Shown here piece by piece: positions 1 through 64,000 of a stretch of DNA of 64,000 nt. The DNA comes from Symbiotaphrina buchneri (Eukaryota > Ascomycota > Symbiotaphrinales > Symbiotaphrinaceae): assembly GCA_001599915.1 (NCBI GenBank), contig BCIG01000027.1:1-64000 (forward strand), in the 5' to 3' direction. Positions within the stretch are counted from its first letter, which is position 1; each line of letters starts with the position of its first letter. The notes under the pieces were generated by a model. It saw nothing but the letters and a program-made list of their open reading frames with translations, did no database searches and was not told the origin of the DNA. The translations under genes and the position numbers were made by a program.

Positions 1-93
1 CCTAACCCTAACCCTAACCCTAACCCTAACCCTAACCCTAACCCTAACCCTAACCCTAACCCTAACCCTAACCCTAACCCTAACCCTAACCCT
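1..93. repeat. Telomere repeat tract (CCCTAA)n
   Basis: About 15 uninterrupted perfect copies of CCCTAA run from base 1 and end abruptly at CCCTGAGTGG. On the complementary strand this is TTAGGG, the usual telomere unit of most filamentous ascomycetes. The C-rich strand reading 5' to 3' into the sequence marks this as a left chromosome end. No degenerate telomere-like units and no long telomere-linked helicase gene follow; ordinary coding sequence starts about 136 bp inward. Confidence 0.98.
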
Positions 94-229
94 GAGTGGA
101 GGTGGATATTCGCGTCTGCCCTCGCACAAGGTCTCAAAACCACTCTCATAATCACGTCACTATGAGCCGGATCAAAGACCCGTTGTAGCACATGAAATTC
201 ATAGTCTCTTCCTTCATTGCATCATTACT

Positions 230-3022
230 CTATCGTGCTGCATTCTGCTGCTGCTGCTGCTGTTCCGGATCCATATACAGACTCAAATCAAAATCGAAGA
301 TACTGGCATTACCCTGCTCAGGCAAGCCCAGAAAATCCACCGAGCCACTCTCGAACATCCAGCGGGGCGCCTGCGCGCCCTGCCCAAACGCGAACCCCGC
401 TTCGGGCACCCCGGCAGGGAGCACTGCTGCTGGGGGCCGCATGCCGGCTCCGGCGTCGTTCGCGACACTGCCGGCCTGACCGTAGCCCGATGGGGTAATC
501 GCCATGGGTGCGCCCGGGTGCTGCTGCTCGCCGTACCATTGCTGCTGCGGGGGCCCCATGTTGCTGGTGGGCTGGTGCGGTGTCTGTTGCCGGCTGTGGG
601 GGTCGGCGAAATTGCCCTCCCAGGGGTTCTGAAGGAGGTCGCGCGATGCGGGGGTGTCTTGAGCGGATGCTAGGTTTGGTTGCTCCATGGTCCTTGCGGG
701 GATAACTGGTGCCCGCGGGTTTAAGAGGAGGTCGATTAGCCGGTAGAAGTTCTGGAATGGGTAGTCTTTTAGTAGCTTCGCCATTTCTGTAGCCAGAGAC
801 CGCAGGGAGGTCTGATCTACGAGGTCAGGCCGTCACCTTGAGACCTTCAGGATGAAGGCAGCTGATATGCTATTAGTCGCTTGTCCCAACGCTTGTGTTG
901 TCGGCATAAAGAGAACTCACTTGTAAAAGCGATAGTCAACGCCGAAGAGGTCGGGGCCCAGCGAAGATGCCATTTGTACGCCGAATTGGCCAGAAGGAAC
1001 GAAAGATGGGCCATGATGGCAGATACAGTCCGCTTGATGACATCGTCAATCTCTGTATCGGAGGCTTGAGAGTCCGTCGAACGTCTTGCGCTCTCCTTTT
1101 GAAGCTTCCCCAGTGCTGCGCAGCAAATAATGATGATCCCATAATTGCGTTGACTTTGAAGGTTGGATCGCTGGAACGACGATTGGTGGTAATCATTCTC
1201 TGATCTCGTTAGGAGAGTGGGAGAGGAAATGAGTTAATCAATTTACCTTCATGAAGATTGTCCCAGTAGGTCCACCATTGTTGAAGTCTGGCGGTCATGT
1301 CCTGAATTGTTGCCAGTGCTCTGCCATGGACAGTATCTAGTGACTCGATCTGTTCCCGAAGTGTCTCTGCGAACCCTATGTTAGTACCTCCTCACATTGG
1401 TCAGGCGCTCGATCTCTTGCCTCGCAGTTCTAGCATCTCAATCGTCGAGACAACCCGTAGGTCAGTGGACCGGGACAAAGGATGATTCAAGTACGTTCTG
1501 AGATCCGCCTGATGTATAGTCTCCAGCCTTGACTGCCTTGCTGCCCCGCTGGCAAGCTCACGTTCTATGATATATAGAATCAACCACGTCCGGGCTTGTC
1601 TGGCAAGTACTTTGTCCTCCCTCTCCACCGAATTTCCGCGAGCTAGAAGACGAGGCAACGCCTGATCCAGCTCTATCTCCAATGCAAGTTGTAGGGCATG
1701 ACCAATGGCAAACCAAGTCTTCTCCGCATAACCGGCGAGCAGAACCATAGCCTGTACGATTTCGAGTTTTGTTGGGTTTTCAAACAGACTATCAGCGGCG
1801 AGCCTTCGCGCTTCTGCCTCGCAGAGTTGCCGTAAGGGATTCATTGTATCATTCCCGGACTGTGCCCTTGTTCCTACTGCAAGGATCACGGTAAAGCAGA
1901 ACGTACTGCGCGAACGCAACGAGTCATAAGTGTCAACTATAGGGTTGAACAGTGGCAGAAAGGCGTTGCAGTGGGCCATGAATCTTCAATCGATTAGTGA
2001 CTGAAGCGATCGAAACGACGCAAGGTTTACTCACAAGGTGAACAACCCCCGCGCCTCTGCTTCCGTAAGATGGCCATCCTTCACAATATCCTTCTGCGCG
2101 GAAGGTAGTTCAGGGCTCGTCCGTGATAACCCTTGGAGTGGATGACTCGTGTTTGCTTGAATGGCATCTAATGGTGGTTCAAGAGGGGTCATGGCATGGA
2201 CGGCCGTGACAGGGGCATTGAGCTCGTCCGGTGTAAGTGCCCCGAAATCAGGAGCTGGCGGGCCCGGAGGGGCGGGTGTAGCTGGCCTGCTAATCCTATG
2301 CCGGGATGATGATCTCTCTCTAATAGAGGATGCATGGCCGCCATTGAGCGACTCATCGGTCAGGATCTCCGCTCTGTAAGACGACGAACGCTGTGTGCGC
2401 CTGAGATGGGATACTTCATTCCGCAACAGGCTGAGTTCAGCCTCAAGATCCTCCAGCCTGTAAAACCCATCAGTGATGACACGGTCTTATCCCGACGATC
2501 AAATAATATCCCTTACTTTCGTTTTCGCGCACCATCGCCAAAGTCCCCTGCATGCGCAGCTTTGCGCTCGCCGGGCGTCTCGAACACGCATTCCTCCCCG
2601 GCGGTCCTGCACCTCTTGCAGGGAGCCAGTTCCCGGCCCTCACACCGCATCTTTAGCCTACGGCATCTCCGGCACGCCTTGTAGGTCTTTTCCGGCGGCG
2701 TCGGTGGGATCGGCCCGGCCACCGGTCTTGCGCTTCGGGGCCTGGATTCTCCATCGAAAAGCGTGCAGATTGATATCAGGGAGTTGATGCCCTTGAACTG
2801 CACACCTGTCTTGTACGACTTCTGTTGATAGAGATGCCTGCGCCGGCTCAGAAGGTGATGCTCTTGTAAAGTGTAAAGTGGGCAGGCAGATGTGGTCTTC
2901 GGTCCGCCAAGGGTCCGGCGCCGGCGAAAGGCTGATAGGAAAATTCTGCCGTAGATGCCGGTCACGTGAATTGGCTGATCCGGAACACGCGATTCCTCGC
3001 TCGTAAGACATCTTACATTCAT
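230..3022 (-). CDS. Zn2Cys6 transcription factor, most telomere-proximal gene
   Basis: Fungal binuclear zinc-cluster regulator, expected to act in the nucleus. The first recognisable exon (about 2513-2790) carries CRRCRRLKMRCEGRELAPC followed by CRTAGEEC, the six-cysteine cluster, and a short leucine-rich coiled coil follows (about 2400-2470). A middle-homology region is read across 2426-2031 and 1979-1401 and joined by a clear intron (donor GTGAGT, acceptor TTGAAG) giving GLFTLFMAHCNAF. The helical regulator region continues near 1196-936. The last exon (784-230) is rich in Gln, Pro and Gly and ends with a run of seven Gln before the stop at 230. Intron edges between 1400 and 785 and the true start are uncertain: the only in-frame Met before the zinc cluster is at 3022, and an upstream exon is possible. 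The middle part vaguely recalls the Leu3/PrtT/War1 class, but I do not identify a target pathway. Confidence 0.8.
244..266 (-). repeat. CAG/CTG trinucleotide run encoding poly-Gln
   Basis: Six to seven consecutive CTG/TTC-type triplets on the plus strand encode the Gln run at the C-terminus of the zinc-cluster regulator. It is a simple-sequence tract liable to slippage. Confidence 0.8.
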
Positions 3023-3496
3023 TCCACCACATCTCGTTTAGCAACAGTACTTGCAACCCATCCTCATTTTGCAGACATGGAAAGTACTGCGGTGAACCAT
3101 AGAAACCAGTTGCCGTAGGAAACATTTTGCCGGGCAAGTCCTGCCAAGGACTGAAAACTACCCCGCAGCGACGTTTACTCTTGGCAGCACATCTCTAAAT
3201 CTTCTGTCTTTAAGATTGTGTGGTTAGGATAGTGACAGATGTTGTCAACTTTCTAAGAGCTTAGTACTGCACATGTTGAGCTTGAAAGATGTGGTATGCA
3301 TTTCTCCAGCGGCGATGTGATCCTGTTCGCAAATGGATTATTTGATTTGAATTCATCATGTTATGAAACCTCTCATTGATTGTTATTCTTTGCATATCAG
3401 AGAAAAGTGATCGGAAAAGGGCTCGTAAATCATCAACCCCTAAGTTCAAAATCTCCACCACTAACAGCTCCTTGACCTGCATCAAAACCCGTCCCC
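3023..3496. other. Intergenic, upstream of the zinc-cluster gene
   Basis: AT-richer spacer between the 5' side of the regulator and the 3' end of the methyltransferase. It may contain a missing first exon of the regulator. I see no RNA gene, repeat or mobile element in it. Confidence 0.5.
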
Positions 3497-4162
3497 CTAT
3501 TTAACAACAGCCAACAAGAACCCATCAAACATCTCCTCCGACACGCCCTTATGCGAAGAAACCGTCGGCACCAGCGCCGCCTGGACTCTCTCATCCCTGC
3601 CCACCTTCGTGACCAGGGACTCCTTGCCCTCCACCGCATTCCCACTCTCCAACAGCTCTCTCACGACATTATCCAAATAAATACACCCCCTGGGCCTCAC
3701 CAGCTTCACCGCCCACTCAAAATACTCCCACTGCTCCTCCCACGCCGCATCAATGAACACCAAATCAAACACTCTCCCCTCCGCCGCCAGCCGCGGGAGC
3801 ACATCCAGCGCCGCGCCCAGGATGATCTCCACATCGAGCCCCCGAGTGTTTTCCAACGCGACGTCGCGGTGCTTCGCCTCGATCTCGATGCTGGTTACCT
3901 TCGCGCCGGCCTCGGCGAACCAGATTGTGGAGTAGCCCCCCAGCGTGCCGATCTCGAGCACGGATTTGGCGTTGAGCAGTTGGATTTGGATCGAGAGGTA
4001 TTGGCCCTGTAAGGCGGTGATGGTGATGTCCGGCAGACCGTGCGCTTGGGAGTTGGCGATGGCGTGCTCGAGCCGCGTGTTGGGGCGCAGGAGACTCGCT
4101 TTGGCGACGGTGTCGATGGCGGAGGCCATGTGCAGGTAGTCGCTGCTGGAGGGTTGAGACAT
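3497..4162 (-). CDS. Class I O-methyltransferase (caffeoyl-CoA OMT-like)
   Basis: Intronless, 221 residues, start ATG at 4162. The protein matches the Methyltransf_3 (caffeoyl-CoA O-methyltransferase) family in length and layout. The SAM-binding glycine motif VLEIGTLGGYSTIW lies near residue 81, an acidic residue follows the second strand (TSIEIEAKH), the metal-binding-type FIDA lies near residue 136, and YLDNVV lies near residue 160. The expected reaction is metal-dependent methyl transfer from SAM to a small catechol-like hydroxyl in the cytosol. The zinc-cluster regulator lies upstream in the same orientation and an RTA1-type protein lies on the other side, but no core biosynthetic enzyme sits close by, so the substrate is unknown. 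Confidence 0.9.
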   Translation of the reverse strand: MSQPSSSDYLHMASAIDTVAKASLLRPNTRLEHAIANSQAHGLPDITITALQGQYLSIQIQLLNAKSVLEIGTLGGYSTIWFAEAGAKVTSIEIEAKHRDVALENTRGLDVEIILGAALDVLPRLAAEGRVFDLVFIDAAWEEQWEYFEWAVKLVRPRGCIYLDNVVRELLESGNAVEGKESLVTKVGRDERVQAALVPTVSSHKGVSEEMFDGFLLAVVK

Positions 4163-4707
4163 CTTTGCGGGGGGCTTGCGAATTAAGGCGTAGCTTGTTG
4201 TGGTAGTGCTTGGCTGTGGAGAAGATGGCCTTGGGGATAATTATCGCAGGCTTTCAGCCTTCTTTTATATGGAATTCAAATTGTTTAACACCGAGCACCG
4301 GCCCATAGCGGATGAGAGGTTAGACAAAAGACCGAGCTCCCACTCCGTCACACGCTCCTGCAGGGGTTTCTACAGGCAGCAACGTCAGGTCAGGAAGGTG
4401 CTCGCAGAATTCTGCCAAGCCAGGTTAGCTTTGAGCAGGGCCGACAGGCCCAAGAAGTATCAGAAACCCAATCTGAAAGTCAAATCGTGGAGTTAGGGGT
4501 GAAGATGGCAAAAGTGCCCGACCGTGATCGACAATCTCGGCTCGGTTTAAATCCATCTTGTGAATCAAGATGCATTGTACCAGCTCAGGAAGGGCTCTAT
4601 TATACAAAACGGACGATCCAGTCCCCCAAACAGAACATTGAATGCTCATTCAGCTTAATACCACCCAGCGCCCGCGAAGGCTTCATTCTGGCCATTGGCA
4701 ATCAAAA
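4163..4707. other. Intergenic spacer, OMT promoter side
   Basis: Contains the 5' region of the methyltransferase and the 3' side of the RTA1-like gene, both on the minus strand. No further gene, repeat or RNA is recognisable. Confidence 0.5.
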
Positions 4708-5943
4708 TCACTTCTCACCATCACCACCCCTCAGACTCTCCATGTTGACCGCCTCAACATCTCCCTCTCTCGGCTGCGCATGCTGATGCGTCTCCCAAAA
4801 CCGCGTCTCCTTATCCCGTCCCCTAACCAACCCCACAAGATCAAACGGGTCGACAACCGTCAACAAAAACGGCCTATCATCCTTGAACCCCTCGCCCTCA
4901 ACCTCCGTAACCCCATCACGATCCAAATAAATCTTATTACTGCGCGGCAAGAACCTCAGCGGATGAAACGCATTCAACATGACGCTATTGCACAGCATCA
5001 GCGTCGCCTCAAACACATAAAAGAACCACTCGTGCCGGAGCACAGGACTCCACTGGTTCGGCGCATAGTCCCCGGCCACGACGGCGTTGATCCCCGACGA
5101 CGCAGCCCAGTACTCGACCGTGCGGTAGATCGTGCGGATCGTGATCAGTGTGCAGGAGCAGTACAGCACTGTCAACACGCGCTTCAAGTTCGCGCTCAGC
5201 AGCCCCGCTTTCTTCACCCGGTGGTGGTATGTGGCGGCGATGCCGACGTATAGCCCCATGCACGCGAGCTGCAGGATCAGCGCGGCTTTTAACAAAGCTT
5301 CGCCGGTTGCGCGGACGGAGGGTTTGACGCTGGCGAACCGCGCCCCGCCGTTGCCTGTTAGGGCGCCCACGGCGGCGTCGAGCCCGACGAAGGTGGATAC
5401 GACCCGCCCGGGGTGGATGGGCGCGTGGTACGGGATGTAGAATAGGATGCGGCCCAGGATGAAGTAGTTGGCGCCTTCGTAGACGGGTCTGCTCGCGCGT
5501 GGTGAGCGGGATGTCCAGCCGTGACCGCAGTACCCTGAGGGAAAGCGAGGGAGAGGGACTTACGGTGCGACGAGCAGCATGACGCTGCTGGAGATGTAAA
5601 TGGGGAGGTTGCTATAGTTGTACGCGCCGATCTCCCGCAGCACGAAGCCCGCGATGAAGAGCAGCGCCGCCCACGGGAGCAGCCCGGCGACTTTCCAGCA
5701 TTTATACCGGCTGTTTGTGATCGTGTTAGGGAGATGTGAAGCTGAGAGGAGGGGAGCGCGCACAAGCATTGGTAGATATGGACGCTGCCCGAGATGGCGA
5801 AGAAGACGGCGAAGGCGATCGGTGCGCCCTTGTTGGGTGCGTAGAACCACAGGCTGCCTGCTGCTGTGGGTTGGTCAGTATACCAAGGAAAACCGAAGAG
5901 GATTAGATGAGAGCAGGAGAGGGGTACCGTCGTCGGACGCCAT
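4708..5943 (-). CDS. RTA1-family lipid-translocating/resistance membrane protein
   Basis: Four exons can be assembled: a tiny first exon MASDDG from ATG 5943, then SLWFYAPNKGAPIAFAVFF, then FRYKCWKVAGLLPW to LLVAP, then PVYEGANYFILGRILFYIP to the stop at 4708. Introns have GTACCC, GTGCGC and GTAAGT donors. The family hallmarks are all present: HIYQC..RYKCW, PVYEGANYFILGR, PYHAPIHPGR, IRTIYRTVEYW and HEWFFYVFEA, spread over seven predicted membrane helices. Length (about 330 residues) fits. Relatives (yeast RTA1, RSB1) are plasma-membrane or ER proteins tied to resistance to toxic lipids and aminocholesterol drugs; the transport activity itself is inferred from family. The hydrophilic tail of about 70 residues is acidic and probably cytosolic. 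Confidence 0.92.
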
Positions 5944-6766
5944 CCTCCACGGTTGAATTGTGTATGTATCACAATATAGACGCCCTGGTGAGAGTATGCG
6001 ATGTGTCCTGCGCTGGGCCGGAATCAAGACAGGCAGACCAAGACGTCTTTATACCCCCTCGACCACCTGCACCGTTCCCTAGGCAGAAACTTCCACCGCT
6101 CGCGTGGTCCTTGGCAAGGCTGATACGCGGTAAGGTAGACCACCCACAACCCACAGCCACGACGTTTGGCACCAACAGCGTAATTGCCGCTCGTATTCCC
6201 CACAGCCGCTGCGCATCGTTGCACCAAGCCGGATTAGCCTCATCTCACTTCCCCGGCCCAGCTCGCCGGCTCAAACATTGCGGGCGATTTGATTGGGTGG
6301 TCCGTTTTGGGTGGGGATTATGCCTCGCTACGCTAACGTGATAGGGCAAAAAGCATGGCCAAGATTTCTCGCATCGACAGCCGAATTGGGAGAGAATACG
6401 CGTGTTGAGCACGGACGGCGGACTCCTTTTTCTAATTGCACCGCCGCAAGATCCACACGAAGAGTTTTGGGAAGATGGTGACCACGTAAGGTAGGCAACA
6501 AGGCAGCAGGATTGCCACATCGCTGAAGGTATGCATTCAGCTCCCGAACCTGCTGGTCCGCTGCAACAGGCAGGCACATGCAACTCCTGGATGCTCATGC
6601 GTGAGCCCGTCGATGCAGTCTGTGACGGAGTTGCATTGGAGTCCCAGCAATTCGATGAATGAAGCACTGCTGAAGGATCGAGACGTTGCCTCTGAGCCCA
6701 TCAGCATCTGGACCGTCAACGTCTCCATGCAAAACTGGCATTGATATACACTGTTGGACATCTGTC
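5944..6766. other. Intergenic spacer between RTA1-like and GT4 genes
   Basis: About 820 bp, the promoter side of the RTA1-like gene and the 3' side of the glycosyltransferase gene. Short open frames here lack family features and coding-like composition. I see nothing else in it. Confidence 0.5.
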
Positions 6767-8254
6767 TCACTCGGCCCGATAGGCAAGAACGCCATGCAAC
6801 AAAAGCGGGACCACCGCAATCATCCAGAAGAAAGTCACCAGCCCCACAGCAAGCCCAATCCGCACAGTCTCCATCACCGGCACCAAGATCCACGCTTTCA
6901 AGGCGAAGAACCAGCGGAACGGCCAGCCCAGATACGCCCTTCTGCGCATATCAGCTTTGGCCTTCTGCTCGGATCGCTCAATCGCGTTCGCCATGTACTG
7001 TGTGACCGTCGCGTTGATCCGGTCCCAGGTTGCTTCCAGCGCATACTGTCGTGCTGCCGTGGCAAAGCGCTGCCTCGTGTCCAAGTCGCCAGATAGTGAT
7101 CGCACCTGGCTCACGAATTCGTCAATGCCGTCTGGAGGGACTAGATAGCCGGTCTTTCCGTGCTGGATGATCCCCGATGGCCCGCCCTGGTCACGAGCAA
7201 TTACGGGTACTCCGCTCGCCATGGCTTCGAGGTTCACCAATCCGAAGGTCTCCGTGATGGAACAATGCAGGAAAACGTCGGCCGAGGCGTATTCGCGCGC
7301 AAGAGGAAGGCCAGTCAAGAAGCCGGTGAAAACGACGTGGTCCTGCAACCCATCGAATAGCCGCTTGACCTCATCCTCTACGGATTGATTTTGGTTCCCG
7401 CCCACAACGACCAGTTTAAAAGGGAGCTTTTCTTCCACCAATCGCTTCGTCACCCCCGCAAGAAAAGCGAAACCCTTCTCTGGAGCCAGACGAGCAACCG
7501 TCGCCAGAACGACCTCTCCATTCGGCGCCAACTGCTTCCGATAAGCCTCATTGCGATGTACCGGATCAAACAGCGTCGTATCCACGCCTCTCCCCAGCTG
7601 CACCACCTTCTCCGGCGGGACGCCCACTTCATCCAGGTACTCCCTAATGCCCCTGGACGGATAAAAGATCGTCTGCGCCGCCGCATAGCAGAACAGATAC
7701 CCCTGCACAACCCCCAGCAACCACACCGCAAAGCGATCCATCGGCGACGGGAAAATCACCTCGCTGTACGCCGACAGATCCGTCTGGAAATTCAGCAGCA
7801 CGGGCGGCGGGTCCTGCAGCTGCCGGATCTGAATGATGAACTGGAACCCCACCGACGCCGGGCTGGCTAGGTACACCAAGTCCGGCCGGCCGGTGCGCGC
7901 GTAGACATGCCTGATGTGGAACGGGTACACGATGCTTAGGTCGGGGTTGTAGGGCAGTGGGAAACCGCCGAGACGAACGGAGGCGGCGGCGATGGGGCTC
8001 TTGCGCAGAGAAGGGTTGTAGATCTTGGGCGCGACGACCGAGACGTGTACTCCGTGGCGACGCAGGTGCTGGATTAGACTGAGTGTGGTGCGGCTCACGC
8101 CGTTGATGGGCCCGAGGGATTCGGTTGCGAGCACGATGTGCTTTCCTTTCAGGACCGCGGGGATTGTGTGCTTGTCGTCGGGAGCGCCGTTTAAGAGGGA
8201 GGTGTCTTGCTTGAGTGGAGGTTCCTGCCCCGCAGAACTCATCTGGCTTGTCAT
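6767..8254 (-). CDS. GT4 glycosyltransferase, SQD2/MgtA-like, membrane-anchored C-terminus
   Basis: Single exon, 495 residues from ATG 8254. The N-terminal half has the GT-B acceptor-domain start HIVLATESLGPINGVSRTT. The C-terminal donor domain has GRGVDTTLFDP, ATVARLAPEKGF, VVVGGNQ and the GT4 E-x7-E motif in ITETFGLVNLEAMASGVPV, with the two Glu as nucleotide-sugar ligands. It ends with a hydrophobic stretch of about 25 residues (VRIGLAVGLVTFFWMIAVVP) that should anchor it to a membrane with the catalytic domains cytosolic. The layout resembles bacterial GDP-mannose:glycolipid mannosyltransferases and plant SQD2, so a lipid acceptor is plausible. It is divergently transcribed from a UDP-glucose dehydrogenase-like gene, which would supply UDP-glucuronate; a glucuronosyl-lipid product is my inference. 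Confidence 0.88.
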   Translation of the reverse strand: MTSQMSSAGQEPPLKQDTSLLNGAPDDKHTIPAVLKGKHIVLATESLGPINGVSRTTLSLIQHLRRHGVHVSVVAPKIYNPSLRKSPIAAASVRLGGFPLPYNPDLSIVYPFHIRHVYARTGRPDLVYLASPASVGFQFIIQIRQLQDPPPVLLNFQTDLSAYSEVIFPSPMDRFAVWLLGVVQGYLFCYAAAQTIFYPSRGIREYLDEVGVPPEKVVQLGRGVDTTLFDPVHRNEAYRKQLAPNGEVVLATVARLAPEKGFAFLAGVTKRLVEEKLPFKLVVVGGNQNQSVEDEVKRLFDGLQDHVVFTGFLTGLPLAREYASADVFLHCSITETFGLVNLEAMASGVPVIARDQGGPSGIIQHGKTGYLVPPDGIDEFVSQVRSLSGDLDTRQRFATAARQYALEATWDRINATVTQYMANAIERSEQKAKADMRRRAYLGWPFRWFFALKAWILVPVMETVRIGLAVGLVTFFWMIAVVPLLLHGVLAYRAE

Positions 8255-9058
8255 TTCGATGTCCGCAGTACAGCAGGTGAGTATCACCAACAGTTGCACT
8301 AGATTGCCAGAGGTGTCTAAACGAGCATCCAGGTCACCGCTTCATTCTGGTCACCTTATCCGCAGATGAGACTGTCTTGTGATGAGACAGTCATTTGGAA
8401 TGTAAGGTGACAACTTTTTGATAAGACCCTTAAATTGATTTCTTATCGCTGCCCCTCTTGCTTTCTATGATTCCTCAAGCTCTGTTGTTGGGCAATCCGC
8501 AAGGTTTCCTCGCGACACCCGCGCCAGCCAATCAGCGCACAGCATGCTTCCACGGACGCCGTTGATTCGTCCCTACACCTCACAACCACCACTTTCAAGA
8601 ACGCGATCTCACCTGCTTTCAGCGCACATAACCATCACACAGGGTCAGCGGGACACGCCCAATGGACTCTCCCCAACTTCGTGGCCGACCAGTCATCGTC
8701 GCGGATCGGCTGCTCGTGCGCGTACCTCCAATCTGGACTCGATGAGCCCGCGCAGTCTCCTCGTTGTTGCATTTGCCTCTCTGACGCTGAATGTACGACT
8801 ATGGCCGGCATGACTGCCTGCGCGTGGCAAGGAATTCTTCATCTGCCTTATCAGGCGCTTGGTCGTACACAATGAACGCCCACCCCCGTGCGCGGGGCCA
8901 ATCTTGTGGCTCTTGCCCAACACAACATAACCGCCACGTCTTCCTAGACGGGGCCTTGTCACATAACTCTTAATTTTCATCATTGACTATTCATCCCCTT
9001 GCGGCGCTGTCTATGGGCGCGTCCTGAACCAACGCTGATATCGTCGGAGACATCGAAT
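8255..9058. promoter_or_regulatory. Shared divergent promoter region (GT4 / UDP-glucose dehydrogenase)
   Basis: The two translation starts face away from each other across about 800 bp, so both promoters must lie here and co-regulation is likely. I did not identify specific binding sites. An in-frame Met at 8999 could extend the dehydrogenase by 20 residues into this spacer. Confidence 0.55.
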
Positions 9059-11178
9059 ATGATGAATCTCCCTCCGAGCCCACTGATACGTTCTTCGGAC
9101 GAGAGTTCGTGCGATGACTCGACCGGCCCGGCGACGCCTGATCTGAGCCCCTTGATCCATCCGCTGGTCATCAACGACGGTATCTCCGAGCGCTTCAGTC
9201 GGTTTCTGGAGAAGATCCCGCCGCATGCGCTGCAGGGGAAACGGGATAGCCTCTTTGACGGCCGGCTTCTTGGGCGTTGCGAATCGCCGCTTGAAGGACG
9301 GCCTGTTAGCAGGGTCTGCTTCATTGGCGCTGGTTACGTTGGTGAGGACGCGCTTCTGAACCAGTGTTTGAATATGCGCTGACGCTATGTGCTGGCATAG
9401 GTGGGCCGACCGCGGCGATCCTGGCCCTTCATAACCCTGCTATCCGCGTGGAGGTCGTGGATAGAGATGAGAATCGGATCCGCAGGTGGCAGTCTTCGCA
9501 CCTCCCGATCTACGAGCCAGGCCTGAGCGACGTGGTGAGAGTTACGCGGGATGGCGCAAGTATCCAATACAGTACAACCAAGGGTCATCCCGAAGAACGC
9601 TTCCCTAACCTGTTTTTCACAACCGACGTTGAAAACAGTGTAGCGGCCGCGGATGTAATTTTCATAGCAGTGAACACTCCCACAAAGACATTCGGTGTCG
9701 GCGCAGGACGGGCCACGAATATGACTGCTTTCGACTCGGCCGTGAAACAGGTCGCCACACACGCCCGGCCGGGCACGATCATAGTCGAGAAGAGCACTGT
9801 GCCTTGCGGTACCGCTCAACGCGTCAAGGCAATGGTATGCAATGACATTGCCCATACCTAGCGCATCCACACTCCAAACTGACGTTCCTAGCTGCACTGC
9901 ATCCGGCCCAGGGCTAATTTCGAAGTCCTCTCCAACCCTGAATTCCTCGCCGAAGGCTCCGCAGTACAGAACCTGCTTCACCCCGACCGGGTCATAATCG
10001 GCTGTTCCCCCACTCGCTCCGGGCGGCTCGCAGCGGACATTCTCAGCTCCATCTACTCCTCTTGGGTTCCCGAGACCCGGATTTTGAAATCCAACGTCTG
10101 GTCGTCCGAGCTCTCGAAACTCGTCGCCAACGCGATGCTCGCGCAGCGCATCAGCAGCATCAACTCGATCAGCGCCATCTGCGAGGCCACAGGCGCAGAC
10201 GATTCCGAAATCGCGGCCTCGGTTGGGTTGGATCCGCGCATTGGGCCGGGGTTCTTGAAAGCGGGTCTGGGTTTTGGAGGCTCGTGCTTTAGGAAGGATA
10301 TTGCGAGCCTGACGTACCTGGCTATGTCCTTGGGATTGTGCGAGGTCGCGGAGTATTGGCGCCAGGTCAATGCCATGAATGAATACCAGACACAGCGGTT
10401 TGCGAGGAGAGTGGTGGGTTGTTTGGATGGGAATCTGGTCGGCAAGAAGATCGCTCTGCTGGGCTTCGCGTTCAAGAAGAATACGGGCGACCCCCGGGAA
10501 TCGCTGGCTGTGGATGTCATCAGGACACTGCTCATGGAGCAGCCGAAGGAAATTGCTATCTTCGATCCGTTCTGCAAGGAGGTGGATATTTTGAGGGAGA
10601 TTCGCGCTTCGTGCCCAGCAGAGTGCGATGGCTTGGATGGCGCCGACGCAGTACATGTCTTCCGCGACCCCTATACCGCGTGCGAAAACGCGGATGCGAT
10701 CGTCATCGTTACGGATTGCGACCAGTTCCGCAACGATGCCGATGCTAGCAGCCCCGAAACAGAACTGGACGACTGGCCGATCGAGCAGAAGCCGAGTCTC
10801 TTCGAATACGATCTGCGGGAATCCAGTACCTACCTGGAAGACACCCAGCACGCAGCAAGTGCCTCCCTCCATCAACCCGAGACATACACCCTCAGCACTA
10901 CAGAAACCTACAATCTCCTCCCTCAACCCATTTGCACGGCCGGACGGGAGTACTGCGCAGAATGCCAGAACGAGGCCGATTCCGAGCTAGAGCCGAAGAA
11001 CGGACAGTCATACAAATCACCGTCGTATAGATTGCAGTGGGGCCGCATTGCGGCGGCGATGAAAGCCCCGAGATGGATATTTGATGGCAGGAATGTGCTC
11101 GATTTGGAGCAGATGGATCGGTTGGGCCTGGATGTTCGCGTGGAGAGTATTGGGAAGAGGAGTAGGCGTTTGGGTTGA
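9059..11178 (+). CDS. UDP-glucose/GDP-mannose 6-dehydrogenase family
   Basis: Three exons: 9059-9341, 9401-9834 and 9892-11178, phase-consistent and giving 667 residues. The family makes UDP-glucuronate from UDP-glucose with two NAD+. Visible features are the split Rossmann motif VCFIGAGYVGGPTAA (the intron interrupts it at GYVG), VEVVDRDENRIRRW, IFIAVNTPTKTFG, EKSTVPCGTA, SNPEFLAEGSAV, the active-site Cys in GFGGSCFRKDI, the central-helix region and GFAFKKNTGDPRES. The fold ends with the NAD-side motifs IVTDCDQF and PRWIFDGRNVL. Odd points are about 85 extra low-complexity residues inserted between DCDQF and the final FDGRN segment, and an N-terminal extension of about 80 residues. Typical members have 440-500 residues. 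Confidence 0.93.
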
Positions 11179-11680
11179 GGACGGCTGGTACACCCGAACA
11201 TCCTTTTTCTGGGGGTTTGACTTTGAGGCTTAGCTCGTGCTTTCTTGAAATATCCATTCGTTTTCTTTTCCTCTTGTACTAGATGGGGTTGCACGTATAC
11301 CAGCGCGTTGAATTCTGCAACTCCAAGTTTTGAAATGATATCGTTTTGGGAGATCAGATTGTGCGCTCACTGTCGCATTAAGGAGGCTCGTGGAGAGAGT
11401 TGCAGCGCTTAGAGATAATATCAATGTCCATGAGATATCGGAGAATGAGTCCCTCATCTGTGAGCGTCATGTCTGTTTCATGAATAGAGGTGGCCCTCGA
11501 GAAATCAAGAGAAGGAAAGCATCGATGACATGTCCGTTTCAGTCTGCTACTGTTCAGTCATGAAATCATAGCTTGCGAGGTAATCTGTCACTCCTGCTCT
11601 CTAGTCCGGATACTCAAGTATTTCAACCCCACGGTTATAGAGATATGAAACAAAAGCGGGTGTTATGACATACAGAACCT
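11179..11680. other. Convergent intergenic region
   Basis: The 3' ends of the dehydrogenase (plus) and the COMT-like gene (minus) face each other across about 500 bp. It presumably carries both terminators; no gene is recognisable. Confidence 0.5.
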
Positions 11681-12732
11681 CTATAGAGTATAGTCTCGAG
11701 TCGGAACAACTTCGGACACCGCAATAGCATCCTAAGGTACGCATCTTTAGGCATGACACACGCCACACTGCAAGGAGCGAACTCACATGTCCGAAATCCA
11801 CCAGCTCGGTTTGATATCTCCGTCCCTGCGCATTCTCCGGGACGCCCTTGGACACATAATCGACATAATCGACAATCCCTCCGGTCCCCCTCTCCTGATC
11901 CGCATCAGCATGCCTCGCCGGTCCACAATTATCTGCAAAGACGACCGCGCCACTCTTCAACAACCCCAGCTCCTCCACCACCTTTATATCCGGCAAGTAC
12001 AGATTCTTCCAATGGTCCAGGAGGATCGCATCCACCTGTCCCTTAGCCAGCTTCCCCTCCTTCACCAACCCCTTCAGCGACTCGGCTGCGGGCCCGACCA
12101 CGACATGCACCACATCCTTCAAGCCCGCCAGCTCGACGACGCTGCTCGTGATGGCCGCGTTGACGGGGTTCACCTCCAGACTATAATACGTGACTGCATG
12201 CCCCTGATTCAGTTCCTGCAGAGCCCCTGCCAGCGCGGTCGCGGAGTAGCCGACATAGGCGCCGAACTCGATGAAGACTTTGGGCCCCGCGGGCAGGTCG
12301 CCGAGCTTGCTGCTGATGTAGGCGGCCTTTTTGGGCCCGATGGTCATGAGTCGCTCGGCCTTGACGTGCTTGAATTCTTCGATGGCTGCGGCGACCTCCG
12401 CGGGACTGGAGCCGACGTGGTTCAGTGTGGGAGACTTGTGCACGAAGTCGAGCACCGTGAGCTCTTTCTTGTTGTCTTCCTGATTTGGAGAATAAGAGCG
12501 TTAGCTGAATGGTTGATACAGCCGGGTTCGACGGATAGCAGAAAGAGCGTACGCTTTGCCCACCAGGACCACGGCGCGGCCCTCCTCCATGCCCGGCGTG
12601 CTCGCCGTGCGGGCGGACATGATCACCGGACATCTTGTCGTTGAGGTTGAGGTTGAATTGTTTGCACTCTGCGAGGAGAAGCAAGGTAGCAAGAGCCACG
12701 AAGCAGTAACTTAGGATATTGAATGTTCGCAT
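11681..12732 (-). CDS. Catechol O-methyltransferase-like protein with N-terminal signal/anchor
   Basis: Three exons, 12732-12553, 12479-11787 and 11731-11681, phase-consistent and giving 307 residues. COMT signatures: SAM loop FIEFGAYVGYSATALA, YSLEVNPVNAAIT, metal-ligand region ILLDHWKNLYLPD and VVFADNCGPARHADAD. These correspond to the LDHWK and ADN motifs that bind Mg2+ and substrate in animal COMT. The expected reaction is Mg-dependent methylation of catechols by SAM. The first exon begins MRTFNILSYCFVALATLLLL, a hydrophobic segment that would act as a signal peptide or signal anchor, followed by a His/Gly/Pro-rich linker. The last intron leaves a 16-residue terminal exon ending SEVVPTRDYTL. 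Confidence 0.88.
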
Positions 12733-13187
12733 TTCAAAGTGAGTGATGGACAAGGAGTGAAATGGGAGGAGACGTCGGCTTTTGGCAATGGGGCCGGTGG
12801 AGGATGGTGCAATCGTTACCCTCCATGGCAGCAATGCACCGTTCTTGGCTTACGCGGCCTGCATTGAAGGAGGGCAGCACCGGTATCGGAAGACACATGC
12901 TGGGGCATTTGGAGGGCGATCGCACCGAATACAGAATTGAAGCTCGCTATGGACTTATCTGATCTAGATTACGTTTTGCCAGCGCACCCCACTTCTTTCT
13001 AACACCTCTACTCCCCTCCTAATGATAGCGTCCTGTGCACCTTAGTCGCTTAGACGCTAACAAAAGTCCTTGTGTATACTCCGTACAGTACATGGCAATT
13101 CACTTTTGCGACATTGATCTTGCGGAGAATTTGGACTTGTGTAGATAACCGGCGGTCCTCGCTGCTAGTGAAGACTCCGGTCAAGTA
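12733..13187. other. Intergenic, COMT promoter side up to the MITE
   Basis: Holds the 5' region of the COMT-like gene and ends at the TA target site of the transposon. Nothing else is seen. Confidence 0.5.
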
Positions 13188-13215
13188 CAGTCGGACCCTT
13201 TCTATAAGCATATAG
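13188..13215 (+). repeat. Left terminal inverted repeat of the MITE (28 bp)
   Basis: Begins CAGTCGGACCCTTTCTATAA and is identical to the reverse complement of 13868-13895. Confidence 0.92.
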
Positions 13216-13867
13216 GTATGTAAGCATAAATCGGGTTATAAGCATGAAAATCGGCTGACGTGCTCAAAACCCCCGCCAAATGCTTATTTTCTCGTTTTAT
13301 AGGCATATGCTTAAGAATTCTGCGCCCTCCCACCCATATGCTTCTTAACCAGATATTTTCCCCCTATTATTTATATGATATTTCACGTGAAATAACAGGT
13401 TAATTATTGATCAGACAGCAAGAAAAACTCTTAGAAACACATAGAAACGTAAGAAACTCAATGTATTTTATTTTATTTACATGTAATGGTTAGAAACTCA
13501 GATAAGTTGTTGTTAATCAACAATTTCCTATGTTTTATCTACTTTAAAAAATAATCCTAAACGTTTTCCAATTAAAAAGACAAACAGGCCTGGAAGAGAA
13601 ACAAAAATAATCAAGATATAAATTACGGAAGCTATGGAAGCATTGAGAAGACAATTAACCAGCAATTAACTACGTATCGCAGTAAAAATAGGGGATAACA
13701 ACCTGATTCCAAAGGTGTAACGGTCGTTACGGATCTCTTGATCATAGGAGATGTGTGGTAAAGGTAATAATGGAGGATCACGTGAGTCTTTACATAGTAA
13801 ACCTGTAATCACGTGAAACTGGCTGTAAGCATTACGGCTCTTATAAGCATATGGATCGCCAAACGAG

Positions 13868-13895
13868 CTATATGCTTATAGAAAGGGTCCGACTG
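13868..13895 (-). repeat. Right terminal inverted repeat of the MITE (28 bp)
   Basis: Perfect inverted copy of 13188-13215; the flanking TA follows at 13896-13897. Confidence 0.92.
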
Positions 13896-13897
13896 TA

Positions 13898-14588
13898 GGC
13901 GATGGCGCATTACCAAAACAAAGTGACCAAAAGGGTCAAGCACAACATTCCAACGGACCGGAGCGGCGGGAGCTTATCTACAGCCCAGGCAAACTTGGCC
14001 AAGCTAGAGCTTAAGACGACTAGTCCTCATTCGTTGTGTGTATACGACACTATTCCAATATACTGCGCTGATGTTGTGATGCTGTGGCATTATTATTGGG
14101 AGCTCATCGTGGGTGTTTATCATTATTGATTCGTGTTCTGCAGTCTTGTTTCTCTGTGTTCGCTCAGATTTTGCTTGTCAATATTCAACAATGTTCCCTT
14201 CATAGGTCCCTGGCTTGACTTCTTCGTAATTGAAGATGTTTGCAAGATGTCCTGGCCCGATTTGGAGAGTGGATGATTTGGCACTGTGTTTCCGAAGAGA
14301 GTAAGGGTCCCACCAGCGAAAAAAACGGCCATTGGCTAATAACGCGATAGCTACCTCCAAATTCTTCTGCCGATACTTTTCTGCGCAGTGTCAATCTCGA
14401 TCCTAGCGGCAAGCGCTGTGATCAGAGGGAGTGCAAGATGGGGCAGCCCGAGAAGTCCTCGAGCGACATGGACTGGACCGAGCTTGAGGCAAGACGTGGG
14501 CTCACCTGGGTATCTCTCACGAGACAACTCGCCACAATGCAAATGGGACAGTCGAAAGCTAAAACGATCAAAGAACTATGTGCAACGG
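13898..14588. other. Intergenic region upstream of the ABC transporter
   Basis: The frame of the transporter stays open back to 14388 but without an ATG before 14589, so a short first exon of that gene may lie in 14388-14588. No other gene is recognisable. Confidence 0.45.
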
Positions 14589-17500
14589 ATGCTGCGGCTG
14601 GTGGAGCAAGTCGTCATCATAGCAGAGACAGGCATTTGCGTCGCTCGTATGGTACAACATGGCCGGGACCGTCCTGACACAGAGGCTGCCTCCATTGGTC
14701 TGCTGGTATGGATGTATACTTCAACACTTTCCAGCATGCAGTGGCTTCATTTTGGTGGTACCAACCGTGCTGCAAACGGACTACGACCGCATATCCTCGC
14801 ATTATATGGGTTTCAATGGCTACTTTCAGCAGTCGAATTTCGAAGCGCAATCATACACCCCGGGTCTAAAGTCCAGGACGTCCTCACAATCACAAGTTTC
14901 AGCATGTTGAGCGTTCTTCTCGTCGCTGCGATCGCCAGAAAATCGTCGCCGGAGACGCCATTCCAAGCTGGAAATGATGTGCCTCCCTCAAAGGAGACTT
15001 GGGCCAGTGTGCTTTCACGTGCCACCTTTGGCTGGGTCGACTCTCTCGTTCTAAGCGCGTACAGAAAAACCTTTCACCTATCCGACATCTGGGCTTTGGC
15101 TTCAGATGAATGTGCTGCGAACGTGCTCAGAGATTACCAGCAAGTCATGCAGACTGCCACTCTTTCATGGCATCTCTTGGCTTACTTCAAGAAGCCGCTG
15201 TTGCTGCAGTCTCTGTGGGCAGTTTTGGGCAGTTTGTTCGCCTTTGCACCAGCGCTACTATTGAGTGTGATTCTCAAGTATTTGGAGAGACCCGAGGATA
15301 CACCACGAAACGTGGCGTGGCTCTATGTCTTGCTCCTATTCGTCACTGGTGTTATACGGTCAGTGGCAGATGGTCAAGCACTATGGATCGGGCAAAAAGC
15401 GTGCGTCAGGCTACGCGCGATCATGGTCCACGAGATCTATGCCAAGTCGTTGCATATCAAGCTGAGAAGCCAGTCAAACTCAGACCCTGGGGCAGAGGAA
15501 AGCGGCATACAAGACCCCAAGGTTGCGCGTTTTAGATGGATGCGGTCCCTTTTTGCGCGAAGGAAGCAGCCCATGAGACTTGAAGAGGCTCATACTGATC
15601 AACGCAAAGACGCTCCTCCTGCCAGCATGGGCAAAATCATCAATCTCATGGCCGTCGATGCGTTCAAAGTTAGCGACATTGCAGTGGAGCTACATCGACT
15701 AGCCGTCAGCATCCCATCGCAGATCCTTCTTGCAACCATCCTCCTCTACCGGCTCCAGGGCCCAAGCGCATTTGCAGGAATTGGCATCATGCTCATCCTC
15801 CTTCCGGTCAATATCCTCCTCGCCCGTGGATTCAGCACTGTGCAGAAGACCGTTTCCGCTGCAACGGATGCACGCATCAGCGCCACGAACGAGCTCCTGC
15901 AGAGTATCCGGACCATCAAGCTGTTCGCATGGGAGCATCGCTTCCGCGACAACGTCGAGGAAAAGCGCCATGCGGAGTTGACGGCTTTGCAACGGAGGTA
16001 TTTCCTATGGTCACTTGCTGCTACAATATGGTATGGTGCGCCGCTCCTGATCACCTTGTTGTCCTTCTGGGCGTATACAGTTTTGCAGCGACAGGAACTT
16101 GTGCCTTCGGTAGCCTTCACTGCGTTGGCGCTTTTTGCGATTCTGCGTGTGCCGCTCGATCAGTTGGCGGATCTGCTGGCGAGGGTGCAGGAGGCCAGGG
16201 TTTCTATTGACAGAATTGCTGCGTTTTTGGTCGAAGGGAAGGAAGAGAGTCAGGTACAAACGTTGGCCAGCCACACATGTGTTGCACCAACATCTGAGCC
16301 CGGGGTTGGTCTGCAAAAAGCGACGTTGACGTGGGCAAGAGGAGAGCTGAGCACTCGACAATCACAACCATTTCAATTGGCGGATATTGACGTGCAATTT
16401 CCGGCGGCAGGACTTTCTGTTGTTGCTGGGCCCTCCGGTTCTGGAAAGTCTTCCTTACTTCTGGCTATCCTTGGGGAGATGAGACTAGTCAAGGGCACAA
16501 TTTACAGACCACGAGATTGCGCCGCCAAAGCCGTTAGCATGACTACGCCCACATGGGACTTCGCCTACTGCCCACAGCAAGCATGGCTTCTAGGCGGCAG
16601 CATCAGAGAAAACATCCTCTTTGGCTCCCCATGGAACCCTTCACGCTATGGATCTGTCTTGCACGCCTGTGCTCTCCAACACGACTTAGATGTGCTCCCT
16701 TTGGGCGATCGGACGCTGGTTGGTGAGCAGGGCTCCGCTTTATCTGGTGGCCAGAAGCAGAGAGTAGCACTCGCCCGAGCATTGTATTCCAATGCGCAAT
16801 ATGTCCTCCTCGATGATTGTTTGAGTGCTGTAGATTCTCATACGGCAGAATGGCTCTTTGAGAACGCCATCAGAGGCACGCTCATGCGAGGCAGGACGTG
16901 TGTCTTGGCCACGCATAATGTATCTCTGTGTGCGGCGGCTGCTGACTTTTTGGTGCTGATGGAGAGAGGAAGAATTACTGCGAGTGGAGCTCCTGCTGAT
17001 GTGTTGTCATCTGCGACCCTCTCATCTTGCATAGCACCCGAAGGCAGTCTCGTATCCGACTCAGTTTCGGAGCCCATCTCCACAGTGATAGAGCATGATT
17101 CAGATTCCGACTCAGATACGCTCGCGGGTGATGAGACGACAGGCACGCTTCATCACTTCAGTTCAGTGTCGACACTTGTTCCTCAAGATGATATCTTGCC
17201 GGGCAAAGAAGATCAAGAAACAGCTGAGGCAATGGCAGAAGGGAGCAGCATTCGCCGGGTGCTCCGGTTCTATTTATGTTCTATGGGTTCACGGTACTAC
17301 TGGCTTGCTGTTCTAATCTTCTTCGTTGCCCAACAGCTACTGTCATTTGCGATCAACGCATGGATTCGGGAGTGGGCCAGTTCGTATTCTTTTAGGGAGA
17401 GACGTCGTGCTTCTGGCCTATACCACGTTACTCTGCTCCAGCAGGACTCTCCAAAGACGGGACCGTCCGTTGTCGATTCCTATTTCAAGTCATTGTCTTT

Positions 17501-19289
17501 ACAACACCAGTCCGGCGATTACGCAAAACATGCATCACCATTCTTTTCATCGTTTTCTATACTCAATTCCGCTCCTGAGATACCCTTGTTCTACTATCTG
17601 AGTATCTACGCCTGTCTATGCCTTTGCTATCTGATCGTTAGTTTCATTCGCGAAGTTCTCCTATACAAAGGCTCCCTCGCCGCTTCTCGCAAACTCCACA
17701 GCAACATGTTGTATTCCATAACCCGCGCACGCTTCTACCTCTTTGACACCGTATCTATCGGACAGCTCACCAACCGCTTCTCGAAAGACCTGGAGGTCGT
17801 TGACCACAGCATGGCCTCTTTCGCGCTAGCTTTCATGCAAAGCGCTGCCGGCGTGCTCAGCATCTTGATCGTCATCTCCATCATCACACCGGCGTTCCTC
17901 ATCGTGGCCTTCTTCATCAGCATCGCGTACCTCGTTATCGCGACACTGTACGTCAAGTCTTCCCGAGACCTCAAGCGCATTGAGTCTGTACAACGAACGC
18001 CGCTATATCACCTCCTCTCCCAGACCCTCACAGGCCTTCCGGTCATCAGGGCATACGCACAGCAGAATCGCTTCATGAGCGAATGCATCAAGCTCATTGA
18101 CGCGTATAATCGACCACATCTATACCTTCTAGCCACAAATCGATGGCTCGCAGTCCGCGTGGATCTAGTTGGGGCGCTGGTGTCGCTGTGTACGGCGGCA
18201 TTTGTGGTGCAGCGGGCAGGAAGGATGGACGGCGGCGCCGCCGGCCTGGCTTTAGCCTATGCAATCACGTTCACGGACAATATCCTGTGGCTAGTGAGGC
18301 TTTACGGAGTCAATGAGCAGAATCTGACCTCGTAAGCTGCGGAACAGTCTGTTATGGGTCTTTGCTGATCTGTTATACAGTGTCGAGCGTGTCAAAGAAT
18401 ATATTGACGTTGACCAAGAGTCTCCTGAATTCATCGCCGGAACAGAACCTGCGTCAACGTGGCCAAGCGAAGGTGTTATCCGGTTCGTGGACTACTCCAC
18501 AAGTTACCGGCCGACGCAGGAGCTGGTTCTGGATAGCCTCAACCTTGAGATAACGGCAGGCCAAAAAGTTGCGATTGTTGGAAGGACAGGGGCGGGCAAG
18601 AGCTCCCTGGCGCTGGCGCTCTTCCGTGGCCTTGAAGCCTGTTCCGGCAGCATCCTCATCGATGGCTTGGACATTGCTACCTTGGGGCTGCAGACATTGC
18701 GGGAGGCCATAACGATTGTTCCTCAAGGTACGTTGGAAAGACATCCCAAAGAAAAGATAGGTTACTGATACTACCGTCATCAGACCCAGTAGTCTTCACA
18801 GGGACGCTCCGCCGCAATCTCGACCCTGAGGATCTCTTCACAGACGAGGATATCTACACTGTCCTCCGTAACGTCCATCTCATCGACCCTCCCTCCTCGT
18901 CAACCGGGCCTACACCATTCACGGACCTGTCTCACCACATCATATTCGCCGGCAATGAACTCTCCCTCGGGCAGCGCCAACTTCTCTGCCTAGCACGTGC
19001 CATGTTGCAGCGCCCAAAGATTCTCATCATGGATGAAGCGACGGCGTCAATCGATGTGCAGACCGAGGCGAATATCCAGCGCGCCATTGCGGAGATGCAG
19101 TGTACGACTTTGACAGTGGCGCTTCGGCTGAAGACGGTGATTGACTATGATAAAGTCCTTGTGCTTGATCATGGACGTGTTGTGGAGTTTGGTGGACCGG
19201 CCGAGTTGCTTAGCGCTGGAGGCATGTTTAGAGATATGTGGGAGAAGGCATCAGAAAATGATGGTGTTCATCAAGAAAGGAAGTGTTAA
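14589..19289 (+). CDS. ABCC (MRP)-type full ABC transporter
   Basis: Three exons: 14589-18331, 18381-18727 and 18784-19289 (introns GTAAGC..CAG and GTACGT..CAG), about 1,531 residues from the first in-frame ATG. The open frame extends 67 codons further up without ATG, so an upstream exon may exist. The order is N-terminal membrane region, TMD1, NBD1, TMD2, NBD2. NBD1 has Walker [10 protein letters not shown], signature ALSGGQKQR, Walker [12 protein letters not shown] (Asp in place of the catalytic Glu, usual for ABCC site 1) and H-loop LATHN. NBD2 has Walker [10 protein letters not shown], signature LSLGQRQ and Walker [13 protein letters not shown], but [10 protein letters not shown] where family members read LTIAHRLRT, so the switch His is Leu. 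Likely an exporter of conjugates or toxic metabolites at the plasma or vacuolar membrane; the substrate is unknown. Confidence 0.93.
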
Positions 19290-19569
19290 GCTGGCATCGT
19301 TGAATTGTCGACACTGCGTCAATAAAAAGATCGATATCGCTGTCCTACCAACCGTCATCAATTCGATTCAGTTCTCTCAATGTAAAATCCCGTTCCCTGA
19401 TCGCCCTAGACGCTCTACTCCTCCATAAAACTAGCAGAGCTAAGAATACATCGTTGATCAGTAGTCTAAGAAGAAGTCCATCACTATCGTAATCCAATTC
19501 CCGTCAATTGTGTTCGTCCCTGCTCAAGCGTCACTGTCGCCGTCTCCGGCGCGATGGCCAGAGACGCGC

Positions 19570-21406
19570 TCAGAACACCAGGTACGTCAACATACGCTTA
19601 TGCAGCGGCTGCGAATAATATTTGTCCAGAAATTCCAAATCCTCTGAAGTGAGCGGCCGACGACCCGTCTTCAAATCCGCATTTGCCGGATTAACGAACT
19701 TTGTTCTCTTGAACACCTTAAACAGGACAAAGGCAGCAATGTAGACCGGGATGCAGAGATACGTCTGGAAGAAATAGGAGGCCGAAGGGGGCTCGTCGAT
19801 CGGAAAGAGGCTCAGATAAAACACACTGGCCAACACAAATATACTCGTAACCAACAAGTAAATCACGACCAAAGGCCAGGCCTTATTGCGATACGCGTAC
19901 TTGAGCATCAGCGGGTTATCGCCCTGGGCCTTGAACGCGCGGTGCAACCGGATGTTCGTGATGGAGATGGTGATGTAAGCCAGGAAACAGTCGGTGGCAG
20001 AGATGGAGCTGAACCAGGTGAAGATAATAGCGCCGGTGTTGGAGCAGTTGATGTACGTGAAGATCGTCGACAGACACGCCGCGATCAGGAGCGAGTAGTA
20101 AGGCCGGCCTTGCTTATCCACGCGGCAGAAGATCTTGGGAAACATGCCCATGCGCGCCATCGCGGTCGAGATCCTAGATGATATATAAATCGATTCGGCG
20201 CCGATGGCACACAGTCCGATGAGAACGACGACATTGATCAGGTCCGGGAGGCCTTTGATGCCGGCGGCCTTCATGGCGATGACGAACGGCGATGCGGCGA
20301 CAGTTGATGTTCCGAGCAGGTCTGGAGATGTGTAGGGAACGAGCACGGTGATGAAGACGACCGAGGTCATGTAGAATAACATGATGCGGATGATGAGGTT
20401 GTTGCATGCGCGAGGCAGATTCCAGCGTGGCATTTTGGCTTCGCCGTTGGAGATGCCCATCATTTCTTGACCGCCGGTGGCCCATGCTGCCATTAAGAAA
20501 CACCAGACCACACCCTAGGAGACTCATGTCAGCAAGGTCAACTAGCTGCGAGGTATAACTCATTTCTCCCAGAGCGACGGTCACTTGGCAAGAACAACTT
20601 AGTACTTACTTTGAAGCCATTGGGAAAAGCATCCATCGCGTAATTCTGCGCATGGTGTGTCGAGCCGGTCGGTCCAGCACCTGCAATCAAGGCGATGCAT
20701 GTGAAGATAATGACGAGCATCATGACGACCTTGATCGACGCAGTATAGAACTCGAATTCCCCAAACCAGTGATTCGGCATCACGTGGATAGAGAAGACGC
20801 AAGCCAGATAGATGGTCATGGCAGCAGCGGTCGGGATGGCATCCGTCCAATAGGACAGGATGACTTCGAAGACGGCTCCTTCGGCCGCGACGACGGTGAT
20901 CCAGGCGAACCACTCGCAGAATCCTGAGAACCATCAGCGACATTGTCCGGTCATGGCGGTCCGTGAGGGGACCTTTCACCGATGGCAAAAGCAAGCGCCG
21001 GGTCAACGAAGCGAGCTGCGTGGTCGATGAATGCGCCTGAGGTTGGAAAGATACAGCACGCCTCGGACATGACATGCATCAGAGCCCACGACTGCGAGCA
21101 GATGAGCGGATAACCGATCCACATGCCTCCGTAGGAGCCATAGCAAAGGGCCTGCAGTGATTAGCAAACGTGACAGTCAAGCACCCGCCAACACCGCACC
21201 TTTCCAGTACTGATGAAGATACCGCTGCCAATGCAGCCGCCCAGGCAGATCATCTGGATATGGCGAGCCTTGAAAGCCCGACGCAGCTCTCCTCGATGGA
21301 CGGTCTCGTCTTCACCAACGTAATCGAGGACCTGGCCGACGCTGACATCCGGCACTCCTGCGATGCTGGCGTCGACGGCTTCGGCTTTTTCTTCCTTGGG
21401 ATCCAT
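19570..21406 (-). CDS. Amino acid permease (APC superfamily, fungal YAT type)
   Basis: About four exons from ATG 21406 (MDPKEEKAEAVDASIAG). The first exon ends at QMICLGGCIGSGIFISTGK, the TM1 signature of fungal amino acid permeases. The next gives ALCYGSYGGMWIGYPLICSQ, and another gives CEWFAWITVVAAEGAVFEV. The long last exon (about 20516-19570) starts GVVWCFLMAAWATGGQEMMG and contains GIKGLPDLINVVVL, SSRISTAMARMGMFPKIF and the C-terminal helices. Length (about 560 residues) and roughly 12 membrane spans fit a plasma-membrane amino acid:H+ symporter. The order of spans matches Gap1/Dip5-type proteins, but I cannot assign the substrate. It neighbours a CoA-transferase and a phosphonopyruvate-hydrolase-like gene in the same orientation, which may form a catabolic set. 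Confidence 0.92.
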
Positions 21407-22431
21407 GGTAGAAAAGTAAGCTTTTAGGTGCTGGAGGATTTCAAGAGAGGATGGTGCAGGGAGGCCTGTAGGTTGGATGATAAGAGGAAGGCGAGGCACA
21501 CATACCAGGGCGCATGGTGTGATAGGAGTGAGCGGCCAGTCCCTATCTGACGCGGCAACCCCCTTATCGCCATCGAGCCATAAGTGTATCAACGAGCCGT
21601 CTCATAACGGAGGTCTGGCAGGGATCAGGAAAGCGGAAGGAGAGGTGCGACATATTGTGGGACAGTTTCCTGGGCCTAGATTTGAGTCCAATGTGCGGTA
21701 TCTTTCTAAATGGGTTATCTGGGACACCATAATCGATCTCAGATGATTCGCTGAGAGCCAAAAGGGGGTCAGGAAAGTTTCCGTGGCTTCTCATCTTCCC
21801 TTTGATGGCGCAAGATGAGACGCCTCGTGTCCATGCCGCCCTCTAGATAAGGGTCGTATCAGCCCGTTTCTCTGTGAAAGACTGGGGCCGATCGAAGATA
21901 AGAAGTCGCAACGGTTCGGGGACCGAGGCCCAATAGCACAGATTCCGAAATGATATAATCCCGTCTCTATCAAGCTCACAAAGCTTCTGCACGAAGGCTT
22001 TGTTGATCTTTGAGGCTTGGCGCTCAAGGTGCTGCTGCTGCCTTTGCACGTGCTGAAGATAAGGGGAAAGCCACAAAACGGCCGCCGGCCTCTCTCCATC
22101 AAGCCCCACTGTAACCTCATGCGAGGTATGGGATGGGATGCACGATAAACACTTTTAGGCTTTCCCTGAAAAAGCTGCTGCATAGAGCGGGCGTCGAGGT
22201 GACCTACAGAAAGAGAAATTCCACCGACCGCCATAATGGGTGTGGTGCGTCGAGATGGCAGGCACGTGGGAACAAAGCCTTGACGAATGTTGCTATCAAG
22301 CTCGAGCACCCGCACCAGCAATCGCCTGCTGAGATATGAGTTAAGATGTTCTCGAACTGTATCTCACAACCTTATGCTGCTCCTGGCCCGGCATCTAATG
22401 AGAATGGATATACACGTCATCCCTACATTCT
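21407..22431. other. Intergenic region with a possible small minus-strand frame
   Basis: About 1 kb between the permease start and the CoA-transferase stop. Apart from the weak candidate at 21843-22160 nothing is recognisable. Confidence 0.4.
21843..22160 (-). CDS. Possible small hypothetical protein (exon?)
   Basis: An open frame on the minus strand, bounded upstream by a stop near 22160 and without an ATG, reads VGLDGERPAAVLWLSPYL, then a Gln-rich amphipathic stretch, then LCYWASVPEPLRLLIFDRPQ. The composition looks protein-like and could be the last exon of a small gene whose first exon I cannot place. I do not recognise the family. It could also be chance. Confidence 0.25.
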
Positions 22432-23751
22432 CTACTCCAAATCTCTCCTCTTTATCCCCAGTTCAGCAAAAATCAGCTCATTATGCTCCCCCACGTCCGG
22501 CACCTTATCCATGCGGACCTGCAACTCATTCTCCGCACCCGTCGAGGACGCGCCGGGAGGCAACAGAGCGGGAATAACCCCCTTCGGCGTGTCCACCTCC
22601 GTCCATCTTCCTCTCGCCTTAAGCTGCGGATGCTCCCAAACACCCTGCATATCATTGACGGCCGCATTCGCAATCCCCGCCTCCTCCAATCGCTCCACCG
22701 CCTGCTGCACCGTCAGGTCCTTAAACGCACCACAGATAATCTGCTTCAACTCCTTCCTATTCTCACTTCTCAGCGAGTTATTAATAAACCGCGCGTCGAG
22801 CGCGAGCGCAGGGTTGCCGAGCACCTTCTCGCAGAACTTCGCCCACTCGCGCTCATTCTGAATCCCCAGCATGACCGACCCGCCATCCGCGCCCGTCTCA
22901 AACGGGCCATAGGGGTAAATCGATGCATGGGACGCGCCCGCAGGCACCGGCCCCGGCGCGCCGTCAAAGGCGTAGTACATGGGAAAGCCCATCCACTCAA
23001 CCATGCTCTCCAGCATGGAGATATCGATTCGTCTCCCTTTGCCATCCCTCTCGCGCTGCAGCAGCGCCGCGAGGATATTGCTAAACGCGAAGGTGCCGGC
23101 GGCGATATCCGCGATGGACACGCCGACTTTGGCCGGCTCCTGCGCGCCGCTGCCCGTCACGGACAAGATCCCGGCCTCGCTCTGGATCAGCAGGTCGTAG
23201 GCTTTCTTGTCCCGGTACGGCCCCTCCTGGCCATACCCGGAGATATCGCACACGATCAGCCGAGGATGCTCCTCCTTCAGCGCCTCATACCCGAGCCCGA
23301 GCCGCGCCGACGCCCCGGGCGCGAGGTTCTGCACCAGCACGTCGGCGCGGGGTAGCAGGGCTTTTAGCACGGCGAGGTCATCGGGCGCTTTGAGATCCAG
23401 CGCCAGAGACTCCTTTGAGCGGTTCGTCCACACGAAGTGTGATGCGAGACCGTGCACCCGCGTGTCGTATTGGCGCGCGAAGTCCCCGACGAGCGGCCGC
23501 TCGATTTTGATGACCCGTGCGCCCAGGTCGGCGAGTTGACGCGTGCAGAAGGGTGCGGCGATGGCTTGCTCGAGACTGATCACTGTGATGCCGTCGAGGG
23601 GCCGCATCGGCTTGGGGGCTGAGCTGGAATGCCGCGCTGGTGAGCTGGTGAGGCTGCGGTGTTGTGTGAGAGGTTTGTGTGCTGGGCGGCCGTTCGGGAG
23701 AGGGAGGGCCGATCTCGGCTTGAGGCGAAGCCGAAGGGAGCGGCTGGCCAT
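22432..23751 (-). CDS. Class III CoA-transferase (CaiB/BaiF family), mitochondrial-type N-terminus
   Basis: Single exon, 439 residues from ATG 23751. The first 45 residues are rich in Arg, Ser and Leu with no acids (MASRSLRLRLKPRSALP), a typical mitochondrial presequence. The body starts PLDGITVISLEQAIAAPFCT and contains ADLGARVIKIERPLVGDFAR, NRSKESLALDLK, VQNLAPGASARLGLGY and DISGYGQEGPYRDKKAYDLL, with the family's catalytic Asp in AYDLL. It closes with MLESMVEWMG and the C-terminal VPDVGEHNE..ELG. The family moves CoA between carboxylic acids via an aspartyl-CoA intermediate. The set includes formyl-CoA, itaconyl/succinyl-CoA and glutarate:HMG-CoA enzymes, and the acid used here cannot be read from sequence. 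The neighbour on the upstream side is a phosphonopyruvate-hydrolase-like lyase. Confidence 0.93.
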   Translation of the reverse strand: MASRSLRLRLKPRSALPLPNGRPAHKPLTQHRSLTSSPARHSSSAPKPMRPLDGITVISLEQAIAAPFCTRQLADLGARVIKIERPLVGDFARQYDTRVHGLASHFVWTNRSKESLALDLKAPDDLAVLKALLPRADVLVQNLAPGASARLGLGYEALKEEHPRLIVCDISGYGQEGPYRDKKAYDLLIQSEAGILSVTGSGAQEPAKVGVSIADIAAGTFAFSNILAALLQRERDGKGRRIDISMLESMVEWMGFPMYYAFDGAPGPVPAGASHASIYPYGPFETGADGGSVMLGIQNEREWAKFCEKVLGNPALALDARFINNSLRSENRKELKQIICGAFKDLTVQQAVERLEEAGIANAAVNDMQGVWEHPQLKARGRWTEVDTPKGVIPALLPPGASSTGAENELQVRMDKVPDVGEHNELIFAELGIKRRDLE

Positions 23752-24241
23752 CCGATACTGAGGTTGCTTTGGATCAAACCCAGAGCTCACCGATGGATCT
23801 GATGTTGGCCTGTTTCCGGCGCTGCAATTGCCTTTACCTCCAGGTCGGGAGGCTCAGTAGAAGGGTTAGGATTGGGGGAGGTCGGAGAGACTGGTACTGC
23901 CTGAAACAGTGAAACTCCGCCTGCCCCACCGCTAGCCATGCCAAGGCGGAGATCTTCGGTTTATTGGGAGACAATTTATTTGGCGAACAGGGAACACGTT
24001 GGAGCAGACGTTATGGTGGAGGTTATGTAAAAGTGCATAGAGGTATGTAACTACCCAGGCTGTCATATCGTAAGTTTGGCTGTGATCGATGATCTAGATG
24101 TTGATCACATTGTATTCTTCCATCGGCCGTAACTACATAGTCAATAAATTCCGCCCTTCCTGACACTATATATTGCCTCTACGCTCACATCCTTCATAAA
24201 AACGAGACACTCATGCCGAAAAAGAACCGTAACAAAACTCT
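23752..24241. other. Intergenic, CoA-transferase promoter side
   Basis: About 490 bp; AT-rich near 23970-24200. No further gene seen. Confidence 0.5.
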
Positions 24242-25127
24242 CTACCGGAGGTATTTCCTCTCCAAATCACGCATCTCCTCATCGCCCTGAAGCTTAAAAA
24301 CATCCTTCACGGGCGCAATATCCTCCTCCACTCCCGCGATCCCACCCTCCACCAAAACCCTCCTAAAAACACGTCTCATCCCCGCCACACACGCACGCAC
24401 CGCATGATTCCCACAAATAATCAACCCGACCTTCTCCAGGCGCGCCACCTCCTCAAAGCTCAGCTGTGGATAACTCGTGGGCACAATCACCAACGGTGCC
24501 TCTCCCTTCCACTCGCTACAAAAAGCCAGAAACTCCTCCGGCGTCTTCTGCTTACTATGCACCAGCACCGCATCCGCGCCGGCCCGCACATACGCCTCCG
24601 CCCTTTGCAGCGCCTCCTGCAGCCCCAGGCCCGCAATCAGCGCCTCCGTCCTTGCAACAACCAACATTTCCCCTGCGCGCGCTTTCGCCGCGGCAATCTT
24701 CCCGCTAAACTCCTCGATCTCCACGAGCGCCTGCCTTCCTCCCAGTCTCAGGGAACTATCCTTCGGGAACGTCTTATCCTCCAGCACGACCGCGGCGGCG
24801 CCCGCAGCCGCGTATTGCGGCACCGCGTACGCGACGTTAACCGCGTTGCCGTACCCGGTGTCCAGGTCGGCGATGAGCGGCAGCGAGGGCACGGCGTCGG
24901 CCATCGCGCGCGTGGTGCAGAGGTGCATGCTCATGGGCAGGATGCTGGCGTCTGGCACGCAGTAAGAGGCGGACAGCTCGAAGCCGCTCACCCAGCATGC
25001 GGAGAAACCGGCTTCCGAGACGAGTTTGGCGCCGAGCGCGTTGTGCGCGGACATGGCGATCGCGGGCTTGGTGGGGTTGACGGGGGGTGCGCAGAAGGGC
25101 GCTTGTGGTGGTGGCGCGGGAGGCCAT
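24242..25127 (-). CDS. ICL/PEP mutase superfamily enzyme, closest to phosphonopyruvate hydrolase
   Basis: From the certain in-frame ATG at 25054 the protein has 270 residues and begins MSAHNALGAKLVSEAGF. The features are VSGFELSASYCVPDASIL, DLDTGYGNAVNV (metal-binding Asp), the mobile gating loop EDKTFPKDSSLRLGGRQ, VVARTEALIAGLGLQEAL, VLVHSKQKTPEEF, VIVPTSYPQLS, CGNHAVRACV and the final VKDVFKLQGDEEMRDLE. As I recall, phosphonopyruvate hydrolase has EDKTFPKDTS here while PEP mutase has Asn at the penultimate position, and this protein has Ser-Ser, so hydrolase-like chemistry (C-P or C-C cleavage of a 2-oxoacid) is favoured. Upstream, ATG 25127 opens MASRATTTSALLRTP in a different frame. Removing one C of the six-C run at 25082-25087 would join it smoothly, so either that ATG is not used or there is an indel (see findings). 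Confidence 0.88.
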
Positions 25128-26911
25128 GGGTGGTGGGAGTGTTGGGGGATGGAGGAGGGAATTGGATGATGGCTTGTGGAGTTGAGATGTCGATGTGGGC
25201 AAGATCGTGGGGAAGTGCTTCGTGAGTCATGGCGTGCTGGAGACTAGGTTTGTATTCTTACATAAACCCGAATTCATACTGCTAGGACGCTTATTTCCTC
25301 GCTAAGATAAAGAATAGAGATGTCCACAAGGCTATACTTCAGTTTTGCTCGCAGAGGGAGCAACGGCTGTTTGAGGTCTGGGATGTCTATTGCTATGATT
25401 GAATGAGGCCGGCAAACAACCGGGACCGGTCGTGCCGGGCAGCTGCCGCTTTTTCGTGTGCCGTTTCCCGGGAAATAATATCGAAGGACAATCGCGCGAC
25501 TCCTACCTCAGGGCCTTCTCAGTCACTGGACACATCAACAGGGTGCAGTCTTCGGTTTCCGTTGAAATAGCAAGGAAGGCGTGATCAGTTCCCTCAGGCT
25601 CAAGGGGTCTAGGTCGCAATAACACACCTGGATTGGCTGTTAATTGCCTACAAGCGCAAACAGAACTCATCATTAAAGTGGAGGCTGTGGCCGTACTATG
25701 GAGCTTCGAGACCGTGTACCTCAGGGGTCTCGTCGCTCAGTAAGCAATATGACGTTGACCCAATAAACCCCGACTCTGCGATCTCTGGCCCGGCAATTGC
25801 TTTCGCCAGCTATAGCCGGACTGTTCGAAACGGAGGCTTACGTGGTGAGTTGTGCTGCACTCAGACCCCGAGGCGCTGATGCCCGAGTTGTCCGAAAGCT
25901 GTGCCGTTATAGTATGTCGCAGATGTTGATGAGAGGGTCCAAGGGTCCATATAGTAGCTTCCGGAAAGATAGTCTGTGAACACAATCAACATGGGCTCGT
26001 TGTCCGGCTAGAGTGGTAAGAGAGGAAAGAGCTTACTTCCATGAGATTAGAACTGCACAGACAAAAAAGAACATTCTGTCCTCATAGAACATCCAATCCA
26101 TCCCATCTCTAGAACACAGCTTTGTCTCACGTTCACACTCCCACAGGCTTGCAAGCTCCCTCACCGCTCCCGCCTCGCGACATCCTTCCCAACGCCCACG
26201 CGCACGTTCCCCGCTCATCATCACTCCAACCTTCATCTCACGCAGCACGCCATCTCTTCCATCCCGTCTTCCATCCCAAAGAGGACGCCACTAACCCAAG
26301 CACCTTCCCACTCCGGGCTCCCACATCCCAATCGCGACCGATCGACAGCCGCTCAGTCCCAACACCATGGGACCGGACGGGCCGTGCGGGTGGTTGTGGC
26401 AGCGGGCCTAGCGGCCCAAACGGCTAGAAGAAGCGAGCCGTCTCGCTCGGCCGGGACGCCCGAGACGCACAACGGGCGCGTGCTAGCACGAGTCCGGCGA
26501 TCTTTGATGAGCGGACGGCACAGCAGATTGCTGATGAGTTGGAAAAGTGCCTGTAGGTAGAACTGGGCGTGCGACTATGAAGCGCCCAGGGCTCGGAGCG
26601 TGGTGGGAAGGGGAACAGGACCCGGGCACTCGGACTGTCCGACGTGGGATTTTTTGCAGGCGGCGACGCTGCTGATCGTTCCTGCAGGATTTCCTACGTG
26701 CGAAGCAGCTAGGATCTGTGCTTTCCCGTGTCCTCGTCAGGGCGGCTTACGGTTTCCGACTGAGAGGGGACCGGGTCCGTTGTGTTCTCGCTGACGTTAA
26801 GATTCGGAGAATCCTCCTTGTTCTCCAATTGTCGAATCTTCCGGCTCTTGAGGTCATGCTCGTCGGAATGCTTGCGGAAACATAGAGCAATCTCAATTGC
26901 GACAGGAGAAG
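25128..26911. other. Long intergenic stretch without a supported gene
   Basis: About 1.8 kb. Short frames occur on both strands but none shows a domain, splice-consistent extension or family match. 26330-26560 is GC-rich with small palindromes such as CGAGCCGTCTCGCTCGG. It should contain promoters for the flanking divergent genes. Confidence 0.5.
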
Positions 26912-28857
26912 ATGCCACTGGTGGCTGCGGCATTGAGCCTGTTCCGACGAGAAGCACAGGGGACTGGCGATGTCTCTGTAAGCGTCTCCTATTCTGTAGC
27001 TGCATCCAACTGCCAGGGTCCAATCAGCTAACCACCCGTCCAAATACAGACACAATCCCATACCGCGCTCGTGATGAGCTGCATGGCCGTCTTAGACGTT
27101 TTCCTCCTCGCCATCATCGCGCTCCGAGTCTACTCTCGCCTCAAACTGACCAAGTTCTGGGGTTTCGACGACTGGATCATCCTCGCCGCTGTGGTACGTG
27201 GCCGGTGTTTACCTTCTGTTGCGAGCAATAGCCAGTGGTTATTTTCACAATTGGACGCTGACAATTGTTTCTCGCTGCAGTTTGTGTCGCTCACCAACGA
27301 CAGCCTCCTCATCACTGGTACCGCCCGACTCCAATGCAGACAAAACCTTCAGCATACTCAGTACTAACAGTCCCCCTCCACAGAAACCGCCAACGGCTCA
27401 CAACACCACCTATCCGCTATCCCCGTGTCCAAAATCCCTTTAATCCTCCACGTACCTCTCCCTCCCTTCCTCCCCGTTTCCTCTCCTCCCCCTCCCCACC
27501 ATTCCTCTCCCCCACTGACTTCCTCCTTCCAGCTAAGCTACATCAACCCAATCCTGTACACGCTCGAGCTGGGCCTCATCAAAATCAGCATCCTAACCTT
27601 CTACGCCCGCCTCTTCTCCCCGCTGCGATCACTACGGTACATCGCACTTCCCTTCCGCACACTTCTCATAATCGCGACGAGCGTGTTTGCGACCGCGTTC
27701 GTGCTGCAGTGTGCGCCTGTGAGCGCGGCGTGGGATGCTGCTGCCGTGCAGGCTGCTGTCGTGCAGGCTGCTGCCGTGCAGGGTGCTGGCACGCAGGGCT
27801 CGTCGACGCAGGGAGCGGGGCAGCAGGGAACAGGGCAACAGCAGTGTGTGCGGAGGATGGAGTTGATGTTTGTGTTTGCGGGGTTTAATATCGTGACGGA
27901 TATGGCGGTGTTGTCGGTGCCGGCTGTGGCGCTACGGCGTGAGTTGATGCGATATCAACAGAAAAGGGGATAATGCTGACCTCGTTCGTGGCGTGCAGAT
28001 GTTCGTCTAAGACCAAACCAACGGACTGGGCTCGTGATCCTGTTTTCGCTGAGCGCGCTGTAAGCATCCCCAACCTACACACAGTCTTGATCTCTACGCT
28101 CCGCAAGGCGGTCCCCAGCCGTTCAGTCCATCAAATCAAAGGCAGTCGCTAACCTCCGCTAACACAGCCCCTGCATCGCATCCATTTTCCGCCTGACCTG
28201 TCTCTGGGAGATAAGCCGCGTCGGGACACTGGATCCGAGCTGTACGTCTAGCTCTCTGTCCTGTCTTTCCTCTCCCCCTCATCTCCCTCTCCCATCTCCC
28301 TGTCTCCCCCATCAGTCTTTCCCCCTACCTCTCCCCTACCTCTCCTCTGCTCTCCGCCTTCCTCCCCATCTCTCCCCCTCCTCTTTCCACCGGCTCCTCC
28401 TTTTGCTTGTACCTTTCTCCCCTATCCTGTCTCCATCCCTTCTGACCACATGCACCAAACAGGGCAATCCTACAAACCCACCATCGCATCCTTCTCCGAG
28501 ACCAAAGGCGGGATGATCGTCGCCTCCCTCCCCGCCGCGCTGCCCGCACTCCGGCTCGGCAAAGCACTGTGTCCGCTTGCGGCGTGGCGGCGCTGGAAGG
28601 CTGCTTCCGCCGCTGCCAAAATAGACGCTGAAGTCCAGGTGCAGGAGTCGGGAGAGGCAGAGGGGAAAGGGAAGGCGGAAGAGGTGGTGGTGCAGGAGGG
28701 ACGGGCTCGAGGATGGGACACTGGAGGAAGAGGCGGAGAGGGGTCTGGGGGGTTGGAGGTGGATGAGGGGGTAGAGTTGGATGAGGAGTGGATTACAGGG
28801 GTGGAAGGAGATGTGGATCTGGAGGAAGGCTTAGAAAAGGATCCTACTGGGGCTTAG
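26912..28857 (+). CDS. Pth11-like rhodopsin-domain 7-TM membrane protein
   Basis: Eight exons joined in phase: 26912-26977, 27050-27193, 27281-27317, 27384-27451, 27533-27938, 27999-28059, 28168-28241 and 28463-28857, giving 416 residues. The fungal rhodopsin-domain hallmarks are KFWGFDDWIILAAV after TM1-2, LYTLELGLIKISILTFYARL, LQCAPVSAAW, RRMELMFVFAGFNIVTDMAV, RTGLVILFSLSAL, RVGTLDPSWQSYKPTIASF and MIVASLPAALPALR. Members act as plasma-membrane sensors in surface or nutrient recognition (PTH11 of Magnaporthe is the best known), but no CFEM domain precedes the helices here. The C-terminal 100 residues are acidic, Gly/Glu-rich and cytosolic. Oddities are a seven-copy pentapeptide repeat in an extracellular loop and a 221-bp pyrimidine-rich last intron. 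Confidence 0.87.
27737..27841 (+). repeat. Coding 15-bp minisatellite, seven units
   Basis: Seven in-frame units of 15 bp encode AAAVQ, AAVVQ, AAAVQ, GAGTQ, GSSTQ, GAGQQ and GTGQQ in the loop of the Pth11-like protein. Each unit ends in CAG, and the two halves differ in sequence as if an older array was re-amplified. Confidence 0.9.
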
Positions 28858-29022
28858 ATGAAAAGTTCAGGTTTCGATTTGATATCTTGGAATGGCGTTT
28901 GCGGGACAGGAGGGGTATACTGGGGCAAATGGGTTAGGGCAAGGCGTATAAAACTCCATCCTTACGTCTAGATAGATCTTACAACAGTCATCACACGTTT
29001 TCACCCAGTCATCAAGTCAAAG

Positions 29023-30436
29023 TTACTGAATCACAGTCTTCCCCTCCCCCTTCTCCTCCCCCTTCCACCGCCCCTCCAACGCCCTCAAACTCCCCGCAGC
29101 ACCAACCACCACCTCCCGCAGGTCCCTAAACCTCCAGCCCTCCCCAAAAACCTTGCTACTCAACCCCGTATCCCACCCCCTCGGATTCACGCCGGGCGGC
29201 AACGGCGCGTCCATCTCGCCCTTAGGCATGCGATCGCGCAGCTCCGGAAACTCCGCGCGCAGAATATCGGCCACCAGTTTCGGCGTGAACAAGCCGCCGA
29301 CAAGGAGGATCCGCTGGCCTGGTGCAGTGGGGGAGGTCAGGGAGAGGATGTGTGCGCGGGCGAGGTCGCGGACGTCGACCTGTTGTCGCCATGGTCAGTT
29401 CCTTAGTTCGACTAATCAGAGTGCAAAGGAGAGGAGGAAACCCACGAAATGCCAAAACGCCCACCTGATTTCCTGCAACTTCGTAACCCGATACGCGCCA
29501 TTAAGGAACCTATACACCCCGAAATCCTGCACATTCGCAATCCCCTCCGGCCCAGGCACCGGGTGCAGGATCGGCCCGACGACGAGGATCGGGAGAAGCA
29601 CCGTTAGGGTGAAGTTTGGTTTATGTGTACTCATGAATGCCCATGCGGCTTCCTCGGCGGATTTCTTCGCTGCGAAGTACGCCCAGCTGGGGTTCGAGGC
29701 GGCGAGGGCACGGGTGGGCGTTACCTAAGGGTGAGGGGAGGGGGTGTTAGTTGAGCAGGTGGAGAGGGAGGATTGTGAGAGGAGGCAAGGGAGGGGACGT
29801 ACAAGGTTCCAGTCTTTCTCGGTGTACTTGTTCCCCGGCTTGGCCTCGTTGTCCCAGGGGTCGAAGACGGACACGGCGCTGCCGCAGTAGACGAAACGCT
29901 TGATGCTGTTTCCGCCGAACTTATGCGCCGCGGTCAACAGACCCACAACCCTGCTCGGAAAATCAACACTATGCCTTCCCATCTTCCTATCCCACCATAC
30001 AGTCCAAACTCGACAGGATGACGAAAAGCACCATACTCACCCCTGCACCGTCGGATCAATCAACTCCCTTTGCAGATCCTTGACGGTGAAATCCAGCGGC
30101 GACGCAGTATGCAGGATATACTCAAACCCCTCGGAGTCGTTCTGGAAGAGCGCATCGTAGGCACCTGGTGCGGCGATGTCTGGCACGGAGATGAATATGA
30201 CTTTGTCCGCCCACTCTGGGTGTAGCGCGAGGAGTTGTGCGGCTTTGGACGCGGAGCGCACGGTGCCGACGGGGGTGTAGCCCGCCTGTAGGACATGTTA
30301 GTCTTGTGGAGGAGGTTGGGAGATGGGGGAAGGGGGTCAATGGTAGGGCGTGGGTGAGGTATACTTGGATTAGTTGGTCGAGGACATGCGCGGCGACGAA
30401 GCCGGTGGCGCCGGTTAGGAGGACTCTAGGGCCCAT
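29023..30436 (-). CDS. Extended SDR reductase (dihydroflavonol-4-reductase/GRE2-like)
   Basis: Multi-exon gene from ATG 30436. Exons read MGPRVLLTGATGFVAAHVLD (Rossmann TGxTGFxxxH), then AGYTPVGTVRSASKAAQLL to YILHTASPLDF, then FGGNSIKRFVYCGSAVSVF, then NPSWAYFAAKKSAEEAAWAF with the catalytic Tyr-x3-Lys, then VLLPILVVGPILHPVPGP, and VDVRDLARAHILSLTSP to the stop at 29023. About 340-350 residues, normal for the family, which uses NADPH to reduce aldehydes or ketones in the cytosol. Exon edges near 30300, 30020, 29790, 29720 and 29400 are estimated. The substrate is unknown. It is divergent from a second, classical SDR at 31422. Confidence 0.87.
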
Positions 30437-31421
30437 TCTTCGTGGGTGGATGCGCGATACTGTGAGGTGGACTTCAGTTCAGGCCTGTACCGTCATCTGG
30501 TGATCATCAAGATCACTGACGAATGAGGATAGTTGGAGATGTTGGAGAGCTTGAAGTTGGGGAAGCCCCACATTGGCTTAATAATTCAGCCGTTGCTTTT
30601 AGGAGCGGATCAACTGGGCGTTGTAGGTGAGACCTCCTCTGGTGCTCGGGATAAGATAATTGAAGCAAAAACTCCTGAAGGTGTCCTCCAATGGGATTGT
30701 GATCTTTCACGTTTTCTATTCTTAGCCAGGTCCGCATTCCCCGGTGTCGATATCCCACTGTGCAGGGACGATGCCAAGCACCAGGGTCTTTCCGGGATTA
30801 TTATTGGTGACCCCGCATTTTGAGGTTACAGGCATGCTGAGAAGGGTGAAGACCCGGAGGATGGAATCAGAAGCCACAGCCTTCCTTGAAGCCCTAGGAG
30901 GGAACCGCCAAAGTGCGGTCACAGGCTCCGCTTGCAAAGACTATTCACAGAGTTTTCAACCTGTTGTCGCATCAAGACGTTCACGATAAGCGGGCCTCTG
31001 TCCAACGACTTGAATATTTCTGCCAGCCTCAAACGAGCTCCGATTGACGCCTTAAGCGTTGCAAGTTCAAACGAAGTGAATCAGAACCATTGGTTGGAAT
31101 TGTATGCGGCGTTCTCACCCATCACCGTTGGAGTCGGGGTTAGAGAATCACCTTGAGCGGTAATGAATTGTTACATGGAACCGTTCTATGGCACACTCCG
31201 GACTTTACACCTAAGTCCGTCGGACCGCTGATGCACCGCCGTGCAACACAAACACCTTCATTCACTCCAGTTACTCCTCTTTCCTTTCCCTCTTTCCATC
31301 TTCCTCATCATCTCCTCTCTTCTCACTACCATTCAATCTCATTACGAACCTCACATCAGCAATCCTCCCACCCACCTCACAAATCAAGCCTCATCAATCC
31401 AATCCCATCCGACACAACGCC
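30437..31421. other. Divergent intergenic region between two SDR genes
   Basis: About 985 bp holding the promoters of both reductases; a pyrimidine-rich stretch at 31260-31420 probably belongs to the 5' leader of the plus-strand SDR. No other gene recognised. Confidence 0.5.
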
Positions 31422-32204
31422 ATGTCACCTCAAACCATCGCGCTCATCACCGGCGCCTCTCAAGGCATCGGCTTCGAAGTCGCCAAAGCCCTCGCAAGCA
31501 AGCACAGCGACTGGATTATCCTGCTAGGCAGCCGCTCGACCGATAAAGGCGCCAAAGCCGCGTCGGAGATCAAATCCGGCAACAACACCACCATCGAAGT
31601 GCTCCCTCTCGACGTCACCTCCGACAGCTCCATCGCGTCCGCCGTCGAGACTGTCACGGACAAATACGGCCACCTGGACATCCTAATCAACAACGCCGGC
31701 ATCGGGATCGACTCAGCCACCGGCCCGAACGGGAAAGAAATGAACCCCAACGCCCGGCACGGAGCCAGCCTGCGCGAGCTGTACATGGAGACATTCAACG
31801 TCAACGTCTTCGGCGCCGCCGCCGTGACCGACGCCTTCACGCCGCTCCTCTCCAAATCGAGCGGAGTGCCACGCATCGTGTTTGTGTCTTCGCACGTCGG
31901 CAGCCTGACGCTGCGCTCCGACCCGGCGAATGAGTGGTACGCGCGCGCACACGCCGCCCGTTACCCCATCTACCGCTCCAGCAAGGCCGCATTGAACATG
32001 TTGACGCTCCACTATGCGGCCCTGCATGAGCAGGAGGGTTGGAAGGTCAATGCCAGCTGCCCGAATCTGACGGCGACGCCGTTCACGGGTGGGATGGGCC
32101 GCCCGGCGAGTGAGTCCGCGGGGAATATTGTGCGTCTGGCGGAGCTGGGGAAGGAGGGCGAGTCGGGCACGTATTCAGATGAGAAGGGCATTGTGCCGTG
32201 GTAG
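31422..32204 (+). CDS. Classical short-chain dehydrogenase/reductase
   Basis: Intronless, 260 residues, ATG 31422. It has the cofactor motif IALITGASQGIGFEVAKAL, the structural LDILINNAGIG, the catalytic Ser region RIVFVSSHVGSLTL and the active-site YPIYRSSKAALNMLT with Tyr-x3-Ser-x-Lys spacing. The Tyr is followed by RSSK, so Tyr and Lys are correctly spaced. An Arg/Ser-rich stretch after the second strand (SRSTDKGAKAA) suggests NADPH preference. It resembles carbonyl-reductase-like fungal SDRs acting on small ketones; I cannot name the substrate. Confidence 0.93.
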   Translation: MSPQTIALITGASQGIGFEVAKALASKHSDWIILLGSRSTDKGAKAASEIKSGNNTTIEVLPLDVTSDSSIASAVETVTDKYGHLDILINNAGIGIDSATGPNGKEMNPNARHGASLRELYMETFNVNVFGAAAVTDAFTPLLSKSSGVPRIVFVSSHVGSLTLRSDPANEWYARAHAARYPIYRSSKAALNMLTLHYAALHEQEGWKVNASCPNLTATPFTGGMGRPASESAGNIVRLAELGKEGESGTYSDEKGIVPW

Positions 32205-33303
32205 ACGGTGAAGGGAGATGATGACTTTGCTTTGAGCAGAAGGACTGGGAGACGGTGTGGGTGCTTGAGCCATGGAAGGTCGCGCATTCAAAAGCGACGA
32301 GGATGTTGCAGCATCTGCCTGCTTTAGATGAAGTCATGAGACAGCATCAACTGCCGCCTCGTTCATGCTGGAATCAATTAGCGGTCATGAAATGAAACTT
32401 GCTTCCACCGAGCGACAATTCCTGGTTTAGTCAGCTCTCTAAACCAAGCATCTCTAAACCATGAATTTCAGTGAATCCCATTGCTACAACAGCCTGTCAC
32501 CTTTTTCTTCTGGTCAGATTATCTGGGTGCATGTTGAAGCTACCGACTATCCCGTTGTTGACCTCTTCAAGTCGAGGCTAACCGGTCCCTGTTCCTAGAA
32601 GCAGCCAGGATCCTGTCGCTGCAAACCGAAACCCACTGTATAATCCGGATATAAGCGGCCCCCGTCACCGCCGTACAAAACACTCATATTCTAACGACCT
32701 TCTTCAGGGCAGACACGAGCAGTAGTGGGGTAGATAATAATGCAGGCGAATTATCTCCGGCTTTCTAATCCTCCCCACTCTCGCAGTCCTTTATTCCCGG
32801 CCCCTCTCTCCCAGCATCCACCGGCATCCGCACCGTGCAAGCCCTAAAACGACGTCTAGAACGCCCGTGGTTGCTTTGCTACCTTCCGCAGTTCTGCTCC
32901 GCTGCATGTTCGGCCGCCGATGGCCTATCAGCACGCGGCTATTACTCGAAGAGTGGGCGATGCCCACATTACTGGCTTCGCTGGATGGCGCCATGGCCCG
33001 TGTGCCCCTGCGCGAGGCGAGCTTTGCTGCTTTGGCGGCGGCGGTGTCCGCTGATAAGGACTGCAAGCGCGTTATCGGTGGTTGGTTGCTTAAGAGCGAG
33101 GGCGATTGACAACTGACCATTGAGCACCCTTGTTGATGATATTCTTATTCGTGGGATTCGCTCTTCGACTTCATTGCTGCTTTCTTTTCGAAAACTATAG
33201 CTTGAGGAAGGGAGGTTTAAGGCGCCGGTATACCCTTCATTGGAGCCTCTACTGTCCTTCCTTATCACCAACGACACGCACCTCCAGCAAAACCACCACC
33301 ACA
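32205..33303. other. Intergenic, upstream of CYP53-like gene
   Basis: About 1.1 kb. A plus-strand frame at about 32850-33109 (MFGRRWPISTRLLLEEW and onward) has coding-like third positions but no recognisable domain, so I do not call it a gene. Confidence 0.45.
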
Positions 33304-35057
33304 ATGGGCATGCTCGACGCCGTCACGCAGCGGCTACCGCTGCTCTCGCCCTCCTTCTGGGCCATCATCAGCGTGCTGGGCTTAATTGTATGCACCAGCC
33401 CTTACAACATGACAAACCATTACATTAAACCCAGCATACTAACCTCCAATCCGCAGGCCTACTACGCGATCCCGTACTACAGCGACAAATACAACCTGCG
33501 GCGGTTCCCAAGCGCCTCTCCGATCGCAGGGATGTCGTACTTCTGGATGCTGATCTGCGCACGCAAGCACGCCGTGTCGCTCAACGTGCACGCGAAACAC
33601 GCAGCGCTGGGGGACTTCGTGCGTGTGTCGCCGGACCACGTCAGCGTCGCGCACCCGGACAGCATCCGCGACATCCTGGGCCACGGCAACGGCTTCACCA
33701 AGAGCGACTTCTACTACGCCTTCGACAACATCGAGCAGGGCATCTTCACGACGCGCGACCGCAACAAGCATTCCCGCAAGCGGAAGTTCGTCGCGCATGT
33801 TTTTAGCCCCAAGGCCATGGTCGACTTTGAGCCGTTCATTACGAATGCCCTGCTTGTTATGGGACGGCAGATGGAGAGTCTGGCGGATACGGGACGCGCC
33901 GGGGAGTATGTGAGTCTGACGGAGAGCGATGGGGAGATTAAACGCCGGGCGAGGAAGGGCGAGGCTGCGATTGATGCTGCCACGTGGTTGGCGTTTTTGG
34001 CCTTTGATATCATCGGTGACCTGGTATGTCTCCTCTCCTCTCCATCCCGTGCGGCACCGCAAGCACTACATCATCACAAGCTGTCCGTCCTACTAACAGC
34101 ACAACCACTCAGGCCTTCGGCGAACCCTTCGGCTTCACACTTGCCGGGCACGACACGAACAACGGGATCAAAAAGCTGCGGGACCGGGGGGAATGGTGCT
34201 GCACAGTGGGGCAAATGCCATGGATCAAGACCTGGACGCCGTACTTCTACTTCGACACCTTCTTCGTGTACGGGCTGCAAGCCGCCCAAGCACTCGGGCG
34301 CATCGGCATCGCCGCCGTCGAGAAACGCAAGCGCTCTGCCACCATCGACCCGAACCGCAAGGACATCCTCTACTACCTCCTCGCGGCCAAAGACCCGGAC
34401 ACGGGCGGCCCGCTGCCGGACCGCGAGCTCAAGGCCGAGGCCCTGACGCAGCTGATTGCCGGCAGCGACACTACAGGCAACACCCTCACGCACATCACGG
34501 ACATGCTGTGCCGGCACTCCGCGGCGCTGCAGCGCCTGCGCGAAGAGCTGGATGCCGCGTTCCCCGCCCCGCTGCCGCCGGACTGGGTGGCGCCGTTCGC
34601 GGCGTGCAAGGACCTGCAGTACACGCAGGGGGTCATCTACGAGACGCTGCGGCTGCGCACGACGGTCTCCGTGGGGCTGCCGCGCGTCGTCGCAAAAGGC
34701 GGCGCGACCGTGTGCGGGCGCTTCTTCGAGGAGGGCACCGTGCTCAGCACGCCCACGTATACGGTACACCGGGACGCGCGCGTGTGGGGCGCGGACGCAG
34801 AGGAGTTCCGCCCTGAGCGCTGGGTCGGCGATGCGGCAAGATTTGAGCTCGAGAAACACTTCTTGGGATTCAGCTATGGCCCGCGTGCGTGCATTGGACG
34901 CAATGTGGCGTTTATGGAGCTGAAGAAGACGCTGGCGACGCTGTTTAGGAGGTTTGAGTATAGACTGGTAGACCCCGAGAAGGAGACGTCTATTAGAGAG
35001 GGGTTCCATTTGAAGTGTCAGGAGTTGCCGGTGTTTGTGTCCAAGAGGAAGGAGTGA
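33304..35057 (+). CDS. Cytochrome P450, CYP53 (benzoate 4-hydroxylase)-like
   Basis: Three exons, 33304-33387, 33457-34023 and 34113-35057, giving 531 residues. An N-terminal membrane helix (SPSFWAIISVLGLIAYYAI) anchors it in the ER. The I-helix is LIAGSDTTGNTLTH, the K-helix is YETLRLR, the PERF-type motif is FRPERW and the heme loop is FSYGPRACIGRN with the axial Cys. The RKDILYYLLAAKDPDTGGPL segment and the general spacing resemble benzoate para-hydroxylases of the CYP53 family, which turn benzoate into 4-hydroxybenzoate for ring cleavage or detoxify plant phenolics. The assignment is from pattern memory; a paralogue with another aromatic substrate is quite possible. A monocarboxylate-type MFS carrier lies tail to tail next to it. 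Confidence 0.88.
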
Positions 35058-35288
35058 GGCGTGCGGGTGGGACGGGAAGAGATGCTGGTGCAGGATGGAT
35101 GGGGTGTGTATATACATGCGCATAGTTGAAAAACCATAGAAGGTCTGGAAGGATCGTGGAACGCCCGCGAGCCATACCAGAGTCTTGCATGAGCGAGAGC
35201 ATTGTTCACCTGACCTGCTGTCAATGCATAGATATGGTATCTAAGCTCGTAAAAATTTCAAGCCACGTTCGTTCCATGAACCCGTGTT

Positions 35289-36886
35289 CTAGACGATTGC
35301 AAGCCTCCACCACTTGCTTGCAGTCCTCCACTTGTGCAGAAATCTCTGCCAACCGCTCAATGCTTGCAGATCAGGCTGGACCGCCACCACATCGGCCACC
35401 CCTTCCTGCCCCCTTCGTTCCAGCCTCTCCCGGTCATCCTTACCAATCTTCCAAACCCTCAACAGTCCCGCACAAGCCGCCGCCCCCAAGAACAGCAACC
35501 CGCTCCAAAGCTGGGGATACAGGTACGCATTCTCGTTCTGCGGCCGCCTCAACATCAGCGCAATCGGCTCCGAGAACGTCGTCGGCAGCACGGTGCTGAT
35601 CCAGACCAAGCTCAGACAACTGGGCAAGTCCTTAAGCCCCACGACCTCGACGCTCAGCGGCGAAATAACAACCCAGAACGTGCCGCCGACCATACCGCCC
35701 ACGAGCGCAAACAGCATCGTCGGGCCCAGCGTCGTGCTGGGGATCCAGATCGCGAACACCGACAAGGAAGTGAGGAACGTAGCAACGAACGCGACGTTAA
35801 TCCGGCCTAGGAAATCGCTCGTGTACCCAATAACCGGGCGGCCAATCGCCATGCCCACGCACGAGACGGCATTCAGCAGCGCGCCCTGCGCCGCAGAGAA
35901 GCCACGGAACGTTGCAAAGTCCGCGAGCGAGAACAGCATCGCCACATACGCCAGCTCGCTGAGGAACGCCCACAGCAGCAGCAAACAGACTTCATAGCGG
36001 CGCAGCAGCGCGAGATCAAACGCGTCCTGGTTCGGCCGGACATGCGAGTTGCGGTCGCGGATCAGCAGCGTCGCGAGCGCGCAGACGGCGAAGACGGCGA
36101 TCGCGAGCACGCGGAACGCCCATGGCACGCCGTACCGCGCGATGATGGCGCGCACGGCCAGCGAGAAGGCGATCCCGCCGACCCCCACGCCGGAGGAGGT
36201 GATGCTGTTGGCGAGACTGCGCCGCCGGCTGAACCATTGGCTTACGATCCCCGCGGAACCGCTGTAGAGGAACCCGATGCCGGCGCCGTACAGGATTCCT
36301 TGCGTAAGAATTAGGTGCCAGATCCGGTGCGAGAAGGACGCGGTGATGAAGGCTGTGGTGAGAAGGAGGTTGCCGATCGCCATGACGGTGCGGGTGCTGG
36401 TCAGCCGGAGACTGAGTGTGACGAGGGGCCCGACGATGCCCGAGGTTGAGATCGAGAGCCCCCCGATGAAGGCGTATGCGAGAGGCGTCGCGCCGGGGTA
36501 AGTGTTGTGCGCGAGGTAGTCGGCGAGGAAGACGCCGTAGGACTGGAATAGATATTTGTAGGGTCAGGCTCTTGCTTCGGCTTGTTGAGGAGGATGAGGC
36601 GTGTTTCGAGGAAGGGAATAGGACTTACCACCGTCACGCCCCAAGTACAAGCCGTGACCCAGAAGACGCAGATGACGTTGACCCAGCCATATCCGCCCTC
36701 GGGGACTTTACTCAGCGGATCCTCTTCTTCGACGGCGGTTGGCGGTGCAAGCCCCTGGGGGTCCATCTGACGAAGCTCAATATCCGCCTCATCGTCGCTA
36801 CCTCCTCGTTCACTGCCGGCTGGGGGACGTCTCTCCTGTGTCTCGGCCCCATCCCTCGACGGAGGTGGTTGGTCGACTGCTTCCAT
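35289..36886 (-). CDS. MFS monocarboxylate transporter-like (MCT family)
   Basis: Two exons, 36886-36629 and 36542-35289, giving 503 residues. A hydrophilic N-terminus of about 65 residues is followed by VPEGGYGWVNVICVFW, the conserved DxGxGW-type entry of MCT proteins, then SYGVFLADYL, GIGFLYSGSAGIVSQWFSRR, NSITSSGVGVGGIAFSL, and a second half with AIGRPVIGYTSDFLGRINVA. Twelve membrane spans can be counted. The family moves monocarboxylates (pyruvate, lactate, aromatic acids) with protons across the plasma membrane. Its position beside a CYP53-like P450, with about 230 bp between the two stop codons, fits uptake of benzoate-like acids, though this is inference. Confidence 0.9.
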
Positions 36887-37467
36887 AATCTTCGATCTTC
36901 CTCCTATTCTCCTTCACCAAATGAAAGGGCCGTAACTGTATCTCCCTCTACGCTCCCTCTCGCTCTAAACCTTCATAACCGACCAAAGGATCAAAGCACG
37001 ACCGCTTCCCAGCGCGCAAACATGGGGAACCGATGACCATAGCTTGGAAGTCCAGCAGCTCCACTCTTGCGGGCGTCTAACGGGTCAAATGCCGAAATCT
37101 AAGGTTATTTTCGGGGGGTTCGGCCAGTCGGGTTCCAAAGGTCGCGAGCGCCAAGATGGGCTTTGAGGGTCTTGCAGGCCTGAATCTGGCTTAATGGGGA
37201 ATCCACATCCCGTTTGGTGCGCCAAATATTAATCACATAGGTAGGGTGGCGGGAAGGACGTGGCTTATAAATCGCTGTGCTTAGGCGACCAAGCATGCTA
37301 AGGTGTCTGGTTCCCGTCGACGGCACTGTGAAGCTTAATTATAGCCAGTCATGAGCTGAGTACAGCACTCTCTTCACCGATTTCGATAGAATCATCAAAG
37401 CCTTAGATTCTCAACGGACAGAATCCCTCCATATCCTCAACCCCATCACTGTTCCCCAGCCCAACCC
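36887..37467. other. Intergenic, MFS promoter side
   Basis: About 580 bp between the MFS start and the esterase stop. Nothing else recognised. Confidence 0.5.
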
Positions 37468-38538
37468 TCAAGCCAACCAAAACCGCTCCACCCACCTCAC
37501 GCCCTCTCTAAGCCACTTCCCCTCCTCAAGCCCCAGATCCTTATCAAACGCATGATCGCCCTCCTTCAAATCCACCCTGACCTGCGCCTCCCCATCCACC
37601 TCCTTCAAAGCCCTCACGAACCCCATCCCCGCCTCCACCGGCACGAAACTATCCTGCCGCCCATGGACCAGCCAAAGAGGTGGCATCAGCCTCCCCTCCT
37701 TCACCCTCTCCCGGGCCAGCTCCCGTGGCCGGGCTAGCTCCCGCAGCCGCTCAACAGGGTACAGCATGCTGTCCTCACCCAGGAATGATAAGTACTGGCC
37801 GTGCTGGATCATAGCGAACGACAGCGGACCTTTAACAGCAGGGTCGGCGGAGGAACTCACCGCATTGGGCGGGAGGGAAGCGAGGTAATCGGTGATGATG
37901 GACGACGGTAGCGTGGGGCTGCCGAACGGGTGAATGGCGCCCTGTCCCGCGAACCAGGGCGTGCGGATGTCCAGCATCGGGTACAGCGCGATGGTCGCCC
38001 TGATGAGTTCTGGGTGCGAGAGGGAGAGTTGCGTGGCGAGGTAGCCGCCTGCACTCTCCCCCGTAACCAAGATACGCTCTAAATCCGCCTCGCACCTCCC
38101 CTTCGTAGCTTCCTCCAGCGTCGCGCGCAGTCCCCCGGGGGAATGGAGCCACGCCCACGCGTCTTCGATGTCCTCGAGGATATCGAGTCCGTTCGCTTCA
38201 GGTAGGAGCCGATAGTTAGGTGACACGATCACGGCGGATCGGCAGATGGCGAGGTCGAGGATCCAGCGTGGGAACCAGTCTTCGAGGAGAGAGGTGCCGC
38301 AGACCTGTGGATCGTGTTAGCGTAGAGGGAGAGTGCAAGGAGGTGGGTGCGGTAGATGTTCTTGATGCATGGGAGAGAGGGGAGGGAGAGGTACCAGGGC
38401 GCCGCCGTGGAAGCGCATGATGAGCGGATGCGCCCCGGGGGAGATGTCTTTGGGCACGAGGACGTCGATGTGGAAATCATGGTTGTTGATGGTCTTGTAG
38501 ACGGCGGTTGTGATGTTGAATCTCTCGAACTTGGACAT
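37468..38538 (-). CDS. Alpha/beta hydrolase, HSL/GDXG-type esterase
   Basis: Two exons, 38538-38395 and 38304-37468, giving 326 residues. It has the oxyanion-hole motif MRFHGGALVCGTSLL, SPNYRLLPEANG, the nucleophile elbow VTGESAGGYLATQ, an acid in VHGRQDSFVPVEAG and the catalytic His in KEGDHAFD, which completes the triad. No signal peptide is visible, so it is probably cytosolic. Such fungal enzymes hydrolyse short-chain esters or act as carboxylesterases or lactonases in secondary metabolism. The true substrate is unknown. Confidence 0.92.
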
Positions 38539-39569
38539 TTTGTGGAAGCGGATAGATGAGACGGTCTGGAGTGTACTAGGGTATGAAAGAAGATCGATGA
38601 TGACGGAGATGATCGAACTTCAGGATGTAATAGAAGGCACTGATATATGAAGCTGTATGAGTGAGGTTAATTGTGAGTTTTGCCGCTTTCTATGTATTCC
38701 TATCATGAGTCAGGCAGGGCTCGGCCTCCGGCGCTGTTTTCAAATCCCGAGATGCTATATCCGGCCGACTACAGAACCAAAGAGAATTAAAAACACATGT
38801 AAAGAGTTGATAATGAATCAAACCGAGTCAATTAAATCCCGTGGAAGCTGATCATTCAGGCAGCTTCAACCCAGTGGTAAGCAGGAGATTTGTTTTTCAG
38901 AGACAGTACCCGCGCGCCTTGTGCGAGAGCGGTCTTCTGTTCTTCGCCCATTCCAAAATATCGACGCACGAGGGCTGAAATATGTACTCTCTGACACTGA
39001 TCATACGATTATACATAATTATCACACAGTGGCAAATTGATGACTCCGAGCAAGATGCCCTGTGCTTCTTACCTAGTTTGGAAATCTTCGAAGGGTGATG
39101 TGCTCCTGTGATGTAACTTCTGTGAAGGCCTACCCCGCTCCTTACTCGCCGACAAACCCCCAAGCCACACTACAACGCACCTTCTCTTTCGAGATACAAT
39201 CCCGGAGACTAAGCTTTTGCGAAAATGAATTCGTCGGGATGGTTGCACGCGACGGCATGGAGTTGAACCAATGGTATTCTGGCCCGGTTCAAGATTCCCA
39301 TGCCGAAATTGGCCTTTCCCCGCACGACAGCAGGGGGTCGCCTGTCGGACTCAATCGCGCTTTCCATTTCTATTCGTCAGTCAATGATCCGTTACAGCAG
39401 GCATGCGCCCAACGCGAACCTAAGCTCTAGACTCACCTTGAGATGCAGAATCATCCCTGCCCTGCTGTGACCAGTCCACAGGACGATGCATGCGAATATA
39501 ACAGCCTCGGTCTCCCATCCCGCACACGATGGGAAAAGCCTCCCATCTTTCCTCTCTCGCTTTCCCGTC
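38539..39569. promoter_or_regulatory. Divergent spacer upstream of esterase and glucoamylase
   Basis: Both flanking genes start from this 1 kb stretch, so it should hold both promoters. I looked for an AmyR-type CGG-N8-CGG site ahead of the glucoamylase and did not find a convincing one by eye. Confidence 0.45.
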
Positions 39570-41530
<1,961 letters not shown>

Positions 41531-42666
41531 GTGGATCATTGGTTGTCACTGTGGATGCTTTGTCCATTTTATCAACGCACATGCATCACTGCTTGAGAGC
41601 CCCTAGTAGCTTTTGAGTGGGTTGCTATTACTCCGTCTGCAACACGCATGAGAGGGGAAATATCAAAGACTACCGAGGTGCCTATATATATCCGTCATGA
41701 GGGAAAGAAAACCAAGGGTCCAGGAACCTCAATTATCTGAGCCACTATAGGGTGATCAACTTCTGTCACCCTGCAGCATGTCAGATCTATTCCTACTTTC
41801 CGATCCCTCGGATCCAGCCATGTGTGATGGAAATCCGTAGTATGATCTAGAATTGACTACATACTGTATTATTATTGGATTATTGAACTCTCCCCTGTGT
41901 GGGCACCATCAGCACCCCGTGGGGCCAGGACCCGCGAATGAAGGACAAGCTTTACGCTTCACCAAAGAAGGCGAGCCGCCCAAGCCACACGCGGAAGTTG
42001 CACCACTTAGCGTTTCCTCTCCCCACATTTCCCACCAACCAGCACCCTCTGCACGTCGGATGAGGACTTGGTGCTATGCAAACGAGGAATGAGATAAGCT
42101 GTGGACTATGCTTTACGGAATGGAATGGGCAAATGATACTGCGAGCGGTACGTTGCCGTTCCGTTGTCGGGTCAGCGCAGAGTGACTGCGAGAGTCCGAG
42201 CATCGGGCTAGGCTATCACTAACTATTATTCCGATAGGCTGCCGTCGTGTGCAGACGGCCCCAGCTTTACACACGCTCTGGCCTTTTCTGATCCGTATAT
42301 CCGACACGGTTCATTCTTCTACCGACCCCTTCAGATCCGATGTTGGGCGGAGAGAAGATCCGCAAATCCGGTTGCTCGCGCTGGAGAAATGCCGAGCCAA
42401 AATAGCGAGTGTGTAGGTGTATTTCGTATCCCGTGGAGACCCCATGATCCCTGCCGAGGGTCCGTCCACTTTTTTCAGTAATTAGTGAACGAAAAACTTT
42501 TTAAATCATCTCCACATCCCCACATCCGTCCTCTTTCATCCCATCTCCACATCTTTGCCCCCTTCGATTCTTCTAGAGCGCGCAACTCCCGAGGCGAAGA
42601 CAAGTATACCGATCACCGATCACCGAGCACGGCGCGCGTTCCGCATCGCTCGCTACCGCCGCCGCC
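41531..42666. other. Intergenic, upstream of the MFS gene
   Basis: About 1.1 kb with no supported gene. A pyrimidine-rich stretch just before 42560 probably belongs to the leader of the MFS gene. Confidence 0.5.
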
Positions 42667-44477
42667 ATGTCGAAACCGGCCGACATCGAATCGCGCGCCG
42701 AGGTCGAGCGCACACAGACCGTGCAGACGGTCGGCGACGTCGACCTGGACCAACTGGGTGAAAAAGAAGGCTACGTACTCGACGCCAGCGTGTATGCCTT
42801 GGAGCATCACACGCGGCGGAACCTCAAGACGGCCAAGGACGGCAAGACGATCCTCATCCCGCAGCCCAGCGACGACCCTAACGACCCGCTGAATTGGAGC
42901 CAGGCCCGCAAGCATCTCATCCTCTTCGTCATCTCTTGTACCGCGTTCCTGCCGGACTATGGTTCAGCCACTGGAGCAGGTAAGTTTTTCAACCGGTAAT
43001 CCGGGAGAGAGTGCTGATGTCCCAGTGACGCTCCTTCAGCAGGCGGGTGTGTGGCATATGACGGAGGACCATGTGAACCATAGCCAGGTCGGGAATGTGT
43101 TCATGCTGGGCGCCGGCGGTGTGTTCGTTGGTCTGTGGCGCGTACTTTGGGCGCCTGCCGACGCTGTTCTACTTCCTGATCATGGCGTTTTGGACGGCGG
43201 CTTGGTGTGCAGGGGCCAAAACGTTCAATGAGTTCATGGCGGCAAGGGTCTTGAACGGGTTCTTCTCGACGGTCGCGCAGGGTGTACGTGTCCCCCTAAC
43301 ACTCGCGCATCAACAACCTGAAAGAGATGCTGACAGTATTTAGGGTGGCTTGATGTTCATCAAAGACCTGTTCTTCTTCCATGAACACGCAAGGAAAATC
43401 AACGTCTGGTCCTCCTTCATCATCCTCAGTCCCTACTTCGGGCCCATGTTCGCCGGTACGTCTCCAAACCCTCCAATCCCACACTGCCGCCCATCAAACT
43501 CTACTCACTATCCACAGCTTTCATCATCAACACCCTAAGCTGGCCCATTCCCTTCTGGGTCTACACGGCCGAGACCGGTCTCTGTCTAATTATGACGATC
43601 CTCTTCGTCGACGAAACCTTCTACAACCGACACCTCAAACCCTCCGAGCAGCCGCAGCGCAAGTCTCGCCTCATGCGCCTCATCGGCGTTGAGCAATGGC
43701 GCACGCGGCATACGCGGAACACCTTCGCGCAGGCCGTCATGCGCCCTGTGCGCGTGATCCTTAAGCCGACGGTCTTCATCGGCGTCATCTACTACATGTG
43801 CACGTTCGCCTGGGTCGTCGGCATCAACACGACGCTTTCGATCTTCGTGACCCCCTTGTACGGCTTCGGGCCCAAGCAAATCGGTACGCACCCCCCCGCC
43901 TACCCCTTATCACTCCCCCTCAACGAAACCCACTAACAAACACCCGTCCCAAGGCTTCTTCTACTTCACGCCCGTCGTCGCCGCGCTCATCGGCGAGATC
44001 ATCGGACACTGGCTGCACGACTTCCTCGCGCGGGCCTACATGGCACGGCACAAGGGGCACCTCGAGCCCGAAGCACGCCTTCTCGTCATGTGGATCAGCA
44101 CGCCCTTCATGCTAGCCGGACTCATCCTACTCGGCTTCTGCCTCGAGCGCAAATACCACTACATGGTAACCTCTGTCGCATGGGGGATCTATGTCTTCGG
44201 AATCATGATCACGACTGTCGGCATCAATGCGTATAACCTCGACAGCTACCCCGAGGGCAGCGGCGAGGTGGCGGCGTGGATCAATTTTGGACGTACCGCG
44301 GGCGGGTTTATTGTGAGCTACTTCATGGTCGAGTGGGCGACGAATGAGGGCACGGAGAGGATGTTTGGGACTATGGCGGGGGTGGTGTTTGCGATGTTCT
44401 TGGTTATTGTGTTCTTCCAGTTTTTTGGGAGGAGGTTGAGGCATATGGCGGGCCCGTTGGATTTCAAGACGAACTAG
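42667..44477 (+). pseudogene. MFS transporter with a reading-frame break in exon 2
   Basis: The start is ATG 42667 (MSKPADIESRAEVERTQ), with LIPQPSDDPNDPLNWSQARK before TM1, as in fungal drug:H+ antiporter-like carriers. Introns are consistent (exon 1 ends 42979, exon 2 starts 43026; later introns near 43274-43344, 43457-43517 and 43887-43953). The family segments VGNVFMLGAGGVFV, AYFGRLPTLFYFLIMAFW, ARVLNGFFSTVAQG, LMFIKDLFFFHEHARKINVW and FINFGRTAGG-type C-terminal helices are all there. Between VFV (43128) and GAYFGRLP (about 43137) the frame changes; no intron with GT-AG ends can bridge it, so two bases are missing or one is extra. Either the gene is a recent pseudogene or there is a base-call error. 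If intact it would be a 12-TM exporter or permease of unknown substrate. Confidence 0.82.
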
Positions 44478-46121
44478 GTCGCGTGTGCGCTGGAGGAGGG
44501 CGTGGGAGCCAGCCAGGGCCACCCCGAGGAGTGCTCGATGACCGTAGCGTACCGTATGCAGTGCGGTATTCAAACGCAGGTCGAATCTGTTGCCTTCTGC
44601 AGAACATAAACAGAACCGAGGCGCCCTATAGACCAAGCAGAAACATTGCTCGATAGCAATGGCAAGTCAATGGGAAAGACGATGCATCGCACCCTGCACG
44701 GCCGGCCAGTGCGGCTATTCCAGCTCGCTCAACCCGTCGCGACGATTTCCATGCCCATGATCTGCCCGCTTCCCGGATCTCGGTACGCTGGTTATACGGG
44801 ATGCCATTGATCGCGTCTGTCGGTGTTCTCGTGTGCCGGTACTCTTGTGTGCCGGTATATCTGAGGTGGCTTCCCATCTGCCCTGGACGGCTCGCGGAAA
44901 AGTCGAGGTGCTTGACAGGACCTCTCGCTACCCTCCGATCGTCTAGCAGGCGCACCCTACTGTTCACGTTTCACATGTTCCGTAGCCACGCTGCCTTAGC
45001 TTAGCCACCCTGCCTTAGCTTCGGCCAGGCTCGGGCCCCGCGCGCCCTGGATTTAGCTGCATGAGGATTACAATACCTTGACTCTGTCTGCAGCCAGTGG
45101 ACTGGGTTGTCGTCATTCGGCCATCGCCTCTAGCGCGGAGAGTGGGTGTTCAGCGTGGATCCTGCATATGAAATGCCAATAGCCAGCTCCTCGTCCAAGG
45201 TGCTGCAAGTAACAAACAGTTCAACCACCAGTCCGAAATGGAGCGAGGTCACATACATTTCACGTCTGCCAATCTGCTCGGACGTTTCCCACGCGCCAGA
45301 GAACGCATCCTGGATCTGTTTCGCCGTCCTGATGATGGTCGTCATAAGCGGGATAGGAGGATGTCAGCCAGCGAGCTTAATGATGAGCGGCATCTCGATC
45401 GTCGTCAGCTAACGATAAAGAGGATACTAGCCATGAAGATGATGTCGACGACGAGCTAGCGATGAGCAGGGTGTCGACGGAGAACAAGCCCCTCATTAAA
45501 GTTATTTCCATTATGTGTCGTAAAGATGAAAATTGATTCCAAATACATAAAATACCTGTTTTCTCCACCGTCAGGAAGGCCGCCATCGTCTGTATGATTA
45601 CAATCCCATACCGGACTATGTATTATCACCCAAGGTTTTCTAGAACCTGGAAGGCAACCAAATTAACTTCGTCAGATGAACGGCAGCAGGCTGAGCCATT
45701 GAACGATACCTACCTACGCTGACGCTGGCAGGCGCTACCCACGCTTTACCCGGCCGCACCAATGAGAGACATCATGTCTCCTGACATACCACCGTTGTGG
45801 TAAAATAAGAGGTTTAAGTGACAGAACTTTTACAAGACCATGTTCTCATGGTCGGTCGCTGGATTCGTCTTGACTGGCTGGGCGCTGCAACACACCGCAG
45901 AACACGGATGATATAAACCCCTGAGCCGTGTCCTGTTTTCATATTCTAGCTCGATATTTCTTCTCCTTTTTTTTATCAGGACTCCCGCCCTTCTATATAC
46001 CGTCCATAATATTCAAACAAATTTATCCAGTATGCACCGGCCAGGGCCTACGAAATCCAGTCTGTTTACACTAAGGGTCTACGCTGACCACATGGCAGAA
46101 ACATATTCCCCAAGGCTTATA
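44478..46121. other. Gene-poor stretch with small duplications
   Basis: About 1.6 kb without a supported gene. It contains a 19-bp tandem duplication at 44984-45021 (unit AGCCAC, G or C, CTGCCTTAGCTT) and a nearby short duplication of GTGTGCCGGTA around 44830-44850. Minus-strand frames at 45130-45345 and 45377-45586 show no domain and are not called. Confidence 0.5.
44984..45021. repeat. 19-bp tandem duplication
   Basis: Two adjacent copies of AGCCACSCTGCCTTAGCTT differing at one base (S is G in the first copy, C in the second). Confidence 0.85.
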
Positions 46122-46455
46122 ATGACTCAATCCTCTCAACACCAGGGCCATGACCTGTGTGGCTGCGGTGCCTGGGCCCAGGTTGGTGTTTCTAAAGTTA
46201 GTATTTTACCTACATTTGAGTCCCTACAGGCTTACCGATTTTTGTGTCTCGCAGAATGACACAAGTCCATTAAACACCGCCCGCGCTCCGTACCCTAAGG
46301 AGATAGCCTTCCGAGGACCTAGCCGCACCCAACGCCGCCCACTGAGCTCGGCAGATGGTCAAGTCCGTCGTGGGGATGGGCGGGAGCCTACTACGTCGTA
46401 TGCAATGGACAGGTTCTTGGGGCAGACGAAGCGTGAGGAGCCGTGGCATGGTTGA
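46122..46455 (+). CDS. Small unknown protein, copy A of an inverted pair
   Basis: Two exons, 46122-46196 and 46255-46455 (intron donor GTTAGT, acceptor CTCGCAG), giving 91 residues. Exon 1 encodes MTQSSQHQGHDLCGCGAWAQ with a short tail ending SK. Exon 2 is polar and basic and ends MDRFLGQTKREEPWHG. There is no signal peptide, membrane span or domain I recognise. A second copy lies in opposite orientation at 47369-46945 with the same exon-1 motif HDLxGCGAW, the same intron position and the same C-terminal DNA, which supports both as real or once-real genes. Function unknown. Confidence 0.6.
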
Positions 46456-46944
46456 GAACGCTTGTTTGTAGAGGCGCCAACAGTTGCAGCACTAGGGTCT
46501 CGCGGCACAACACTATGGTCTCGTGTTATAAGGTGGAACGGGTGATAGAGTCGGGTAAGGTACAGGCGCATAGCAGGATCTTGACCAATGATCATCGATT
46601 TATATGAATTCACCCACTGTCTTACGTGGTATGTCTTGGCGTGTACATGCACGGACCACGTGCAGAAAGTTTGCCTTCCCGCGCGCCGGTGTCTCCTAGT
46701 CCGCACAGACCACCTGAAGGCAAAGGCACGGGCCATCAGATCCCGAGGCTGTAGGGGCAGTATAGTGAACACCAAACGCCGAACGGAAATCGCTATCTTT
46801 CTGATCCTCCTTTCCTCCAGGCTCTCATGCCTTTGGATGTTCAAAGTTTGACCAATAAACATTAGTGTTCACGTTCATGGAGAGAACTGCGAATCTGCAA
46901 GCTAACCGACAAGACAATCAATACTCGACGGAAGAAATACCAAA

Positions 46945-47369
46945 TTAAAACCAGAACACCATCCCAAAAACCTCTCCCCAGATATATATTACCACACTGC
47001 GGCAAAATATTATCTCAACCGTGCCATGGCTCCTCACGCTTCTTCTGCTCCAAGAACCTCTGCATCGTGATCCAGCAGGCTCGCGTTTGTCCTTCCATGC
47101 TGCAGTGTTGCTATGAATTCGATCGTGTCCTGAAGTTGATGGGCAGCATTTGGTTTCATTGGGTTTCCAAAAAGAACTCTTATGGGGGCGTGAGGCGGCA
47201 TTGAATTGGCAAGCGTCCATCTGTGAGGTACCATTTACTGAACTGCAGGGACTCAAGATCCGCGTGATATACTAACCTTGGATGGATCGGACTTGTCATG
47301 AGCCGTCAGGTCAACCCATGCACCGCAGCCTAGCAGGTCATGGTTTTGCTGCTGATAGGATCCAGGCAT
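46945..47369 (-). CDS. Small unknown protein, copy B of the inverted pair, probably frame-shifted
   Basis: Exon 1 is 47369-47277, encoding MPGSYQQQNHDLLGCGAWVD plus LTAHDKSDPSK. The GTTAGT donor follows at 47276 and the matching acceptor CTCACAG ends at 47221. Read through in the spliced phase, exon 2 stays open to 46945 (about 122 residues in all). However, the DNA homologous to the end of copy A, which would encode MQRFLEQKKREEPWHG, lies in another frame near 47025-47072. Base changes in that stretch fall at third positions of the KREEPWHG frame, so copy A's frame is probably the ancestral one and copy B has shifted. Function unknown. Confidence 0.45.
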
Positions 47370-47639
47370 TGTAAACTTTGATTGCTCTGGTTCTGTGGAC
47401 TTATTAGTCCAGTGCGCAAAGTGTTGAAAATTGATGTAAATGTCGTGGATGCATACGGATATATACCTCGAAAGGCTTGAGCGCTTGGGGAACACGCCGA
47501 GGGACAAGAAGCTGCAGTTGATTCTAAATGCTAAACTGGGGTACGGAATTGTGAAGGGATTGAGGGTCTATATAATCAAGTCGGGAAAATAAAGGACATG
47601 ACAGACTTGGAAACGACCCTTTCGAGAAACGACCCTTAT

Positions 47640-47876
47640 CGGATCTACCCTCTTGAAAATGTCCCCTTTTATTGCCCCTTCTGATAATGTCCCCTTTGAC
47701 AATCTCCCATTTGGAAGTGTCCCTTTTTCAAAATGTCCCTTTCGAGAGATCCCTGATTTGGAAGTGTCCCTTCTTTGAAAATGTCCCTTTCGAAGATCTC
47801 CCATTTGCAAGTGTCTCTCTCGAAAATGTCCCTTACCGAAAATGTCCCTTTTGAGAATGTCCCCTTCATCGACGAA
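47640..47876. repeat. Degenerate 15-bp minisatellite
   Basis: Around 15 diverged copies of a unit close to GAAAATGTCCCTTTC run head to tail. On the minus strand the array is open in more than one frame and reads as pentapeptides such as KGHFE, RDIFG and KGTLP; on the plus strand it reads ENVPF-like. Openness in several frames follows from a 15-bp (5-codon) period without stops, so I do not take it as evidence of a protein. Confidence 0.85.
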
Positions 47877-48231
47877 CATGATTGGTGAGTGCAAGCAGGG
47901 AAGCTCAATCGTTTCAGCGGGTATCTCGACAATTATTGGCTAGGGGTTTTGGTCATGGGAACATAGTATGTGCTCGGCTTGCTCTGATCCCTGCCATGTC
48001 GCTCTGCCTGTTTTTCTAAGAATACCTGATCCTAAGCGACGGTGATTTGCCCAATGGGTACGCCGCTTCCTGGTTGCCTCATTTTGCCTGGTCGAGGCTG
48101 AGCCCCCTCTCTCTCCGAACTCGGTGGCGAACACTCAGTAATACATCATCAATGTGCACCTTGCTCCATCATCCCGTTACCCGTTAGATCCTTGAGAACC
48201 TCAGCAGTAAGTCTGACAGCCTATCACTACA
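47877..48231. other. Intergenic, upstream of the Clr5 gene
   Basis: About 355 bp. A GTAAGT near 48210 could be a splice donor of a lost upstream exon of the Clr5-domain gene. Nothing else is seen. Confidence 0.4.
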
Positions 48232-49782
48232 ATGTGAGCCACCAAGACCAGCAAACCTCGAGAGCAATGGGAGTCGTTTCGTGGTGAGCTGCAAAGGCTG
48301 GTTCTCGAGGAGCGGAAGACGTACAAGGAGCTGTCGGACGTCATGGCGAATCATGGACTCGAAAGATCGTAAGGCCCAAGAATTTCTGGTTCATTTCAAT
48401 CGCTAATGGCCAGAGCAGGGAAAGGCAAATCAAACGTATGTTCAAGGACTGGGGCATCAGGAAGAATTCTAGCAAGCCGAATGCTAGCAGTTCAAATTCG
48501 AAGAAAGGCAAAAAGAAAATAGAGGAGGAGGGTGATGCTACTGTGCTAGATTCGCATGCACGTGCTGTGGAATCGCTAGTCTTCCGCCGACTGCGGAAGA
48601 GAATGAGGATAGATCTTCCACAACTATCGCCTAGACGTCGGTGCCTTAAGCTCCCTGAGGGTCTACACTGAATTCCATAGTGACTTTTGTGGTAGCAGTT
48701 CCCTCAGACTCTGGAGTGTATGAGCAACCTGCATTGGATCATAGTCAGTTGGCGTCCGCAACATTCGGCTCTTTTGGCTCGAGTCCAACGCTTGGAAACC
48801 TACAATGGAATTTAACGCCCGATTTCGGGTTGTTATGTCAAGGTTCCTTAGACGGAATGATTGGTGGAAGAAATTCGAATGCCGGCCCTGCAAGCTGCCC
48901 ACAAGACAGCGATGACTTCCTCCTGCCCCCAATTGTACAGCTTGAACAAGCACCCGGGCGGGCGTCACCGATACTCGGCTCCTACCGTCCTCTCTCCTGT
49001 TCGACTCCCACCGATGTTGGACTATGGGGTCAATGGTTCCTCGACCATCCGGTGGGAGCTACACCCCGCGGACTGACACCGTCTATCAGCAATCAACAGC
49101 CATGTATTTCCAGCACATACATTAACTGCGAACCTCATCAACTTCTCCCATTGCTTCTGGATATGGAAGGTTATGTAACAGTCGGCCGTCGGCAACTACC
49201 GGAAGCCTACCAGCAGTGGATTGTTTCGGCGTTCAAAGGCCTCCTGATGTCAAGCTTGGACGCCAAGATGACCGTGATGAGCGATCAATCACCAGCCAAC
49301 GAAACAGGGACAATCAAGGATCATGGGAGGTGCAATTGCATCGCGGCAGCCAGGACTCTCCTCAGTACGTGGATCAAGGACGTTGAGGCGCGTACGCTCT
49401 GGAAATGCAAAGCGTGGTCTGCCCAAAAAGGATCTGGTCAGGAAGGAGGCTGCCTTCGCATCTCCTATTTTGTGCTCGTCCCGAGGCCCTTTGGTAATCA
49501 AGCAGGCAATCGGCGCTATGTGTTGCGGATGTGTCTCGATCCACCCGAGGGTCCACGCACCACCAGATTTGACATACTATTCCATCTGACCCCCTCAACG
49601 TGGGCATTCTTGAGGAGAGGTTGGTCTCCACCTTCACTGTGATCCCGAATGAGCAGGGTGGATTTGCGGTGGAAGAGTTTGAAGACCCCGGTAGAGATGA
49701 CAGTTCCAATAAGCAATTGGATAACGCGCTGCAGTGGCTGGATAAGCTGGGGTCATCCAGGCGGGAAATTGTTTGTGATTGA
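48232..49782 (+). pseudogene. Clr5-domain protein, apparently decayed
   Basis: The first exon encodes KPREQWESFRGELQRLVLEE, RKTYKELSDVMANHGLERS and, after a 51-bp intron (48369-48419), ERQIKRMFKDWGIRKN, which together form the fungal Clr5 domain, a putative DNA-binding helical module. The likely start ATG 48232 is followed directly by TGA, a change that C-to-T mutation of CGA would produce. After the domain the frame stops at 48671. A second open frame (48680-49642) encodes a Cys-containing regulator-like region (CNCIAAARTLLSTWIKD). The natural end LEERLVSTFTVIPNEQGGF to 49782 lies in a third frame. Several breaks, or one or two unrecognised introns plus a damaged start, are needed to explain this. 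Relatives are uncharacterised nuclear proteins. Confidence 0.6.
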
Positions 49783-50154
49783 TCGGATTATTTCGCGGTA
49801 GTTGAGATCGGAAGTCTTCCTCACTGAGAAAGTTACCGAATCTCTTCAAGACCAAAACATCACCAAATAAGTATGGGATGGGGATTTCGGCTGCGACTCC
49901 CTCAAGCTTTAAAGATTCCCTAGTCCATCAATATACTCTTCGAAGGTCCACGATATTTCGCTCTGAAAACGTTGCCTAAAACGCCATCCCCGCCAAGACG
50001 CCCATCGGCGCAAGAGGCGTTCTCAAGCCCCCTCGGCCCCGAGAGATAGCACCCCGCTTCTGGACGGCCGAGCTTCATATGTCATTCTGGTAGGAACCTT
50101 CTGTCTCTGTTCCGATTCTTACTCCACGAACTGCTCTAACAACACAGCTCGGGG
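49783..50154. other. Intergenic, NmrA-like promoter side
   Basis: About 370 bp, pyrimidine-rich just before the start at 50155. No other feature. Confidence 0.5.
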
Positions 50155-51096
50155 ATGTCTTTCAAAAACATTGCCCTCGCCGGGGCCTCGGGCGCCATGG
50201 GCGCCCACATCCTTACCGCGCTTTTAGACACTTACCCCGCGTCCGCGATCACCATTCTGACCCGCGATGGCTCTACACAGGAATACCCCGCCGGTGTGAA
50301 GGTCATCAAGCTGCCTTCCTATGACGACGAGACCGCCGCGAAATCCGCGCTGGCCGGCGTCGACGTGCTGATCTCGGCGCTCAACGGCGCTCCCGCGATC
50401 AAATGTGAGCCGGTCCTCGTGCGCGCGAGCATTGCAGCAGGCGTCAAGCGCTTCATGCCGAGCGAGTTCACCATGGACGTGCTGGACCCGACATACCTCG
50501 CCGTGGTCGGCGAGACCGGCACGCAGAAATCCAAGGGTCGTATTGCATGGGCCCGAGAGCTGCAGAAGATCGCCGCCGAGGGGCAAATCGAGTACATGAC
50601 GATAGTGCCGGCCGCTTTTATTGATTTCTGCCTCAGCACGGGATTCTGGGGGATTGATATTCCGAGGAAGAGGGCGGTGGTGTATACGGGTGCTGTGGAT
50701 GGCGAGGGGAAGGGCACTGGCTGCTCGCTGAAGTTCGTGGCGGAGTGTTTGGTGGCGACGTTGAAGATGCCTGAAGAGACGAAGAATAAGAGGATTAGGA
50801 TTGCGGAGGTGACGTATACGCCGGCGGAGATTGTTAAGACTGTTGAGGAGGTTACGGGCCAGAAGTTTGAGGTGAAAGAAGAGCCGTTGGAGGGTTTGGA
50901 GAAGGCAGAGAAGGAGTTGATCGCGAAGGGTGACGATGGGAGTGCGTATGGGAAGTTTGTGGTCAGGATGAACTTTGCTGGGACGGATGCGGCGAGATTT
51001 GAGGACGGCTTGAAGTGGGGAGAGGGACTGGTGAAGAGAAGGACATTGAAGCAGATCGTGGAGGACGTTGTCAAAGAGCTTGAGGTTAAGGAATGA
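50155..51096 (+). CDS. NmrA-like / isoflavone-reductase-like NAD(P)-binding protein
   Basis: Intronless, 313 residues. It has the N-terminal cofactor motif IALAGASGAMGAHILTALL, an ITILTRDGS strand-2 region, VDVLISALNG, AGVKRFMPSEFTMDV, the Lys-containing KSKGRIAWARELQKIA and PAAFIDFCLSTGFWGIDIP. This is the PCBER/isoflavone reductase branch of atypical SDRs (NmrA-like fold, PF05368/PF13460 type). Members are either NADPH-dependent reductases of phenolic ethers or redox-sensing regulators. The glycine motif GASGAMG is intact, so cofactor binding is expected. The conserved Lys in KGRIAW could be catalytic. The protein is probably cytosolic; the substrate is unknown. Confidence 0.92.
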   Translation: MSFKNIALAGASGAMGAHILTALLDTYPASAITILTRDGSTQEYPAGVKVIKLPSYDDETAAKSALAGVDVLISALNGAPAIKCEPVLVRASIAAGVKRFMPSEFTMDVLDPTYLAVVGETGTQKSKGRIAWARELQKIAAEGQIEYMTIVPAAFIDFCLSTGFWGIDIPRKRAVVYTGAVDGEGKGTGCSLKFVAECLVATLKMPEETKNKRIRIAEVTYTPAEIVKTVEEVTGQKFEVKEEPLEGLEKAEKELIAKGDDGSAYGKFVVRMNFAGTDAARFEDGLKWGEGLVKRRTLKQIVEDVVKELEVKE

Positions 51097-51316
51097 TTCT
51101 TTTTGCTTTTCAATATTTTTCTGGTTATTCCAGTTCAAGCCTCTATATCGGGCGAATAAAGACACGGTTTTCCTCAACTCCTCCTATGCTGCCCCCTGCC
51201 AAGTTCTCCGCCAAGTATTAATTTGGTCGCACCGCTACCTGCGCCTGCGCTACGCGAGATTTAGCCACGACGCGTCCGCCCGGCCCACGACAAAACTAAC
51301 ACCGACGGCAAGGGTC

Positions 51317-52256
51317 ATGATGGCGAGGCGTACACGAAGCAAGACCTTGCCTCGTGCCGGAGAGCATAAACTCGCTGTCGAACACGAGAGTGACGGAAGC
51401 GGCACACCCACTCCTACTCCAAGGAGAGCAGCGCAAACCCTCAGCAGACCGGCAGGTGTGGACAAGCGGACGCGTACCCAGAAAAGAACGCGACTGGGAC
51501 AACTCCAGAGCGGCTCAACCATCACGACTATAGAGCCCACCGCACTGAATGAACAAGGTAACTCAATAATGACCTTGTATGTTTTGAGAAGTATGTATTA
51601 CTAACTTGCCCGTAGCCCGATGCCGCGATTCTCGAGGCAATGCCATCCCTGGGTCACCTAATCCGGCTTCCACCGCCGACATGAACAGTAACATCCTCAC
51701 CCTCCTCAACGAAGTCCGCAAGATGAGAGAAGATATCGACGGCCTACAAGAAGAACACAGGCTGCAAATGGAATGGATGGAATTCATCTCCGAGCAGGTC
51801 TCAGCGGTGCATACGAGAGTTGCACGCACCGCCAAACGTACAAAAATGGCAGTCTCGGAAGCATCTTTTGAACTTCGCGTCCAGCTTGCCTCCTCGGAAG
51901 TGGATGTGCACAGACGTCATGACGGATCTGACCGCGTCCAGCGACGTCTGCAGGGGACTGTCGAAGATGTTGCGAGCATGGTCGACGAGGTCGATGATAA
52001 GATAGATGCTGCTGAACAGCGCCTGGATGCCACACTTGGGGATATTGTGAGGATCTTCGACGACGTCGAGGATAGGATCGATGCTGCTGAAAAGCGCTTA
52101 GATACTAAACTCGTTGATCCCGGTCGAATCGCTCGTCTTCAAGGGTGCACGTCTTCCATGCGTGACACTCGGCTTACTGAGCGCGCTGGGCGATCTGAAA
52201 GTCTCGAACGCCGACTGGATGCACGGCAGTACTTGAATCAACCTCAGTACTGGTGA
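51317..52256 (+). CDS. Hypothetical coiled-coil protein
   Basis: Two exons, 51317-51557 and 51616-52256 (donor GTAACT, acceptor CGTAG), giving 293 residues. The N-terminal 80 residues are basic and rich in Arg, Lys, Thr and Pro (MMARRTRSKTLPRAG). From about residue 100 the chain is a continuous predicted coiled coil. Two near-repeats, VDDKIDAAEQRLDATLGDIV and VEDRIDAAEKRLDTKL, show an internal duplication. No signal, membrane span or catalytic motif is seen. I do not recognise a family; the basic tail plus coiled coil could suit a nuclear or cytoskeletal scaffold, but that is only an impression. Confidence 0.65.
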
Positions 52257-52663
52257 CACTGGTGATCGGTTCATTCGCAGAGAGACGTGGAAGGTGGCGG
52301 GTTAATGGCAAGAGACAGCGGATCCGTATCTATTATTACAACGACTTGTAGCAGTGATAGGCGACTTGAAGATGGGTTTCTTTAATTGGGTCAAGATATC
52401 ATCAGATGTCCGGCTGGCGTGATGCAGATTTACTCTCTGAATTGCATTTGGGTGCGGGCTCTTCCACGTCATGGGTGCTACAGTCAGATTCCAGTGAATT
52501 TCATTTTCTATATGGAACGCTCACACATCTCGACTGCGCATTCCCTGCTGCGGATAGCTATCCAAAAGTGGCGGCCAAGCACGCTACCGCCGGCCGACGG
52601 CGCGCTTCTTATCGGCGAGAACCTCGCTAGCTATTCTTTCAACGGACCTCTTTTCGTTGACAA
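52257..52663. other. Intergenic, urea-carboxylase promoter side
   Basis: About 400 bp between two plus-strand genes; nothing recognised. Confidence 0.5.
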
Positions 52664-55600
52664 ATGCAGTTGAAACGAGTGTTGATCGCAAATCGGGGCG
52701 AGATAGCTGTGCGCCTCATCCGATCATGCAAAAAGGTGGAGATCCAATGTCGGTTTTAAATGCACACATCTGCCTTGCTGATCTTGTCGGTAGCTGAATG
52801 TGACTGCTATTGCAATATATACCGAAGAAGATGGTGCGACCTTGCCCCCTGCTGCTTCATGCATCTGTTGCTTAGCGCGGCCATGTAGGCGATTCGATGC
52901 ACGTCCGACAGGCAGATGAAGCTTATGCGCTGGAGGGTAAGGGTTCGGGGGGTTACTTGGACATGTAAGCCAAGGATCGATCAATGCGTCGTCTGGTAGC
53001 TGATAAATTACCCGTAGAGAGAACATCGTCAAGATCTGTCAGAGCAAGAGCGTGCAAGCCGTGCTTCCTGGTTACGGTACACCACTGAAGCTTTCATGAT
53101 CTGACTGAGCTTGACTCACCAAACTAGGTTTCCTGAGTGAGAATACTGAGTTTGCGGTAAAACTCGCTGAAGCGGGAATCCTCTTCGTAGGGCCGACGCC
53201 AGAGATATTGACGGAATTCGGCCTCAAACATTTAGCGCGGGAGTTGGCCGTCAAGGCAAATGTGCCTATAGTGCCCGGTACAGGCATGATAGAAGATGTC
53301 GAGACAGCAACTGAAGCGGCGGGAAAACTTGGCTTCCCGGTGAGTGCCATGGCAGCCTGAAATCACAGATTGCTCATGCGAGGCAGGTCATGGTGAAAGC
53401 TACAGCCGGAGGAGGTGGAATGGGCTTGCAAGTCTGCCACAACGTAGCCGAGTTGAAGGATGCTGTGCTTGCGGTAAAGAGCCGCGGAGAAGCCCTGTTC
53501 AAGATTGGTGGCATGTTTCTGGAAAAGTATATTCGAAACGGCCGACACATCGAAGCCCAAATCTTCGGCAACGGCAAAGGCGAAGTGATCTTCCTAGGTG
53601 AGCGAGAATGCTCTGTCCAACGTCGGCACCAAAAGATCCTCGAGGAGACTCCTAGTCCATTCGTGCTCAAGAACCCCTGGTTGCGCGTACACATCCAGGA
53701 GGCAGCCGTCTCGCTTGGGAAATTGGTGAACTACAAGTCTGCAGGCACCGTAGAGTTCCTGGTGGACGATGAGACCGGAAGTTTCTATTTCCTCGAGATG
53801 AATACGCGCTTGCAGGTCGAGCACGGCGTGACGGAGCTCTGCTATAATGTCGATCTTGTGGATATGATGCTGCTGCAGGCAGAACAGGAGCTGCAGGGAA
53901 ATGGTGGATTGTCGAGGGAGCAGTTGGAGCAGTTCGGAAGAGACGGTCCGGTCGGTCATGCGATAGAGGTCCGGGTGTATGCCGAGAACCCGGCAAAGGA
54001 TTATCAACCTGCACCTGGCCTATTACAGAATGTGGAGTTCCCGAGCGGTGAGAGTATTCGGATTGATACGTGGATCGAGACAGGCACCACAGTCTCGCCG
54101 TCCTTCGGTAAGTGATTACGAATGTAGGTATCTCTTGAACGCACTTTTGATAATGGTTCGCAGATCCTCTACTTGCGAAGTTGATAGTATATGCCGAGGA
54201 TAGACCGTCGGCACTGAAGAGAATGACTGATGCGCTGTCAAAGACGGTTATACAAGGTAAACCGAAGAATAGAGTTGCAGTTTTCTCCTACTGACAAGCA
54301 AAGGGCCACCGACAAATCTAGAGTTTCTTACAGAGATATGCCAATCGCACGGTAGGCAGTATCCGGATTTCTAACTTGTAGCAACTGACATTAACTAGAT
54401 GTTCTCACTGGCTACACGACTACCAACATGCTTTCAGCTCGTTTCTCTTATGTACCTTGTGCGCTAGAATTTATAGAACCTGGTGCTTACACCACGGTCC
54501 AGGACTGGCCGGGGAGGTTGAATATCCCCAACGGCGTTCCCGTTTCTGGTCCCATGGATGACGTTTCATCCCGGAGTAAGAAACCACCAATATCTCTCTG
54601 AGCAGGAACTCCCACTGACGTGTTCCCGAAGTCGCCAATTTAATCGTGGGTAATCCTATCGGCATGGAAGGTCTCGAGATCACCTTCATTGGCCCAACTA
54701 TTCTATTCCACTCACCGGCTACCATCGCGCTTTGTGGAGGTACCTTCTCATTCGTGATTGGTGACAAACCAGCTGAACTGTGGAAACGGCACTATGTCCC
54801 TGCTGGCACGGAGGTCAAGATAGGGGAGGCTAGCAGTGGCGCGAGGGCTTATCTAGCTGTTCGAGGAGGATTGCCTAGTGTGTGAGTGTTCCTGCTATCG
54901 ATGGGGCCACAGTTCAAGGACTAATCATTGGAAGCGCCAAATACTTGGGCTCGAAAAGTACTACTCCCGCGTTGTCGTGGGGTGGGCATCAAGTAAGTAT
55001 AACAATCCTATTACGACAGCTTTATGCAATATATCGAGGCTGAATGTCATCAGGGCCGACCATTCCGTACTGGCGATTATTTATCTATGTCTAAATCCGC
55101 GAGCCTGGAAGCTCCAAACTTGCCCCCCCTATCAGCTCCCTTCCCAGTTTATCCCAAAACTGGACAATGCCCCTTGCATCTACGCTCTACCTGGCCCTTA
55201 CTATGATACGCAGTTCCTCGCTCCAGAAGGCCAAGCTCAGCTGTTCTCTACTGAGTGGAAAGTCTCTTTCAATTCGAATCGTGCAGGCATTCGGCTCGAC
55301 GGTCCGCCGCCGAAATGGGGTAGAAAGACCGGTGGAGAGGGAGGGAGCCATCCCAGTAACATGCTGGGGTATGGATATCCACTAGGGGGAATGAGCTTCA
55401 CAGGAGATGCTGGAGTGGTGTTCCCTGCCGACGGGGCCAACCAAAGCGGATTCATCTGTACACATACAATCCTAAGGTGCGATATGTGGCGCCTGGGACA
55501 GTTGCGGCCAGGGGAAACGCTGAGGTTTACGGCGGTGAGTTGGGAAGATGCAGTTAGTCTAGAGAAGAGGATGACAGCATACTTGGAGGAAGTCCAGAGG

Positions 55601-57090
55601 CATGTCACTTCATCTGCGGGAGGACAATTGGGCAAAACCTTGGATTGGTCGATTGATCCCCATCCAGCCAATGACGGTATTTTGTTCTCGCGGCCGGCCG
55701 ATGCTAAAGACCCGGACATACTGCAATTCACCATCCGGCAAGCGGGTGAGCGGGGTATACTGTGTGAATACGGTGCTCAACACTTCGACTTGAATGGACG
55801 AGCGAGAGTCAAGCAGCTAGGGGACATCGTTGAGAAATCACCTCCAATCGGGTTCCAGCCCATCGGCACGCCCGAGAATTGTTCGATATTGTTCTATTTC
55901 GATCCGCTCCAGATAGACCAGTCCGCCGCTATCTCAACGATATTACGCCTCGAACAAACACTCTCGTCTCCTCGCTATGCCAGGATCCCAACTCGCATCT
56001 TTCACCTGCCGCTCCTGTTCGATGCTGAGGAGATTCACGAGGCGGCACGTCGGTACATGCAAGCGCAGCGGCCGTACGCCAGCTACCTGCCCGATAACGT
56101 GGACTTCATCCGGCGGAGCAACGGACTTGCAACCCGGGAGGACGTGAAGAATGCGTTTGTCGAAACGCCGTGTATCATCAACGCGGTGGGGTGGATGATG
56201 GGCCTACCTATTTATATCCAGGTGGATCCGCGCAAACGGTTGAGCGTGCCGAAGTATAATCCGAGTAGAACATACACGCCAGGTGGTGCGACGGGGACGG
56301 GCGGGAACACGTCTTCGATCTACCCAAACGATGCGCCGGGCGGATATGTGTAAGTCTCACACCTTTGACATGAGTCGGTTTGCCGTGGGGTGCTGATTTG
56401 CAAAGGCTGTGGGGTATGACGTTGCCAGGATGCCTGTGGGATACCTTCGGCAGGAATCCCGGCTACAGTCCGTCCAAGCCATGGCTGTTCGAACCATTCG
56501 ATCAGATCATATTCCACTCCGTGACACGTGAGGCGTACGATGCTATTGTGAGGAAATTCCATCTGGGCTTGTACGAGATTGAGATTGAACATACCGAGTT
56601 CGACATGGGCGCCTATAACAGGCTGGTGGAAGGCACAAGGAACGAGGTCGAGGAGATGTTGAAGGTGCAGGAGCGATGCACCGCCGTCGAGCTGGAGAAG
56701 GAACAGGAGCTACTCAAGAAGTGGGAGGAAGAGAAGAAGCAGAGTGCGACGAAGAAGCCTGTCATTGACATACAAGCCATCAACGGTCCGTGTAGAGCGT
56801 CCCTATCCTCCGTGAAGAGTTCAGCTTACAGAGTCACAGATTCGAGATACATCAAGCTCACCTCGACAATGGTTGCCAGCCTCTGGCAGATGCCGGTCAA
56901 GGTCGGTGATGTGGTTCAGCCTGGTAGCGTGCTAGCCGTGCTGGAAGCAATGAAGATGGAAATCTCTATCCGTACACCATCTTCTGTCACTGGGGATGTC
57001 AAAGTCCAGAATATCCTGAAGGAGCCGGGTGATTTACTAGAAGCAGGAGATGTGATAATGCTGCTTGAGCCTATGGAATTGGCGCAGTGA
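52664..57090 (+). CDS. Stand-alone urea-carboxylase-type biotin-dependent carboxylase
   Basis: Many short introns; start ATG 52664 (MQLKRVLIANRGEIAVRLIR), stop 57090, about 1,230 residues. The order is: biotin carboxylase (PGYGFLSENTEFAVKLAE, ATP-grasp loop MVKATAGGGGMGLQV, FLEMNTRLQVEHGVTE, where HGVTE is typical of urea carboxylases); AHS2/KipA-like part (EPGAYTTVQDWPGRLNIP, PVSGPMDD, GGEGGSHPSN); AHS1/KipI-like part (ILCEYGAQHFDLNGRARV); and a C-terminal biotinyl domain with biotin Lys in LEAMKMEISIR. Urea carboxylase makes allophanate from urea, ATP and bicarbonate. The fungal DUR1,2 enzyme fuses it to an allophanate hydrolase, and no such amidase is present here or nearby. Where I recall DGPSLGGF in the carboxyltransferase part, this protein has DGANQSGF, so the acceptor may not be urea. 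Confidence 0.9.
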
Positions 57091-57249
57091 TCGTCTTTAT
57101 TCAATATGCATACACATGAAGAAGGGGCTACTATGGGAGCACAACGGTGTGCGAAAACATGGGTCTGGCTTTACATCCTAGTCTTTTGCACTCCAGTAGA
57201 TACTGTTGCCTATCGTCTGGAGACATTATATAGATATTCCAACCATGGC

Positions 57250-59113
57250 TCATTTCACCAAGACTCGGACCCCTTTCGATCCCCACTTGACCTGCGGGAT
57301 GTGGAACTCGCGAGCAACATCCACATCCTCCCTCGTCGTGTTATACAGCTGAAAGTCGAACCGGCGGAACACCGTAGCAATGGTAACGTAAAGCTCTGCA
57401 AACGCAAGGCTGCAGGTGTAACTCAGCCTCAGACCCCGAGAGAAGAACCCCACTATGAACGGAAAAGTGATAATGAGACTTACTTGATTCCAGTGCATGC
57501 TCTTGTGCCCCGGCTGAAGGGCACCCAGTATTTCCGGAGCTCGACCGCGTTAGGTTGTAGCCAGCGTTCTGGGATGAAGGTCATAGGCTCAGGGAATACG
57601 TCGGGGTTGTTGTGCATATCCATGGGGTTCATACCCACAGGCGTCTATGATAAAGGAGTCAGTGCGGTCCAGTGCTGAAGCTGGATGGTTGGTCGTTCTT
57701 ACGCCAGCAGGGATGACCCAGTCGCGGAAACGAAGTGGTTCGTTTGGTGAGACTCGCGGCATGCGACTGACTACCCCTTGGGAGATGCTGTAGCGAACGT
57801 CAGCGAGCCGGTACATGAGACCTGAATTAGATATTGTCTCACCGAAGTCCTTCAGTGATCACAGCCGACTGTGACTATATCAGATCAATTGGTCGCCCAA
57901 TAGCGAAGAGATGACACACCAAGTAAGGCAGCTCCTCCAACTGCTGCCACGAAGCGATGCCAAGTGGGTCAGGAATGGCATCTTCAAGTTCCTTCTTCAA
58001 CCTGGCCAGGCACTGTGGCCTGTAAAGAAGGTGGAACGTAATGACAGATAGAGCGTTCCCTGTCGTCTCGTTACCTGCCACGACAAACAATATACCTTCT
58101 TCCGTCATGCGGTCAACGGTTTTCTCCTGGGGAGGCATGTCCGAGCTAAACATCTCATAAAACACAGTCGGGTTGGTCTTGCTCTCGCGCTCTTCCATCG
58201 AACTGGTCTTTGTTCGCATGACGATTTCTTCGACGACCTGCGTTGTTAGTTTGTGTCTAGTTTGCGGGTTGTTTGCTGAAAAGGGCTTACATGGTGGAAC
58301 TCAACGAGTTTATGAAATTGTGGCATCACCAGCGCTCGTACAAACACGGGCAAGCGTTTTGCAAACCTGGGGAACCATGGATAATGGTTCACAAAATGTA
58401 TCAGCCGGACATTCTTCAAGAACTGGTCGAACCATTCTTCGTTGAAGTCCGGCGCGTCCAAGAAGCCCAGCGTCCTCGACATGGTATACTCAGTGACCAC
58501 ATCAGTGGTAAATGCTCGGTAAGCCGTGCCAATGGATAGGGGTTTGCCGGTCCCTTTATACTCTTCTATCCGTCTGCATAGTTTCTCCACGGTCTTCCGG
58601 ATAGTGTCTTGCTCTAAGCGGAGGATCATCTGCCGTGAGAAATAAGGCGCGATGGCTCCTCGACGTGCTTTGTGCAGATCATGTCGTACTGTATTTGCTG
58701 AGGAGGCCGGATGGCCGAACTGCTGCACGTGCCAACCGTACTTGTCGAATTTTCTCGCGTTATAGAGTTGGTCAAAGTATGTTGGATCATTGATGTGAAG
58801 CTCATATGGTGAGATGCGAACGATAGGACCTGTTCAGTTGGCTGAGTAGTGGGCTTGGGGATCCATCAAGTAGGTCAGATGGCCTACCATATTTCTTGTG
58901 CATCTCCTGTACTTTCCATGGATGTTTGCCTTTCTTGATGACGGCGTAGTAGAATTCATGCCATAATGTCAAAGCTGCCAGCTTTGGGCCCGGGAACTTA
59001 GCAATGGGGCTGAAGTAAAGGCGATAGACAGCACCGCATATCAACCAGAAGACAACAGCGATGGCCAAGATGGCCGCTGGCTCCAGTAGGAGATGGAACA
59101 TGATCGAGTACAC
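57250..59113 (-). CDS. Cytochrome P450 of the putative metabolite cluster
   Basis: Several exons from ATG 59113 ([22 protein letters not shown] membrane anchor, then [20 protein letters not shown] proline-rich hinge). It continues with [53 protein letters not shown]-helix [18 protein letters not shown] (Glu in the acid position), K-helix ITEGLR, FIPERW and the heme loop [19 protein letters not shown], the last formed across an intron (AA joined to CCTTGCG). The C-terminus reads [17 protein letters not shown] and ends at 57250. The FSRGTRxCxGINLAxAELY pattern is common in fungal P450s of secondary-metabolite clusters. It is convergent with the carboxylase gene, only about 160 bp apart, and divergent in direction from the synthetase. 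Confidence 0.9.
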
Positions 59114-59816
59114 GGTGAGAGTTCTCGCGAGGGTCTACCTAGAAGGATCTAAGGTTCGTAGACTCGAATACGATGCGGGAAATGAAGGGAGGACAAAGAG
59201 GGATCGGAATGGCTCCCAAAGTATGGGATTCTTGGTCTTGCTCCTTTTCTGCTTTCTCTTCTAATCATGGATCATCCCGATGCTAAGGGTCGTACATGTG
59301 TATCAGCAATCGTTGTCTGCTTTCATCGGGTAACGGCATTCCTCCACCTGCATGTCTCAGACATATGGCCATCCCGCTGCGGTGCTTCCAATTGTTGTTA
59401 CACGATGTAAGGTTGTGCTAGTCGAGGCGTGCTGCGAGACAGACAAACCATAGGTTGATATTTAATCGGGCTCTTGCTCTACCCCCTCATGGAATTTGCA
59501 TATCTTCAGCTGCAACCCTTGGCTTTATTTGTGCAGTGCCTTGGCAACTATATTTTTCGATCCATGACGTGCTGATCCACCAGTCCCGGTGAGAATTGTA
59601 GTAGGATTTGGTAATGGTTGACGATCCTCAGCAATTGGAGCAGAGTCTGCGAAGTCCGAGACATTACAGAATACACAGCATGAAGAAATCATCACCCTTG
59701 GATAAGCCGTCCCTCTAAGAATGCATATGGTCCACAGGAGGAAAAGCAAACAAACGTAGCAGATAATCCATGTGAAAGGGTGCCGTCTATTAATGTCGAC
59801 TAGCACGGAGATGCAA
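59114..59816. other. Intergenic between P450 and methyltransferase
   Basis: About 700 bp, promoter side of the P450 and 3' side of the methyltransferase. No gene recognised. Confidence 0.5.
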
Positions 59817-60720
59817 TCAGTCTTCCCTGTAGACCGCAAACTTCAACCTCCTGCCATCCGGATCACCCCACCCGCCTCCCCTGGTGAACCCAGCCAGCGG
59901 CATCTCCTCCAACTGAGCTTCTACCCTCCACTGCGTGCCAGTCTCCATTGCAATGATCCTCCACACGCCCTCGAACGTCTCGATGCTATGCTTATGTATG
60001 GTCCCCTGCAGCGGGCCCATCTTAAATGCCCCTCCACGAACGTGGCCAAATTGTTGTCCTAGAATCAAAGATCCTTTGCACGGCTTCAGCAATTGGACCA
60101 ACCGTTTTGCCGCATCGATCTGGCCCTGGTAATCAAACATATGCAGAAATGAGCCGGCGTAGATGATGTCCATTTGCTCCTTGAGCTCTTGCAGGGGAGA
60201 CGAAGTGTCGAAGAGATCTGCAGCGATAAATCTCCCGTCGAACTTGTCCCGGTCACGGAATAGATCGTAGCCAGCTTCCATCAAATTGGCGTGAAGATCG
60301 GTCCCGTAGAGATGCGCTGTAGGAGCACCGTCGAATGCCAGCTTTCGAAGGTCTTGGCCGAAGCAACAGCCGACGTCGAGCAGCTTCTCCCCTCTCTTTA
60401 CACGGGAGAGCACTTCTGCGTAGCAGGAGGAGTTCCCAATGCCAAGCTGAAGGAACGTTGCTCCGCCTATACATGGGAATGGAGGAACATTCCACGCTTG
60501 CATGCGCTGTTGATTGTGAATGGTTTTGAGCAGGACGCGAAACTTCACACAGGAGACTTACGACTTTCGCCACATGTCCCTCTACTTCCTCAGACGGAAC
60601 CCCAGCGTATTCTTCCAGCAGTTTTCGGAAAGCCGGTGGAATATCGATCGTCTCTTTGAACCATGGCACAGAAGTATCACGCACACCGAGGCCGTCGCTG
60701 GCGGTCAGCTTCTTCGACAT
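59817..60720 (-). CDS. SAM-dependent methyltransferase, AusD/AdrK-like
   Basis: Two exons, 60720-60562 and 60506-59817 (donor GTAAGT, acceptor CAACAG), giving 282 residues. The N-terminus has IPPAFRKLLEEYAGVPSEEV and the splice joins VAKV to RMQAWNVPPFPCIGG, a pattern typical of the fungal meroterpenoid methyltransferases (AusD, AdrK, Trt5 relatives). The SAM site is LLDVGCCFGQDLRKLAFDGA, followed by YGTDLHANLMEAGYDLFRDR, FIAADLFD, DIIYAGSFLHMFDYQGQ and LLKPCKGSLILGQQFG. Known members methylate carboxyl groups or oxygens of cluster intermediates in the cytosol. It lies head to head with the NRPS-like synthetase, so the two probably share a promoter region. Confidence 0.9.
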
Positions 60721-61832
60721 TTTCACCGGGGTAAAGAACTGGGAGTGAATCATTATACGGACTCAGAATTTGGGTCGTGGTGGCGAATTTTTAAGGCTAC
60801 GTGGAATGAATTTCTGTTGGCAAGTCTCGCTCTACAGAGCTCTTCATATTTGGCAACTTCCATAGATTCGTCCATACGACTCCTTAATGATTAGCTGCAG
60901 TACCTAATTGAGAATGTAGCCACTTTCACCATGGTGAAAATACATGGACGATTCCGGTCCATTAGTTGCAACGTTCCTTGACTAGGTCGACCAGGGTGAG
61001 AATGAGAACCAGGTTACAAAGCGGGATTATACCGGAGGGATAGGATGACGTGCATAGACAGTACCCTTGGTGGGCGGATGCGACGTTGTACATTGCGTAC
61101 GCAGCCAGTCATTACTGTAGGCTCACGTTACATTTTCTGGAGGATTTAAGACTGTCTCAGGTCCTCGGGATGGTTTTGGGCCACATATGGAAATTTCGGA
61201 CCCAATTGCTCCTCAGCTGAGCAGGGCTTGACGCAAATTCTGCTTTAAGAGGATGGCCGCTGCATTGCTTGTGTTCCTGTCTTACCTACATCGTTACACA
61301 ATCTCCCACTTACCCAGTTACCTGCCGGCGTCCCTGGATGCTCCTCTGCAAATGATGCTCAAAGGGCAGGAACCCGACGGCGATCGAACCTGCTCCGCAC
61401 ATGTATTACGGCGACTTTGCAATTGAGCTGGAGCTAAAGGTCATACGCTGTCTAACATCGAACAGATTCTCTTGGCCAGCGAGATTCTCCCAATTGATGC
61501 CCTACTTGGAATAAATCATGCAGACATTTGTTGGGCTCAAAGACAATGCATTTCAGCTCTCGTACATCCACAGTGCATATATTGGGGGAATTTGAAACAG
61601 CAACTGAGCTCAGCCAATGGAACAACAGACCCTGCCGTCATGGGGGGACTTTGGTATAATATTTACTAATCATCCTAATCTTGGCCCCCCAATGTAGTAT
61701 TAACGCACGTAATGCTGACATGCATATACAATATCCCGTTTGCCACTTCAGCAATGTGGCCACAAGCATGAATAAAACATGGATTTTCCAAAGCACTCTA
61801 CACCAATTTTCCAGCGCACTCCCTCGTCCAGT
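60721..61832. promoter_or_regulatory. Divergent promoter region, methyltransferase / NRPS-like synthetase
   Basis: About 1.1 kb separates the two start codons, which point outward. Open frames inside are short and featureless. No particular regulator site was identified by eye. Confidence 0.5.
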
Positions 61833-64000
61833 ATGACTCTGTCAACTCCTCGCTCAGAACTCTCCGTCACCTACGAAGAACGTATTCAACTAGCGTCCTC
61901 TGCCTCAAACCTCTATCATCTTCTAAGAGATGCAGCAGAGACTACAAGCGCTGGAATCACAATCTATGCTCCAGGAAGCAGCTATAGCAGGGGCCACGCC
62001 GATATCAGACACTGCACTTACTATGACCTGTTCCACCGAGCCAGGGCCTATGCTGATACGATCCACCAGATCGAGGATCTGTCGGCGGAGACCAAGGTGC
62101 TGCTTCATCTCAATGACCATACTCAGAATATAGAGTGGTTCTGGGGTACAGTGCTTGCAGGCTATGTTCCCGTTATATCAGCCCCCTTTGTCAACGACGT
62201 GGATCAGCGGAGGAAGCATATTGTGCATATTAATTCTCTGTTGGATAGCCCCGTCATCATCACAACAAAGGAGCTCGTCTCAGAATTTGCTGGTGTAGAA
62301 GGACTGGGCATATGGACCGTGGAAGCCCTCGCGGAGAGGAAGAAGACCAGAACCAGCACAGTGAATATCGCCAGTCAGAAACAACCAGACGATCTAGCGG
62401 TGCTCATGTTGACCTCTGGAAGCACCGGCAACGCAAAAGCGGTCTGTCTACGTCACGGGCAGATCATCGCCGCTCTGGACGGCAAGAGTAAATTCCACAA
62501 CACCGGCAAAGACGACGTCTTCTTCAACTGGATCGGGCTGGACCACGTCGCCAACCTCTGCGAAACCCATCTCCACGCTATGCGTCTAGGCGCTGAACAG
62601 ATCCACCTGCAGGCTTCAGATCTGCTGTCGGACCCTCTGTCGTTTATTCGACTGCTACATAAGCATCGTGTCACTTATACTTTTGCGCCCAATTTCTTCT
62701 TAGCATCGTTGGTTAGATGCTTAGACAAGGACGACGGTTTACAGGGGCTGGACTTGTCGTCGCTTAAAGCATTGATATCAGGAGGCGAGTCGAACGTCGT
62801 CGAGACTTGCAATGCCTTGACGAAACACCTGCGATGCCATCACGCTATTGCTGGTTTCATTCGGCCCGGCTTTGGAATGACGGAGACATGTGCGGGTTCC
62901 ATCTATAGCAAATCATGTCCAACTTATGACATTGCACAAAAACTCGAATTCGCATCCTTGGGCACTTGTATACCCGGTATCAAGATGCGAGTGGTAACCG
63001 ACGACGGGAACGAGGCCAGCCTCAACGAAGTGGGCAATCTGCAGGTCAGGGGCCCGATCGTTTTTACTGAGTACTTCAATAACCCTGACGGGACGTATGA
63101 GTCCTTCTCTAATGGGTGGTTCATCACGGGCGATCGTGCCTTTATCGACGGCGGAGGAAACCTGAACCTGGCCGGTCGGACGAAAGAAAGCGTCATCATC
63201 AATGGCGTCAAGCATTATCCACAAGCGCTGGAAACAGCACTGGAAGAAGCCGGTATTCCAGGCATAGTGCCTTCATACATTGCCGCCTTCCCACATCGGC
63301 CCAAAGACTCAGCAACTGAGGCCATCTGCGTTGTATATAATCCGGCTTACGCAAGGGACGATTCCAAGACCCGGATAGAAACAAATGACGCGATTGCCAG
63401 GACAGCTGGCATGGTGCTGGGGGTTAAGCCGCACGAAATCATTCCTCTAGAAAAGTCGTTCCTGCAGAAGTCTTCTCTGGGCAAATTGTCCAGAGCCAAG
63501 ATACGCAAAGCGTATGAAAATGGTGAATACACCGAACAGCGCGAGCTCAACATGGCGGCTACCAAGGACTATCGGCAGTGCCATCTCACACACCCGTCCA
63601 CATTGACAGAGGAACGGATATTAGCCGTCATGTGCGAGCACTTCGAGCTGCCCGCCGATGAAGTGGGCATCGATACCAGTCTGTTCCATCTCGGCGTCAC
63701 ATCAATCGAGCTCATCCAGTTCAAAACCCTCGTCCAGCAGCGGCTTCATCTCGACAAGGAGATCCCTCTCATCGTCGTCCTAACCAACCCCACCATCCAA
63801 GCCATGGCGGCCGCCATCGACCGCATGGCCGTCTCCGCGCCTCAGCCCTACGACCCCGTCGTCACGCTGCGATCCAGCGGGCCACGGACGCCGCTCTGGC
63901 TCGTGCATCCAGGCGTGGGCGAAGTGCTGGTCTTCCTCAACCTCAGCAACCACCTGACAGAGCGGCCGGTATACGCGCTTCGGGCGCGGGGCTTCAACCC
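61833..64000 (+). CDS. NRPS-like synthetase, A-T-TE type (truncated by window end)
   Basis: Continuous open frame from ATG 61833 (MTLSTPRSELSVTYEER) to the window end, 722 codons and still open. There is no condensation domain. The adenylation domain has core motifs LMLTSGSTGNAKAV (A3), FGMTETCAGS (A5), NGWFITGDRAFIDGGG (A7), LAGRTKESVIINGVKHYPQ (A8) and SSLGKLSRAKIRKAY (A10). A thiolation domain with LGVTSIELIQFK (phosphopantetheine Ser) follows near residue 620. A thioesterase begins PLWLVHPGVGEVLVFLNLSN and continues past the edge. This A-T-TE layout is that of fungal enzymes which activate aromatic alpha-keto acids and dimerise them to quinones, furanones or related lactones (AtrA, TdiA, MicA, ApvA types). 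The keto acid used cannot be predicted here. Confidence 0.93.
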   Translation, partial: MTLSTPRSELSVTYEERIQLASSASNLYHLLRDAAETTSAGITIYAPGSSYSRGHADIRHCTYYDLFHRARAYADTIHQIEDLSAETKVLLHLNDHTQNIEWFWGTVLAGYVPVISAPFVNDVDQRRKHIVHINSLLDSPVIITTKELVSEFAGVEGLGIWTVEALAERKKTRTSTVNIASQKQPDDLAVLMLTSGSTGNAKAVCLRHGQIIAALDGKSKFHNTGKDDVFFNWIGLDHVANLCETHLHAMRLGAEQIHLQASDLLSDPLSFIRLLHKHRVTYTFAPNFFLASLVRCLDKDDGLQGLDLSSLKALISGGESNVVETCNALTKHLRCHHAIAGFIRPGFGMTETCAGSIYSKSCPTYDIAQKLEFASLGTCIPGIKMRVVTDDGNEASLNEVGNLQVRGPIVFTEYFNNPDGTYESFSNGWFITGDRAFIDGGGNLNLAGRTKESVIINGVKHYPQALETALEEAGIPGIVPSYIAAFPHRPKDSATEAICVVYNPAYARDDSKTRIETNDAIARTAGMVLGVKPHEIIPLEKSFLQKSSLGKLSRAKIRKAYENGEYTEQRELNMAATKDYRQCHLTHPSTLTEERILAVMCEHFELPADEVGIDTSLFHLGVTSIELIQFKTLVQQRLHLDKEIPLIVVLTNPTIQAMAAAIDRMAVSAPQPYDPVVTLRSSGPRTPLWLVHPGVGEVLVFLNLSNHLTERPVYALRARGFN

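What the first reader, a model, noticed from the sequence alone, without database searches (positions are those of the whole stretch)
52664..64000. Candidate metabolite cluster pairing an A-T-TE synthetase with a urea-carboxylase-type enzyme
Four genes in 11 kb: biotin-dependent carboxylase, P450, AusD/AdrK-like methyltransferase and NRPS-like A-T-TE synthetase. The last three are standard cluster parts. The carboxylase is not, and I know of no characterised A-T-TE pathway that uses a urea-carboxylase homologue. It could N-carboxylate a urea, guanidine or amide group of the product, or act on a small nitrogen precursor. The cluster continues beyond the window.
Basis: partly seen in the sequence, partly recalled or inferred. 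Interest (0 to 1): 0.82.

Follow-up and report, generated by a model that had tools for sequence, protein, structure and literature searches.

The report
Fungal polyporic-acid-type metabolite gene cluster
A fungal gene cluster that probably makes a yellow pulvinic-acid-like pigment ends next to a carboxylase gene which does not look like a true urea carboxylase and is most likely just a neighbour, not a partner.

Summary
A FAD monooxygenase and an ABCG transporter follow to the right. The synthetase is a non-reducing A-T-TE enzyme, 53% identical to the polyporic acid synthetase AcyN, with the same residue at the substrate-sensing motif. The methyltransferase sits in an AusD-like subclade whose two named members come from lichen genera with pulvinic acid derivatives; three of its eight relatives have contig lengths equal to those of close synthetase relatives. 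I infer polyporic acid, ring opening, then methyl esterification to a vulpinic-acid-like product. The carboxylase pairing is weak. It has Ser where urea enzymes have Asn and guanidine enzymes Asp, and lacks an Asp that the known urea enzyme carries. Its clade (20 listed relatives; 8 of 13 named are black yeasts) shows no contig overlap with listed synthetases. Its frame looks broken in the assembly. The genome's other copy lies back to back with a lamB gene. Verdict: a real, interesting cluster; the carboxylase is probably a bystander.

The parts
61779..64000 (+). A-T-TE (non-reducing NRPS-like) synthetase; ORF continues to 64679 outside the window, 967 aa from the first ATG
   Evidence: AMP-binding, PP-binding, Thioesterase; nearest PDB McyG, 292 bits; AcyN 53%
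60754..61778 (.). shared upstream region between the divergent methyltransferase and synthetase
   Evidence: gene models
59817..60753 (-). AusD-like SAM methyltransferase, 293 aa, exons 60562-60753 and 59817-60506, open throughout
57250..59101 (-). cytochrome P450, 500 aa, 7 exons, open throughout
52664..57091 (+). biotin-dependent carboxylase of the fungal stand-alone 'urea carboxylase' family, Ser1330 / no Asp1584 subclade; probably not part of the cluster
55085..55160 (+). stretch within which the carboxylase reading frame changes by one in the assembly

Best explanation
The right part (57250 to about 69 kb) is a cluster built on a polyporic-acid-type A-T-TE synthetase. Proposed mechanism (each chemical step is inferred, none shown): the A domain activates phenylpyruvate and loads it on the T domain; the TE domain condenses two units to polyporic acid; the FAD monooxygenase and/or the P450 opens the quinone ring oxidatively to a pulvinic acid; the AusD-like methyltransferase esterifies the carboxyl group to a vulpinic-acid-like methyl ester; the ABCG transporter exports it. 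The carboxylase at 52664-57091 is a diverged paralogue of the fungal LamA-type carboxylase. Its diagnostic residues fit neither a urea nor a guanidine carboxylase, it stands at the edge, converges on the P450, and is most likely a bystander. My estimates: phenylpyruvate/polyporic type about 0.75; methyltransferase in the cluster about 0.9; pulvinate-ester product about 0.5; carboxylase bystander or relic about 0.8.
For: Domains A, T, TE in order. Nearest solved structure McyG A-PCP, 292 bits (that McyG takes phenylpropanoid acids is recalled). AcyN, the polyporic acid synthetase of Ascocoryne, is 53% identical (P0086; PMC9047271 passages). The residue before SGGE, taken as code position 5 (mapping by a recalled GrsA motif), is Ile in the query and in AcyN; Ile/Val goes with phenylpyruvate, Asn with 4-hydroxyphenylpyruvate (PMC10316625 passages). 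MT clade of nine including the window gene, support 0.995 in a midpoint-rooted FastTree: Candelaria pacifica, Chrysothrix sp. and six unnamed. Chrysothrix is coloured by pulvinic acid derivatives (PMC6949994 passage); Candelaria is listed for pulvinic acid and calycin (PMC10418359 table passage). 3 of those 8 relatives (P0242, P0243, P0277) have contig lengths 11421, 53335 and 14720, equal to those of synthetase hits P0003, P0002 and P0010; expected by chance 0.14 matches, P(>=3) about 0.0003. Characterised AusD-like enzymes perform methyl esterification (PMC8851701 passage); vulpinic acid is the methyl ester of pulvinic acid (PMC7017160 abstract start in listing). FMO is MAK1/CtdE/PhqK-like (the name PhqK for 6pvf is recalled). 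On the carboxylase.
Against: No product, expression or gene-order data. A-T-TE relatives occur widely in lichen and other fungi, many not known to me for pulvinates, so the synthetase alone does not point to pulvinate. The pulvinate step rests on two named genera and a family-level inference for the methyltransferase. PMC8851701 also says that in the phomoidride cluster no methyl esterification seems needed of such an enzyme. Other lichen methyltransferases, including second copies from Candelaria (P0265) and Chrysothrix (P0307), fall outside the subclade. The MT contigs of Candelaria and Chrysothrix in the subclade (23766 and 346743 bases) match none of the 119 synthetase contig lengths compared. 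Neither oxygenase is tied to ring opening by a close characterised relative. The carboxylase stop lies only 158 bases from the P450 stop.
Confidence: 0.5

Rival explanations
1. The carboxylase is a working member of the pathway: it N-carboxylates a nitrogen-bearing intermediate or precursor, or a lactam-like group.
For: Adjacent, 158 bases from the P450 stop. Biotin motif EAMKME and biotin-carboxylase motifs kept (motifs recalled). The residues leave its substrate open.
Against: None of 119 carboxylase contig lengths compared equals any of the 119 synthetase or 120 methyltransferase lengths; this is weak, since only the best 120 of each search are listed and split multi-exon genes may fall below the length filter. 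Frame apparently broken. The sections and passages I saw on the acy and alf pathways describe no carboxylase.
Confidence: 0.12
2. The carboxylase is a decaying or dead copy: the frame change is a real lesion in the genome, and the gene is a relic without function. (Lowered from 0.25 to 0.22 on re-checking, because one unusual GC-AG intron cannot be excluded.)
For: Frame A and frame B each continue the homology but no enumerated GT-AG intron joins them without losing a conserved segment. The downstream half is less conserved against the C9 copy (36%) than the upstream half (54%).
Against: 630 further codons stay open across one GT-AG intron, with 55-56% identity to Capronia P0121 where aligned. 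One GC-AG option of 37 bases keeps the main motifs. The stretch contains a homopolymer, where assembly errors are common. The half-to-half drop is milder against P0121: 62-70% to 55-56%.
Confidence: 0.22
3. The cluster makes an O-methylated terphenylquinone or another polyporic-acid derivative without ring opening, so no pulvinate.
For: Known ascomycete polyporic acid pathways end in ascocorynin (one P450 hydroxylation) or allantofuranone (reductive dehydration, O-methylation, dioxygenase). A P450 is present here.
Against: The methyltransferase is AusD-like, a methyl-esterifying family; the alf O-methyltransferase is 433 aa with another best hit. Both named members of the MT subclade are from pulvinate genera.
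Confidence: 0.3

Closest known systems
AcyN / ascocorynin locus of Ascocoryne sarcoides (PMC9047271, passages)
   Same: A-T-TE synthetase, 53% identical, same Ile before SGGE; TE motif GYSYG against GYSFG here
   Different: no monooxygenase within 50 genes of acyN, its P450 is unlinked; its co-expressed neighbours are a transcription factor and a DAHP synthase; no methyltransferase among the neighbours named
alf cluster for allantofuranone in Allantophomopsis (PMC12105029, abstract and sections 4, 6, 7)
   Same: polyporic acid synthetase plus a methyltransferase and an oxygenase
   Different: alf has a dehydrogenase, an extradiol-type dioxygenase and a 433-aa O-methyltransferase; here an AusD-like methyltransferase, a P450 and a FAD monooxygenase
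AusD/AdrK/Trt5 methyltransferases
   Same: same family; relatives P0253 and P0262 are named ausD and trt5 by their sources
   Different: own subclade of nine that includes two lichen fungi, apart from P0253 and P0262; AusD itself was not in hand
LamA/LamB lactam locus of Aspergillus nidulans (layout recalled; lamA and lamB named as lactam genes in PMC8016842)
   Same: the genome's second carboxylase on C9 lies back to back with a LamB/YcsF gene; it and the window gene fall in one clade of 101 of 123 sequences, support 0.986
   Different: no LamB found on C27, Ser instead of Asn at 1330, only 54%/36% identity to the C9 copy
Urea amidolyase / urea carboxylase, Kluyveromyces lactis (3va7, 5i8i)
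   Same: domain layout; 298 bits for the C-terminal piece
   Different: K. lactis has Asn1330 and Asp1584; the window protein has Ser and no Asp

Membership tests
Non-reducing NRPS-like (A-T-TE) alpha-keto-acid synthetase | AMP-binding, PP-binding and thioesterase domains in one protein, no condensation domain | tested here: met
Polyporic acid synthetase | Ile/Val at A-domain code position 5 | tested here: met
   Ile, as in AcyN; rule from PMC10316625 passages; position mapped through the SGGE motif by recall of GrsA, not by an alignment to GrsA
Polyporic acid synthetase | makes polyporic acid from phenylpyruvate | not testable with these tools
   needs an enzyme assay
AusD-like methyl-esterifying methyltransferase | sequence family | tested here: met
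   by relatives named ausD/trt5 and by tree; generic methyltransferase domains only in Pfam
AusD-like methyl-esterifying methyltransferase | methyl esterification of a carboxyl group | not testable with these tools
   stated for characterised members in PMC8851701 (passage)
Urea carboxylase | Asn at K. lactis position 1330 (Asn in urea, Asp in guanidine carboxylases) | tested here: not met
   Ser
Urea carboxylase | Asp at K. lactis position 1584 (present in K. lactis and in 9 of 120 listed relatives, among them algae and a bacterium; that urea enzymes need it is my inference) | tested here: not met
Urea carboxylase | TIGR02712 score over the curated cut-off 1303.85 | tested here: inconclusive
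   only the C-terminal 630-aa piece was scored: 446 bits
Guanidine carboxylase | Asp at both 1330 and 1584 (PMC11410670 passage) | tested here: not met
LamA (lactam utilisation) | adjacent divergent LamB/YcsF gene | tested here: not met
   PF03746 found on C9 and C7 only, none on C27
LamA (lactam utilisation) | placement with the lam-locus copy of the same genome | tested here: not met
   C27 groups with P0121-P0140 (support 1.0), the C9 copy with another 12 sequences (support 1.0) (C-terminal part only)
Vulpinic/pulvinic acid cluster | product and ring-opening oxygenase | not testable with these tools
   no title or abstract start listed names such a cluster to compare with

The most novel reading that the evidence does not exclude
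The Ser1330 / no-Asp1584 carboxylases are a separate substrate class of biotin-dependent N-carboxylases, neither urea nor guanidine enzymes, and this fungus has recruited one into a pulvinate cluster to act on an amide- or lactam-bearing intermediate, giving a nitrogen-containing pulvinate.
Probability: 0.08. Interest if true: 0.75.

Novelty: new variant of a known kind. Interest (0 to 1): 0.45.

Why it matters
Pulvinic acid pigments such as vulpinic acid are among the best-known lichen substances (recalled). No title or abstract start listed names a gene cluster for them; this locus and its three apparent counterparts give a concrete candidate. Separately, 111 of the 120 listed 'urea carboxylase' relatives lack the Asp at 1584 that the K. 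lactis urea enzyme carries and that is demanded of guanidine carboxylases. The usual name of the fungal stand-alone family may therefore be wrong for many of its members.

Tried and rejected
Urea or guanidine carboxylase: disfavoured on residues 1330 and 1584. A LamB partner near C27: none found. Urea use as the need for this enzyme: the genome has a urease-alpha gene. Rescue of the carboxylase frame by another intron: 22 GT-AG or GC-AG options inside the stretch and 12 GT-AG options with donors further upstream were listed. Of the GT-AG ones none keeps both the QGR..GD and the LP..PGP segments; GT-AG 54993-55111 keeps the frame but deletes QGR..GD, which 19 of 20 relatives have (the 20th, P0139, gave no match to the pattern). 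One GC-AG option, 55099-55135, 37 bases, keeps both but is very short with an unusual donor; I hold it unlikely, not excluded. Contig length was the stand-in: 119 of 120 synthetase hits (P0086 has no contig), 120 of 120 methyltransferase hits, 119 of 120 carboxylase hits (P0215, 9372 bases, was left out; by eye it equals no other). Paper searches on lactam utilisation listed no primary lam paper; passages of PMC3484666 were irrelevant (an author name); passages of PMC12711211 mention pulvinic acid only among metabolites; PMC9473517 passages gave only a homology list for AusD; PMC7819959 passages were too general. L016 (102-112 kb) was fetched and not studied. AlphaFold and fold searches were not used.
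Full report
I read the right flank to 102 kb and modelled the genes by hand from splice sites and homology.

Observation. All four genes are there. The carboxylase runs 52664-57091 (+) in 13 exons; the P450 59101-57250 (-), 500 aa; the methyltransferase 60753-59817 (-), 293 aa; the synthetase from 61779 (+), open to 64679. Pfam finds CPSase_L_D2, Biotin_carb_C, CT_A_B, CT_C_D and Biotin_lipoyl on the carboxylase pieces scanned; p450; methyltransferase domains; and AMP-binding, PP-binding and Thioesterase. Beyond the window follow a FAD monooxygenase (about 66460-64815, -; nearest solved structures 7cp6 MAK1-like, 7kpq CtdE, 6pvf), an ABCG-like half-transporter (about 69106-67047, -) and a HODM-like gene (about 71.7-70.3 kb, -).

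The synthetase. The nearest solved structure is McyG, 292 bits. Of 2422 proteins found, 120 are listed; the first 20 are 57-63% identical and come from unnamed contigs and from fungi such as Caeruleum, Thelocarpon, Sclerophora and Pseudocyphellaria. AcyN, a shown polyporic acid synthetase, is 53% identical. The residue before SGGE is Ile in the query and in AcyN; in the 120 listed relatives it is Ile 89, Ala 11, Leu 6, Val 4, Thr 2, Pro 1, no match 7. By the published rule (PMC10316625 passages), Ile or Val goes with phenylpyruvate, i.e. polyporic acid, and Asn with 4-hydroxyphenylpyruvate. I mapped that code position through the motif by recall of GrsA. The TE motif is GYSFG; of the 120 relatives 78 have GYSFG and 42 GYSYG.

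The methyltransferase. Of 161 proteins found, 120 are listed. In a midpoint-rooted FastTree of these 120 plus the window gene, the window gene sits in a clade of nine with support 0.995: P0241 (Candelaria pacifica), P0246 (Chrysothrix sp.), and the unnamed P0242, P0243, P0244, P0245, P0257 and P0277. Second copies from the same or allied genera (P0265 Candelaria, P0307 Chrysothrix, P0259 Candelina) and other lichen proteins fall outside it. Chrysothrix owes its colour to pulvinic acid derivatives (PMC6949994 passage), and Candelaria is listed for pulvinic acid and calycin (PMC10418359 table passage). P0242, P0243 and P0277 lie on contigs of 11421, 53335 and 14720 bases. These lengths equal those of synthetase hits P0003, P0002 and P0010. 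In a control that jitters the lengths by up to 20%, 0.14 such matches are expected and three or more have a probability of about 0.0003. This is indirect evidence for linkage, since the contigs could not be fetched. Characterised AusD-like enzymes make methyl esters, though one cluster with such a gene needs none (PMC8851701 passage), and vulpinic acid is the methyl ester of pulvinic acid (PMC7017160 abstract start in the listing). The chain phenylpyruvate, polyporic acid, pulvinic acid, methyl ester is my inference. None of its steps is shown. In particular, neither oxygenase is tied to ring opening by a close characterised relative.

The carboxylase. A search of the own genome found two PF02626 loci, this one and one on C9. 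The C9 gene is open throughout in my model (1239 aa) and lies back to back with a LamB/YcsF gene. That is the arrangement I recall for the lamA/lamB lactam locus of Aspergillus nidulans; PMC8016842 names lamA and lamB as lactam catabolism genes (passage). The A. nidulans sequence used as 'urea carboxylase' by Strope and colleagues (P38095; PMC3073912 passages) is, by recall, LamA. One listed relative, P0177, carries both the LamB and the carboxylase domains. The window copy is 54% identical to the C9 copy upstream of the frame break and 36% downstream.

The published rule demands Asp at K. lactis 1584 of guanidine carboxylases and separates them from urea carboxylases by Asp at 1330 (PMC11410670 passage), with Asn in urea carboxylases (PMC12186494 passage). 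The K. lactis urea amidolyase has Asn1330 and Asp1584, so I take Asp1584 to be shared by both kinds; this last point is inference. The window carboxylase has Ser and no Asp; the C9 copy has Asn and no Asp. Of the 120 listed relatives 58 are Asn/no Asp, 52 Ser/no Asp, 9 Asn/Asp and 1 unreadable at 1330 and without Asp. The nine with Asp are three named algae, one named bacterium, one unnamed protein with an amidase domain and four more unnamed. In a FastTree of the C-terminal part the window gene forms a clade with P0121-P0140, support 1.0, all 20 of them Ser/no Asp. Thirteen of the 20 carry names: Capronia (2), Cyphellophora (2), Exophiala, Knufia, Cladophialophora and Phialophora, all black yeasts by recall; one filed under Elasticomyces; and Apodospora, Sarocladium, Microdochium and Saxophila. 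This negative is weak: only the best 120 hits of each search are listed, and multi-exon genes may be split below the length filter.

Frame break. Frame A carries QGRPFRTGDYLSM and frame B takes over before IPKLDN...LPGPYYD. 19 of 20 relatives show one continuous stretch there of about 47-54 residues. No enumerated GT-AG intron joins the frames without loss of conserved residues; one short GC-AG intron (37 bases) would keep the main motifs but shorten the stretch. The long open stretch downstream argues against an old dead gene. Reads or cDNA would decide.

Verdict. A polyporic-acid-type cluster with an AusD-like methyltransferase, P450, FAD monooxygenase and exporter is well supported as a cluster core (synthetase plus methyltransferase) and moderately supported as a pulvinate-ester pathway; that the P450, FAD monooxygenase and transporter belong to it rests on adjacency. 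No title or abstract start listed (open-licence library only; full texts not read beyond the passages cited) names a cluster for pulvinates.

Noticed in passing
P0121-P0240 (one search list), K. lactis positions 1330 and 1584: 111 of 120 listed 'urea carboxylase' relatives lack Asp at 1584, including all fungal ones that carry a name and no amidase domain; the family name in fungi may be wrong for many members.
   Followed up: partly
L021 (C9:668001-678000): Second carboxylase copy back to back with a LamB/YcsF gene, a likely lactam-utilisation locus.
   Followed up: yes
G000 C7:804308-805032 (L023, L024): A second LamB/YcsF gene; no PF02626 gene was found on C7, so its partner, if any, is unknown.
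   Followed up: no
C27:70300-71700 (L014/L015): HODM_asu-like (haem-dependent oxidative N-demethylase alpha-subunit-like) gene just beyond the ABC transporter; membership in the cluster unknown.
   Followed up: no
50164-51096 (+): NmrA-like NAD(P)-binding protein, left of the carboxylase.
   Followed up: no
22435-25243 (-): CoA-transferase family III frame next to a PEP-mutase/isocitrate-lyase-like frame, a possible small acyl-CoA catabolic pair.
   Followed up: no
39827-41527 (+): Glycosyl hydrolase family 15 with starch-binding CBM20, i.e. a glucoamylase.
   Followed up: no
31215-36563: Short-chain dehydrogenase, P450 and MFS transporter frames in one stretch, with no core biosynthetic enzyme among the frames scanned there.
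   Followed up: no
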